Assembly: GCA_964017155.1 (NCBI GenBank)
Contig: OZ024862.1
Coordinates: 34,203,191 to 34,267,190 of the forward strand
DNA length: 64,000 nt
From: Oasisia sp. SBJ-2009
Taxonomy: Eukaryota; Annelida; Polychaeta; Sabellida; Siboglinidae
Reading direction: 5' to 3'
The translations under genes and the position numbers were made by a program. The notes under the pieces are model-generated. The model did not search any database and was not told where the DNA came from. It saw only the letters and a list, made by a program, of their open reading frames with translations. Shown here one piece after another: positions 1 through 64,000 of this stretch (positions are counted from its first letter, which is position 1; each line of letters begins with the position of its first letter).

Positions 1-557
1 ATAAAAAATTAAGTCAATTAATTGGCAGGAAAACCACTGTCACTTAATAAGAAAAAATGGATGAATTAGCAACACATCCAGATTATGGTATGTGATGTCG
101 AATTTGAACTTCAGGCTGTTGATTTTGGAACAGCACAAAACTGGGACAACACTGTTTTATTACCGCTCGTATCCACCATAAATTGATTTAGTTGTGTTGG
201 AAGAAATATAGTTTGATTATATTCTTCCAACTTGATGAATTTGTTCGCTTGCAGATGTCCTTAATTAGTAAGTTAAAGCAACAACTGCTTATTTATCCTT
301 TGTGTGTTTCACATGATTGTGTCACAAAGCCACGCTGGCACCACCACCTAGTGACAGTCTGGTCTGTGTCACTGCCTGTATGCACTGGAACTTAGGCTAA
401 TTCTATGACAACTTGCAGAAGTCGGTGAGGGCATATTGTACTTAGAAACATATGATATCCTGCCAGTCATATCGATCAGGTTGACCAGACGTGATAGGTG
501 ATGAAAGTAGTCGATGACACTATTCTGATGTGTCATCCATCGAGTGTCCTGTTGCAG
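1..557. other. No gene seen
   Basis: AT-rich, presumably intronic sequence before the exon at 558. No repeat or exon was recognised. Confidence 0.5.
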
Positions 558-635
558 GTGCTGCTGCAGGTAACATGAACGGCTCGCCTCAGTTCCCGGT
601 CAGCTCGTCCACTCCCGTCTCGGCTACCCAGAAAG
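558..635 (+). CDS. Probable exon, left-edge gene
   Basis: After the acceptor ctgttgcag the frame reads GAAAGNMNGSPQFPVSSSTP and then VSATQK, with donor AAAG^GTCAGT. It is phase 1 at both ends, and AAAG joins AC GTC of the exon at 1582. The product is low-complexity Ser/Thr/Gly and no family is recognised. It may belong to the same gene as 23929-37532, whose introns are also mostly phase 1. Confidence 0.5.
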
Positions 636-699
636 GTCAGTAACACGCCCCGCCCCGCCCCTTCTACTCACCCTTGCATGTCTCACACCTTCAACACGA

Positions 700-1470
700 G
701 GCAGCATTACTGCACCACTGCTATAACCACTTTGTGTACAGCATTAGGATTAACTGTGACTACTTTGTGTACAGCATTAGGATTAACTGTGACTACTTTG
801 TGTACAGCATTAGGATTAACTGTGACTACTTTGTGTACAGCATTAGGACTAACTGTGACTACTTTGTGTACAGCGTTAGGATTAACTGTGACTACTTTGT
901 GTACAGCGTTAGGATTAACTGTGACTACTTTGCGTACAGCATTAGGATTAACTGTGACTACTTTGTGTACAGCGTTAGGATTAACTGTGACTACTTTGTG
1001 TACAGCGTTAGGATTAACTGTGACTACTTTGTGTACAGCGTTAGGATTAACTGTGACTACTTTGTGTACAGCGTTAGGATTAACTGTGACTACTTTGTGT
1101 ACAGCATTAGGATTAACTGTGACTACTTTGTGTACATCCTAGGATTAGCTGTGACTACTTTGTGTTGAACTTGAATTAGCTGTGACTACTTTGTGTTGAA
1201 CTTGAATTAGCTGTGACTACTTTGTGTTGAACTTGAATTAGCTGTGACTAGTTTGTGTTCAGGGCATGAATTAGCTGCAACTTTTTGTTAAGCCTAGGAT
1301 TAGCTGTAATTCCTTTGTTTATGGCACTATGATTAGCTGTGACTACTTTGTGTTGAACTTGAATTAGCTGTGACTAGTCTGTGTTCAGTGCATGGATTGG
1401 CTGTGACTTTTTTGTTTGAGGCACTTGAATTAACCACGACTAGTTTGCATTGCACTTGGATATAAGTCTT
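700..1470 (+). repeat. 33-bp minisatellite with diverged tail
   Basis: About 13 near-identical units containing gactactttgtgtacagcat (720-1140), then diverged copies (gctgtgactactttgtgttg) to about 1470. Confidence 0.95.
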
Positions 1471-1581
1471 GACTACTTTGTGTGGAGCACTTGGATTAAC
1501 CATGACCACTTTCTGTTGCACTTTAACCAGCAACTACAGTGCACCGTCAAACTTGTGTGTTCTTGTTTGCGCATGCAACAG

Positions 1582-1817
1582 ACGTCCTTTATGGTAACGC
1601 GGGCAACGGCGGCAGCGGCCAATCGGCAAGCTTGCTGCTGTTCAGTGCGGACCTGCCCGGCGGCCCGCGTAGTCTGAGTCCCGTAACGAGCACAAACAAC
1701 GCCCACGAGTGGTACGACTCACACCTCACCAAGCTCTTCACCTCCGCTCTCACCTCACCTCTACACCGCACCGCTGGCCCACCACCGCTGCGACCCAGCC
1801 CCCCCGGGGGGGTGTAG
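1582..1817 (+). CDS. Probable exon, left-edge gene; possibly terminal
   Basis: The acceptor gcatgcaacag is followed by an open GC-rich frame: DVLYGNAGNGGSGQSASLLL, then FSADLPGGPRSLSP, NNAHEWYDSHLTKLF and PPLRPSPPGGV-stop (TAG 1815-1817). Codon-like composition contrasts sharply with the flanking repeats. It may be a last exon, or it may splice out earlier, since weak phase-1 GT sites exist inside. No homologue is recognised. Confidence 0.45.
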
Positions 1818-1899
1818 CACCCGACAGCGGCGGGCACTGGTGGAGCCACTGCTTCGGTTTGTCAACTGTTTACAGTGAACTCGTCCCGCCCGCCTTGTC

Positions 1900-3090
1900 T
1901 GTGGTCTGTGCGCTCTAGACAGGTTTTTTGTGTCCCATGGATGTGCGCTCTAGACAGGTTGTACTTTGTCCCCTGGATGTGCGCTCTAGACAGGTTGTAC
2001 TTTGTCCCCTGGATGTGCGCTCTAGACAGGTTGTTCTTTGTCCCCTGGATGTGTGCTCTAGACAGGTTTTTTTGTGTCCCATGGATGTGCGCTCTAGACA
2101 AGTTGTTTTATCTTGTGTTCCCCTGCCTTGTCTGTGTGCTCTAGACAGGTTTCTTCTTGTGTCCCTTCCATATGTGTGCAATCTAGACAGGTTGTTTGTG
2201 TGATCTAGACAGGTTGTTTCCTCACCTTGTCTGTGTGATCTAGACAGGTTGTTTCCTTGCATTGTCTGTGTGCTCTAGACAGGTTGTTTCCTCACCTTGT
2301 CTGTGTGCTCTAGACAGGTTGTTTCCTTGCCTTGTCTGTGCGATCTAGACAGGTTGTTTCCTCGCCTTGTCTGTGTGCTCTAGACAGGTTGTTTCCTCGC
2401 CTTGTCTGTGTGCTCTAGACAGGTTGTTTCCTTGCATTGTCTGTGTGCTCTAGACAGGTTGTTTCCTTGCATTGTCTGTGTGCTCTAGACAGGTTGTTTC
2501 CTTGCCTTGTCTGTGTGCTCTAGACAGGTTGTTTCCTCGCCTTGTCTGTGTGCTCTAGACAGGTTGTTTCCTTGCATTGTCTGTGTGCTCTAGACAGGTT
2601 GTTTCCTCGCCTAGTCTGTGTGCTCTAGACATGTTGTTTCCTCACCTTGTCTGTGTGCTCTAGACAGGTTGTTTCCTCGCCTTGTCTGTGTGCTCTAGAC
2701 TGGTTGTTTCCTCACCTTGTCTGTGTGCTTTAGACAGGTTGTTTCCTCACCTTGTCTGTGTGCTCTAGACAGGTTGTTTCCTCGCCTTGTCTGTGTGCTC
2801 TAGACAGGTTGTTTCCTCACCTTGTCTGTGTGCTCTAGACAGGTTGTTTCCTCGCCTTGTCTGTGTGCTCTAGACATGTTGTTTCCTCGCCTTGTCTGTG
2901 TGTTCTAGGCAGGTTGTTTCCTCGCCTTGTCTGTGTGTTCTAGGCAGGTTGTTTCCTCGCCTTGTCTGTGTGCTCTGGACAGGTTTTTTCCTCGCCTTGT
3001 CTGTGTGCTTTAGACAGGTTGTTTCCTCGCATTGTTTGTGTGCTTTAGACAGGTTGTTTCCTCGCATTGTCTGTGTGCTTTAGACCGGTT
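1900..3090 (+). repeat. 35-bp minisatellite
   Basis: About 34 units with gctctagacaggttgtttcc, preceded by a 36-bp variant at 1915-2110 (gttgtactttgtcccctgga). Each unit holds a TCTAGA site. Confidence 0.95.
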
Positions 3091-3429
3091 GACGCAACTG
3101 GTGAATGCTACTTTTGCACAGGCCTGATTCAGTTAGCTACAAGTATGAAAAGACCGTGATGACATTACTTGTTTGGTTCACGGCTGGGAAGTGGACTTCG
3201 ACATTTGTTACAACAAACTCCGCATTTCAGTGTAATATTCAAGTAATGCCTTTAATTATGTGGATCAGTTGCAGCGGTTGCAAGGAAACGTTAAGATTCA
3301 TATTACCATGTGTAATCGTGTAACCCATTACAGTTGATTACAGTTGCTGTGTAATTGAATCGAGGCCTGTCAGTTGCTTGTTGGTGTTGTCTTCTATCTT
3401 TGTGCTCCCTACATACTCTCCCTATCTTT

Positions 3430-3560
3430 CTCCCGCCTGCCTACCCCCATCAACTTGTCCCCTGTCCTCCAGCCACCCCACCCCCTGACCCCCTTGTGCC
3501 CCTGTCCTCCAGCCACCCCGCCCCCTGACCCCCTTGTGCCCCTGTCCTCCAGCCTGTCCC
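3430..3560 (+). repeat. About 51-bp repeat, 2.5 copies
   Basis: Copies containing cccccttgtgcccctgtcct followed by ccagcc. Pyrimidine-rich and acceptor-like. Confidence 0.7.
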
Positions 3561-3599
3561 TTGTAGGTGTTGTTTGTGCTGCGTTGGAGCATCACCCGT

Positions 3600-3880
3600 C
3601 AGTGCTGTCGTGCCAGTGTTACTGTACTGCTCGTATTACAGTATTGCTACATTTACAGTTTTGCTCACATTACAGTATTGAATTTATTGTATTGTTTTAC
3701 AGTATTGCTCATGTTACAATGTTGTCTGCACTGCACTTGCACACACCATTGGTCACAGTGCACCAAATACTTACATTACACAGTTACTAATATTACAATA
3801 TTACCAGTATTACAGTGTTTCTAATATTACAGTATTGCTCATATTCCACTATTGCTCATGTTACATTGTTGTTAGTTTAC
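3600..3880 (+). repeat. Degenerate attacagtattgctc repeats
   Basis: Imperfect 20-25 bp units based on attacagtattgctcat. Confidence 0.5.
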
Positions 3881-4210
3881 TGGTGTCTGTCGTGCTATGT
3901 TGTTCTAAGAGTTCAGGTGATGGGGTGTGTTGAGGGGCGTGTTAACACAGTGAGAGTGGTGGGTGTTCAGTGTGGGTGAATTCATTCCCCTTGTAAATTA
4001 CTGGTTTAGCCAGAGTGAACCGTCAGTATGTAGTTGTTGCCACTATCACTGTCAGTCTGTAGTTGTTGTTCTTGACAGTTTATTATTCTACTAGTCAGTT
4101 TGTAGTTAGTATTCGGTCTCCGTCTGTAGTTCTCATCACTCTGTCACAGTCAAGTCCTTGTTCCTGTCGCTGTGTCACAGTCATCTGTAGTTGTTGTTGT
4201 TCTGTCACAG

Positions 4211-4255
4211 CCGAGGACCTTTCGAAGCGACCTGGTGACAGTCACTCGTCAAAGG
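4211..4255 (+). CDS. Possible short exon
   Basis: Acceptor ttctgtcacag, then (x)EDLSKRPGDSHSSK and donor AAAGG^GTGAGA. It is phase 1 at both ends and would join in frame to the exon at 23929, with a 19.7-kb intron. It is only 45 bp, so support is weak. Confidence 0.35.
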
Positions 4256-4439
4256 GTGAGAGGAAAGATGCTGCTAAGACGAAGCACCTTACGACCTGAA
4301 CGAATCTCCTCTCACGTATCCATCCAGTAGGTGGCGACACCGTGGGGTCAGGTCCAAGGTCGAAGCCACGTTGAAGTCATTAGTCGTTCCAGGAAGTGTC
4401 ATTAGAAGATGAGAAGATGGTTGTACATAGTAATGATGG

Positions 4440-4530
4440 ACTCACCGACTAACTACCCTGGGAATGGACTAACTACCCTGGGAATGGTTTGACTACCCAG
4501 GGAACAGACTAACTACCCTGGGAACAGTCT
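4440..4530 (+). repeat. About 21-bp short tandem repeat, 4 copies
   Basis: actaactaccctgggaatgg and variants. Confidence 0.75.
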
Positions 4531-5880
4531 CCAGTGAATGCTGTTGTCAGCTGGCTAAGGTTGTAGATATTTTGATACTGGTAAAGTATAAATCAATTCG
4601 TTAGTTGGTAAGGTTTTATGCTAGATATTGCGAATGTGTCATGCTTTAGTGTAGAAAATATTAATTTTATGGCATGCTGACTACACTAGTAGGAATGCTG
4701 CTCCAAATTAGCCTGTTGTTTGCTATGTAAGATTGGCGTTGGTCAGAGCGTTGCTTCTTGTCCGCCAAGATATATCAGCTGTGTTGTATTGTATACACTG
4801 AATCATGTCGTGATTAATAATTGGAACAAGCTTAAATAATGGTCCCTTTCGCCAGCGCAGATGAACTGTTTTCAGCAGAGTGGCTGTGAATTCAAGACTG
4901 CTATAGTGTGTTTATATGTATATGGTGCGTGTACAGTAATTGTGACACTGGAAAGTGGATGTGCATAAATGATAATTAACTTAACAAACACTGTGTTGGG
5001 TGACTGTCTGAGACAGTGTCATAATAGCATGAGACAGTCAAAAACTGTCCATTACAATCTTGGACAGATGGTCTGTCACAATCCTTGACACTTCAGGATG
5101 GTCTGGAACTGTTTAGCTGATCACGGACAATCTGTGATGGTCTGTCAGAATCTAGGTAGATTCAAAGTCATCTATATTACATAGATAATTGTGTTGCAAA
5201 CTCTGTTCAAGGTGTCGCTATTTTAGCTGAAAAGACGGACACCTTTTTATATTTCAGTCATAGCTCCTGTAGTACCGGCAGATATGTTTGTCGCTTGTCG
5301 TTGTGAAAGTTGTGTGTGGCAGCGACGTGTTACAACTGCTTGTGTACAACTGCTTGGGGTTGCACTGAGCTGGCGCCAGTACGATCTGGTCACGCGGCAA
5401 GGGATGTTGTTGCCATTGTTATGTCTGATATATTTTGTAATAAAATATGTAAAAGAAACCGCTGGTAGTATGTGCTTTGGTGTGATGAAGCATAGGCCGT
5501 AGCTGTCAATTGAGTACCTCATACATTCACTCTTATGCTGTCAAACGAATACCCCTTATGTTCACTCTTACTAATGACCTTTAATATCAAATGGGGAATT
5601 TAAATAATAATAATACAGTTTTTATGTAGCGCTAATTCCCGCATGGCAGATCCATGCGCTGCACAAGAAATAAACTAAATGTATATTAATAAATGGAAAT
5701 TATATAAATTAATATAAATCATAAATTTTTGGTTTTAAGATGTACTAGTAAACCTTTGTATGTAAATTATATAAATGAATTAAAAATAAATTGAACACAA
5801 ATGATGTTACGAGTACCTCTTTTATGGACTGGTTTGTCTTGCCACAGATGGACTAGCGACTTGGAGATGGATTACCCACA
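4530..5880. other. Intronic or intergenic; possible SINE tail
   Basis: No exon found. The sequence tagcgctaattcccgcatgg next to an (aat)n run near 5600-5680 looks like the 3' end of a small retroelement. Confidence 0.35.
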
Positions 5881-6720
5881 TTGAAATCAGATTTGTCATT
5901 CACATTTGTCAGCCCTGAATTGCTACACATCCAATAGCACATGTGTGGCCTGACTTGTCACTATTCTACACTTAATGGTACACCCATAATTTTGTTACAT
6001 AAACAATCATAAACCAGTAACAATATGTAATAACTGTCATTTAATTGCACTCTGAATGCTATACCCATCACTGTTAATATACAATATCAAACACTGCATT
6101 GTTACATTCACTCAGTATTACAACCATCACTTTGTTATATCCACTGAATATTGCAGTTCACTTTATCATGTACAATCATCATCATTGACATCCGCTCATG
6201 CCCAACATTTTGTTGCAAACACTTGATAATATATCATATCCGTACACGTAATGTTACACCCACTATTACATACACTAAGATATAATAAACCTTGTTATGT
6301 ACACAGTATTATTCAGTATTACAATCATAACTGATATCTATACACTCAGTATTAATAAAAAAATTATCCAATTAATATTACATTTATAGTTGCTAGATAC
6401 ATCTTTAGTACATAGATAATTGTGTTACATGCTCTCTCTCAATTCTGCTACATGCATTCACGGTCATATCTGCAGCTCTTTGTTACTCATGCACATTCAA
6501 TATTGTATTCCTAAGTTAACTACACTTTTAAGCAGTTACTTTATTGCATACAGTCGATATAACCATCACATCATCACAAACACTCCATGTACAATCAAGT
6601 TGTCACATACAGGTACACCCAGTATTACAATCATCACTTTGGTTTGGCTCATTAAATATGTACACACAATTGCAATGCCAAAATATATATTTCCCATAGA
6701 CAATGCTGCGTAGCAAATAT
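5880..6720 (+). repeat. Degenerate tandem repeat (cagtattacaatcatcac)
   Basis: Diverged units of roughly 40 bp with cactcagtattacaaccatc or similar. An old array. Confidence 0.4.
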
Positions 6721-6774
6721 ACTTGTCAATAATGAACGATGCTATCATAGACATGGATGAGTTGCTTCTCTCAG

Positions 6775-7140
6775 GGATGGTCCGTTGCGATTTACTGCTG
6801 GGACTTGATAAATAGTTTCTGATTCTGATCTTTTGTAGTGCAATACCCCTACTGGCTACTGCGGCATCACGCGTTAGTAATAATTAACAAGTCCACTACA
6901 GCTACAGGTTACACGTTTACCCTCTGTGGCTGCGTCTGTGATCTTTCACTTCCCCTGAAATAGACACCACTAGATAAAAGGGACCACCGGCTCTTAGTGT
7001 CTCTTCCGAAAGACACAGGCAAATGTGGGGTGAAGGAAATTGCCTAAGACTTGGGCTGTTTCGAAACGGCAGCTGGTGCGATTGAACCACCGTCCCTCGT
7101 CGCTCGGTTGACAGTCCGGCGCTCTACCGCGCGACCACCG
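6775..7140 (-). mobile_element. tRNA-derived SINE, minus strand
   Basis: Read on the minus strand, it starts with a tRNA-like head: an A box around cggtagagcgccgg and a B box ggttcaatcg. A unique body with cctgtgtctttcggaagaga follows. The 3' end is uncertain. Confidence 0.6.
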
Positions 7141-7499
7141 CAACTCGTTGTTTGTTTGTACAACTACACATGAGTGTTTGTTAACATTTGATTTGGTATG
7201 GATCGTCCACTGAGCTTATAAATGCGACTTCCGCGCTTCTGCTTCTGAAAGTTCTGGCGTTTTGTGCAGTGGCATACTGCGGTTGGCCATGCCATACCTA
7301 TGCTCTAGCGGCCTAGGCTCTAGCCTAGCCCTAGGCTATGCCTATGGCATGCCGCTGTGCGTGGACGTGGCGGCGTGGCCGTGGCCGTGGGTATTTCTGA
7401 TTAGGTCATGATATGAATGTTCCTGTCAATTTCTGATGTTATCAATGCCACGTGTTGAAAGTCTAAATATAACTCATAAAATGGGTTAACTCAGGTTGA

Positions 7500-7960
7500 A
7501 AGACATTAGTCAAGCGTAGCGCGGCAATGCGCATAAAACTGGTCACACGTCGATAAGCGTATGCGTGATATCGCTCGGCGTTAGCGTCCCGTGTCGGCCG
7601 TTGTCATAGCAACGACGAGGTCACGGGGTCACGTGCAGGTGCTTTTCGCTAGCGTGGCGCGCTTTTGTTGTTTACTCCGCGTTTGTGCACGGATTCTCAC
7701 GTTTAGCACGACCCGGCGTCACAATTGGGATTAATTCAACGCTCAACGCTCCGAGTAAACGTCACATTAGATAGTTGAAATTGTCGGTAGGTAAGTCTTT
7801 CGCTCACAACGATGGCGAAATCGTAGACGAAAATGTAATGTGTGTAACCGTAAACGCGAAACGATATCGACGGTGGCGGTCAATAATATATCTGTATTGT
7901 TTCCCGGCGATGTTGTTGACAGGCGGCGGACAGCTGCATACGTAAGGATAATTTACGTCA
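7500..7960 (+). promoter_or_regulatory. CpG-rich promoter-like patch with X-box and E-box
   Basis: A sharp local rise in CpG in CpG-poor surroundings. It contains gttgtcatagcaac (7600-7613), close to the palindromic RFX X-box, and cacgtg (7630-7635). A good splice donor, gtcggtag^gtaagtc, lies at 7790/7791, so a noncoding first exon of the plus-strand gene is plausible. There is no TATA box, so this is inference from composition. Confidence 0.45.
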
Positions 7961-10900
7961 GACGTGAACAGTGACAGTTTGGTAAGTGTTATACACGCTA
8001 GATTGGCGTGTTAATAACTTAATGCGTATACAATTGCGCTTGTAATTTTGCACGCCCTGGGCCCTGGCAGCCTGGCTTTGGAGCCAATTCTTGCCATCAT
8101 TTATGATTCGTGGACGTGGTTGATTTGAATGCGCTTTTGACACAGTTTTGTGTCTGATGCGCCTAAACATTTTGTAATAATTTGTTTAAAAGCGTAGCCG
8201 TAGGGATTGTTTTGTATTAATTTAATCGAGAAAAAACTACAAAGTCGCGTTCCCACGATAATATACCTATAGACATAGTCGGTGGTATGATTTGGTATTA
8301 AATTATTATTTGGTAATTAAATATTATAAGCATAATAATGACTAGTGAAGTGACATAGCCAGGCACAGGTCATGGCCAGGGGTCTAGGCCCTAGGCTAGC
8401 TATATTGAATATAATATATTATTATGACTTACATTTTGGTGTGGCTTACATGCTTACCGGTGTCGATTTACATTGTTACAAAATTGCGTGAATAACCAGT
8501 TTCTTGATATAACGGTTATAAGAATCGGGAACATAGTCGTCTATACATTAGATGGGGAAGTTCTGGAGGTTGGACTACCCCCCCCCCAGTATTTGGTGTA
8601 ATTGGTGTTAGTTGTCCTCAAGTCAAGTGGGTGCAGTTGGAGGTTTTTGGAGAGCCTCAACCCACTCACTAGTCATCATATGACCCAAGGTGGCAAGTAG
8701 ATGTAATATATACAGGTGTATAAATATAATCTATATGCAAGTTAGCTAGTTATCAGTCTGTCAGTGTATCTTAGCCTGAAGGTGAAACATTTTCTACAGC
8801 AAAAACTGTTTTAAATACAGAAAAACCCTTTTTAAATGAAGCCTGCTAGGCTTCTTATAAACATTAAAGATTATTCGTTTTTTTAGCTTACTACATATTA
8901 GGTTTTAGTTTTGTGCAAACAAAAAGAATTCATCTTTGACTTTACTGATGTCATCATTGTGATGTCATCATTGTGATGTCATCATTGTGATGTCATCATT
9001 GTGATGTCATCATTGTGATGTCATTGTTTATGTCATCATTGTTTATGTCATCATTGCCATTTAGAAGTCAGAAGCACACTGGCTCGCTGAATATAAAAAG
9101 TTATACACCACCATGCTAAATTCACCACAGTCACACTTAATAAAACAACATGATCAATATAGACTGAAAGTCGTGTCTCCGTGTGGCATGACATTAATGC
9201 ACTACTCCAGAATAGATCTATAAACCAGTTGGCATGCGACAACGTTTTTGATAGCACATGATCATCAATTTAAATGTCATGTCTGTGCAGAGTCTATGGC
9301 ATGTCATAGGGATGCCAGTGACGAGTCTATTCATAGGCATATATTTCTCCAGCGTCAGTATTCTGCATGCTGTGTACCAGTTGATATTCACTGTGGAATG
9401 GTTTTAGATTGCCGGGTATGTTTTTCTTCTGTAGTGATAATAAAGTCCAGTTGTTTATAATCTGTCATTTACGTAGTAATTAATCTGCCCTGTCAGCTGC
9501 ACTGGGAGCGATCTGTCCTGGTGAGCCGCATCTAATTGTCATCATCCATCTTCCATCAGCAGGTAGTACAAATCGATAGCACAGTTCATAAATAATTATT
9601 GTACTTTAACATTGCTCCACTGCACGCGGGCACTGTGCAATATGTTCTTTCTAACAGTGCGCACTAGGTCAAGCCATCGGGGGCCGCAGGGACAAAACAA
9701 CTTTTTATATTAAATACAGATAAAGTTCTCTTGTTTGGTGGCAGCACATGTACCCGTTTACAAAGATGGCTGCCTAGGGAGTAAGGATTGCTGGTTCCAC
9801 CGATGGACCTAAAATGGCGATTTAGATACCAAGTAACTTGTTCTGATTCCGGCCACAGTGACGATTCTAATTCCTATGTTCACAATTTTGTGATTCTGCT
9901 TCCACCCGCCCTGTTATAACATTATGAATCAACCATTGTTGTTCTGGTTCCACTAAATAATAACGCTGTATACTAGTAATATTAGTTATATTATTTATGT
10001 ATATAGGTTATTTTTCATTTTATTAAATTTACAGGTATTTTAAGCATGTATCAACCTGCCTGCATTGAAATAAACCCAAAATTAAGACACAATAAACTCT
10101 TGATCGATTATGATGTTAGCATTTGTGCCTAAATCAGTTTGATGTTTTGACAAGTACAATGTACATAATTAACTGAGAGCTACAGCCCACCTGGGATGAC
10201 AGAACTAGTGGCAATGTCCTTGTTTCTAAAAGTGACAATTTTGTTAAGTGCTGTTAATTAAGTTCTGTGTCCTGGTTTTGTACACATGAAAATTTTGTTA
10301 AAAGCTCTTGGTCTACAACTGTCTTGTAAGAAAACTGGATTGGAAAGACAGCAAATTCAGTCAAACTTAGGAGAATGCAACTAACCTATCAAAACGAAAG
10401 GCTTGGCCTGATAGATATGTTGTTGAATTGCAGAAACAATCACTAGCAATTTTATTCCAGGGCATTTTGCAATAATATGAGACTGGATTAGCAGATTTAA
10501 TTAATTTACAGTGTTCACAGCCGCCTGTCTGGTGGGCAGGACTTAACTGTGCGTGTCGATTCGGCCGTGTAAACTCAAGTGTACTTAAGTATGTTGTTGT
10601 CACCTGTGATGAAGCCAGGTGTGTGAAAGCTGGTGTAGTTCAGAGAGAATGAAGGGATTGCATGAGTCGTAGCTACATTGTCTACTGCTGGCTTTGAGGG
10701 GGCTATAAGTACTCAATTTCCATGCTAGATCTGGTAAACAAACATCTTGGTGTGGTTCTTTACAAAAGGATGCCTGCTCTTCCAAGGTTTTTATTTAATA
10801 TTTGTATTATAATATGAAATGTGTGTATATAACACTATCAAAGGTATACTGTTGCCTAGTTGATTTTAGTTACTTTTGCAAGCTTGTGTTCAGTGTTTGC

Positions 10901-13900
10901 AATTTGAAAGATATGACCACAGGAACATACTTAAATTATAAACAGTACATCCAGTTTTAATATGAGTTTCATTGGCAACATCGCCAAAATGAGCTCAGAT
11001 GCCCACGATTGCTAAATATAAGTTGAAGCACAAAATTGTGCATGTTTATTTCTGTAGCATCTGATTTTATATAAGTTTTTTTATTATGTTAATTACTTAA
11101 TATACAAATCTCTGTTAAAGATGTTGGTCTTAAAAATTATTAAAGGTTTTTAAATAATAATAATAAGCTGAATAATACTAGTTTTACGTATGATTAATAT
11201 ATAATATTATTATTGTAAATATTTTTGGAGCTTTCTGCAATAGTAGGAGCCCTGTGTCCATTATGATTATATTAGAGGTAGTGTGAACATTGTCATTGTT
11301 CAGCCTCTATTGGCTAAATACTGTTAATACAGTTCACACCAGTTAAATGTTGCAAGGAAAGTTATGAAATTATGTGCAAATGTTCATTAAATTATTATAC
11401 AAAATTCAACTTCATAAATTTGTAGGACAAACATAATCACTGGCAAAAAAATGAATTTGTAATTTAAATGTATTTTTATACCATCACAGTCAGTAGACTG
11501 TTTTATATATTTTAATTATGTAACATGTTTACTAAATAGATATAAGAAAATGCATATATTTCTCAAAGTCATGCTAATCTCTGAACATTGATTTTTTCAA
11601 GCAAAGGTTGCCCTAGCAAGTGCAGCGCGTGACATTTCAATTTACTGACCATGCAGTATCATAAAATTCCCATAAATGGAGAATTGGCTTTGGCGACCAT
11701 TTTATGGGAAAATGTTATGCTGATGAGTTTGTGTCATGGTGGATTTTTTGTGTTGTTAATGAGAAAATGAGGAAATATTACTTGTTTGAAATGATTAGGA
11801 GCAGGTTGGAAACTTCAAAAAGACAAAGGTTTAGAGTTGAATGAAATGTTGTAAGACTTGGACAGAATCCTGTGATCTAGTCAGTGGCTTAGTGCAGTGT
11901 TCAGTGGTTAAGGACAGTGAATATCGGTTAAGGACAGTGGTCAATAATTAAGGACAGTGGTTTTGTCACTAGTTTATAGGGACTACACTACGCACAGTGG
12001 CCAGACATCTGAGGCTGGCACCTAGTGAGGGACAATGAATGTAGTCAGTGCAGATATAATCAGTAGTATTGTGGCAAATGAACTTAGTGGTTTGATAAGG
12101 ATGCAAATCTGATCAGTACGTGCTATCGTTATTAACAATCAACTTATATCAGAAATGTCCCTATGCAGCAGACTGGTCTGTAGTAGGGGACTACAGGACT
12201 AGGGGGCTACAGGACTAGGGGGCTATAGAGTTGACAACATTAAGTTGCGACTAACGAAATCTGGTGAACAGTAAATGATCAGTAACTATTTGAAATGCCC
12301 CATTGGAACATGGGAATTTGCTGGAATGTTTACATTATCTTTTTAGATCATCCTTTGAGATACGATTGATGTGTTTGTATATGGACGTTTTTGTAAACGG
12401 CGCCCGGCCTGTCGTACAGACCTGTTGTGCTCAAACAATGCTGCTCTAATTGCATACTGTTGTGGCTGGTTAATTATTCAGTGTTGCCATGACTCTGAAA
12501 TATGAGCCAGGTATTGCCATTGTTGTGTACAGATCGTTGTCTGCATATCTCATGACCGCATCTGGTCCCAGGCCAACTATACCATGCATCCCTCGACCGT
12601 GGGAAATAACAGGATGTCACATCGTCTTCCCCTGGAACAAATTTTACATAAAAACTACACGAAATGACTGCATGGTCCGATGTGAGAGTTTGGCTGTGGT
12701 TGACCTCTCTGGTCAGTGGTTGACCTCTCTGACCAGTGACCGTACTGTCTAGACATATGCGATTACATCATTCTCTCATGACAGACCTGGACATTGGTAC
12801 AAATGAGATGAGAATTTTTGAAAATTATGCCAGTTTCTGTGGCGTATTTCATGTTTGTCATCTAGATGTGCATTTTCGTCATAAATATTAAATATATAAT
12901 ATGGAGTGGGTCATCCGCTGGTCAGTGGTCAGTCCGAGGCCGGTCTCTCACTGGTCACTAGCTGTATTGATCCTGTATAATCTTCACACCCCATGGGAGC
13001 ATCCATTGGTGCATCCTACCTCCCCTCCCCACGGGAGCATCCATTTCTTCATCCTACCTCCCCTCCCCTCGATATCAGCCAGGCCGTGTGGTCTTGTGGC
13101 AGGGGGCTGGCATTGGGGGGCTAGGGGGGCTGGATGGTGTCAGAATTGAGCAGCTATTATAAACTAATACCTCTCATGATAATTGAGAAATTATGTTTGG
13201 GCTAATGATTTCTGGTGAATTGTGAATGACCAGAAAACTAGTAAATGACTGCTTTATTTGAAGATGGGTCACTCTGCTGACATGTCTCAGTCTGTGTTTG
13301 TCATCCACCTTGTGTTGCGGGACTGAATGCATGGGTAAGTCCACTATGGACTGAATGGGTGGAGGTAAGTCTTCCATGGACAGAAGGAAGTCCTTGATGT
13401 ACTGCATGGATTAATGCAAGTCCTTGATAGACTATCACTGAATTGGTGGAAGTAATCGTTGATTGACTGAATGAATGGAGGTACGTCCTGTCAAGAATGG
13501 TTGACTAGGCAAAACCATGGAGGTCACACACAACATCATTGCTTCTATACTTTTACATGGGTCATAAATTAACCCTTAACAATTTGGTACCCGAAAGGCA
13601 AAACGACTATATTATGTAATACTATCCCGATTAGAATTGTGTTGTCAGTCAATTCCATCCATTCTGAGTCGTTCTGATGAAAGGTGTGTGGCGAAGCGTG
13701 AACACTCACTGTTTGTGACAGGGCCCCCTAATTGATGCCCACTAATGAGCAAGGTGCTATAACAGGCCTTTGTGTGAGGTACTGACAAAGCCCCCGGGAC
13801 AGTGGTCTAATCAGTTGCTCAATTGTCCTTGGTGTGCCTCCCTCCATCTGTCTGCAGAGATGACCATGCAGTGGTCAGTCCGAGAGCCCTCTATGTCCAG

Positions 13901-13979
13901 TGGTCATCTCTGGCTGACCAGCGTCCACTCACACGATGGCGATAATTAATAGCTCTGTGAGACGTCAATGAGATTTGCA
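7961..13979. other. AT-rich intron-like sequence
   Basis: Apart from the 14-bp repeat at 8950, short duplications near 11880-11960 and 12180-12230, and short open frames without coding character, nothing is recognised. Confidence 0.5.
8950..9055 (+). repeat. 14-bp tandem repeat (tgtgatgtcatcat)
   Basis: About seven copies. Confidence 0.9.
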
Positions 13980-14316
13980 CGCTAGGCTGGAGGCGTGCGC
14001 CTGGGGTGTGCATGTGTATTTACGCGCACGCGCATGGGCCACCCACTGCCACACGCGGTGACGTCATCGCAGGTTAGCATGCGCCTGGTCATGCCGACCG
14101 ATTCCATTGTGCGACGGGGCGATTCGCACGCGCGCCGCGATTGGACCTCCGGGAACGACGGCGCGAGAGAGGAAGAGAACACCTCCGAGAAATTCTCTGA
14201 CCTCATTATCTTACAGCGTTGCACGGTGGAGCCGTAGCGTCGACGCGGCATTGTGTGCGAGTGTCTGCATCGCTCTGTCTGTCGTGCAAGGTTCCTGCCA
14301 AATGTATGCAGCTGAG
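13980..14316 (+). promoter_or_regulatory. Second CpG-rich patch with CRE; possible alternative first exon
   Basis: CpG-dense sequence with a full CRE, tgacgtca (14059-14066), and an inverted CCAAT (cgattgg). A donor gctgag^gtaaat follows at 14316/14317. An ATG at 14302 gives only MYAAE and ends in phase 0, which does not fit the exon at 23929, so any exon here would be noncoding or untied. Confidence 0.35.
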
Positions 14317-14864
14317 GTAAATGGCACTGTGCATGTCTGTGTTTTGATGGTGCACGTCTTCGTTTACGATGCGTGCCGTACTCTGTTCATTACTACTGCA
14401 GTGATACATTTATTGTCTAGTCTTCTGTGTTGACCCGTCTGTTGGGTCCTTGTACTAGTGACTGCGACATGAATCATCACCCACTTGCCGGCGGCTAGTT
14501 GTGTCGTGTTTGTCAATAGGGATAGCAGGAAACATAGCAAAAAAAGATGGAAGTGAATTGTCTTTGTCGTCATTTGTGTGGGATGCATCAACATATGCTG
14601 TCATAATTTCGTCAGCCTCCCGTCATCGATGCGGCTACAGTAGTCGTGATTGTGTCATTAGAGTTTTTGTTGCTGCGATGTCACGACGCAGTGTGTCGTG
14701 TCATTCAGCTGTCTCTGACGCCGACATCAGACACGCATCACCATATTATTGGCGGAGGTGTGGATTGTACTGTTTGTTCTTACCTGTGCACACAGGTGAG
14801 TACAGGTCTGTTATGTGACAGATGCAACACACATGTCTGTCACCTAACCTGTCGTCGATTGACA

Positions 14865-15115
14865 GGTGACAGGACAGATGACAGGACAAATGACAGGACA
14901 GATGACAGGACAGATGACAGGACAAATGACAGGACAGATGACAGGACAGATGACAGGACAGATGACAGGACGGATGACAGGACGGATGACAGGACGGATG
15001 ACAGGACAGATGACAGGACGGATGACAGGACGGATGACAGGACTGGACAGGCAGGTGGAGGGATATGAGGTGACTTGACAGGACAGGACAGGACAGGACA
15101 GGACAGGACAGATGG
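14865..15115 (+). repeat. 12-bp minisatellite (agatgacaggac) passing into 5-bp acagg repeats
   Basis: About 15 units of gatgacaggaca/g, then (acagg)n. Confidence 0.95.
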
Positions 15116-15474
15116 TGGGAGAAGTGACAGGACAGATGTCATTGGTGGCATCTGCTCTTGTCACCTGTTCCCTGGTTGAGTCAGTTCCCTCCCAGCCTTC
15201 GTGTCTCTTGGTGTGCAATGTACATAACACCAACAGTGTCATTGACACTACTAGCCGTGGGTGTCAGTCATGGTACCAGTTGGTCAGTCACCATTCCACT
15301 GGTAGGAGTCATCATCAATCACAGAACCAGTGACAGTGTAAGTCACAATGTTGGTCACCGTGTCAGTCAATGTTAGCCATGAAGAATGATATGACATCTG
15401 ACGTGATGACCGTGACATGTGACATGACTGGTATCGGACTGTATAACAAGCAAGTTTCTAAAGAAGCGGTCCAT

Positions 15475-16430
15475 GTCACAGTCATGTACTGCAGCAGTCA
15501 TGTACTGTGACAGTCATGTAATATTCATGAGTCATGTATCATGACAGTCATGTGCCATGACAGTCATGCACCATGACAGTCATGCACCATGACAGTCATG
15601 TACCATGAGTCATGTACTGTGACAGTCATGTAATATGACAGTCATGTATCATGACAGTCATGTACCATGACAGTCATGTACCATTACTGTCATGTACCAT
15701 GACAGTCATGTACCATTACAGTCATGTGCCATGACAGTCATGTGCCATGACAGTCATGTGCCATGACAGTCATGTGCCATGACAGTCATATACCATGACA
15801 GTCATGTACCATGACAGTCATGTATCATGACAGTCATGTGCCATGACAGTCATGTGCTATGACAGTCATGTATCATGACAGTCATGTACTGGGACAGTCA
15901 CGTACCATGACAGTCATGTGCCTTGACAACATAGCTTTATGTAGAGACCCGTCCACCCGTCATTAGGACGGGTAAAAACGAATATGGACGGGCAGAAATA
16001 TGGGTGGACGGGTGATGGACGGGGTAAAAAATGAAGGAGCAAAAAAAAAAAGGTCTTCCAAAACCATAGATATTGTCAGTTATGTCTTGAAAGTGAGTGT
16101 AAATGGTGTCATATGTGTGTTTGGCGCCCATTTCAGGTCATCAGGCACACTTGAAAGTTCGTAAACTAGCTTAACAGTTAACATCCATGTGTCCACCAAA
16201 ACATGTGTGACTGGCAATAATTTTATCCTGCATAAAGCCCTGCTTGACAATCATGTCCCATGACAGTCATGTGCCTTGACAATCATGTCCCATGACAGTC
16301 ATGTACAGTGGCAGTAGAGTCATGGACTAGGACAATCATATACCATGACAATCATGTACCATGACAGTTGACAGTGACAAACTGTGACTCTTGATCATGT
16401 ACTGTGACAGTGAGTTACCTCAACAGTCAT
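15475..16430 (+). repeat. 16-bp minisatellite (catgtaccatgacagt), interrupted by a MITE
   Basis: About 28 units before 15929 and more degenerate units after 16250. The interruption is the element at 15930-16242. Confidence 0.9.
15930..16242. mobile_element. hAT-type MITE, 313 bp, with 8-bp target duplication
   Basis: cttgacaa occurs directly on both sides (15922-15929 and 16243-16250). The ends are inverted repeats: catagctttatg on the left and, reverse-complemented, cagggctttatg on the right (10 of 12 match). An 8-bp duplication with a CAgggC-type end is characteristic of hAT elements. Several gacgggt motifs lie near the left end. There is no coding capacity. Confidence 0.75.
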
Positions 16431-17119
16431 GTACTGGGCAGGTTTTTTTTCTGGGTTGTCAAGGCGTGGTTGTTGGGTTGCAGCTTGCTCTAGTTGACTA
16501 GATCAGCCATGTAATGGAGGCAACTGGCCGACTGCCTCTACTGCACAAATACGTGCTGCTCCCCCAAGGTAAGCGTCTCCTGCACAAATACCCGCTGCTC
16601 CCCACAACAAGTGTTGAGTGCTGATCAGCGACGCATGTTTTGCTCGTAGAATTACCTTCATGAATTCTCCAGTTTCCCTGCATGGTTCCAGCTCGTGTTT
16701 AGGAGTTTGTATCATTTGCACAGGTTTGCTTTGAAGGTCAACCAGAATCGAGGAGCCTTAGAGGCAGTGTTTATTGGCCGAATTTGCTTGGGCTGAAGTG
16801 TGGTAATACATTTGGGTTAAAAGTGCCGGCATCATGACATGCTTTTATGAATTTTATGAGTGCATTCAATACCTTAATAGCTGCATGAATATAGGACACA
16901 TGCACAACACTGGAGAGTGCAAATATAATGATGTTGATTGCAGTTAATTAATTGCTATGATTAGTTTACGTGTGTAATTTCCGTAGACAAAGTCTTCTCT
17001 GATGTTTCGGTATTCTGGGATTAGCTGGGTAATTGGATCAGTGTTGATATGATTGGTGGTGGTCACTTTCAGGTCACCTGCTATCCCTTATTACTTCATT
17101 ATCTGCTCTCCCCTATCAT

Positions 17120-19170
17120 TTATGTCTGCCCACTCTCCCCTATTACTTCAGTCTGCCCACTCTCCCCTATTACTTCAGTCTGCCCACTCTCCCCTATTAC
17201 TTCAGTCTGCCCACTCTCCCCTATTACTTCAGTCTGCCCACTCTCCCCTATTACTTCAGTCTGGCCACTCTCCCCTATTACTTCAGTCTGCCCACTCTCC
17301 CCTATTACTTCAGTCTGCCCACTCTCCCCTATTACTTCAGTCTGCCCACTCTCCCCTATTACTTCAGTCTGCCCACTCTCCCCTATTACTTCAGTCTACC
17401 CACTCTCCCCTATTACTTCAGTCTGCCCACACTCCCCTATTACTTCAGTCTGCCCACTCTCCCCTATTACTTCAGTCTGCCCACTCTCCCCTATTACTTC
17501 AGTCTGCCCACACTCCCCTATTACTTCAGTCTGCCCACTCTCCCCTATTACTTCAGTCTACCCACTCTCCCCTATTACTTCAGTCTGCCCACTCTCCCCT
17601 ATTACTTCAGTCTGCCCACTCTCACCTATTACTTCAGTCTGCCCACTCTCCCCTATTACTTCAGTCTGCCCACTCTCCCCTATTACTTCAGTCTGCCCAC
17701 TCTCCCCTATTACTTCAGTCTGCCCACTCTCCCCTATTACTTCAGTCTGCCCACTCTCCCCTATTACTTCAGTCTGCCCACTCTCCCCTATTACTTCAGT
17801 CTGGCCACTCTCCCCTATTACTTCAGTCTGCCCACTCTCACCTATTACTTCAGTCTGCCCACTCTCCCCTATTACTTCAGTCTGCCCTCTCTCCCCTATT
17901 ACTTCAGTCTGCCCACTCTCCCCTATTACTTCAGTCTGCCCACTCTCCCCTATTACTTCAGTCTGGCCACTCTCCCCTATTACTTCAGTCTGCCCACTCT
18001 CCCCTATTACTTCAGTCTGCCCTCTCTCCCCTATTACTTCAGTCTGCCCACTCTCCCCTATTACTTCAGTCTGCCCACTCTCCCCTATTACTTCAGTCTG
18101 CCCTCTCTCCCCTATTACTTCAGTCTGCCCACTCTCACCTATTACTTCAGTCTGCCCACTCTCCCCTATTACTTCAGTCTGGCCACTCTCCCCTATTACT
18201 TCAGTCTGCCCAATCTCCCCTATTACTTCAGTCTGCCCACTCTCCCCTATTACTTCAGTCTGCCCACTCTCCCCTATTACTTCAGTCTGGCCACTCTCCC
18301 CTATTACTTCAGTCTGCCCACTCTCACCTATTACTTCAGTCTGCCCACTCTCCCCTATTACTTCAGTCTGCCCTCTCTCCCCTATTACTTCAGTCTGCCC
18401 ACTCTCCCCTATTACTTCAGTCTGCCCACTCTCCCCTATTACTTCAGTCTTCCCACTCTCACCTATTACTTCAGTCTACCCACTCTCCCCTATTACCCAT
18501 GTGTGCCCACTCTCCCCTATTACTTCAGTCTGGCCACTCTCCCCTATTACCCATGTGTGCCCACTCTCCCCTATTACCCATGTGTGCCCACTCTCCCCTA
18601 TTACTTCAGTCTGGCCACTCTCCCCTATTACTTCAGTCTGCCCACTCTCACCTATTACTTCAGTCTGCCCACTCTCCCCTATTACTTCAGTCTGCCCACT
18701 CTCCCCTATTACCCATGTGTGCCCACTCTCCCCTATTACCCATGTGTGCCCACTCTCCCCTATTACCCATGTGTGCCCACTCTCCCCTATTACCCATGTG
18801 TGCCCACTCTCCCCTATTACTTCAGTCTGGCCACTCTCCCCTATTACTTCAGTCTGCCCACTCTCACCTATTACTTCAGTCTGCCCACTCTCCCCTATTA
18901 CTTCAGTCTGCCCTCTCTCCCCTATTACTTCAGTCTGCCCACTCTCCCCTATTACTTCAGTCTGCCCACTCTCCCCTATTACTTCAGTCTGCCCACTCTC
19001 CCCTATTACTTCAGTCTGCCCACTCTCCCCTATTACTTCAGTCTGCCCACTCTCCCCTATTACTTCAGTCTACCCACTCTCCCCTATTATCCCTGTCTAT
19101 CCACTCTCCCCTATTACCCATGTGTGCCCATTCTCCCTATTATCCCTGTCTACCCACTCTCCCCTGTTGG
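17120..19170 (+). repeat. 27-bp minisatellite, about 76 copies
   Basis: The unit carries ctctcccctattacttcag and then tctgccca, a polypyrimidine tract plus CAG. Variants (tctcacc, ctggcc, ccctctc, cccatgtg) recur in the same order. The 711- and 715-codon open frames here are by-products of the 27-bp period. Confidence 0.97.
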
Positions 19171-19771
19171 TACATGAAGCGTGACTGTGTGCATATGTGA
19201 ATGTGTTTGTGTGCATGTGCATGCATGCGTGCATGCTCCGGGTCCTGCTTGTCCTGATTAGCAGGGGTCTTGATTGCTTCCAGTGGTCTCTGACATCCAG
19301 CCTGTGTAAATTCCCATGTGTGGACAATTAAGGACAATTAGCTAGCAGCTGGTGACCGGTTCGTTAGCTGATGTAATTGGTCCAATAATCTGGTGTTACC
19401 TGGGCAAGGTATTCCCTGTAGAGGATCCGCCATCTTGCACAGAACATGGCTGGGGGACAACGTGACACAAAAACAAGGCTAATTCACATGCACACTACAC
19501 ATGCAGAAACACACGCACGCAGGGACACACGCATCCATGCAGGCCCACACGCATACCCAAAATGCAGTATTGTGATTGAACATATTGTAATTTCATTAAA
19601 AGCAGTTTACATTACGTTTTTATTTCACACAACAAAGTAGCGAACACGCATTTCAGTATGTCTGTTAGACTGTTTTTCCTGCTGGGTCTGGGCTGTCCGA
19701 ATGATGACCATAAGTGTTAGCGGAAAGTATGACCATGTCTGGCATGTCCTTCCCTCTACAGCTGCAGGGAG

Positions 19772-20490
19772 GTTCAGTGAGGTACAGTGAGGTCCAGTGA
19801 GGTCCAGTGAGGTACAGTGAGGTCCAGTGAGGTACAGTGAGGTACAATGAGGTCCAGTGGGGTACAGTGAGGTCCAGTGAGGTACAGTGAGGTCCAGTGA
19901 GGTCCAGTGAGGTACAGTGAGGTACAGTGAGGTACAGTGAGGTACAGTGAGGTCCAGTGAGGTACAGTGAGGTCCAGTGAGGTACAGTGAGGTACAGTGA
20001 GGTCCAGTGAGGTACAGTGAGGTACAGTGAGGTACAGTGAGGTACAGTGAGGTACAGTGAGGTACAGTGAGGTACAGTGAGGTCCAGTGAGGTCCAGTGA
20101 GGTCCAGTGAGGTACAGTGAGGTACAGTGAGGTACAGTGAGGTACAGTGAGGTACAGTGAGGTCCAGTGAGGTCCAGTGAGGTCCAGTGAGGTACAGTGA
20201 GGTACAGTGAGGTACAGTGAGGTACAGTGAGGTACAGTGAGGTACAGTGAGGTACAGTGAGGTCCAGTGAGGTCCAGTGAGGTACAGTGAGGTACAGTGA
20301 GGTACAGTGAGGTCCAGTGAGGTACAGTGAGGTCCAGTGAGGTACAGTGAGGTACAGTGAGGTACAGTGAGGTACAGTGAGGTCCAGTGAGGTACAGTGA
20401 GGTCCAGTGAGGTCCAGTGAGGTACAGTGAGGTACAGTGAGGTACAGTGAGGTACAGTGAGGTCCAGTGAGGTCCAGTGAGGTCCAGTGT
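19772..20490 (+). repeat. 10-bp minisatellite ggtacagtga / ggtccagtga
   Basis: About 70 units that differ almost only by A or C at position 4. A 282-codon minus-strand open frame is a by-product of the repeat. Confidence 0.97.
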
Positions 20491-21027
20491 GGCTGGTCAG
20501 TGTCAGACAACATATGATACTGGCTGTAGTGGTTGCGAAAGCAACACGGCCACTCGGATTACCAGAAGGTGGTAAATATTATTTCTCCTCCACATAAACC
20601 TCAGCCAGCATCATCATCATCACTGATCACACCAGACAATGCACAGGTAATCCGATCGTCCCACGTTGGACATTACGACTGACGTCCAGGCTGGTTCTTT
20701 CCATGTTTTTTTACTGCCCGGATTATGTTTGCATTAGTATTCACATAAGTAGGCGTTTTCACTATTAGTGAACACAACTACAGTAGGTGCTTTTCAGCAT
20801 TAGTGAACACAATACTGGGAGACTGGTAGTGTCACCGTAATGACATTGTGTTGTAGGTTTGCATAGGGCGTCAATTCAAAACATTCTTTTCTGTTCACAT
20901 AGGAAAATGTGTGTGCTTAGTCTACGTTTATGTGCATACTGGCATGTTTTATTGGAAGGGGCCAAATCTACCCCATTTTTATGTTTGTAAATGAATGCAT
21001 GTGCATGCATGTATGTGTGATTGTTCA

Positions 21028-21039
<12 letters not shown>

Positions 21040-21075
<36 letters not shown>

Positions 21076-21090
21076 TTAATATATATATAA
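21040..21090. repeat. AT microsatellite
   Basis: (ta)n interrupted by gtatatac. Confidence 0.9.
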
Positions 21091-21092
21091 GT

Positions 21093-21345
21093 TAGAGCGC
21101 AGTGGCTCAGGGGTAGGGCTTCAGACTCTCGACTAAGAGTACCCAGGTTTGAATACTGTGCTGTGGTGTTAAAACCTTGGGCAAGTTTTTCATTCTACAT
21201 CACTCCAGTTCATTCAGCTATATAAATGTGTACCTGGCTATAGACAGTGATGGATATGTGTACGAGAAGCCTTTGCGCATTAATTATAACATATGGCTGG
21301 ATGCTTCCCAAATAAGCCGAGATGTTGTCTGATTGAAAATGTTCA
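21093..21345 (+). mobile_element. tRNA-derived SINE (family shared with 48179 and 43010)
   Basis: Head gcgcagtggctcaggggtag and B box aggtttgaatac, then aaccttgggcaag and tggctgga..cttcccaaa. Similar along its length to the copy at 48179. Confidence 0.8.
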
Positions 21346-21779
21346 TATATTATTTTATTTACACCCCTAAAGTTAAATGTGTCTTACACATTTGTTTACA
21401 AAAGGGTATGTGGTTGTCGCACCTATGTCAGTTTGATTCAAATGGAACCCCGTGGCAATTTCTATCTCTACGACCCAGTAGTTTAAAAAGTAAACACCAT
21501 TGTATCATTAGTGATCATTATATGTTGAATATAATTATAATATCACCACCCGTGACTAAACATTTTTAAGCTGAATTAAACTGCTCAAGCACACGTATGT
21601 ATGAGAGTGAAATGTACCTAATAAATAATAAGAGTGGAGTATGTATGGCTGGTCCACATCAGTGTATGTGTTTGTATGTGACAGTTGTCTCTTGCAGTCA
21701 GTCTGGGAGTCGTCCTACTGACGGCGTCTAGGTCACTAGGTGTGGACAAAATAAGTGTTGGTGGTGTAGACGACCTCAC

Positions 21780-23928
21780 ATCGTCTGTCTCTGAAATGAT
21801 ATCATGCCGTCTCTGTTCTCTGAAATGATATCGTACCATTTCTGTTCTCAGAAATGATATATATCATACCGTCTCTGTTCTCTGAAATGATATCGTATAC
21901 CATCTCTGTTCTCAGAAATGATATCATTCCATCTTTGTTCTCTGAAATGATATCATACCGTCTCTGTTTTCTCAGATGAGATGATCTCACACTGTCTCTG
22001 TTCTCTCACAGATGATCTCATACTGTCTCTGTTCTCTCAGATGGTCTCACACTGTCTCTGTTCTCTCAGATGATCTCACACTGTCTCTGTTCTCTCACAA
22101 ATGACCTCACACTGTCTCTGTTCTCTCACAGATGATCTCACACTGTCTCTGTTCTCACAGGTGATCTCACACTGTCTCTGTTCTCTCACAGATGATCTCA
22201 CACTGTCTCTGTTCTCACAGATGATCTCACACTGTCTCTGTTCTCTCACAGATGATTTCATACTGTCTCTGTTCTCTCAGATGATCTCACACTGTCCCTG
22301 TTCTAACAGGTGATCTCACACTGTCTCTGTTCTCTCAGATGATCTCACACTGTCTCTGTTCTAACAGGTGATCTCACACTGTCTCTGTTCTCTCGGATGA
22401 TCTCACACTGTCTCTGTTCTCTCAGATGATCTAACACTGTCTCTGTTCTCTCACAGATGATCTCACACTGTCTCTTCTCTCAGATGATCTCACACTGTCT
22501 CTGTTCTCTCACAGATGATCTCTCACTGTCTCTGTTCTCACAGATGATCTCACACTGTCTCTGTTCTCTCACAGATGATCTCACACTGTCTCTTCTCTCA
22601 GATGATCTCACACTGTCTCTGTTCTCTCACAGATGATCTAACACTGTCTCTGTTCTCTCACAGATGATCTCACAGTCTCTTCTCTCAGATGATCTCACAC
22701 TGTCTCTGTTCTCTCACAGATGATCTCTCACTGTCTCTGTTCTCACAGGTGATCTGACACTGTCTCTGTTCTCTCACAGATGATCTGACACTGTCTCTTC
22801 TCTCAGATGATCTGACACTGTCTCTTCTCTCAGATGATCTGACACTGTCTCTGTTCTCTCAGATGATCTGACACTGTCTCTGTTCTCTCACAGATGATCT
22901 GACACTGTCTGTGTTCTCTCACAGATGATCTCACACTGTCTCTTCTCTCAGATGATCTGACACTGTCTCTGTTCTCTCAGATGATCTGACACTGTCTCTT
23001 CTCTCACAGATGATCTCACACTGTCTCTTCTCTCACAGATGATCTCACACTGTCTCTCTTCTCTCAGATGATCTCACACTGTCTCTGTTCTCTCACAGAT
23101 GATCTCACACTGCCTCTGTTCTCTCACAGATGATCTCACACTGTCTCTTCTCTCAGATCATCTGACACTGTCTCTGTTCTCTCAGATCATCTCACACTGT
23201 CTCTGTTCTCTCACAGATGATCTCACACTGTCTCTTCTCTCAGATGATCTCACACTGTCTCTGTTCTCTCACAGATGATCTCACACTGTCTCTGTTCTCT
23301 CAGATGATCTCACACTGTCTCTGTTCTCTCACAGATGATCTCACACTGTCTCTCTTTTCTCAGATGATCTCACACTGTCTCTCTTCTCTCAGATGATCTC
23401 ACACTGTCTCTCTTCTCTCAGATGATCTCACACTGTTTCTCTTCTCTCAGATGATCTCACACTGTCTCTGTTCTCTCAGATGATCTCACACTGTCTCTGT
23501 TCTCTCACAGATGATCTCACTCTGTCTCTCTTCTCTCACATGATCTCACACTGTCTCTCTTCTCTCAGATGATCTCACACTGTCTCTGTTCTCTCACAGA
23601 TGATCTCACACTGTCTCTTCTCTCAGATGATCTCACACTGTTTCTGTTCTCTCACAGATGATATCTCACTGTCTCTGTTCTCTCACAGATGATCTGACAC
23701 TGTCTCTGTTCTCTCAGATGATCTAACACTGTCTCTGTTCTCTCAGATGATCTCACACTGTCTCTGTTCTCTCAGATGATCACACACTGTCTCTGTTCTC
23801 TCACAGATGATCTCACACTGTCTCTCTTCTCTCAGATGATCTCACACTGTCGCTGTTCTCTCACAGATGATCTCACACTGTCTCTGTTCTCTAACAGATG
23901 ATCTCACACTGTCTCTGTTCTCTCACAG
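21780..23928 (+). repeat. About 29-31 bp minisatellite made of splice acceptors, running into an exon
   Basis: About 70 units, each with ctgttctctcacag followed by atgatctcacac or variants (ctctcag, gatctgac). An older, more diverged subfamily occupies 21780-22000. The final unit is the real 3' splice site of the exon at 23929. Confidence 0.95.
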
Positions 23929-24046
23929 ATGATCCGGAACTGATTCTCGCCAAGTTGCGGTACCGTCTGTGCGTCATGGAAGTGGCGGAGGTCCAGTGTC
24001 GACGTCGAGGCAGCAGTGACACATACGACACCGACACGACCCTTGG
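23929..24046 (+). CDS. Exon of unrecognised gene ([14 protein letters not shown])
   Basis: Acceptor ttctctcacag and donor CTTGG^GTACGT, phase 1 in and phase 2 out. It encodes [20 protein letters not shown] and then [20 protein letters not shown]. The acceptor and the first six exon bases (ATGATC) are the last copy of a repeat tandemly amplified for about 2.1 kb upstream. Confidence 0.65.
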
Positions 24047-27000
24047 GTACGTCATTGTGTCTAGGTGCATCCGTGTCGGGTGTCAACTTCAACTTGCCCT
24101 TTGTCCATTAACGGGACACTGTGTGGCTATGGCTGCACAGTGGTGATGGTGACGGTGACGGTGACGGTGATGATGATCCTCAGCCCTGTGTCAAACCCTT
24201 GCAGTCTATCTTTCTATATTGTTCAGGGGATTTGTTCCCAATAACGTGCTTCCTTCTAGTTCTAATGTTAGATCAATTGAAAATATTACTAAATTCCGCC
24301 CCCATTTAAAAATGCACTTTTACAACCTGCATATCTACCCTAGCTCACTGGTGCCTCAAACAATCTGATCACAACTGGAATTGTTTATTGACTCTGAGAT
24401 CAGTTAGCCATTTTGTATTGATGCGCCTCTGAGCTTGGTTTCAAAGGATTTAGGAACAATAGAAGTTATCTAATTATTATTATTATTAAGTATTGGTTAT
24501 TCTTCTACTAAATAACAATATTCTTGCAGTTCAATTTGCCCATATTCTGTTGTTCCACATTTGTTTTGATGCACCTGCTGTTTCTGTTTTAATTTTTATA
24601 GCAAATCTGTTGTAATTAATTTATCTCCGTCTCATTGGATGTCTAGTTAGAATTGAACTTAAAACTCATATTCTGGATGCTAATTAAATGACAAAAACAG
24701 TCATTATAAATGTCAAATGTAGTTGCATTATACTTTTCTCTCAGACATGATAAACAAATCCATAAATAAAATTTTAAAAGTTTGCACATCTAAAATATTT
24801 CCTCCTCCACCAATGTAAGATGTGACTGCCAAAAGTTTGTAAAACGTAACGCACGTTTGACATGTGAGACGTGACAATGACAGGGACACACACGCAGATG
24901 TGCATGAACATAAACATGTGAAGAAACGAGCTCACAAACACGTGTACATACTACATACACACATGACCAACAGTACAACAGAATTGCACACACACCGTGT
25001 TTACTCAACATATTAGTTTACACCTGATCTGTGCGATCTCGTTTCAATTAATTAAACTGTTTATTTCCACTGCACGTCATGCAATTTTACAAATGCAAAA
25101 GTTGTCAAAATAAGTCATCCACCTGACATAAATTCTACACAGAAACTATTAAAAATTGCAAAACAAACGCCTCAATTAGTCTTTCTATTCTGTCTTTCTG
25201 TGAGTAAATGAGCTGTTAATTAAAAGTTTTGGCCATGTCGGAAGATGGCAGAGTAGGCCGGCCACAACATTGGAATAGTGCTGGACCGGTCAAGAATGAC
25301 CCGTCCATTTAGTTTCTGGCCACATCTGTGCGAAGCAAGGAGGCTGGAAGTAATTCAATAATGTGGACATTAGACTCTCCTTCACGCGGCCTCATTCAGT
25401 GCAGATATTGACCACCACACCCCGTGCCAAGCGCTCGCGCCACTGGTCATCATGGCCATCGCGCTGACCACTGCGGGTCACTCGAGGCAGCATGTGTTAC
25501 CGTAAATGAGGCTATCATTGAGCTGACCACTTGGATGTTGTGGTCACTCGCATGTGTTAGTGACCAGTTAACCAGGCCCAGCGGTGCAGCGGTGCAGCGG
25601 TGCAGCGGTGCAGCGGTGCAGCGGTGCAGCGGTGCTGTGGTGTCTTTCCAGTCAACATGAAAGTGTAGTTAAATGATTGCACCCAACATGAGGTGGCCTG
25701 AAGTGGCCCGGTGTGGCCTGATAGGTAGATGCAGGTGTCTGCCAGCACCTTCATCTGTCTGACCACTAATGGATGGAGCTGACACAGACAGCATGCAAAC
25801 ATCTCAGGCAGGGTACGGCACATGTACACAGTACACACAGTACACACAGTACATACGCACTCGTGGGAAAACAGGCCTTCATTCCTCCCAGTATGTGTGG
25901 TCTTACCATTGCATGGTTGACCAGTGTGCAGTCATATAGTTGGATAGTGTAGTCATACAGTCAGGTAGTGGAATCGTAGTAGAGTCACTCTATACCATTG
26001 TTCAGTCATTTATGTGTGGAGTCATTCCATTGTGCAGTCATAACATTGTACAGTGCCAACATTGTACAGGGATAACATTGTGCGGTGACAACATTGTACA
26101 GTTAACACATTGTACAGTGACAACATTGTACAGTCAACACATTGTACAGTCAACACATTGTACAGTCACAATATTGTTCAGTCACAACATTGTACAGTGA
26201 CAGCATTGTACAGTCACAACATTGTACAGTTAACACATTGTACAGTGACAACATTGTACAGTGACAACATTGTACAGTGACAGCATTGTACAGTCACAAC
26301 ATTGTACAGTCACAACATTGTACAGTTAACATATTGTACAGTCACAACATTGTACAATCACAACATTGTACAGTTAACACTGTACAGCCACAACATTGTA
26401 CAGTAACAACATTGTACAGTCACAACATTGTACACTCAACACATTGTACACTCACAACATTGTACAGTCACAACATTGTACAGTCACAACATTGTACAAT
26501 CACAACATTGTACAGTGACAACATTGTACAGTCTTCCATGTTGCATTCACAACATCGATCGTGCACAACTTCATAACAATGTATGACCATTCATACAATT
26601 CTGCACCCAAGCCATCGTGCAAGTATGTTTATGTAGTCATCCCATCGTACAGTCATATCATCATTGCGAGGTCATATCACCGGGCAGTCCTACAAGTGTT
26701 AGTTACAAAAGGCTACTTAGTGGCCCCAGGTGACCGACATGTTGAGCTGCTTATGCATGCAGGCTGGTGTTAATTCCCAGGCCAGTCATTCGTGCATATC
26801 TAATGCACCAGTTGGCCTAATGTATGCGTGTTCGTACAGTTTATGGCTTCGACACAGTTGGGATTGTGTATAGGTATAGGGCTCATTCAAGACAATTTGT
26901 AAAGTATGTATACCAGAGGGTTATATGTGGAAGCTCACCTTGCAGGGTTATTTAAGGAGAGAGGAGAGAGAGGACAGAGGAGAGAGAGAGGAGAGAGGAG

Positions 27001-28211
27001 AGAGGAGAGAGGAGAGAGGAGAGAGAGGACAGAGGAGAGAGAGAGGAGAGAGGAGAGAGGAGAGAGAGGACAGAGGAGAGAGAGAGGAGAGAGAGGACAG
27101 AGGAGAGAGAGAGGAGAGAGGAGAGAGAGGACAGAGGAGAGAGAGAGGAGAGATGGTTGGGGGAATTTACATCATAATGATCCTGTGCATTGTTTCTTGT
27201 TTTTCATCAGTTTCCTATAAAAGTGACCATTTCACAAAAGTCAACGTTCTCGTAATGAAAATGAGTAATTAATCGGAAAAAATTATGCTAATGAAAAATG
27301 CCAATGTGCTACCATGGTCACTATTATAGTGACCATGGTAACACATTGCTGAAATTTTATTTAAAGAACACAATTGGGTTTAAGCTCATAAAACGTTAAT
27401 TCCTTGGCTGACAAATTCAACACATTCATACTCTGCCCTAAATAGTTTCATGGGTCTATCTATATCTTCTCCCTATTTATTCCCTGTCTGCTCCCTATCC
27501 ACTTCTTCTGGTCTTCTCCCTATCCACTTCTCCTAGGCATGCTACGTAATGCAGGCAAAGGTGGTATATTTCGATTCTAAAACGTGTCTTTTTTGATGTC
27601 TAAAACACATCATTTTTAGGAAGTTGCCAATGAAAGTCTATTTTGCATCTCATTTCTTACGCAAGCATGTAGACATCTTACATGCGTCTAAACAACGTCT
27701 TTAATATATTCAAAAATCGCCTTCTAAAAGATGTCTAAAAGATGTCAAGTGCATGCTGGGAAGCTCTCTCTGTAATGGCACAATTTAATGGCTGCAGTTC
27801 CAGGCAACCACCACTATCGGCAGTCATTAAGTCGAAATAAATTTTAATGAAAAGCAAAAACAACTTGTTTGGCTGTCATTTGCCATTATTAGTTGACGCA
27901 AATATGTGATGAGTTGTGCTCTGTAAAACACATTCCAGTTAATTGCCGGTGACGGCTGTGTTTGTTTGTTTGTTTGTTTGTTTGCACCCCCCTGAGCAGA
28001 TTGCGATGTTTGGGGAGCATTAATTGTTGCCGTAAAGCGGGAGATTAAGGCCACACATCACATGTAGGACGTGTGATCCATAACAAAGGCCAGGGTCGGT
28101 GACAGCTGTGAATAAACGCAACGCACTACCACATGATGCCAAATAGACGACCAGCACGGTTGACATGTTCAGTAGTGACAACGTTAGCATTGTCTGTACC
28201 ATGCGTGCGTG

Positions 28212-28247
<36 letters not shown>

Positions 28248-30742
28248 GGTACATGGAGGGTTGCGAGCAACATTTTTAACAGCACCCCCTTGTCTTCCAA
28301 CCCTACATTTTATTTCCGCTCCACTTGTCTCTCCATTGTTTCACACCCAGGCACATCCAGAATGAAACAAAACATTCTAAAAATGTTCTTGATAACATTT
28401 AAATGGTCCTGATGCAGCCGCCTACTCAACACAACTACTCTAACCAGTGGTAATAATAAAAATAATAATAGTAATGACTTCTTTTACGCCAATATCCTCA
28501 AAGGTCAAGCTCAGTGGTGCGACAAAACCAAGGGATTAAGCAAACTGGTAATCGATAACAATGCGTGAGTTGTCAATGGATGGATGAAGAAGCTAGGAGG
28601 CTAAGGAGGATGGCAGCATTAAAGAGATAGTTTTTAGACGTCGGCGGAATGAAACTATATATATGGTCATTGCTGTTTGTAGATGTCCAAAACAAACGAT
28701 CGTTGACGGCCGCTCCATGAGTGCGTCCCAGAGTGACCCAGACACCTGTACAGCACTGCCCGAGATGACCACTAACAACATGTCCTGCAACGACAGCGGC
28801 ATCGTCCTTGGTGAGTGGTCACTGCGCCCCTCCCCGGCTCTCAGGGCGAGGGCCAGGGTGTGTATACGTACAAGACTTTATTTGTCAGTTCAGTCTTCTG
28901 GAGTCTGTCCCCAGTCATGTAAGGTCTCTAGTGAGTCTATTCAGTCTTGTAGAGACTGTCCAGTGTTATGGAGTCTGCTTGGTCTTGTAAAGTAAAGTCT
29001 CTGATGAGTCTTGTAGGGTCAGTTCTACTCACTCAGACTCTACGCTACTTGAGAGTCTGTCCTCAGTGTTGTAGAGTCTGTCCTCAGTGTTGTAGAGTCT
29101 GTCCTCAGTGTTGTAGAGTCTGTGCTCAGTGTTGTAGAGTCTGTGCTCAGTGTTGTAGAGTCTGTGCTCAGTGTTGTAGAGTCTGTGCTCAGTGTTGTAG
29201 AGTCTGTGCTCAGTGTTGTACAGTATGTCCTCAGTGTTGTAGAGTCTGTGCTCAGTGTTGTAGAGTCTGTGCTCAGTGTTGTACAGTCTGTGCTCAGTGT
29301 TGTACAGTCTGTGCTCAGTGTTGTACAGTATGTCCTCAGTGTTGTAGAGTCTGTGCTCAGTGTTGTACAGTCTGTCCTCAGTGTTGTACAGTATGTCCTA
29401 AGTGTTGTACAGTCTGTGCTCAGTGTTGTACAGTCTGTGCTCAGTGTTGTACAGTATGTCCTCAGTGTTGTAGAGTCTGTCCTCAGTGTTGTACAGTCTG
29501 TCCTCAGTGTTGTACAGTATGTCCTCAGTGTTGTACAGTCTGTGCTCAGTGTTGTACAGTCTGTCCTCAGTGTTGTACAGTCTGTCCTCAGTGTTGTACA
29601 GTCTGTGCTCAGTGTCGTAGAGTCTGTGCTCAGTGTCGTAGAGTCTGTGCTCTGTGCCGTAGAGTCTGTGCTCAGTGTCGTAGAGTCTGTGCTCAGTGAC
29701 GTAGAGTCTGTGCTCAGTGTCGTAGAGTATGTGCTCAGTGTCGTAGAGTCTGTGCTCTGTGCCGTAGAGTCTGTGCTCAGTGGCGTAGAGTCTGTGCTCA
29801 GTGGCGTAGAGTCTGTGCTCTGTGCCGTAGAGTCTGCTCAGTGTTGTAGAGTCTGTGCTCAGTGTTGTAGAGTCTGTGCTCAGTGTCGTAGAGTCTGTGC
29901 TCAGTGGAGTAGAGTCTGTGCTCTGTGCCGTAGAGTCTGTGCTCAGTGTTGTAGAGTCTGTGCTCAGTGTCGTAGAGTCTGTGCTCAGTGGCGTAGAGTC
30001 TGTGCTCAGTGTCGTAGAGTTTGTCGTGTTCTTGCTCCACAGATGATGCTCACAATGAGACGTCCATCCTGAGCTTCTTTGAGGATTCGTCTCTGCCAGT
30101 CTACCCGGAGACGGACGAGAAATCAGTCATGGTCAACGGCATCACCCACGGCAACGCAGTGACCGGGGACGACAGTGCCGAGGTTGATGAGGCTCTGGTC
30201 AATGGTGAAGAGGAGGAGTGGAGGGATGTGGAGAAGGCTGCTGCGGAAACGGTTGCCGTGGCAACTGAGGAAGCCAGTCCTGTTCCAAATCTGGTTGAAG
30301 TGCGGATTGTGGAAGAGTTGGATGAGAGCCGGGAGGAGAGGGAGAGGGAGAGGGAGAGGAACGAGGACGAGGAGCAGGTTGGGGAGACAGAGGAAACAAG
30401 GGTGGAGGAGAAGGAGGAGGAAGAGGCGGTGCAGTTCATCAGAGGTTTGTGTCACATTCTTTTGTGTTGGGAACAACATTTGAGGCAGGTGATGGAAGGA
30501 AACAAATGTAGTTGTATTATGTCACAGTACATATTGGTAATATTACATGACAGCATGTTATATATGTGTATATGTATATATATATTCTATGTATTTATAT
30601 ATATATAAATTATATATATTTTATGTATGTATATATATATATATATTAATTATATATATGTATATATATATATTATATATTCTATGTATGTATATATATG
30701 TTAACAATATATATATATATACATGTATATATATATATATAC

Positions 30743-30819
<77 letters not shown>

Positions 30820-33800
30820 TACTGTATATAGACCTATATATTATATAGTATACAGGGTTACATCAAATATTTTACTTGACCTGAAGACAAGTACAAGAAA
30901 CATTTCATCTGTCTGACAACTACATTTCAAAAACCTACTTATCTGTAATTAACAATATTTACAGTTGACTAGCGTGTGCTGATAACCCAGTAAAAGCCAA
31001 GAGACAGTGCCTACTAGACTGTGTAGACTTAACTGAGAAGACTTGCTACCCTACATCCTAACTAAGTTGTCCAACGGATATCAAGTAGTAACAATTCCAC
31101 ATATCCAGTGGCAAATCCAGTTGTCGTAGACAAGCAAGTTGGAGAAATGGAACTTTGAAAGCTGAGTATTGGACAAGCAAACAATTAAGTTGACAAGCAG
31201 AATTTCAAACAATATATTTAATATATAAATATATATGTCATAAATGCAGATGACGTATAACTAATTGTCGACAGATATGATGTGTGACATGTTTTTCTGT
31301 ACAGGTGTGGGATGTGACAGTTTGTGCCGGTGTGTGACACATGGTTGTTGTTTGTGCAGGTATGACGTGTACAGACATCACCACAGCCCTGCTCATTCTC
31401 AAGACCAAGTACAAACTGAGTGAGTCGAGTTGACATTCTCTTTGTTATTAGGTAGATCGCATATACATAATCATAATCATATTGATGATTTCAGTTTGAA
31501 TCAAGTTTCTGAATTAAATTTCTCACATTGCAGACCGAATTCTTTCTGAGATGTCATGGTGGCTTTTATGCACACAAAGAACATTCAGACACATAGTTGA
31601 GTTGACCAGTACCTTGATATATGATGTGTAGTTCACAGTTCACCTGCAGTGGTTAGAATTTTTTTTTTTTCGGTTAAGGAAGAGAGAAGGACTAGAGGAC
31701 ATGGAATTACATTAGCAAAGAAGCAGTGTAGACTAGATATTAGAAAATTTTCATTTTCACAAAGAACAGTAAATGAATGGAACAGATTATCGGCTGATTG
31801 TGTAGATGCTAGTAGTGTTAATATGTTTAAAAATAAAATTGACATGTACCTAAGAAGGGCAGGGTACATTTAGATAGATAGGTTGGACTCTCGATAAGCC
31901 AAAAGGCTTCCTTGTCCACCTGCCATCTAGAGTTTATTCTCTAGGTGGCAATCTTGTTAAATCTTGTTAAATCTTGTAGTTAGACTTTGTTGATGCCATC
32001 TTTGTCATTTCAGCGGACATTGCGACAAAGAAGGCCATCCTGTCATGTGAGTGCAACAAGCTCTATCTCCCCCATGACGGCTGTAATCTACTGTCTCATC
32101 AAGAGCGCATCATTATTCAAAACAACTTATGATTGGTTATTTTTTCTTGAGTTGGAATATTCTGCTACATAAGTAATGCACAATAAAACAAGTTATTTAT
32201 ATTTTGGTAATTATATATGTACTTATTATAATTATGTACTTATACCTTAATATATTTATTTCTACTCCTAATGACAACATATGTTGACCATTTCTGCTGA
32301 ATCGTGCCACATTAAGTACACTGCTGTTTTTAAGCAGAGTAAAGTCAGCCTGGATAATATTTGATCCATGGTTGAATGGATATTACCGGGTACTTTTTAT
32401 TTTTAAATTCGAACTGGTGGTATACATTGTATACCCAGACATATATAATGATATAAATATTTTTATTTTTTTTATTTTTTACAAAACAACTTGGAGGTTG
32501 TATATGCTATGTCTCATAATGGAATTTCTATAATGGTGCCTTTAGGATTTCCTTCTCCATCTTGGTCTCCCTCTCTCTCTCCCTATATCTTCCACTCTCC
32601 CTCTCCCTCTCCCTCTCCCTCTCCCTCTCCCTCTCCCTCTCCCTCTCCCTCTCCCTCTCCCTCTCCCTCTCCCTCTCCCTCTCCCTCTCCCTCTCCCTCT
32701 CCCTCTCTACCTGCCTCTTTCCCTCTCTCCCTCTCGCTCTCTCTCCCTCCCTCCCTGTGATATATTAATTACATTGGCTGCTCTTTAGCCAGATATAATT
32801 ATTGATTGTTACATCTGTAAGCATTCATTGCACTCAGATGGTTTTGTCAATTGTTAATTATTGTTTCTTCACTAACTCCTGCCACAGGGAGCTGTTGGAA
32901 CCTCACTGATATGATCCACACACCTGACGGTAAGTAGGTCAACGATGTCACCGTGGTTACCGAGCGCATGTCACTTAAGCACCTGTACTTAGGTTGCAGA
33001 TTTTATATTTTAGTGGCCACATAGCGGTGCAGACATTATTTATGATGTTGTAACCAGCTGTTTAATTGAGCGATAAATCGACACTCAGCAATGCACCATT
33101 AATGGCTGGTAACCATAAAAATACAAGTACAAAATGGCGGATTCTGGAGAAGATTCTGCAAGAGTGAGGACCTTACTGAGAATCCAACATTTGAAAATTC
33201 ACCCAGAGCCTTGGTTTTGTCATCTGCTCAGTCATAAGCATTATAACAATACTAAAATATATAATGCCGGATCAGTTAAAAATTGGGTGCTTTACAAACA
33301 TGCACATGCACATAAAATTACATACATGTAAAATCTATCTAAAATACAGTCTCTAAAACTTTTAAGATAAAATTATAGATAATTAGGAACACAAATTAAA
33401 AGTAAAGTAAAAGTACTTTACACATATATTAATTTAAACACGATCAATTGAAATATAAAATCAATTGATAAAAAGATAAATGTGTCCTCATCGGTTACAT
33501 TACAAAAAAGCGTGTTTGAAGAAATGTATCTTTAAAATTTAAAAGAATTTTAAAACCTTGCACTGTTGTGGTTGTTAAACTTCAGCTTTGTCATGCTCCC
33601 ATAATAATTGTGAATACAACTAAAACTCTTTCCTGAGCCCCCCCCCACCCCCCCCCCCCCCACCCACTATTCCCACAGTCATGCTGTCTTGCCCCCACTC
33701 AGACTACTGCCAGTTTGAGTTTGAAGCAAACATTTCTATACATTTCTACGGCAGCATTAAAGACCTCAAAATGGTCTGTTAGTCATCCTGAACATCTGAT

Positions 33801-36800
33801 GGTCATCCTGTGGTCAACTGTTGGTCATCTGTTGCAGAGACGTTCTGGTGGTGGTCCAGCACCAAGGTGCCTGGCCTCGGGAACACACACAGTCTACAGT
33901 TGGCAGGTAAACATTTCTGACGATGTCAACCCGGCTGTGTAGATTCTGTTTCGTAGACATGATTTGGTGGTAAGACGTACATTGAAAACATATTGTACAC
34001 AATCTCACGATACGAGGATAGTTTACAATTCAAAACCATGAGAAGACTTCCCTGATTATATCAGTGTTATATACACCTACATGTGGTCATTTGTGGTGAC
34101 TAGAAATGAGCCAGTGTTACACTGTTACAGCGGTTTCTCGCAGTGTATAGTTTGACCAACCGATTGAGACACTGGCCCAAAGCATGTTCCTAAGTTCATG
34201 TTCCTAAGTTCATATAATTTTTATGTTTGCCACCAATTATATTAAATATTTTAATGAATGCATTCGTTCAGCTATATTTAGCCTGTTATGTCGTCTTCAC
34301 TAGTCTGAAAACCCTTTATTTGTTAATTACTTTCATACTGATATACATTTTAGAAGCTCGATGTACACATACTGGAGATCTCTATTCTACACATAATATT
34401 GTATTGTATTTTTTACCGTATTTTTAATAATTATTTTAATCTCTTATTCAATTTTATTTCATGACCTATTTATTTATTTTTATTACCCACTTACCCCCGG
34501 TATTTATTGTTTTACTAGTACCCAGGTACCCCATAATTGCTTTAGTTGTTTTTAAGTAGAGTGCTTTTATTTATTTTATTGTATTTTATGTTTACATATG
34601 GACTATTTGTCCAACTTAAACATACTACATATCATCCTGACTTGCAAAGGCTGTTGTGCCCAAAAGTCCTCATGCAGACAGGCACAAATGGGCACGAGTG
34701 TGTCCAAGCACTGCGTTAGATCGTCAGATATTATGTCTGTTAGAGTCTGTTCAAGCATGTGTTAGAATATCTTGCATGCTTATATATGATTTGCAGCTGT
34801 CATACCAGCATTCACTCTTACGTTCTTGCATGTCATGTCATTTTCTAGAACCCGACCTGAACAACTTGTCAGAAGGTACAGCCTGTCACACACAGCTGCT
34901 AGTTGCTTCTCGTAGCTTCGTAGACAAGTCTAACTACTCTAGTTGCAGCGTGGACACAGCACTGAGCTAACCATTACTTCAGGCTTTCTTGTCAAAACCA
35001 GTGACAGCCTCTTTTTGGCCTTCAATGTTTAAACTTGTTTATATGAACAGTGGTAAATAGTCATATGACATGAACTAACTATTATTGTAATGTCAGTTAA
35101 CTGTGTCACACAGATGTGCTGTCAGTTTACATGTACGCTCAATTCTATTTTGGAATTTTGTTTGGAGCGCCAAGACCCTCTGTTATGTCCTCGTTTGTTG
35201 GATTTTAATAAATTATACACAAGCTTGTACACCACCAGCAAGTAAATAAATACACATGTACAGTGTTCACTCACCATGCAGACATATACACACACAGTCA
35301 CATGCACGCACGCACGCATGCAGCACACACAAATGTATGTATTTATTTATGTATACACACAAATGGGTATTGTGTACACAAGTAAATATAATACATTATG
35401 TAAACATACACATCAAACACATTCACATACAAACACAACCAAATAGATGAAATTCATTTACATACAAAGCATCCTTACGATTACTAAAGCAAACATGCCC
35501 CCTCCATTGGCAAAAAATGTGTTTTAAGGAAACATTTTTTTTACTGAACCGGGAACAATCATAATGGCAATAAAAATCACAGAACTAGCTAACTGCACCA
35601 TGATACAATGTAGACTGACATATCTTTGATGGTTATTGCCTGCTAATCTCTATCACAGTGATACTAAACAAACATAAACCATTGCATAGTAATAATCTAG
35701 CTTGTAGCATAACTAATAATAATTAACATATACAGCTGTAATAGAGAACAGCTCATTTTGTATATTGCACCATAATACATTATGAAAACCAGCATTTGAC
35801 TGTAGACTGCAATCTTTGTGTAAGCAGATTGGGAAAGAATTTTTTTTTTCATTTAACGTCTATCGCATTGTGCTAATGTTTTATTAAGTAATTAATTAAA
35901 GCTTTCAATTCTCTGCAACGTGTGCAATATAAGAGACCAATATTGGCAATATTCTTATACTCACAATAGCAGGAAATACATCTATTCAGTTAATGTCTGT
36001 TTGGGTAATATTCTTCAGTATATATGTGTTGTTTAATAAACAAAAAGGTTGCATAGGTTTTTTTTCAAGATTATTGGATATGTGTAGATACGCGGGTTAA
36101 AATACTGTTGTACCATGCTGCCATCTGGTGACTGTAATACTTGCTAGAACCTGGCATGTAGTACCTCCACAACCCACTTGGTTGCAGCACTAGTGCACTG
36201 ATCATGCATGCACATCACAGGTGCATACACTACTCCAGTAGATACAGCTGCATCCTGTAGACACCTAGAGGTGTGTCCTGTAGATGCTGTTAACTGTGTC
36301 TTGTAGACACTTAGAGCTGCATCCTGTAGACACCTAGAGCTGTGTCCTGTAGATGCTGTTAACTGCGTCTTGTAGACACTTAGAGCTATATCTTGTAGAC
36401 ACTTAATTAGAGCTATGTCCCATTCAAACACCTAGAGTTGCGTCCTGTAAACGCTTTTAGCTGCACCCTGTAGACACTTAGAGCTGCGTCCTGTAGACAC
36501 CTAGAGCTGCATCCTGTAGACACCTAGAGCTGCGTCCTGTAGACACCTAGAGCTGCGTCCTGTCGACACTTAGAGCTGCGTCCTGTAGATGCTTTTAGCT
36601 GCATCCTGTAGACACTTAGAGCTGCGACCTGTAGACACCTAGAGCTGCGTCCTGTAGACACTTAGAGCTGCGTCCTGTAGATGCTTTTAGCTGTGTCCTG
36701 TGGTCACTTAGAGCTGCGTCCTGTAGATGCTTTTAGCTGCATCCTGTAGACACTTAGAGCTGCGACCTGTAGACACCTAGAGCTGCGTCCTGTAGACACT

Positions 36801-37532
36801 TAGAGCTGCGTCCTGTAGATGCTTTTAGCTGTGTCCTGTGGTCACTTAGAGCTGTGTCCTGTAGATGCTTTTAGCTGCGTCCTGTAGACACCTAGAGCTG
36901 TGTCCTGTAGATGCTTTTAACTGTTTCCTGTGGTCACTCAGAGCTTCACATTTTACTGAACTGAGTTTGGTAAATGATTAAATACCATTTACAAAGTATT
37001 TAGAACAATTAAACAAAATTATTTTCACAATCTGAATCACGTAATATCCAGTGTCAATCAGTGTCATCTGTGGTTGACACTTGTGTGTGTGGTTGCTATT
37101 GTTACCGCGTCACATGTGTGGTTGCTGGCGCACACATGCCGTTGCTATGGTTACCACTGTGCCTGTGTTATTGCAGCGATGGTGCAGCAGATCATCGAGC
37201 GTGCGAAGGAGATCGAAGACCTTCTCGCGGAGGTCCTCGAGAAGGAGCGACTGAAGAAGGAGGAGGAGGAGGAGGAGAAGAGGAGGCAGGAGCAAGAGCA
37301 GCTGGCGCGGGAGAAGCCGGTGGTGGTGTCGCCACCGGCGACGGAAACGACGTCGTCCCCGCCGTGCGTCGCGTCGCCCGACGATCACGACACGATAGAT
37401 GAACAGGTGGAGGACGAGGTGGACCGACACTTTGGGCCGAGGGACATTCCCAGCAAGAAGAAGCGACGCAACGTCTTCGCGCGCATGATCCACGCCGTGC
37501 GCAAACGGTTCGCGCACCGACAGCGGTCGTAA
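23929..37532 (+). CDS. Unrecognised multi-exon gene, C-terminal nine exons
   Basis: Exons 23929-24046, 28683-28810, 30043-30444, 31360-31419, 32014-32046, 32888-32929, 33838-33906, 34849-34875 and 37177-37532 all have AG acceptors and GT donors and join into one frame of about 411 codons ending TAA. Seven internal junctions are phase 1 and one is phase 2. The product begins [20 protein letters not shown] and has a Ser/Thr/Asp-rich stretch. A long acidic Glu/Arg-rich region follows (exon 30043-30444), then short exons including [15 protein letters not shown] and EPDLNNLSE. The last exon opens with a helical coiled coil ([20 protein letters not shown]) and ends with a basic tail ([19 protein letters not shown]). 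I do not recognise the family, and no catalytic motif or membrane segment is seen. The protein looks largely disordered or coiled coil. The N-terminus is unresolved: it may include the exons at 558-4255 or start from one of the CpG-rich patches. Confidence 0.7.
24195..24490 (+). mobile_element. Possible LINE 3' fragment
   Basis: The frame [20 protein letters not shown] followed by [13 protein letters not shown] resembles the end of CR1-like reverse transcriptase ORFs. A short att-rich tail follows. Confidence 0.4.
24490..25575. other. No gene seen
   Basis: AT-rich intron of the plus-strand gene. No exon with matching phase was identified. Confidence 0.5.
25578..25635 (+). repeat. 8-bp repeat (gcagcggt)n
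   Basis: About seven copies. Confidence 0.95.
26035..26535 (+). repeat. 16-bp minisatellite (acaacattgtacagtc)
   Basis: About 31 units with tta/tca/tga variants at the junction. Degenerate copies extend from about 25930 to 26700. Confidence 0.95.
26955..27155 (+). repeat. GA-rich minisatellite (gagagaggacagag)
   Basis: Purine tract with a regular gaggacagaggag insert. The open frames in it (GERREER type) are repeat by-products. Confidence 0.95.
27955..27985 (+). repeat. (gttt)n microsatellite
   Basis: Seven copies. Confidence 0.9.
28203..28248 (+). repeat. (gcgt)n microsatellite
   Basis: About eleven copies of a Z-DNA-prone alternating repeat. Confidence 0.9.
28440..28672 (-). mobile_element. 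LINE 3'-end fragment
   Basis: Closely similar to 44660-44880: cttcttttacgccaatatcc, caagctcagtgg.gcgacaaa and gtcggcggaatgaaactata. At the other copy the minus-strand frame is the C-terminus of a CR1-like ORF. An (aat)n tail lies at the low-coordinate end. Confidence 0.75.
28683..28810 (+). CDS. Exon of unrecognised gene ([16 protein letters not shown])
   Basis: Acceptor gctgtttgtag and donor CCTTG^GTGAGT, phase 2 in and phase 1 out. It encodes [20 protein letters not shown] to [12 protein letters not shown], a polar, probably disordered stretch. A LINE 3'-end on the minus strand lies directly upstream. Confidence 0.65.
29045..30020 (+). repeat. 21-bp minisatellite in the intron before the acidic exon
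   Basis: About 46 copies of gtgttgtagagtctgtgctc plus a, with tgtcc/tgtgc and tgtcg variants. Long open frames arise because 21 is a multiple of 3. The array stops about 22 bp short of the acceptor, and degenerate copies extend back towards 28880. Confidence 0.95.
30043..30444 (+). CDS. Exon of unrecognised gene: acidic, Glu-rich region
   Basis: Acceptor cttgctccacag and donor AGAG^GTTTGT, phase 1 at both ends, 402 bp. It starts [20 protein letters not shown], continues through [12 protein letters not shown] and [20 protein letters not shown], and ends [11 protein letters not shown]. It is strongly acidic with a (RE)n segment encoded by a short gagagg repeat. The coding GC content stands out from the flanking array and AT microsatellite. 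Confidence 0.72.
30560..30835. repeat. Long AT/ATGT microsatellite
   Basis: tatatatatatgtatatata. Open frames in it are by-products. Confidence 0.97.
31360..31419 (+). CDS. Short exon ([19 protein letters not shown])
   Basis: Acceptor tttgtgcag and donor CTGA^GTGAGT, phase 1 at both ends. It encodes a hydrophobic/amphipathic segment, [16 protein letters not shown]. Confidence 0.6.
31665..31980 (+). mobile_element. CR1-like LINE 3' end
   Basis: The frame contains [20 protein letters not shown], then [19 protein letters not shown] and [19 protein letters not shown], the standard C-terminus of invertebrate CR1-like ORF2. A 3' UTR ends in tcttgttaaatcttgttaaa. Confidence 0.85.
32014..32046 (+). 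CDS. 33-bp exon ([11 protein letters not shown])
   Basis: Acceptor gtcatttcag and donor TCAT^GTGAGT, phase 1 at both ends. It lies about 40 bp after a plus-strand LINE 3'-end. Confidence 0.5.
32590..32710 (+). repeat. (ctccct)n microsatellite
   Basis: About 19 perfect hexamers. Confidence 0.97.
32888..32929 (+). CDS. 42-bp exon ([13 protein letters not shown])
   Basis: Acceptor ctcctgccacag and donor GACG^GTAAGT, phase 1 at both ends. Confidence 0.5.
32930..33837. other. Intron
   Basis: Contains a poly-C tract at about 33641-33661 and a rejected exon candidate at 33679. No other feature. Confidence 0.45.
33838..33906 (+). CDS. 69-bp exon ([20 protein letters not shown])
   Basis: Acceptor tctgttgcag and donor GCAG^GTAAAC, phase 1 at both ends. 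Frame continuity with the exons on both sides selects this reading. Confidence 0.55.
34849..34875 (+). CDS. 27-bp microexon (EPDLNNLSE)
   Basis: Acceptor cattttctag and donor GAAG^GTACAG, phase 1 at both ends. It joins LQLA to AMVQQII in frame. Confidence 0.5.
34876..36224. other. Intron, no gene seen
   Basis: AT-rich with a CA-rich stretch at 35280-35450. Confidence 0.5.
36225..36950 (+). repeat. 23-bp minisatellite
   Basis: About 31 units alternating between tagacacctagagctgcgtc and tagatgcttttagctgcgtc forms. Confidence 0.95.
37177..37532 (+). CDS. Terminal exon: coiled coil and basic tail
   Basis: After the acceptor gttattgcag it encodes [20 protein letters not shown], a Glu/Lys/Gln-rich helix, a Pro/Thr/Ser linker, [18 protein letters not shown] and a basic end with KKKRR and RKRF before TAA at 37530-37532. 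It is GC-rich relative to its surroundings, and the entry phase matches the preceding microexon. Confidence 0.75.
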
Positions 37533-38064
37533 CTCCAGCCCGTGTCACGATGACTCATGTGACAATCCTTCGTCCAGCCACTCTCCAAGACGTCCTTTTA
37601 TCGTATCGCGCGTGTCATCGTTTCGAACCGCGGTCAGCGAGTGTCGACTGCGGGCGGGAGGACTTTTGTCTTCGCTGGCTTGACCGTAGGCTGGACGTGA
37701 CTGGACGTTGTTTCTCTATTTACCCTGCATTATAATTATATAATGACGTTATATTTGTAATGTGCTGCGTTTTTGCTGGATCGTGGACCTGTGTGCCGCC
37801 TCCGTATGGTCTGTGTCACAAGAACTGAGGACGTCCAGGAGAAACCGTCTCCAACGATGCATTGCCCGAGCTGTTACTTAGGACACGGGACCTGCTCCGA
37901 CTGTCTACACAGCGGGCAGCTGTCGCACACTGTACTGTGGTTATCCGGGCGTATGTAATATGTGTGAATTAATTGATGTATTTATTATGTAGCGTTGGGT
38001 AGAAGAAACAGCTTATACGTGTATGTGGTGTATTTGTGCGAAGACTCTTCAATGAATGATCTCT

Positions 38065-38165
38065 TCATGGCACCTGTCAATCACAACGGTGTGGCACCTG
38101 TCAATCACAACAGTGTGGCACCTGTCAATCACAACGGCGTGCCACATGCCAATCACAACAGTGAT
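38065..38165 (+). repeat. 24-bp repeat, 4 copies
   Basis: cacctgtcaatcacaacggt and variants, downstream of the plus-strand gene's stop codon and possibly in its 3' UTR. Confidence 0.9.
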
Positions 38166-39169
38166 GTTGATGTTTCTGTTATGTTAACGAATCGTGCATA
38201 TCCGTGGCAGTTGTATAACAGGAATGTCAACATGTATACAAGCTACTAAACGACACATTGTGTACGTAGATTACTGCACGTGCCACAGTTGTGTTTTAGC
38301 TTTACATATTTACAACTGCAGCTTGCTTGGGGAGGTGTGGTTAGCTTGGATTATATGACAGTAGTGTTGCATTTTATACGTGGGAGGCAGTGTGCGCAAC
38401 GAGCTCTTCATCTTGATAGATGTTCATACTAGGTTTGGGTGCAATGACCAGTGGTCACTGGTGTGTCCAGTTTACGTCTGGTCCCTTCACCACTGGCTGC
38501 TTTAGTTTGTTTTAGCAACTGCAGCTGCATGTCGCATGTTTTTATGGAAACCACAATCGATGGTAAAAACATGAGAGATGTGAATTGACGGAGAGTTTAA
38601 TAGTTCTCTATGGCATTTATAGTTGTTTGTATATTTACTTGATAACTTTGTCCACAAACAGGTCCATCCAGTGTCAACTGACTGCTGTGTTCCTGTCACC
38701 CGCCTAGAGGTCTATGTTATGTTTTCACTTGTGTAGAGGAATAGGTGTTGTGTTGACGCTGTCTGCTTGCTTTAAATGAGTTCCTCACAAGATGCCGTAG
38801 ATTACGCAGTCCACATAACCACATCACACTTTAGACTCACGGCACAGTATTATATTATAGCTTGTAATATTTGTTGAATGGATGTCACACGTAATGTGAC
38901 AGACACCCTGAGTTTTGATGATAAGGTTTATTGTGTGCATCCAGGGATGTGGCAGTTTGATCTCAGTTGCAGTGTTGGCGGGAGACTGGATATAGAGAAG
39001 GCGGATGTGTTGTATTTATCGGGTGTGGGGGGGGGGTTCCGACGGTATTGTGATTTCAGCCCTCGGCTGTCTCTGAGTTGAATGGACAACTTTCGCTTTC
39101 GTGTGAACCAGTAACGCCACCTGCCTGCTGTCACTGGTCACACCGCTTTTTGTTTGTCACATGACCTCT

Positions 39170-39720
39170 CACTGCATGACCACAACTGTGTGACCTCTCA
39201 CGTAACATGACCTCAATGATATGACTTCTCACATGACATGACCTCTTACAGCACGACCTCAAAGATACAATCTCTCACACATCCCTTACAGCACAGCGAC
39301 AACAATATGACCTCTCACACAACCTATTACAACATACTCTATAATGTAACATGACTTCTCACACATGAACTCTCACACAACCTATTACAACATACTCTAT
39401 AATGTAACATGACTTCTCACACATGACCTCTCACACAACCTTTTACAACATACTCTATAATGTAACATGACTTCTCACACATGACCTCTTACACAACCTA
39501 TTACAACATACTCTATAATGTAACATGACTTCTCACACATGACCTCTCACACAACCTTTTACAACATACTCTATAATGTAACATGACCTGTCACACAACA
39601 TGACCTCTCAAACAACATGACCTCACACAACCTCTCACACAACACGACCTCTCACACAATACGACCTCTCGGACAACACGACCACACACAACATGACCTC
39701 CCACACAACATGACTTCACA
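39170..39720 (+). repeat. 58-bp repeat (4 copies) in a larger acatgacctctcacac array
   Basis: The core at 39350-39585 has cctattacaacatactctat in each unit. Shorter units flank it. Confidence 0.9.
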
Positions 39721-40034
39721 TAGGCAGTCCATTTTTATTCAGTAATGAAACCAACATTATTTACTGCATGTGTATAACGCGGCTTGCTTCTTTTACACAC
39801 GAATAAGTCACAATTAATGTTTTTGACCACAACATGTCACCGTCTCAAGCAATCCTTGTCCAAAGTAAACGATGGGTCACGTCGCTTGAGTTGACAAACA
39901 GTGCGGAGGCAGGTTCTGACCAGTGCCAGTAGGTGGAGCCAGGTTCCAACGTGTGTCCATTCATTCCAGATGTCAGTGCTGCCCAGGTAGGGTGAGGTAA
40001 GAGACAGCGAGGGTGTGACTGCAGGCGTGACCTT

Positions 40035-40490
40035 GACATGACATGGTGTGCGAGATATGACCTAAAGTATGATGTGAGATGTGACATAAGGTATGGTGTT
40101 AAGTATGATGCGAGGTATACTACGAGGTATGGCACGATATATTGCATGAGCTATGGTATGAGGCATGGCCCGAGGTGTGATGTGAAGTATGACAAGGAAT
40201 GGCGTGAGGTATGGTATGAGGTATGGCACAAGGTATTGCTTGAGGTATGATGTGAGGTATGTGTGGCATGAGGTTCGGGTGAAATATTGCGGTATGACAT
40301 AATGGATGACGTGAGGTTCCATGTGAGGTACCGTGTGAGGTACCATGTGAGGTACCATGTGAGGTATGGTGTGAAGTATCTTGTGAGGTACCGTGTGAGG
40401 TATGGTGTGAGGTACTATGTGAGGTATGGTGTGAGGTACTATGTGAAAGATGGTGTGAGGTACCGTGTGAGGTTTGATGTAGGAAGGTGT
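40035..40490 (+). repeat. About 12-bp repeat (taccatgtgagg)
   Basis: Degenerate on the left, regular from 40315. Confidence 0.9.
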
Positions 40491-41084
40491 GAATCTCTCA
40501 GTTCCTGGGCTCTCAGTGTGACATTCAGTTTAGTTGTTTCCTTCATGCAGCCCTGAGGCAAAGAAGCCATGAATGAAGACGTAGGTGCGAGAACATTGTA
40601 ACTGTCTGTTGCGATCTTTGAGAATGCCTGTAAACTGACTGTGAAAAACAATAGCAAATTTAAGAAATCATTTTTTATTGTTTTTACATAAATCCATGCA
40701 GCTTCAGGCATGAAAAAATTGCAGTTATGACGCGTGCCGCCGAAGCAGGTTTTAGAATTCTTAAATCAACAAACATTGTGCAGATTCAACTCCGATGTTC
40801 GGGCTATCAGTTGGTAGGTTGGATTTGAACTTAATCGGATTATCTTAGAACCCAGTTGTTAAACGATAACTGAAAGACCCGCAGAAACGTCCAACAGAAT
40901 AGACTGTTGCCTTTGTAACCTTGAGAGTTTCTTGCTAAGTGGCTTACCCTCTTACAGGGTAACAGACCCTCATGCACGCACAGATTGTCATATACTAAGT
41001 TTGTATTTACTTAGAACGTTTTGTCCTGATGAGTGTAAACTGTTGTCTTGCGTGTCAGATCTAGGTAGACACAACACAATGTGT

Positions 41085-41340
41085 GTTAACGTAATGGGTG
41101 TTTGCACAGTGTGTGTAACACAAGGCGTGTTAACACAAGATGTGTTAACGTAATGGGTGTTTGCACAGTGTGTGTAACACAAGGCGTGTTAACACAAGAT
41201 GTGTTAACGTAATGGGTGTTTGCACAGTGTGTAACACAAGGCGTGTTAACACAAGATGTGTTAATGTAATGGGTGTTTGCACAGTGTGTGCATCACAAGG
41301 CGTGTTAACACAAGATGTGTTAATGTAAGGTGTGTTGAAG
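41085..41340 (+). repeat. 57-59 bp repeat, 4 copies
   Basis: Units contain taatgggtgtttgcacagtg and cacaaggcgtgttaacacaa. Confidence 0.95.
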
Positions 41341-41854
41341 TATATGTTATCATTTGAATGTGTTGTTAGACTATGTCTGCCGAGTACTTCAGGCAGGTAT
41401 GTGACGTGATGCACCGTTCCGCGCCCAGATTGCGAGTTATAAGACTAAAGGTGCTTGCATATTTTACATATACGTCTACGCCCCTCATTATGTAAACCTT
41501 TGCCGACAATAAAACTACAATAAAACATATTATTGCTTTTAATTTCTCAGTACCATTTAATTTAGTAACAGACATAATTACTTTCTGATTTATTGTGAAA
41601 ATAATGATGTAGTTTTTACCACTGTAACAGAATCACCTTTTTGTTACATGAGATCAAATAATGATTGCTCTTTTTACAAAATATCATGTCAGAGACACTC
41701 TTGGTAAAGACGCTATGATTATTTATGTGCAGGTAAAAATTCAAACTAAACCACTGTCCCCTGAATAATAATGTTACCAATATCAGTAAACATGTAAATA
41801 AAATCTAGTGTATAGGTTTTCAAGGTGAGTCTAGTACAGTGTATATCTATCTAT

Positions 41855-41905
41855 CTACCTATATATATATATTTATACATTATATATATATATATATATA
41901 TATAA
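41855..41905. repeat. AT microsatellite
   Basis: (ta)n. Confidence 0.9.
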
Positions 41906-42439
41906 TTGTTATGGCATGATGCACTGGCTTACCATATATATATATTATAACGATATCCTTATAAAGATATATAAAAATACAATATTCTCATACAATCGTG
42001 ACATGGTATACCTTAACCTGGCTCTCTGGATAAAGTACTGATTATATACATCCAAATGACCTCTACAAAGTGATCATTCTAACAAGCTCCGACCGTTTAC
42101 AGCAACAAGCCTTACGTGCTGACACTAACAAGGTCCGACTGATTACAGCAGCTTACCTGGTGACTCTAACAAGCAGTGATAAATGTAGTTCTGGTTACAC
42201 AGACAAGACACCACCCTGTCTTGGCCTAGGTCCTACGGTGGGCTTCGGTTAGTAAGCCTTAACAGAAATGTGTTTGTCGGACGAACCATGCAGCAGAACC
42301 AACAGTGTGACTGTCTTGACATTGTGACACCACAGCACAATCTGCACACCAAAAGTTGGCCAATGATGCTAACTTGTAAAGACCCAGTCCTGTTTCTGTT
42401 GACAGTCTGCATCCACAAACTCAATTACCTGATGGCGTG

Positions 42440-42810
42440 ACACTCCCAGCATGCACTTGAAGAGGAAGTACCTCTCCCGCCATGCACTAGAAGAGGAAGT
42501 ACCTCTCCCAGCATGCACTAGAAGAGGAAGTACCTCTCCCGGCATGCAGTAGAGGAAGTACCTCTGCCAGCATGGACTAGAAGAGGAAGTTCCTCTCCCA
42601 GCATGCACTAGAACAGGAAGTTCCTCTCCCAGTATGCACTAGAAGAGGACGTTCCTCTCCCAGCATGCACTAGAGGAGGAAGTACCTCTCCCAGCATGCA
42701 CTAGAAGAGGAAGTACCTCTCCCGGCATGCAGTAGAGAAAGTACTTCTCCCAGCATGCACTAGAGGAGGAAGTACATCTCCCAGCATGCCCTAGAAGAGG
42801 AAGTACCTCT
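42440..42810 (-). repeat. 31-bp minisatellite made from the urease C-terminus and stop
   Basis: About 11 units. On the minus strand each reads agaggtacttcctcttctag (RYFLF-stop) followed by a tgcatgctgg spacer. The first copy is the end of the urease CDS itself (42810-42791). Confidence 0.95.
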
Positions 42811-42906
42811 GGGCGAGGGCGAGCCGCTGGGCTGGTGGACAGGTAAGGTGTTGTGGAGTGGTCATCTCAGGGTCAGTGATGTGGACCTTGTAAGACTGGG
42901 GGTCAA
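42791..42906 (-). CDS. Urease terminal exon: VDPQSYKV ... AQRYFLF stop
   Basis: [15 protein letters not shown] to [11 protein letters not shown] and TAG at 42793-42791. The terminal RYFLF is invariant in the family. The last 20 coding bases form the first unit of the 31-bp minisatellite downstream. Confidence 0.97.
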
Positions 42907-45900
42907 CTGCAAGACAAGCACACAACTGACCGTGACAAGCTGCAAGCTCACAGGGTCCTTACAGGTATTGCTTGAGGTATGAGCACTGTGACGCACTGGG
43001 CTTTCAACAGAAAACACTGGTTTTAATGCTGTGCAGCTGAGTCAAACTTTGTACAAGCAATGCTCCTGGCTGTAGAGAGTGGTGGATATTTGTGTAGGAA
43101 CACCTGTTGTGCATAACTGTTTTGCAGCTTGGCTGAATGCTTCCCAGAGAAGTTGTGATGGTGTTCGATTGAACACGTTTACCTGGAGTAAAGTGTAAAA
43201 TGCTTTGAGCTAAAGACTTGATGTAGACTGTACAGTGTAAGAACTTTACCTTCACTCTACAAACACTGTGACATTCTTACAAACCAACCAACAGGCATTG
43301 TCTGAAGGCTTACCTGTGATCTTAGGCAGGTAGTCGTTGAGCACCATGTCAGCCTTGGAGAGCTTGCGACAACCCTTGACAGCCTCGGCACGCTTACTGA
43401 TGCCGTACTGGCTCACCACGCCAGAGTCCTTGCATGCCTGGAGACAGCAAAACAGACCACGTGTCAGTCAACACAGACCACGTGTCAACCAACCACAGAC
43501 CACGTGTCAACCAACCACAGACCACGTGTCAACCAACACAGACCATGTGTCAACCAATACAGACCACGTGTTAACCAACCACAGACCACATGTCAACCAA
43601 CCACAGACCACGTGTTAACCAACCACAGACCATGTATCAACCAACCACAGACCACATGTTAACCAACCACAGACCACGTGTCAACCAACCAGAGACCATG
43701 TATCAACCAACCACAGACCACATGTTAACCAACCACAGACCACATGCTAACCAACCACAGACCACATGTCAACCAACCACAGACCACGTGTCAACCAAAC
43801 ATAGACCACGTGTTAAAGGTTCCCAATCATTTCGTTTTGCCCGTCGCCAATCCTTTTCTTTGATGTCCTGATATGTAATGTTTCAATAGTTTAACTAGTA
43901 TGCAGTCAGTTTAATTTTAAAATGCGTAATTGTCTTTTTTTATTCGGCAAAAAAGAGTCGTCGTTACACTGGGTATAACTGGCGAAACCATTAGCCGGTG
44001 TAGACGTCCTGCCCTTTTTGGGTCACGTGTTTTATACGAGATCGGCATCTTACGGCACAATAACAAACCGCATGTGCTTTTCGGTGTCGTGACGAACGTT
44101 CCGAAGTGTTTCTTCTGTGAAGGTATGTATTAAGTGCTTTATCGCAGTTAGCAACCAGGCCGAGTAGTCGTGGGCTAATTCAACAAGAACTGCAACTTGC
44201 GAACTTCATTATAGGCCTACGCAACGCGGATTCCCTAACTTTAAACTTGTTCGATTATTTTTAAAGTTTGACACTGACAATCGGCATCGCATAGTCTCAG
44301 TCAGATACACTTGTACAGCCTGTATTTATAATGTTATATGTATTGTATTTGATTACGCAGGATCTTGTTCATAAGCTGTGTCATTGCGAAAGTACATATC
44401 TAGAGAGTGTAGATGACGTTAGGGACAAAATGATAACTCATTGGCTTCGGAACATTGGCAGTCGCTAGGCTCCGGGTGATCGTGGGGAGCATCCGTTATC
44501 TCGTGCAACAGAACGTCAAACGAATAATTATGTTGTTATCACAATTATTTAAACAGTGTTTTGTGACTGACATTTTACTATGATTGCTGGATGTTGTTGA
44601 TTTGCATTATATTTTATGCAACATAAGTTAGATTTTTATGACAACCACGATGGTGATGAATTTATTATTATAATAATAATAATAATAGTAACTTCTTTTG
44701 CGCCAATATCCTCGAAAATCAAGCTCAGTGGCGCGACAAAACCAGGGGATTAATCAATCTCATAATCGAAAGCAATGCGTGAGTCGTCAACGGATGGATG
44801 GAAAAGCTAGGAGGCTAAGGAGGATAGGCAGCATTAAAGAGATAGGTTTTTAGATGTCGGCGGAATGAAACTATATTACCTTGTGATTTAACACTGGCAG
44901 GAAGCGAATTCCACACCGTTGGTGCGGCAACCGAGAAAGCTCGGGTCCCGGCTTTCGTTTTCACCCGAGGGATGTGAAGAGGGTTACTACTGGTTACTAC
45001 TTTTATATTCAATATAAAAAATGTAAACCTGAACATAAAATGCTTGTATAGCTACTAGCTAGTGTACACCATATCATATGCAAGTATTACACATAACATT
45101 AATTCTTGCACTTGTTTCCATTGTGGTCAGTGATGCCTGGCTGTAGTCTTGTAATATCTGATACCTTTCAACTCACATATGCCAGCCGTCCTAATCTTTA
45201 TATTTTCATCACAGCAATATATGAATGCATAATACAACTCGAATTATGATATATTAGTATGGGCCACACTACAATGCAAGTTAGACGAGGCAGAGGAGGG
45301 GCTAAGATTAATGCAATCACTTGTGTCGGGCAAATGCATGGAGGATACGTAGTTTGCAAGAGGCCAACGTCTGATCACACCAACTGAATTAAACATTTTA
45401 ACAATCAACAAAGTATAAATTTTCAAAACATTTTAATATGCTTAAAAATATTCAATACACATTTGCTTTCATTAACATTTTCATAATATCTTGGACATGG
45501 AAAACTAGGATAACCTTTGCAGTTGTGTAATGCATGTTATACTAAGTGAGTCCAGTCCGGTGTCCACACAGACTTCGGCCAACACCTTTAAAAACATATT
45601 CAGCATATAACGATAACTCAGAAATAAATTTAAAAATCAGTTATTATTCATTCTGAAGAAGGTAGACATGTTTGAATATTTGGTGAAAGAAATATACTGT
45701 TGGCATCACAACACCACCTTGTTTTGTCACTTACAACATTTACTTTGACATGGATACAACCTCCAGCTGAGCCATTAAATGTCAAATATAACATATGTAG
45801 TAGTTATTACATGACATACCCTGACACAAAATTGTATATTGAAAATAAAACAGAAAATATGAATGCGCTATGTTTGGGAGTATTCAAATAATTCTATAAT

Positions 45901-48900
45901 AATATCCAAAATAAGGCATCCCTACAATTAAATATAGCAGGGTGATTTTACTTTCATGTAATGACGATACACACCTAATAGATTACAACCCTGCTTAAAT
46001 ATTAACCTGTACATGCTGCTGTAGACGAACATTTCTTGCTGCCTTTTTTGTGGAATGCTTTAGGTCATACATAACATATTATGTTATACAGCTGTAGATT
46101 TATTGATTATGGCAATGAACACTCCATAATGACAACTCTAATACCTTGATGCCAGTTGTTGTTTACTGAGTTTGAATATTATGCTTTTCTTTTTAGGTCA
46201 ACACTCAACAGGACACTGAACAGCACCACTAGGTCAACAAGTTAATAAGCTATATAGCGTCCAAGATCTCGGACAAGATTCCACAACCATGAGCTGTGCA
46301 AGAAAGTGCAGATCAAATGTCATGTGAATATCAACCGAGTGATCTCAGTTGTGTGTTGCATCCGTGACAGACTCCCCCGTACCGATGGTGTGTGCACTGA
46401 CTTCCAGGCCAGTCAGTTATCCAAACTCACTAGAGACCAATATAGAATGCAGGTTGCTTGACATGCGAATATGGTGATATCTGACTAGCTTTGCAGTTTG
46501 TGGTAGAACAGTGGGTGCCATGGTCTGGCAAATATGGCATGAGCCTTCGGTCAACCTCTCTCAACACTATAAGATAGGTTCGGCATTCTTTGGTGAACTT
46601 CATCGGCTCGGATATCGATGGCATTACTGTGTGAGTTCACTCTCTTTAATGGTACTGCATGCCAGGTACCTGACATTTTCTGTGCATCCACATCTACCTG
46701 TACAAGAAACAAAGTGACAATTAACATGGCTCTGACATTTATGATATCTTATGTGATGATACATTTAGCAAAAGTCAATTATACAATTGTTTGGTATTTG
46801 GTATTCATATCGTAAACTCTACATGCCAGATATGTTACACTTTACTAAGACCTGTTATATACCTAAGCTGACAATTTAGATGCATATTAACATATATAAT
46901 GCTTTACTGGTCAAGCGGTTTAATTTTTAAACATTACAACCGTGCATAGCTGTGTGTGTGACAACAATTGTAATAATTGTTTTACCAGCAGAACTGATTA
47001 GTATAAAGAATTGGTGTTACTCAATGACAGAAGTACCGCACACTTGAAACTCGTTTTATTTCCAGGTCATAGGGAAGCCTGCACCCTTTGACTTTGCATA
47101 GGCTAATGATGAATAATTTTGAATATGTTGTAGGTTTGTAATTATGAATTAAATGTTTCTTCACCATAATCACATAGTTGGCATATTTTTCTCTGGTTAT
47201 TCATATGAGATGACCACAAACACAGCAACATTGTATGAATGCAGTGACATAGGTGGGCATTAATTAGTGCTTTCTGTAAAGATAGAGTTATATATTCCAC
47301 TTTACTCAGCCTACCCAATCAGAATGCAGTTGATACCAATTATAGTGTATGATGTAATGGGTATTTCAATGTATAATTTCCGTAATGTTAATTTCTGTTT
47401 GTAACATAAATATGGCAACATATAATTAACCAACATACACCACACTTACATCATTATAAACATAAATAATCAAAACAAACAAACATCTTTCTTGCCATTA
47501 TACAAAATGAATAGTTTATAAGAAACATCTTTAAAATGCAGTTATTTGTGTCATGATGAGATTTTATGAATATCAAATACCAATGATTACCTCCATTCTG
47601 GTAGTGCCGTCTTCCGCTCTTGTCATCAGTGTCATGTCTTCATCGTCTGTATTCATCAGTCACAATTTCTTCAATGTCATGCACAAGTTCACATGTAGTA
47701 ACAGGCTGCAGAGTGGCAACGTCTTTGCGGCATCTGAAATAAAACATAACCAACCCAGTGAGCATTACTGTAAACACCTCAAAATGGACTTTAATCATCA
47801 ACACTGGCCCAAGAGGTCCTCAGGTCCTTTGGACTATACAGCCCTGAATAGTGAATTTGTAATATTGAATGAAATTTATTTTTGTTAATCTTAATCACTG
47901 CTGAGTTTTTCACCACAAAACACAGCAAATTGTGTTCGTTAACTTGCACAGCACCATAACAGGTCATTAGTGGTTTTAAGTAAAATAATATTAGAATAAA
48001 CTGTTACTAAAATCAGTTCATTTTAATGCCATGAAGATTAAGTGAGCTGAAAACCTACTTACTGTTCCTCACAACTGCACTGTAGGCATACTACTGAAAT
48101 TTCATCATGACGAAATGTACCAGTCTGTGAGACTAACAGTCTTTCTTTAATATTGGTCATAAACAAAGGTTGCTAGTATTAGCGCAGTGGTTCAAGGGTA
48201 GAGCATCGGACTCTCAAATAAGAGGACCCTGGTTCAAATCCTGTGCCGCCATGTGAAACCTTGGGCAAGTTTTTTCACACTACATTGCTCCAGTTAACTC
48301 AGCTGTATGAATGACTACCTGGCTATAAACAGTGATGAATATTTGTGTACAAGCAGTCTTCGCGAAATTGTCACGTGGCTGAATGCTTCCCAGAGAAGCT
48401 GAGATGGTCTTCGATTGAACAGGTCTGCCAGGGAGTAAAGTGTAAAAAGCGCTTTGAGCAATCCTAAAGATTGGATACTGCGCTATATAACAACTTACCT
48501 TTACCTTTAAACCATGACAAAACTTACAAGTTTGTGTAATAGTTTTGCATACAAAAAATGTACTTGATGTAACATATACACACACACCACAATATTTACC
48601 GGCGAATCTCTTCTAGTGTGTCATCTCCAAATTGATAGGTTCTATCAGCTGGATCAACTGCTTCTAATCACACTGTGTCGTCATCATAGGGGATTCTGCA
48701 ACAATATAAATTTTATGATTTATATTATGCAAAAATATTGAAGAATACATGTATGGAAAATCAGCTGGAAAAGTGAACTGCAAATGAAATACAAAATAAA
48801 ATTGAAAGTTTGACAAAAGCTGTGTTAAGTGTACACAAATAAGAATGGCCAGACTGGCTAAAAATCAATCAAACATGTTTTTACCATGGCTGGTCACAAA

Positions 48901-51900
48901 GAAATTCCATTCGCAATCCAGTCAAGTCATCACTGTAGTGACGAATATTGGCAAATTCTTGAAAGAAAATTGTACTGGGCTGTGGACCCATCACTGGGTA
49001 AAAGCAGTATACATGTACATGTACCATGGTCATACATCTGTATTTCTTCACTGTTCAAAAATTCTTAAACTTCAAGATTTAATTACACATAGGACTATGG
49101 TTATGCTTTATAAAGCAAACAACCACTGTTTAGAAGGTCGTGTACAAGCGTTCTTTGAACCAACTGCAGCCGTACACAAGCATGATACCAGACAATCTAA
49201 ACTATTTTATGTTAAAAAAGCAAACACCACCCATAGACTACTGTCAATTACTGTCAGAGGTATACACGTATGGAACGGTCTTGCATGTAATATAAGACAG
49301 TTGCCAAGTTTACAACAATTTAAGAAAAGTTTAAAGTCGACGTTACTTTCTTCGTATTTATGAACAATTAACATAATGAAAAAAAAATATTATTGTTGGT
49401 TTGTATTAAATCTTATAACTTTTACTATAACTGTTGCGCATTTTAGTTGAAAAGGGCATAGCGCCTTACAAGTCATATGACTTCTGCTATGTCCTTTTAA
49501 CAACAGCACCGATATTATATTGTATTGTCGTTACCATTATGTATTGTATTATTTTTCATACTATGTTGTATATTCATGTGTTGCTGTTGTTAAATAAACT
49601 TTCATTCAATTCATTCATAAATACTGTGACATAAATAGAAAATCTACCCATGGTAGAACTGTCACTAAATTACAATTGATACAACTTATGAGACGTTTTT
49701 TATAGATTTACTTGATATTTGTGTTATGTTTGCTTTATGCCTAGTAAACAGATCTATACCAGTTTAATATGTACAGATTCATAAATCAGACAAACAGACA
49801 TGCAAAACTCCCTGAAAATGTATACTGATATACATAGATCTCTAATATTTATAAACATTACCAACAACATGTATGTTTAACTCAAAATCAGTGCTTGAAA
49901 ACATGCTCGCAAGTGATTTATTGATAAGTTTTGGGTACCAATGCGTCCTCATTCTTCTTGAGAAGGAAGCATGGAAGGATATTGAGAGTTACTTGTTTTT
50001 TATGTGTTTGGTTTGATTTATGCCTGGTAAAAGTTTCATAACAATATCTTCTAATCCACACTGACCGGTCTGAAGTTTGCTAATTTTTAAGAAATATAAA
50101 ATGTAGTACGTTTGGGTATGTGTACAATTCTAATTAAGACAATCAGGCATGTCATATTGCTCTGATAATACACAATGTTATGCATATATATCAAACTGAC
50201 ACAACAGTTCATTGAACCATCCATATTTAGCTTACAATCAATGTCTGAAAACCCTCTCATATATCACGAGCAATTTATTTTAAAAATTGGGGCACCCAGA
50301 CACATGCAATTTTTGTTGCGAAGGAGATATTGAAACTTACTAGTTATTTGAGTTATAGGAATGAGCTTACACCTAGAAAAGGTTTTGTGACAATACAAGC
50401 TACGCCTCATCAAAATGTTTGGGTCGGAAGTTGGTCATATTTTAAGAAATATAATAACATACCATCTTTGCATATGTATAGATTCATAATTAAGGCAACC
50501 AGACTTGCCATATTCCTCCGATTTGCACATTTATATAACAAATATGTACAATTTATCAATTTATGTCTAAGGTATGTGTATTCTGCTCACAATCAGAACC
50601 CTATCGCAAGGGATATTTTGAATAAATCATGATTTGTATCAAGTTGCTGTACATTAACCGTACACTGTATTTATATTATAATTGTAGTTATGTAACTCTA
50701 TATTATATAGATCAACTCAACACAATTTCACTGACACAGGCTCAAGATTGCAGAATATATTGACTAGTGAAATGTGAATAAAATTATTTATTTTTAACAA
50801 GCTGTCAAATGTAAAAGTGCCATAACTTGAAACGTATTTAAGCTTAAACGCTCAAATGTTTGATTCTTGCTAATCTTATCAAATCCAAAGCGGCAAAGGC
50901 TCTCATCATACTGTATTACTGATCTATTCAAAAATAATCTAAGACTAAGACGTCGATGACAGCAACCAATTTATTTATTTGTATTTAATAAATTATTTTA
51001 ATTTATTTGCGTTCACTCGGAATGACCGTAAATGGCCTAATACCGTATAATTTAATAGCAAAACAATTTTGTCAGCTGGCACACGCAGTATTAAAACAAT
51101 GTAAAAATGGTTGAAGCCGAGTAATAACAGAGTACTAACCTGTCGTACATGTCATTTGATTCCACAAGTTGCACAAGTCTATAACTTTTTCCAAATACAC
51201 GTTTGCGCACGGCCGCTGTTTCCGTCTTTCTGCGGCTCTTTGTCATTCGTGCACTTTCCCGTTTCCTTGCCCATTCGATCGCAAACATACGCGGGGGCGT
51301 CCCATCGGTGATAAAAAACAGCAAAAGAAGGGAAAATTGCGACTCGACTGTCTCGAGTCTATTAAACAGTCTATCGAAGGACAGCATGGACGGGTCAAAG
51401 GTCGATCTCACTATTCCTTTTCGCTCACGCGAGATTTTCAAGCTACAGTCTTTTCCGGATGTCACGGTAACACAGATGTGTGGTTCGAGTTTCGGCTATG
51501 ATAGCAAATACTCTTTTTCTGAGTTTTCTGGTTATTTCATAAAAACGAAGGCACACATATGCATAAACGAGTTAGCATGTCACAGGGGATACTTTGTTGG
51601 TTTGCTTTTTCGTGAAATTAGTCTGAAACGCGAGGAGCAAAAACAATCGAACTGATAATGGAGTTTTAACCAACCACAGACCACATGTCAACCAACCACA
51701 GACCACATATCAGCCAAACACACACCACGTGTCAACCAACCACAGACCACATGTCAACCAAACACAGACCACATGTCAACCAACCACAGACCACATGTCA
51801 ACCAAACACAGACCACATGTCAACCAAACACAGACCACATGTCAACCAACCACAGACCACGTGTCAACCGACCACAGACCACGTGTCAACCAACCACAGA

Positions 51901-54900
51901 CCACGTGTCAACCAAACACAGACCACGTTTGTTTTGTTGTAAATCAATTGTGTCAAACTGGTGCCTATCGAGTTGACACTCTTGTTCAGGGGGGTGGCGA
52001 TAGGTGCATATGCAAATTAGTGTACGACAGACCAGTTGAGGGGTGTGATACGTGCATACGTCTGCTATGGAAAAAAATTCACAAAAGGGAAACGATCTGC
52101 ACTCAAGGTTGTGTTGTGATCATGCAATAATAAAATAAAAAAGACCCCTCTCAAAACCAATTAATGACCTGTATAATGAACTTGTTGGTTAAATGTCAGC
52201 TGTCACTGGACTTACCTGAGAGACAAACACGACAGAGTTGTGGCCAACAGCTCGCCCATAAGCGCCAAACTGTTTGCGTTGTTTCACAGGTTGCGGGGTG
52301 GGGATTGAGGCATTTGGCATTCCTGAGAGATAGACCATAAAGTCTTGTTTCAAGACAATAAAATAAATAAGGGAAAACATAACTGTAATAAAGACTTTTA
52401 TTTATGAGCAATATAACTATGGAATAAAACTATGTTCAGAGATGCACAAAATACAGAACTGTTAAAAATTTCCCAGTACAATAAAACTTATTTTATTTGA
52501 TTAAAAACACATTTTAGAAAAAACATAGTTAAACACTTGGTATATCTATAAATGATGAGTATATTAAATGTCAACAATGCAAAAATAAAATTAAATAAAA
52601 AATTATTATATATTTATAAAAGTTTTAGATAATTACAGCATTTATATTACGATTCTATAATGACGGAGGTAATTGTTGGAAACCAAACTGACCCATCTGT
52701 GCCCAAGTGATGTAGCCTCCTTTGATGATGATCTCGGGTTTCGCTCCAAAGAAGGCGGGATCCCACAACACCAAGTCAGCCATCTTGCCGACCTACTCAA
52801 GGTCAAACCATTAGTTACTGAAGATCTCGAGTCTCAAAATGAAATATTATAAGGTGCTATAGTAATTATTATAAATTACAATTACTAGAAATCCCAAATG
52901 GATGTAATATATAGGGCCTACCTCAAGTGAATGTTAATGCAACACTGAAATTATGTTTCAACGTATCCGAAATTATTCTCAAATGACATGTTTAAAACGT
53001 AATTCTGCTAAGCTACTCCCCATGTCAAGTCCGGTCTACCAACATTCCGACACAACATTCTGACACAACATTCCAACACAACATTCCGACACAACATTCC
53101 GACACAACATTCTGACAACATTCCGATGCATGCAACATTCCGACGCAACATTCCGACAACATTCCGACACAACATTCTGACACAACATTCCGACACAACA
53201 GGGTAAAACAAAATCAAACGTTGCTGCTTACAGACAAGGCAACTTCTCATAACTGCCCCTTCCATAGCTCCAAGGGGTTTTATATGTGTGAGAGCCAGTG
53301 AGACGTCACCACCCTTCAGTCTGTGTCTTGTCACAGACACAGGCTTCAGACGCTGTCATCTCTACACAAAGATGAACAACCACCATATCTTTAGTGAACA
53401 AAACACGTGCATCAAGTTCCACGTACCTCGACAGAACCAATCAAGTGCCCCATGCCGTGTCCAATGGCGGGGTTGATGGTGTACTTGGCAAGGTACCGTC
53501 TCACACGAATGTTGTCATTTTCTCCCTAAACATCAAGAACAGACAATAAGAAAATAAGATTATTTTTCAGGTATCATAGCTCTGCATCTTCATGAAAACA
53601 ACTTGATGTCAAATTGATAATTTTATTTTTATTTAATACAAGTTGGTACTTTTAAAAATTGTGGCATTTCACAATTAGGGTCTAGGATTGCAAAATAAAC
53701 AAATAGATATAACAAAATACTAATACGACTAATCATATTTAATATTGTGCAAATGAGCATAACTTGCACGGACATCATGATTCGCAGATGTAATAACCTG
53801 TACACATTTTATGACTGCAAGATGTCTAGTAGATCTATGATCTACTAGACACCATAACTTATAGAGATCACATAATTAACACAGGCATATTAATTGGCAG
53901 GGATGTCATATCTGCCAGAGACCTCATGACCCTGCAACACAGACCTCATGACCCTGAGACACAGAGCTCATGACCCTGAGACACAGACCTCATGACCCCG
54001 AGACACAGACCTCATGACCCCGAGACACAGACCTCATGACCCCGAGACACAGACCTCAAGACCCCAAGACACAGACCTCATGACCCTAAGACACAGATCT
54101 CATGACCCTGAGACACAGACCTCATGATCCCGAGACACAGACCTCATGACCCTGAGACACAGACCTCAAGACCCCGAGACACAGACCTCATGACCCCGAG
54201 ACACAGACCTCATGACCCTAAGACACATACCTCGTAACCCTGAGACATAGAACTCATGCCCCTGAGACACATACCTCGTGACTCTAAGACATAGACCTCA
54301 TGACCCTGAGACACATACCTCATGACCCTGAGACATAGACCTCAATCGTGACCCTGAGACACATGCCTCGTGACCCTGAGACACATGCCTCGTGACCCTG
54401 AGACACAGACCTCATGACCCAGAAACACAGACCTCATGACCCTGAGACAGACCTCGTGACCCTGAGAAACAGACCTCATGACCCTGAGACACAGACCTCG
54501 TGACCCTGAGACACAGACCTCGTGACCCTGAGACACAAACCTCATGACCCTGAGACAGACCTTATGACCCTGAGACACAGACCTCATGACCCTGAGACAC
54601 AGACCTTATGACCCTGAGACACAGACCTTCTCCGTAGTGAGTCTGCCCCTGAAGCGCCTCATCTTGTCGGCTGTCTGCCAGGTGCGGGTGATGACCTCCC
54701 CGATGCGGCCCATGGCCTGGGAGTCGGAGGAGATGATGCTGATGGCGCCCATGTCATGCAGCATGTCCTCCGCCGCGATGGTCTCCGCACGGATACGGGA
54801 CTCCGCAAACGCCACATCCTCCTTCAGGTTCCTGGAGACACCCACGGGGCAGTGGTGAGACACGGGGATGATGGGTAAGACATTGGGGATGATAGGTGAG

Positions 54901-57900
54901 ACACGGGGATGATGGGTAAGACATGGGGGATGATAGGTGAGACACGGGGATGATGGGTAAGACATGGGGGATGATAGGTGAGACAAGGGGATGATGGATG
55001 AGACACGGGGATGATGGGTGAGACATGGGGGATTATCGGTGAGACACGGGAATGATGGAAGAGATATGGGGGATGATAGAAGAGATATGAGACATGGGGA
55101 TGATGGGTGAGACATGGGGGTTGATGGGTGAGACATGGGGATGATGGGTGAGACATGGGGGATGATGGGTGAGACATGGGGGATGGTGGGTGAGACATGG
55201 GGATGATGGGTGAGACATGGGGATGATGGGTGAGACATGGGGTTGATGGGTGAGACATGGGGGTGATGGGTGAGACATGGGGATGATGGGTGAGACATGG
55301 GGGATGATGGGTGAGACATGGGGATGATGGGTGAGACATGGGGATGATGGGTGAGACATGGGGATGATGGGTGGGACATGGGGATGATGGGTGAGACATG
55401 GGGGATGGTGGGTGAGACATGGGGGATGATGGGTGAGACATGGGGGGTGATGGGTGATGGGGGATGATGGGTGAGACATGGGGATGATGGGTGAGACATG
55501 GGGTTGATGGGTGAGACATGGGGGTGATGGGTGAGACATGGGGATGATGGGTGGGACATGGGGATGATGGGTGAGACATGGGGGTTGATGGGTGAGACAT
55601 GGGGATGATGGGTGAGACATGGGGATGATGGGTGAGACATGGGGGATGATGGGTGAGACATGGGGATGATGGGTGGGACATGGGGGATGATGGGTGAGAC
55701 ATGGGGGATGATGGGTGAGACATGGGGGATGATGGGTGAGACATGGGGGATGATGGGTGAGACATGGGGATGATGGGTGGGACATGGGGATGATGGGTGG
55801 GACATGGGGATGATGGGTGGGACATGGGGATGATGGGTGAGACATGGGGGATGATGGGTGAGACGTGGGGGATGATGGGTGAGACATGGGGGTGATGGGT
55901 GATGGAGGATGATGGGTGAGACATGGGGATGGTGGGTGAGACATGGGGGATGATGGGTGAGACATGGGGGGTGATGGGTGATGGGGGATGATGGGTGAGA
56001 CATGGGGATGATGGGTGAGACATGGGGGTTGATGGGTGAGACATGGGAGTTGATGGGTGAGATATGGGGGTTGATGGGTGAGATATAGGGGTTGATGGGT
56101 GAGAAATGGGGGGTGATGGGTGAGACAGGGGGTTGATGGGTGAGACATGGGGGGTTAATGGGTGTGGTTGATGGGTAAGTTATGGGGTTGAAGATCAAAT
56201 AAGACAGTACATTGTAACATACCCAAGGAATGTAATCTTTTCAAACTTGTTATGACATTGACACTTCCTGTACACTTTGCCATGTTTAAGATGTACAGAG
56301 TATTTTATGTTTGGTCAAAAGTCCAGTTTGTGAAATGTCCACCTCTCCAGATCCTGCCACTACAGCAACATGTCAGTGTGTTCATGAAATGTCCACTTGT
56401 CCAATTGGTGACATGTCAATGTGTTCGTGCTATACCTACTGGTCGAGGTGGTGACACACCATCAGCATGTCGAGGTGTTCGTCGATGGTGTTCTTGGTGT
56501 AGGGTCGGGTGGGGTTGGTGGAGGAGGGCAGCACGTTGGGTTCCCCACACACGCGGATGATGTCGGGGGCGTGACCCCCTCCCGCGCCCTCCGAGTGGTA
56601 CGTGTGGATCGTTCGACCGCGGAAGGCCTTGATGGTTTGTTCCACACAAGCCGACTCATTCAACGTGTCCGTGTGAATCATCACCTACGTCATAGGCCAA
56701 TCCTCAAGTTGTTGACACTACCAAGACACTGATGAATGAAAGAAGATATTCATAACCTGGGCGATATTATTTCTTATACTATTATACTATTTTGTAGTTT
56801 ATGTAATTTTGAAATGTTGGTTATTCAAAGTCAAAGTGCATTGATAATGGGTGAAAACTTTATATGAGATGCTTTTTCAACAAAGGCTGCGTCATGATTA
56901 GTTCCCAACAAAACTGACATTACAAGTCCACATTTTAATAAATTAACTTTTTTCTAATTTGTCAACATTCAACTTTAACAGGACTTTTTAAGGCATAGAT
57001 ACAATGTCATCTTTTTTCTGGTATTGCAGAGGGGAATTTGCAGTGGCCTGTGATACCTGGACGTCCATCTTTTCTGCCACCCGGAGGCAGTGGTCAATAA
57101 CGGCCGGAGTGGAGCCCCAGTCCTCATGCAACTTCAACCTACAGCAAGAGAGGGCGCCACTGATATCTACCCTCAGTTGTATAAATCACTTGATCTGCAT
57201 AAGCCATAATGTACTGTATTCATGTCACCATCGTCAATTGAGGGGCTTTAATCCACAAAGATATTCAAATGATATTCTTCCTAAAAGATATTTCTTAGAA
57301 TCACCCTCATCCCGTCAAAAGACAACAGTGAAGCCAAAAAAAAATGCGTTAAAGTGTTTATAAGTGGGATTTAAAGTGCCATATTTGTTGAACATCGATA
57401 TAAAGCTATAGCATATTGCTGGAAAAACAAATAAATATAAATTTACTGCCAGCGCGTTTTTAAAGTACTCAGGCGAATGACAGACTCTGGCCTGAGAGGA
57501 AATATAATTGACAATAATTAATGAAACGCCCACAAACCCAATGGCTCCTGCTTTGATCTGTTCTTCCAATTCACAGGATTCTCCGCTCGACCGGGATGTG
57601 TTTCCTTTGCCCGTGAAGCCAAAGTTCAAAGGGAATGCGTCTGTGCTCTGTATCATGAACCTGTGCGACACAAGTTCACAGCTAATTGTAGGAAAAAAGT
57701 TGTAAAATTGTGGAATTTTGGATTCCACTGGTTTTATTGCAACATCTGCCTCAGCCTGTGTGAGTGCCTGCCTCAGCCTGTAGTGAGTGTCTGCCTCAGC
57801 CTGTAGTGAGTGCCTTCCTCAGCCTGTAGTAAGTGCCTGCCTCAGCCTGCGTGAGTGCCTGCCTCAGCCTGTAGTGAGTGCCTGCCTCAGCCTGTGTGAG

Positions 57901-60900
57901 TGTCTGCCTCAGCCTGTGAGTGCCTGCCTCAGCCTGTGTGAGTGTCTGCCTCAACCTGTGAGTGCCTGCCTCAGCCTGTGTGAGTGTCTGCCTCAGCCTG
58001 TGTGAGTGTCTGCCTCAGCCTGTGTGAGTGTCTGTCTCAGCCTGTGTGAGTGCTTGCCTCAGCCTGTGTGAGTGTCTGCCTCAGCCTGTGTGAGTGCCTG
58101 CCTCAGCCTGTATGAGTGTCTACCTCAGCCTGAATGAGTGCCTGCCTCAGCCTGTTTGAGTGCCTGCCTCAGCCTGCGTGAGTGCCTGCCTCAGCCTGTG
58201 TGAGTGCCTGCCTCAGCCTGTGTGAGTGTCTGCCTCAGCCTGTGTGAGTGCCTGTCTCAGCCTGTGAGTGCCTGCCTCAGCCTGTGTGAATGTCTGCCTC
58301 AGCCTGTGTGAGTGCCTGCCTCGGCCTGTGTGAGTGTCTGCCTCAGCCTGTGTGAGTGTCTGCCTCGGCCTGTGTGAGTGCCTGCCTCGGCCTGTGTGAG
58401 TGTCTGCCTCAGCCTGTGAGTGCCTGCCTCGGCCTGTGTGAGTGCCTGCCTCAGCCTGTGAGTGCTGCCTCTACCACCTACCTGATGTTGTTGGGTCCGG
58501 GGCTACAGGTGGTAGCACAGGTCCCCGTGGCGGGGCCAGTGCCGCCTCCAAACAGAGTCGTGATGCCGGCCGCGATGGCCTCCCTGGCCAGCTGAGGACA
58601 GATGAAGTGGACGTGGCAGTCCAGGGCACCGGCGGTCAGCACGAGGCCTTCCCCTGCGATCACCTCCGTCCCCACACCCACCGTCAAACCCTGCAACAAA
58701 CCCTTCTACTGAGAGCAAGGTACTGTCATGATGTAACCACTGAGAAGACGCAATAACAAATGTCAATGCCAGAGTAGACAGGTTGACGTCATCGTTGGTG
58801 ACAATGTTCTGAAGACAGGTTGAATGTTCAAAGAGATCCTACGTTAACAATAAGACTTTTACCAGTGAGCGAAAACCACATTGCCAAGCCCGGGAATAAA
58901 CCACGATTAACTGCATCCCTATAAATACCACCAAACCACAGGACCATAACCCCTCTCAAGTGACAGCGACTGTCAAACTGAAACCAACCCTTTTACTATG
59001 ATCACCTACGATTTATGTCAACTGTCAAACCTTTAAGCAAACCCTCTACCTTTAACCATCTCCTAGACTGACTGGCAATAAAAAAATTAAAAAGCCTTTT
59101 ACAATAATCGCTTGCATCTCAACCCAACTGTCTAATTATGATACAAGTCTTTCTATTGTGATAACATCCGGGTCACTTACGGGGGTAACTTTGTCCATGA
59201 CATCAGGATTTCCAGCTTTGCCAATTCCCACGATCATCCCGTCCTGAAACACACGTGTTCACATGTCAAAACACACGTGTTCACATGTCAAAACACACGT
59301 GTTCACATGTCAAAACACACATGTTCACATATCAAAGCACACATGTTCACATATGTCAAAACACACCTGTTAACATGTCAAAACACACCTGTTCACATGT
59401 CAAAACACACCTGTTCACATGTCAAAACACTGCCACATACACAATGCAACCTTCTTCCATCAAGGTTAACTGTTTCACATTTACAATAAGAAATTGTGAC
59501 TTTTCATTAAGCAAAACCCAAAATATACCCAGACTTATGCGTGGTCCATGGCTGTGGAACTCTCTCCCTGTTGAGATGAAGAAAACCAGTTGCCTCATGA
59601 CTTTTAAAAGACTATTGAAAACTCACCTATTCCGGGCTGTGTATGAATCTGTCAGTTTATTTAATTTGTTTTTTTTACCTCTTTTTATCTTGTACATGTT
59701 TTACATTAATTTTTATTTTACAAAATGTCATACTCATTATTTTATTATCAATATACCATTTATTTTAATAATGATCTTTAGCTAACTTATTTATTTTATT
59801 ATTTATTATTATTACTTTTTTTATACATATTTTATGTATTTTATTTACCTTAACTAACTTATTATTAAAATTCTACGACACATTTATACTTATTCATGTA
59901 CATCGCCCCCGAATGGATATTTCTAGATTCATGGCTCTTTATAAATGTTCTTCTTCTTCTTATTATTATAAAACATTTCATGTAAATTACACCTGGATAA
60001 ATTTTAGTTACATAACTAAATAAGATCATACAGTTAATCATCATTCCAGATTTACTAGCTACGTAGCATATGTTGAATTAAATAACAGCTTCAAGCCTCC
60101 CATGACGAGGCAGTCTGACGGGAAAGATAAGTCTTTGTTTCGTCACCTTGATCCCAACGTCGGCCTTGATGACTCCAGCGACAGCGTCGACAATGAGTGC
60201 GTTAGTGATGACAGTGTCAGCAGCGACATCATTGGCCACCAGCGCAGCCTGCCCCATGCCTTCGCGCAGCACCTGGCAACAACACGGGCAGTGGGTGACT
60301 GTACGACTACTACAAACATCACCATCTGTCAATGAGTAGGTCATCAGTTATCACTCATTATCAACCACTACGCTGTCTCAGGTATTAGTTATTACCTGTA
60401 AACAATCAAGGCATCAGATATATGTATTATCTGAAGAAGCACAGACATGGGAGTGAAATTAATTGGGGGCCAAGAATCACCAGAGAATCTTCACTACACT
60501 TCCACTGTCTCTTGGCAGATCATGGTGGAGCCCTGTTAGAAGAGTTGCATCAAAAGTTAAGCATCTCATCTCATCTGCTCGTTGGCTGACTACACTGATG
60601 ACAGATATCAGAAGAATGGGGGGCTGGTGAAATTTTTTCACAGCCATCTTGCTGTAATTTCTGATTTACTGGGAGCACATTACCCTATGTCTGCTCCCAT
60701 CGAAATTCCAGAAGGCACAACTATTCCTTTGTCTCCCTTTTCCTGTGACTTATACACAAAGACAAGCCAGAGTTTTAAGGTTCTTGTGTGTGTGCGTGCG
60801 TGCGTGCATGCATGTGTAAGTGCTGGTGAAAAATCTTCACAGCAGTGTCGTCTAACTTTTAAACCATGTCTGTTCCCACCAACATTTCAGAGCAGGCAGT

Positions 60901-63900
60901 TGCCTGGTCCCATGTCTACACACAGACTTGGGCACAAGAATGAAGCAACTCACCTTTCCTCCTCCGAACTTACACTCGTCTCCGTAGGACGTGAAGTCTC
61001 TCTCAACCTCAATCACCAGCTCCATGTCTCCCAGACGCAGCTGCACAGAACACACCAACCCATGAACACATCATGAACACACTAACCCATGAACACATCT
61101 CGAACACACCAACCCATGAACACACCAACCCATGAACACATCACGAACACACCAACCCATGAACACATCACGAACACATCAACCCATGAACACATCACGA
61201 ACACACCAACCCATGAACACATCACGAACACACCAACCCATGAACACATCGCAAACACACCAACCCATGAACACATCGCAAACACACCAACCCATGAACA
61301 CACCAACCCATGAACACATCATGAACACACCAACCCATGAACACATCATGAACACACCAACCCATGAACACATCAACCCATGAACACATCATGAACACAC
61401 CAACCCATGAACACATCAACCCATGAAGACATCATGAACACACCAACCCATGAACACATCACGAACACACCAACCCATGAACACATCACGAACACACCAA
61501 CTCATGAACACATCACGAACACATCACTGCAGACACAACCAGGCAACCTAGACACCACAGCACCTGGATGACCCAGACATGACAACGCAGACAGGATGAC
61601 AGACACGACGACAAAGACACCACACAGACACCACACAGACACCACACAGACACCATACAGACACCTCACAGACACCACACAGACACCACACAGACACCAC
61701 ACAGACACCTCACAGACACCACACAGACACCACACAGACACCACACAGACACCACACAGACACCACACAGACACCACACAGACACCACACAGACACCACA
61801 CAGACACCACACAGACACCACACAGACACCACACAGACACCACACAGACACCACACAGACACCACACAGACACCACACAGACACCACACAGACACCACAC
61901 AGACACCACACAGACACCACACAGACACCACACAGACACCACACAGACACCACACAGACACCACACAGACACCTCACAGACACCACACAGACACCACACA
62001 GACACCTCACAGACACCACACAGACACCACACAGACACCACACAGACACCTCACAGACACCACACAGACACCACACAGACACCTCACAGACACCACACAG
62101 ACACCACACAGACACCACACAGACACCTCACAGACACCACACAGACACCACACAGACACCACACAGACACCTCACAGACACCTCATACACCAAGAATGTA
62201 CACCTTATATACTGTGATGGTTAACTCTGAAAATCCAAATTATAATTTCAGTGTGAATTCCACTCCATCCATATGGAATGCTTTTGGGAATTTGGAAGCC
62301 ATACAGTGTTGTTGTTGTTGCCACTCCATGAATTCACAAGAAACGTCCCTTTACTGCAACCTATGACCTATACCTACCTTATCTCCGGTTGTTGGTCCAT
62401 ACGTGTGAGCATACACACGACGACTTATCGTGGCGACTGGTGGCTCCCTCGCAGGCACAGTCTGTCAACAGTTACTGGTGCTGATTAACGGCAAGTGGAA
62501 AAACGATTACAAATGTTGATAGAACATATACATAAAGTCACAGATTTTTATCAACATTTGTTCACCGTAATTATTGTATATTTACTAAACCATGTCATGA
62601 TTTGTAACTCTTGCAGATGTCCTACATTACAATGTACTACAAACTGATTCCGGAGAACCATGAGCTATGAGCTCTTCAGTACTGGACAGAACATCAATCT
62701 GCCGTCACAGAATGTACACTGACAGTGGAGTCATGTTAAATCCTTGGCATGTATTGTGGTGGAATTACCCTAACATCTTGTCGTTTGCTGTTCCCCAGCT
62801 CTGCTGTATTCAATAAACATTAGTCCAATTAATTAGTGCTAATTCGACACGTCTGATGGGAGAACTGACATTTCATCTCCATCCCTGGGGTTAGTCTCAT
62901 GGTCTCACAACAGACAGTGCCAACACCTAACATGAGACCATTATTTTATAGTACCAGTAATTTAAAAAAAAAATAATATTCAGACTTTAGGAAAATGTCA
63001 ATTTTTTATTACTACTAACTATTCTGCCTAACAAACATTTTGTACAGTAAACTCATTGAAATAAGTAAAATTCCCATCCAACTGAAAAGTGTCCGTGTGG
63101 TTATGACGTGGTTCCCATTTCAAGATACACAGTACCCCATCACGACTACATCTTGAAAATTGGGTAGGGTAGATCCACCAGCTTCCATCCTACATTACTT
63201 AGCACCTCTGGGGTAGACCCTCCACAGTATTAACTAATGCTTGTTTCACCCTATTCTTAACCCTTTACCTTCACCTCACATCGTCTCCCGTGTCAACACA
63301 AATATTGAAGGTACATCAAATACACGTAGGTGTAAGTCTCTCTACCCAGGTACCCTGTTGACCCACACCTGGTCTCCAGAGGTTAGAATGTCCTATTCTG
63401 CTAGGCCAGCGATCCGTTTTTGCCTGACACGACACTAAGTGAGGACACTTGCCTGTTCACGGTGAGCAAAGCTGCCATTTTTCACGCGCTCCATCACACC
63501 TGCCAGGTTGTCCTGAGTCACAGGTCCATCACACAGACCATTGCCACCTCGCACTACCCTGTCAACAGTCACAGGTCCGTCACACAGACCATTGCCACCT
63601 CCCACCACCCTGTCAACAGTCACAGGTCCATCACACAGACCATTGCCACCTCGCACTACCCTGTCAACAGTCACAGGTCCATCACACAGACCATTCCCAC
63701 CTCGCACTACCCTGTCAACAGTCACAGGTCCATCACACAGACCATTGCCACCTCGCACCACCCTGTCAACAGTCACAGGTCCATCACACAGACCATTGCC
63801 ACCTCGCACCACCCTGTCAACAGTCACAGGTCCATCACACAGACCATTGCCACCTCGCACCACCCTGTCAACAGTCACAGGTCCATTGCACAGACCATTC

Positions 63901-64000
63901 CCACCTCGCACCACCCTGTCAACAGTCACAGGTCCATCACACAGACCATTGCCACCTCGCACCACCCTGTCAACAGTCACAGGTCCATCACACAGACCAT
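42791..64000 (-). CDS. Urease, alpha (catalytic) domain part of a fused eukaryotic urease; 5' end outside window
   Basis: Urease hydrolyses urea to ammonia and carbamate at a dinickel centre in the cytosol. Exons, in coding order on the minus strand: 64000(partial)-63453, 62461-62378, 61040-60954, 60272-60147, 59243-59181, 58690-58482, 57660-57538, 57138-57057, 56684-56440, 54831-54627, 53525-53427, 52792-52693, 52322-52216, 43437-43314, 42906-42791. All junction phases agree. The 14 complete exons give 1770 nt, that is 589 codons plus stop. Visible hallmarks in order are [28 protein letters not shown] (two Ni ligands), LKLHEDWG (carbamylated Lys), [28 protein letters not shown] (flap Cys/His), SSDSQAMGR (Ni-ligand Asp) and C-terminal AQRYFLF-stop. 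All metal and catalytic residues known for the family are present, so the alpha domain looks functional. The gamma and beta domains lie upstream, past 64000. One oddity is GTCATTC where the family usually has Arg in place of the first Cys. Maturation would need accessory proteins, and none are seen here. Confidence 0.97.
43005..43260 (+). mobile_element. 5'-truncated SINE copy
   Basis: Matches the body of the 48179 element: gcttggctgaatgcttccca, gttcgattgaaca, gtaaagtgtaaaatgctttg. It lies in the last urease intron. Confidence 0.75.
43314..43437 (-). CDS. Urease exon: [20 protein letters not shown]
   Basis: [20 protein letters not shown] followed by [20 protein letters not shown], the normal near-C-terminal segment. 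Acceptor tctccag, donor ACAG^GTAAGC, phase 0 to phase 1. A 22-bp minisatellite begins about 15 bp beyond the acceptor. Confidence 0.96.
43453..43816 (+). repeat. 22-bp minisatellite, left part of split array
   Basis: accaaccacagaccacgtgt plus ca, with gtgttaacc variants. It continues as the same repeat at 51666. Confidence 0.95.
44655..45050 (-). mobile_element. CR1-like LINE 3' end
   Basis: The minus-strand frame [20 protein letters not shown], then [26 protein letters not shown] and stop is a typical LINE ORF2 C-terminus. It has an (aat)n tail. Confidence 0.85.
46255..46730 (+). pseudogene. Degenerate integrase-like fragment
   Basis: The plus-strand frame with [27 protein letters not shown] and [11 protein letters not shown] resembles the end of a cellular integrase-core domain found in many invertebrate repeats (pattern RLWRD..V...YY, ...LHRLG). 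Stops and frameshifts occur upstream. The resemblance is from memory and weak. Confidence 0.25.
48179..48520 (+). mobile_element. Full-length tRNA-derived SINE
   Basis: Head gcgcagtggttcaagggtag (A box) and ctggttcaaatcc (B box), body ccttgggcaagttttttcac, and end gcgctttgagcaatc ... gcgctatataacaa with a tacctttacctttaaa tail. Confidence 0.85.
48850..49622 (+). mobile_element. LINE 3' end with (attc)n tail
   Basis: The frame includes [44 protein letters not shown] and [21 protein letters not shown] (49361-49363). A 3' UTR ends in cattcaattcattcataaat. Confidence 0.85.
49705..50640 (+). repeat. Ancient tandem repeat of about 280-345 bp, about 3 diverged copies
   Basis: Recurring blocks begin at about 49709, 49991 and 50336 (ttacttg..tttatgcct.gtaaa), and further on (gattcataa.taaggcaa.cagac; caatcagtg.ctgaaaa.c). 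Divergence is high. Confidence 0.5.
51666..51935 (+). repeat. 22-bp minisatellite, right part of split array
   Basis: Same unit (accaaccacagaccacatgt) as 43453-43816. Confidence 0.95.
52216..52322 (-). CDS. Urease exon: [10 protein letters not shown] ... VVFVSQ
   Basis: [20 protein letters not shown] to FVSQ, phase 1 to phase 0, donor CAG^GTAAGT. The intron that follows (43438-52215) is the longest in the gene and contains the TTAA-flanked insertion. Confidence 0.96.
52693..52792 (-). CDS. Urease exon: [17 protein letters not shown]
   Basis: [20 protein letters not shown], then IIIKGG and ITWAQM, the usual late alpha-domain segment. Phase 0 to phase 1, donor ATGG^GTCAGT. Confidence 0.97.
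53035..53205 (+). repeat. 15-bp repeat (acattccgacacaac)
   Basis: About eleven copies in the intron between urease exons 52693 and 53427. Confidence 0.9.
53427..53525 (-). CDS. Urease exon: [14 protein letters not shown]
   Basis: 33 codons, [20 protein letters not shown] through GHLIGSVE. Phase 0 at both ends, donor GAG^GTACGT. Confidence 0.97.
53930..54626 (-). repeat. 22-bp minisatellite made of splice-donor-like units
   Basis: On the minus strand the unit is gtctgtgtctcagggtcatg plus ag, about 31 copies. The copy touching the exon supplies the real donor (AAG^GTCTGTG). Confidence 0.95.
54627..54831 (-). CDS. Urease exon: SSDSQAMGR (Ni-ligand Asp)
   Basis: 68 codons from [14 protein letters not shown] to RGRLTTEK, with [22 protein letters not shown] and RTWQTADKM. 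The donor AAG^GTCTGTG is non-consensus and is identical to the start of the 22-bp repeat that follows it in the intron (53930-54626). A second array begins about 25 bp upstream of the acceptor. Confidence 0.97.
54858..56175 (+). repeat. About 20-bp minisatellite (gatgggtgagacatggggat)
   Basis: About 65 copies with g-run length variants. It fills the intron before urease exon 54627-54831. The 371-530 codon minus-strand open frames are repeat by-products. Confidence 0.97.
56440..56684 (-). CDS. Urease exon: Ni-binding [19 protein letters not shown] and flap VCHHLD
   Basis: The largest complete exon (245 bp). It carries [38 protein letters not shown] and [14 protein letters not shown], so it holds most of the active site, including the mobile-flap Cys-His. 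It ends in phase 2 (CA^GTAGGT). Confidence 0.98.
57057..57138 (-). CDS. Urease exon: carbamylated lysine (LKLHEDWG)
   Basis: 27 codons, [11 protein letters not shown] to EKMDVQ. The Lys of LKLHEDWG is the residue that is carbamylated to bridge the two nickels in the family. Acceptor ttgctgtag, donor CAG^GTATCA. Confidence 0.97.
57538..57660 (-). CDS. Urease exon: [20 protein letters not shown]
   Basis: About 41 codons ending KAGAIG. It reads [17 protein letters not shown], as in plant ureases. The weak donor GG^GTTTGT is the only one that keeps frame with the LKLHEDWG exon. Confidence 0.95.
57742..58472 (+). repeat. 20-22 bp minisatellite (gtgagtgcctgcctcagcct)
   Basis: About 34 copies, ending about 10 bp from the donor of the urease exon at 58482. 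Confidence 0.97.
58482..58690 (-). CDS. Urease exon: nickel-ligand His pair (DCHVHF)
   Basis: Encodes [18 protein letters not shown], then CHVHFICPQ with the two His ligands, then GGGTGPATG and PNNIR. The codon split AG^G at the donor (GTAGGT) matches the next exon. GTCATTC has Cys where most ureases have Arg, which would be a CGT-to-TGT CpG transition. A 20-22 bp minisatellite starts about 12 bp past the donor. Confidence 0.97.
59181..59243 (-). CDS. Urease exon: [19 protein letters not shown]
   Basis: A 21-codon exon ([11 protein letters not shown] is diagnostic). Donor CCC^GTAAGT. The acceptor tgtgtttcag abuts a 22-bp minisatellite whose unit carries tgtgttttga at the equivalent place. 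Confidence 0.96.
59246..59430 (+). repeat. 22-bp minisatellite abutting a urease acceptor
   Basis: cacacgtgttcacatgtcaa plus aa, about eight copies, the first overlapping the acceptor at 59244-59253. Confidence 0.95.
59430..59960 (+). mobile_element. LINE 3' end
   Basis: The frame contains [33 protein letters not shown] and [16 protein letters not shown], a CR1-like ORF2 C-terminus. An AT-rich 3' UTR follows and ends in ttcttcttcttattatta. Confidence 0.8.
60147..60272 (-). CDS. Urease exon: VLREGMGQ ... KADVGIK
   Basis: 42 codons including [11 protein letters not shown] and KADVGIK, typical of the N-terminal part of the urease alpha domain. Acceptor gttgccag, donor GTGACG, phase 0 at both ends. 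Confidence 0.96.
60954..61040 (-). CDS. Urease exon: LRLGDMELV ... [10 protein letters not shown]
   Basis: 29 codons, phase 0 at both ends, donor GTGAGT. The acceptor tgtgttctgtgcag forms the last, slightly altered unit of the minisatellite that begins immediately upstream (61041 onward on the plus strand). Confidence 0.96.
61045..61520 (+). repeat. 27-bp (and 16-bp) minisatellite abutting a urease acceptor
   Basis: caacccatgaacacatcacg plus aacacac, about 17 units. The unit next to the exon is modified into ctgtgcag^. Confidence 0.95.
61605..62190 (+). repeat. 11-bp minisatellite (cagacaccaca)
   Basis: About 53 copies with an occasional cagacacctca variant. It makes long open frames on both strands. 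Confidence 0.97.
62378..62461 (-). CDS. Urease exon: start of alpha domain
   Basis: 28 codons beginning [15 protein letters not shown] and ending YGPTTGDK, a highly conserved urease motif. The acceptor is tgttgacag and the donor is GTAGGT. Phase 0 on both sides joins HREQ of the previous exon to LRLGD of the next. Confidence 0.95.
62462..63452 (-). other. Urease GC-AG intron, no array
   Basis: Begins GCAAGT after CAG and ends tgttgacag. No repeat or internal exon was seen. Confidence 0.7.
63453..64000 (-). CDS. Urease exon (partial): beta/alpha linker, with 17-residue tandem repeat
   Basis: The 3' part encodes [16 protein letters not shown] and ends AHREQ, the segment that precedes the alpha domain in fused ureases. 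The splice donor is CAG^GCAAGT, a GC-AG intron type. Upstream in the same open frame the sequence [17 protein letters not shown] (17 codons, 51 bp) repeats about nine times to the window edge without a stop. The single-copy equivalent (RGGN...DGPV) is a normal urease segment. Either the repeat is translated, or each unit's ctgttgacag serves as an alternative splice acceptor. Confidence 0.85.
63518..64000 (-). repeat. 51-bp minisatellite within the urease exon, 17-codon unit
   Basis: About nine and a half copies to the window edge. The reading frame stays open, with rare variants ([13 protein letters not shown]). Confidence 0.95.

Follow-up and report, generated by a model that had tools for sequence, protein, structure and literature searches.

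Exon edges hold far more minisatellite arrays than random placement gives, both in the urease gene of a probable siboglinid annelid and in unrelated chaperonin genes from that genome. These arrays are probably exon-edge minisatellites of the kind described as mirages for amphioxus and as exon stuttering for chicken, in which a segment at a junction is duplicated and then grows within the intron. Exon-edge repeats have precedents in the lancelet and on the dot chromosomes of chicken, which raises the question of whether such repeats are peculiar to chordates; a third lineage, distant from both, bears on that question. The window analyzed is a stretch of 64,000 nucleotides that contains most of the urease gene and a neighboring gene, and coordinates given for these two genes are window coordinates.

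The urease gene and its arrays

The urease gene is intact, with 21 exons and an open frame of 854 codons plus stop when the window is read together with the DNA upstream. Its last 15 exons occupy 42791..63558 on the minus strand, and exon 1 starts at coordinate 77202, beyond the window. The exon map confirms all seven edges at which the initial annotation had placed arrays: four acceptors (43437, 54831, 59243 and 61040), two donors (54627, 58482) and the stop codon, whose last base is 42791. It also places a 51-bp array, missing from that earlier list, on top of acceptor 63558. A homology search named no siboglinid urease fragment among the 120 matches listed of 6417; an Rfam scan of the window gave no match at gathering level, and Pfam gave none above its curated cut-off for ten open frames from the window.

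The urease arrays described here are given on the minus strand. Array A1 (42443..42810; about 12 copies of 31 bp) runs across the stop codon; its unit consists of the last 18 coding bases (RYFLF-stop) and 13 bp of 3' UTR, and 20 bp of coding sequence lie inside the array. A4 (53919..54628; 22-bp unit) runs across donor 54627 with 2 exon bases inside, and A10 (51-bp unit), the array at acceptor 63558, occupies 63516..64000 within the window and continues past it to 65911. Other arrays stop just short of an exon. Two blocks with a 22-bp unit, A2a (43452..43813) and A2b (51668..51926), form a single array, A2, divided by a 7.85-kb insert; A2a ends 14 bp from acceptor 43437, and its unit is unlike that junction. 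A5 (54854..56153; 20/21 bp) lies 22 bp from acceptor 54831, A6 (57746..58471; 22 bp) 10 bp from donor 58482, A7 (59247..59430; 22 bp) 3 bp from acceptor 59243 and A8 (61048..61527; based on 27 bp) 7 bp from acceptor 61040. A3 (53040..53200; 13 bp) and A9 (61611..62182; 11 bp) are 226 and 195 bp from an exon edge and so are not edge arrays. Thus, with arrays of at least 100 bp counted in 42440-64000 and the two A2 blocks taken as one, 8 of 10 (A1, A2, A4, A5, A6, A7, A8 and A10) lie on an edge or within 25 bp of it, in agreement with the initial annotation.

Placement in the second gene and in other genes

The neighbor of urease is a gene of 10 exons on the plus strand (16484..37532). From the second-exon donor onward its exon joints are matched by a Ridgeia piscesae protein model, with acceptor 23929 outside the coverage. 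Across that acceptor runs a 29-bp array, G2a (21779..23934, plus strand), with 6 exon bases inside, and a 21-bp array, G2b (29052..30024, plus strand), lies 18 bp from acceptor 30043. A two-copy duplication with a period of 39 bp (16537..16603, plus strand) flanks donor 16568, one copy ending 4 bp upstream of the donor and the other beginning 8 bp downstream; it looks like an early stage of an array.

With the two genes combined, an edge is no more than 25 bp away for 9 of 20 intronic arrays, where 2.25 are expected (P 4e-5). Urease by itself gives 7 of 13 against 1.94 (P 5.4e-4), and the second gene by itself is weak (2 of 7 within 25 bp against 0.32, P 0.027; 1 of 7 within 10 bp, P 0.13). 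The near-edge count is still in excess when arrays down to 40 bp are included, a set in which the median array-to-edge distance is not shorter than chance (P 0.70, or 0.94 with A2 as one). The view that chance placement could be dismissed stands as to the excess, but the chance share is not negligible: introns are short once arrays are taken out, and about 2 of the 20 arrays would be expected near an edge anyway.

That share and the unshortened median are what could be said for chance, or for a selective reading of one striking gene, an account made hardly credible by the excess above and by the chaperonin genes. Of the 26 arrays counted in nine chaperonin loci of this genome, 20 are at exon edges and 6 are away from them; the count was not a blind one, and the rough binomial P is 4e-14 even with a generous background of 12 percent. 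In five myosin loci the result is weaker, with 2 of 6 minisatellites at an edge in a small sample. The affected genes are spread over seven contigs (C1, C2, C8, C9, C11, C12 and C13). Since most arrays of the sampled chaperonin genes are at exon edges, the question of where arrays are seeded can be tested genome-wide.

Spanning and abutting arrays

Two classes of array must be kept separate, those that span a boundary and those that merely abut it. The unit of a spanning array holds bases of the exon together with the stop codon or splice site. By the exon map and array phasing, the spanning arrays of the region are A1 (at the stop codon), A4, A10 and G2a, and 12 of the 26 chaperonin arrays also span an edge. 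Donors are spanned by A4, C13:10278 and C8a:5955, and acceptors by A10, G2a and ten chaperonin arrays; no more than 1-2 exon bases are included in C8b:30544, C8a:5955 and A4. The units of A2, A5, A6, A7, A8 and G2b are no closer to the leftover junction than to other junctions, and so a junction origin for these six abutting arrays as well is not supported. The proposal of the initial annotation that tandem duplication begins at splice junctions is supported by edge placement but only in part by unit content, the boundary being contained in some of the arrays and not in others.

Spanning arrays place copies of the splice site in the intron, and in A4 and G2a these decoys score about like the real sites. 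Of the 28 donor-like sites in A4, one is the real donor and 5 others score equal to it or higher; in G2a, a score of at least 4 is reached by 65 of 68 AG sites, among them the real acceptor. Such arrays, which can set as many as dozens of nearly identical splice sites beside one exon, are natural tests of splice-site choice. The spliced frame of urease stays intact when the decoys are ignored. Unit length is a multiple of 3 in 4 of the 12 acceptor-spanning arrays, which is the chance level and is consistent with decoys that stay unused in the intron.

Array A10 is where use of a decoy deserves most attention. Its unit comprises 43 exon bases and 8 intron bases, in frame and stop-free, and the array consists of 46 complete units, all of 51 bp and with no indel, plus the exon copy. 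Some arrays, chiefly this one, might then be coding, with a far acceptor spliced and the repeats translated to add up to 782 residues to urease. Array C8a:2874 is likewise open throughout, and among A10 variants those shared by at least five units are silent without exception (5 of 5), against 3 silent and 9 not among rarer ones (Fisher P 0.009, with a five-unit cut-off picked by us and units that are not independent). We nevertheless consider a coding role unlikely. The proximal acceptor yields urease without an insertion; the far acceptor is weaker (score 2.9 vs 4.9); TAG replaces CAG at the end of 10 of the 46 units, although the acceptor dinucleotide is still present; distinct changes (8 silent, 9 not) are near the one third silent expected; and the acceptor-spanning arrays lack the bias toward multiples of 3.

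Proposed origin and the edge bias

Arrays of the exon-edge kind would begin when a piece of junction DNA about 18-75 bp long is duplicated in tandem; usually this piece would be the end of the intron just before an acceptor, to which the first bases of the exon may or may not be joined. The pair would then expand and contract within the intron, presumably by slippage or unequal exchange. The exon-adjacent copy would keep its function, leaving the coding sequence unaltered, while the remaining copies would persist as intronic decoys that splicing normally skips. This would be a concrete route for intron lengthening. Why junctions should be the usual starting point can be suggested in several ways.

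Transcription or splicing may make junctions mutational hot spots, by way of R-loops, of polymerases that pause at exon edges or of spliceosome-bound DNA, so that first duplications fall there, a reading we hold only tentatively. The excess is greatest at acceptors, with 15 chaperonin edge arrays there vs 5 at donors. The sense strand of acceptor arrays also tends to be rich in G (17 of 22 arrays, sign P 0.017, post hoc), and the skew of non-array intron in urease and the second gene is merely 0.01. Arrays off the edges, however, are skewed alike (6 of 10 positive), and the G skew, taken as an R-loop signature, does not set acceptor arrays apart from inner ones (P 0.98); A5 is skewed the opposite way (-0.83), and the seven donor arrays lean that way too (mean -0.12).

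Splice signals rich in T or TG, being of low complexity, might seed ordinary slippage, which would agree with the abundance of T and G in many acceptor-array units. This account is improbable, given that the 21 array-free acceptors and 27 array-free donors of urease and the second gene have no excess of short internal repeats or self-match relative to 600 random intron windows (P 0.39-0.96).

Survivorship, in which arrays arise anywhere and those tied to a constrained edge persist, the exon copy being unlosable and correcting the others, is somewhat less plausible than the hot-spot reading. Copies decay away from the exon in some spanning arrays (C12:6124, C8a:5215, G2a and C1:10915), but there is no overall polarity: after one of 23 arrays was dropped for having fewer than 8 copies, 10 of 22 had the better-preserved copies on the exon side (P 0.46). 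Abutting arrays hold no exon copy, and the duplication around donor 16568 exists with two copies.

A broader form of the preferred origin would make the splice junction itself the main birthplace of intragenic minisatellites in this lineage, with duplication tied to transcription or splicing genome-wide and introns growing at their ends, above all on the acceptor side. We regard this as conceivable, with the odds somewhat against it.

Relation to known systems

In the amphioxus genes described as having mirages (Adh3, globins, PGBD5 and troponin C), the features shared with our arrays are boundary-including tandem repeats, decoy AG/GT sites and both edge types (PMC3087553, PMC3902484). The initial annotation had taken acceptors as a step beyond a donor-only precedent; this does not hold, since the account of the amphioxus globins already has duplications at both boundaries, donor and acceptor (PMC3087553). 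Here too, both 5' and 3' boundaries are duplicated, and a repeat spans the exon-intron boundary in A4, A10, G2a and the spanning chaperonin arrays, but not in the abutting A2, A5-A8 and G2b. Amphioxus mirages are further characterized by regular splicing that is left undisturbed, by edge copies that escape homogenization and by haplotypes that differ in repeat length; in 22 of our arrays, each of at least 8 copies, edge and middle copies do not differ significantly (P 0.10 on the exon side, 0.46 on the far side). The present case differs in its organism, which to judge by protein matches is not amphioxus, and in its genes (urease, its neighbor and chaperonin genes), in the many arrays that merely abut and in the one across a stop codon.

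On chicken dot chromosomes, sequence or exon stuttering is described as the expansion of local sequence by which an exon border and its splice site are copied into the adjoining intron; in more than 90 percent of the cases in the exon screen reported there, copied pieces lie no more than 1 base from the border, and dot chromosomes account for 190 of 236 introns (PMC12954441). Copying of an exon piece and splice site into the intron is found here in the spanning arrays only, and our cases, a small sample, are on seven contigs. The Rogers model of intron gain by tandem duplication of AG/GT segments, as cited in PMC3087553, shares a duplicated segment with splice signals; here, by contrast, the introns divide conserved coding exons and the arrays lengthen them, with no new intron shown. 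The passages on earthworm metallothionein genes place minisatellites in the first intron and do not describe exon-edge seeding (PMC12783039). In the open-licence literature, no paper was found for 'mirage minisatellite', nor for 'vestimentiferan' with 'minisatellite'.

The insert in array A2

The insert that divides A2 (43817..51665, no strand assigned) has TTAA at both ends (43813, 51666). Its terminal inverted repeats score 26, not better than shuffles (mean 22.9, maximum 34). The TTAA ends are in register with the A2 unit, of which variants with TTAA exist, and the insert is therefore younger than the array.

Gene models

The urease gene lies on the minus strand, and its last 15 exons fall inside the window, all with splice-site ends and a continuous frame; the exon at 63453-63558 ends with the only GC donor among them (CAG/GCAAGT). 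The window part of the protein (624 residues) aligns over its full length to urease chain 4g7e. With 29 kb of extra DNA beyond the window, a complete model of 21 exons can be built, whose reading frame runs uninterrupted from Met to stop over 854 codons. Among the best 120 of 7997 protein relatives, Capitella teleta leads at 78 percent, followed at 77 percent by Anneissia, Antedon and Lingula; the Branchiostoma belcheri protein reaches 75 percent.

For a second, plus-strand gene (gene 2), the protein matches include one in Ridgeia piscesae, with 90 percent over 96 percent of the query, and one in Lamellibrachia satsuma, with 62 percent over 62 percent. The protein matches point to a vestimentiferan (siboglinid) annelid. 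The exon joints of gene 2 match the Ridgeia model, beginning with the donor of exon 2; the acceptor at 23929 lies outside that model and is based on frame and splice signals. A possible third gene, with exons read by eye, can be traced at 540-4300 (+), and arrays at 729-1388, 1907-2107 and 2192-3091 lie about 90 bp from its exons.

Placement of arrays relative to exons

The initial annotation held that chance placement in introns would not put arrays so close to exons, and the two genes taken together have more arrays near exons than random placement gives. Each intronic array (at least 100 bp, period at least 8) was reduced to a point and placed uniformly on the remainder of its intron, for the 29 introns of urease and gene 2; array A1, being non-intronic, is outside these counts. 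Nine of the 20 arrays are no more than 25 bp from an exon, compared with 2.25 expected (P = 4e-5), and six are within 10 bp (0.96 expected, P = 1.8e-4). When arrays from 60 bp are admitted, 10 of 25 are near exons (2.40 expected), and with arrays from 40 bp and period 5 the count is 10 of 30 (2.81 expected, P = 1e-4). Urease by itself gives 7/13 (1.94 expected, P = 5.4e-4) and gene 2 by itself 2/7 (0.32 expected, P = 0.027), or 1/7 within 10 bp (P = 0.13). An earlier run on fewer exons gave 7/13 (P = 1e-4), with gene 2 alone at 1/4 (P = 0.25); in that run arrays of at least 100 bp had a short median distance to exons, an effect that disappeared when arrays down to 40 bp were included (P = 0.70).

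Spanning and abutting arrays

Phasing of the repeat units tells two classes of array apart: spanning arrays contain an exon edge or stop codon, and abutting arrays stop short of the edge. Unit phasing places four in the spanning class: A1, whose unit comprises the last coding bases and stop codon of urease; A4, at donor 54627, with two exon bases repeated; A10, at acceptor 63558, with 43 exon bases repeated; and G2a, at acceptor 23929 of gene 2, with six exon bases repeated. The abutting arrays (A2, A5, A6, A7, A8 and, in gene 2, G2b) are separated from an exon edge by 3 to 22 bp, and A3 and A9 are away from edges. Units of the abutting arrays match their leftover junction no better than other junctions (ranks 6 to 23 among 22-24 junctions); A5, the one nearest to its leftover junction, has rank 6 and a shuffle fraction of 0.052. 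Donor 16568 is flanked by a two-copy duplication with a period of 39 bp, the first copy stopping 4 bp before the donor and the second beginning 8 bp after it. It belongs to the three sub-threshold duplications listed for the gene regions, of seven across the window, and was missed by a scripted criterion requiring a copy no more than 3 bp from a junction.

Arrays that span a splice junction carry candidate decoy splice sites; those of A4 and G2a were scored with a weight matrix built from the remaining junctions. In A4 the real donor scores 7.1, and six of 28 donor-like sites, counting the real one, score at least 7.1, three of them at 9.0. In G2a, 65 of 68 AG sites, again counting the real one, score at least 4, mostly 8.5-11.8, compared with 9.3 for the real acceptor. 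The nine in-window acceptors of A10 are identical across 23 bases. Unit length is a multiple of three in four of 12 acceptor-spanning arrays, the chance rate, which is consistent with the decoys going unused.

Chaperonin and myosin genes of the same genome

The genome sampled comprises 764 Mb in 33 contigs. A chaperonin family search returned 49 matches, of which 46, in nine loci, were taken and three single matches were excluded. In these loci 26 arrays reach 100 bp or more (C2a and C3 have none), and they were classed by reading flanks and phasing units. Ten span an acceptor, reaching 1 to 57 bp into the exon (just 1 bp for C8b:30544), and five abut one at 5 to 10 bp; two span a donor (by 19 and 2 bp), two begin 11 bp past a donor, and one begins at a donor that is placed only approximately. 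The six off edges are C11:10031, C8b:1280, C8b:16056, C8b:23693, C1:9952 and C2b:13295, the last situated beyond the chaperonin matches. A rough binomial for the edge arrays gives P = 7e-17 at a background of 8.6 percent and 4e-14 at 12 percent, the background being our own estimate and the count not blind, because exons were read after the arrays had been seen.

Regarding exon identity, seven of the 20 edge arrays adjoin family-search matches. Ten further exon peptides were compared: seven match the chaperonin family with E = 1.4e-6 to 0.012, all under its curated cut-off, and the remaining three have their matches in chains of CCT zeta (1.9e-8), Hsp60 (2.3e-13) and CCT theta (7.5e-4). For the exon beside C1:2998, identification was by eye only.

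A myosin search gave 78 matches in the genome, and five small loci were examined. Two of their six minisatellites (at least 60 bp, period at least 8; four arrays with period 4-5 were excluded) are at an edge, one at a donor (by eye) and one at an acceptor; three are off edges, and the one in region L057 is assignable to neither group.

Relation to known repeats

By anatomy, as far as the portions of the reports consulted describe it, the spanning arrays are of the same kind as amphioxus mirage repeats (PMC3087553, PMC3902484) and chicken exon stuttering (PMC12954441), which copies exon borders into introns. The same portions describe both donor and acceptor edges as affected in each system (PMC3087553, PMC3902484, PMC12954441), so the earlier suggestion that acceptors here go beyond a donor-only precedent is not supported. 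No annelid report of exon-edge repeats was found in an open-licence library, the longer result lists having been seen in part. In the available sections of the Ridgeia genome paper, tandem repeats are mentioned solely as a method, and the average intron is longer than in three other tubeworms (PMC9921365).

A possible coding reading of A10

Tandem Repeats Finder assigns A10 47.0 copies and extends it to 65911. When phased, it begins with 7 bases, followed by 46 complete 51-bp units, free of stops and indels, and then the exon copy; 36 units end in CAG and 10 in TAG. The distinct changes are eight silent and nine non-silent, where one third would be expected to be silent. Variants present in at least five units are all silent (5/5), compared with 3/12 of rarer ones (Fisher P = 0.009, with a five-unit cut-off of our choosing and units that share ancestry). 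Translation of A10 is a possible but less likely reading. The C8a:2874 array is also open in frame throughout, and the C1:11763 array has one stop in the examined stretch.

Origin and growth of the arrays

Seeding by low-complexity sequence is not supported: compared with 600 random intron windows, the 21 array-free acceptors and 27 donors show no greater self-similarity. Among acceptor arrays, 17 of 22 have a positive sense-strand G skew, as do six of 10 inner arrays, and the skew does not separate the two groups (P = 0.98). Copy divergence has no overall trend in polarity across 22 arrays. These three tests leave two candidate explanations for the seeding step: the junction may be a hot spot for it, or edge-tied arrays may survive preferentially.

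Array A2 holds a 7.85-kb insert with TTAA on each side, in register, which shows that the array predates the insert. Possible minus-strand exons of another gene can be read by eye within it at 46200-51500. Open frames at 44815-45051 (-), 48806-49363 (+) and 59201-59785 (+) resemble C-terminal pieces of non-LTR retrotransposon reverse transcriptases; a Pfam scan of the latter two gave no match. Beyond the window, another array of the urease gene is split as A2 is (regions L002-L003): its blocks, at 72339-72815 and 74857-75631 in window coordinates, have the same 23-bp unit, with about 2 kb of other DNA between them.
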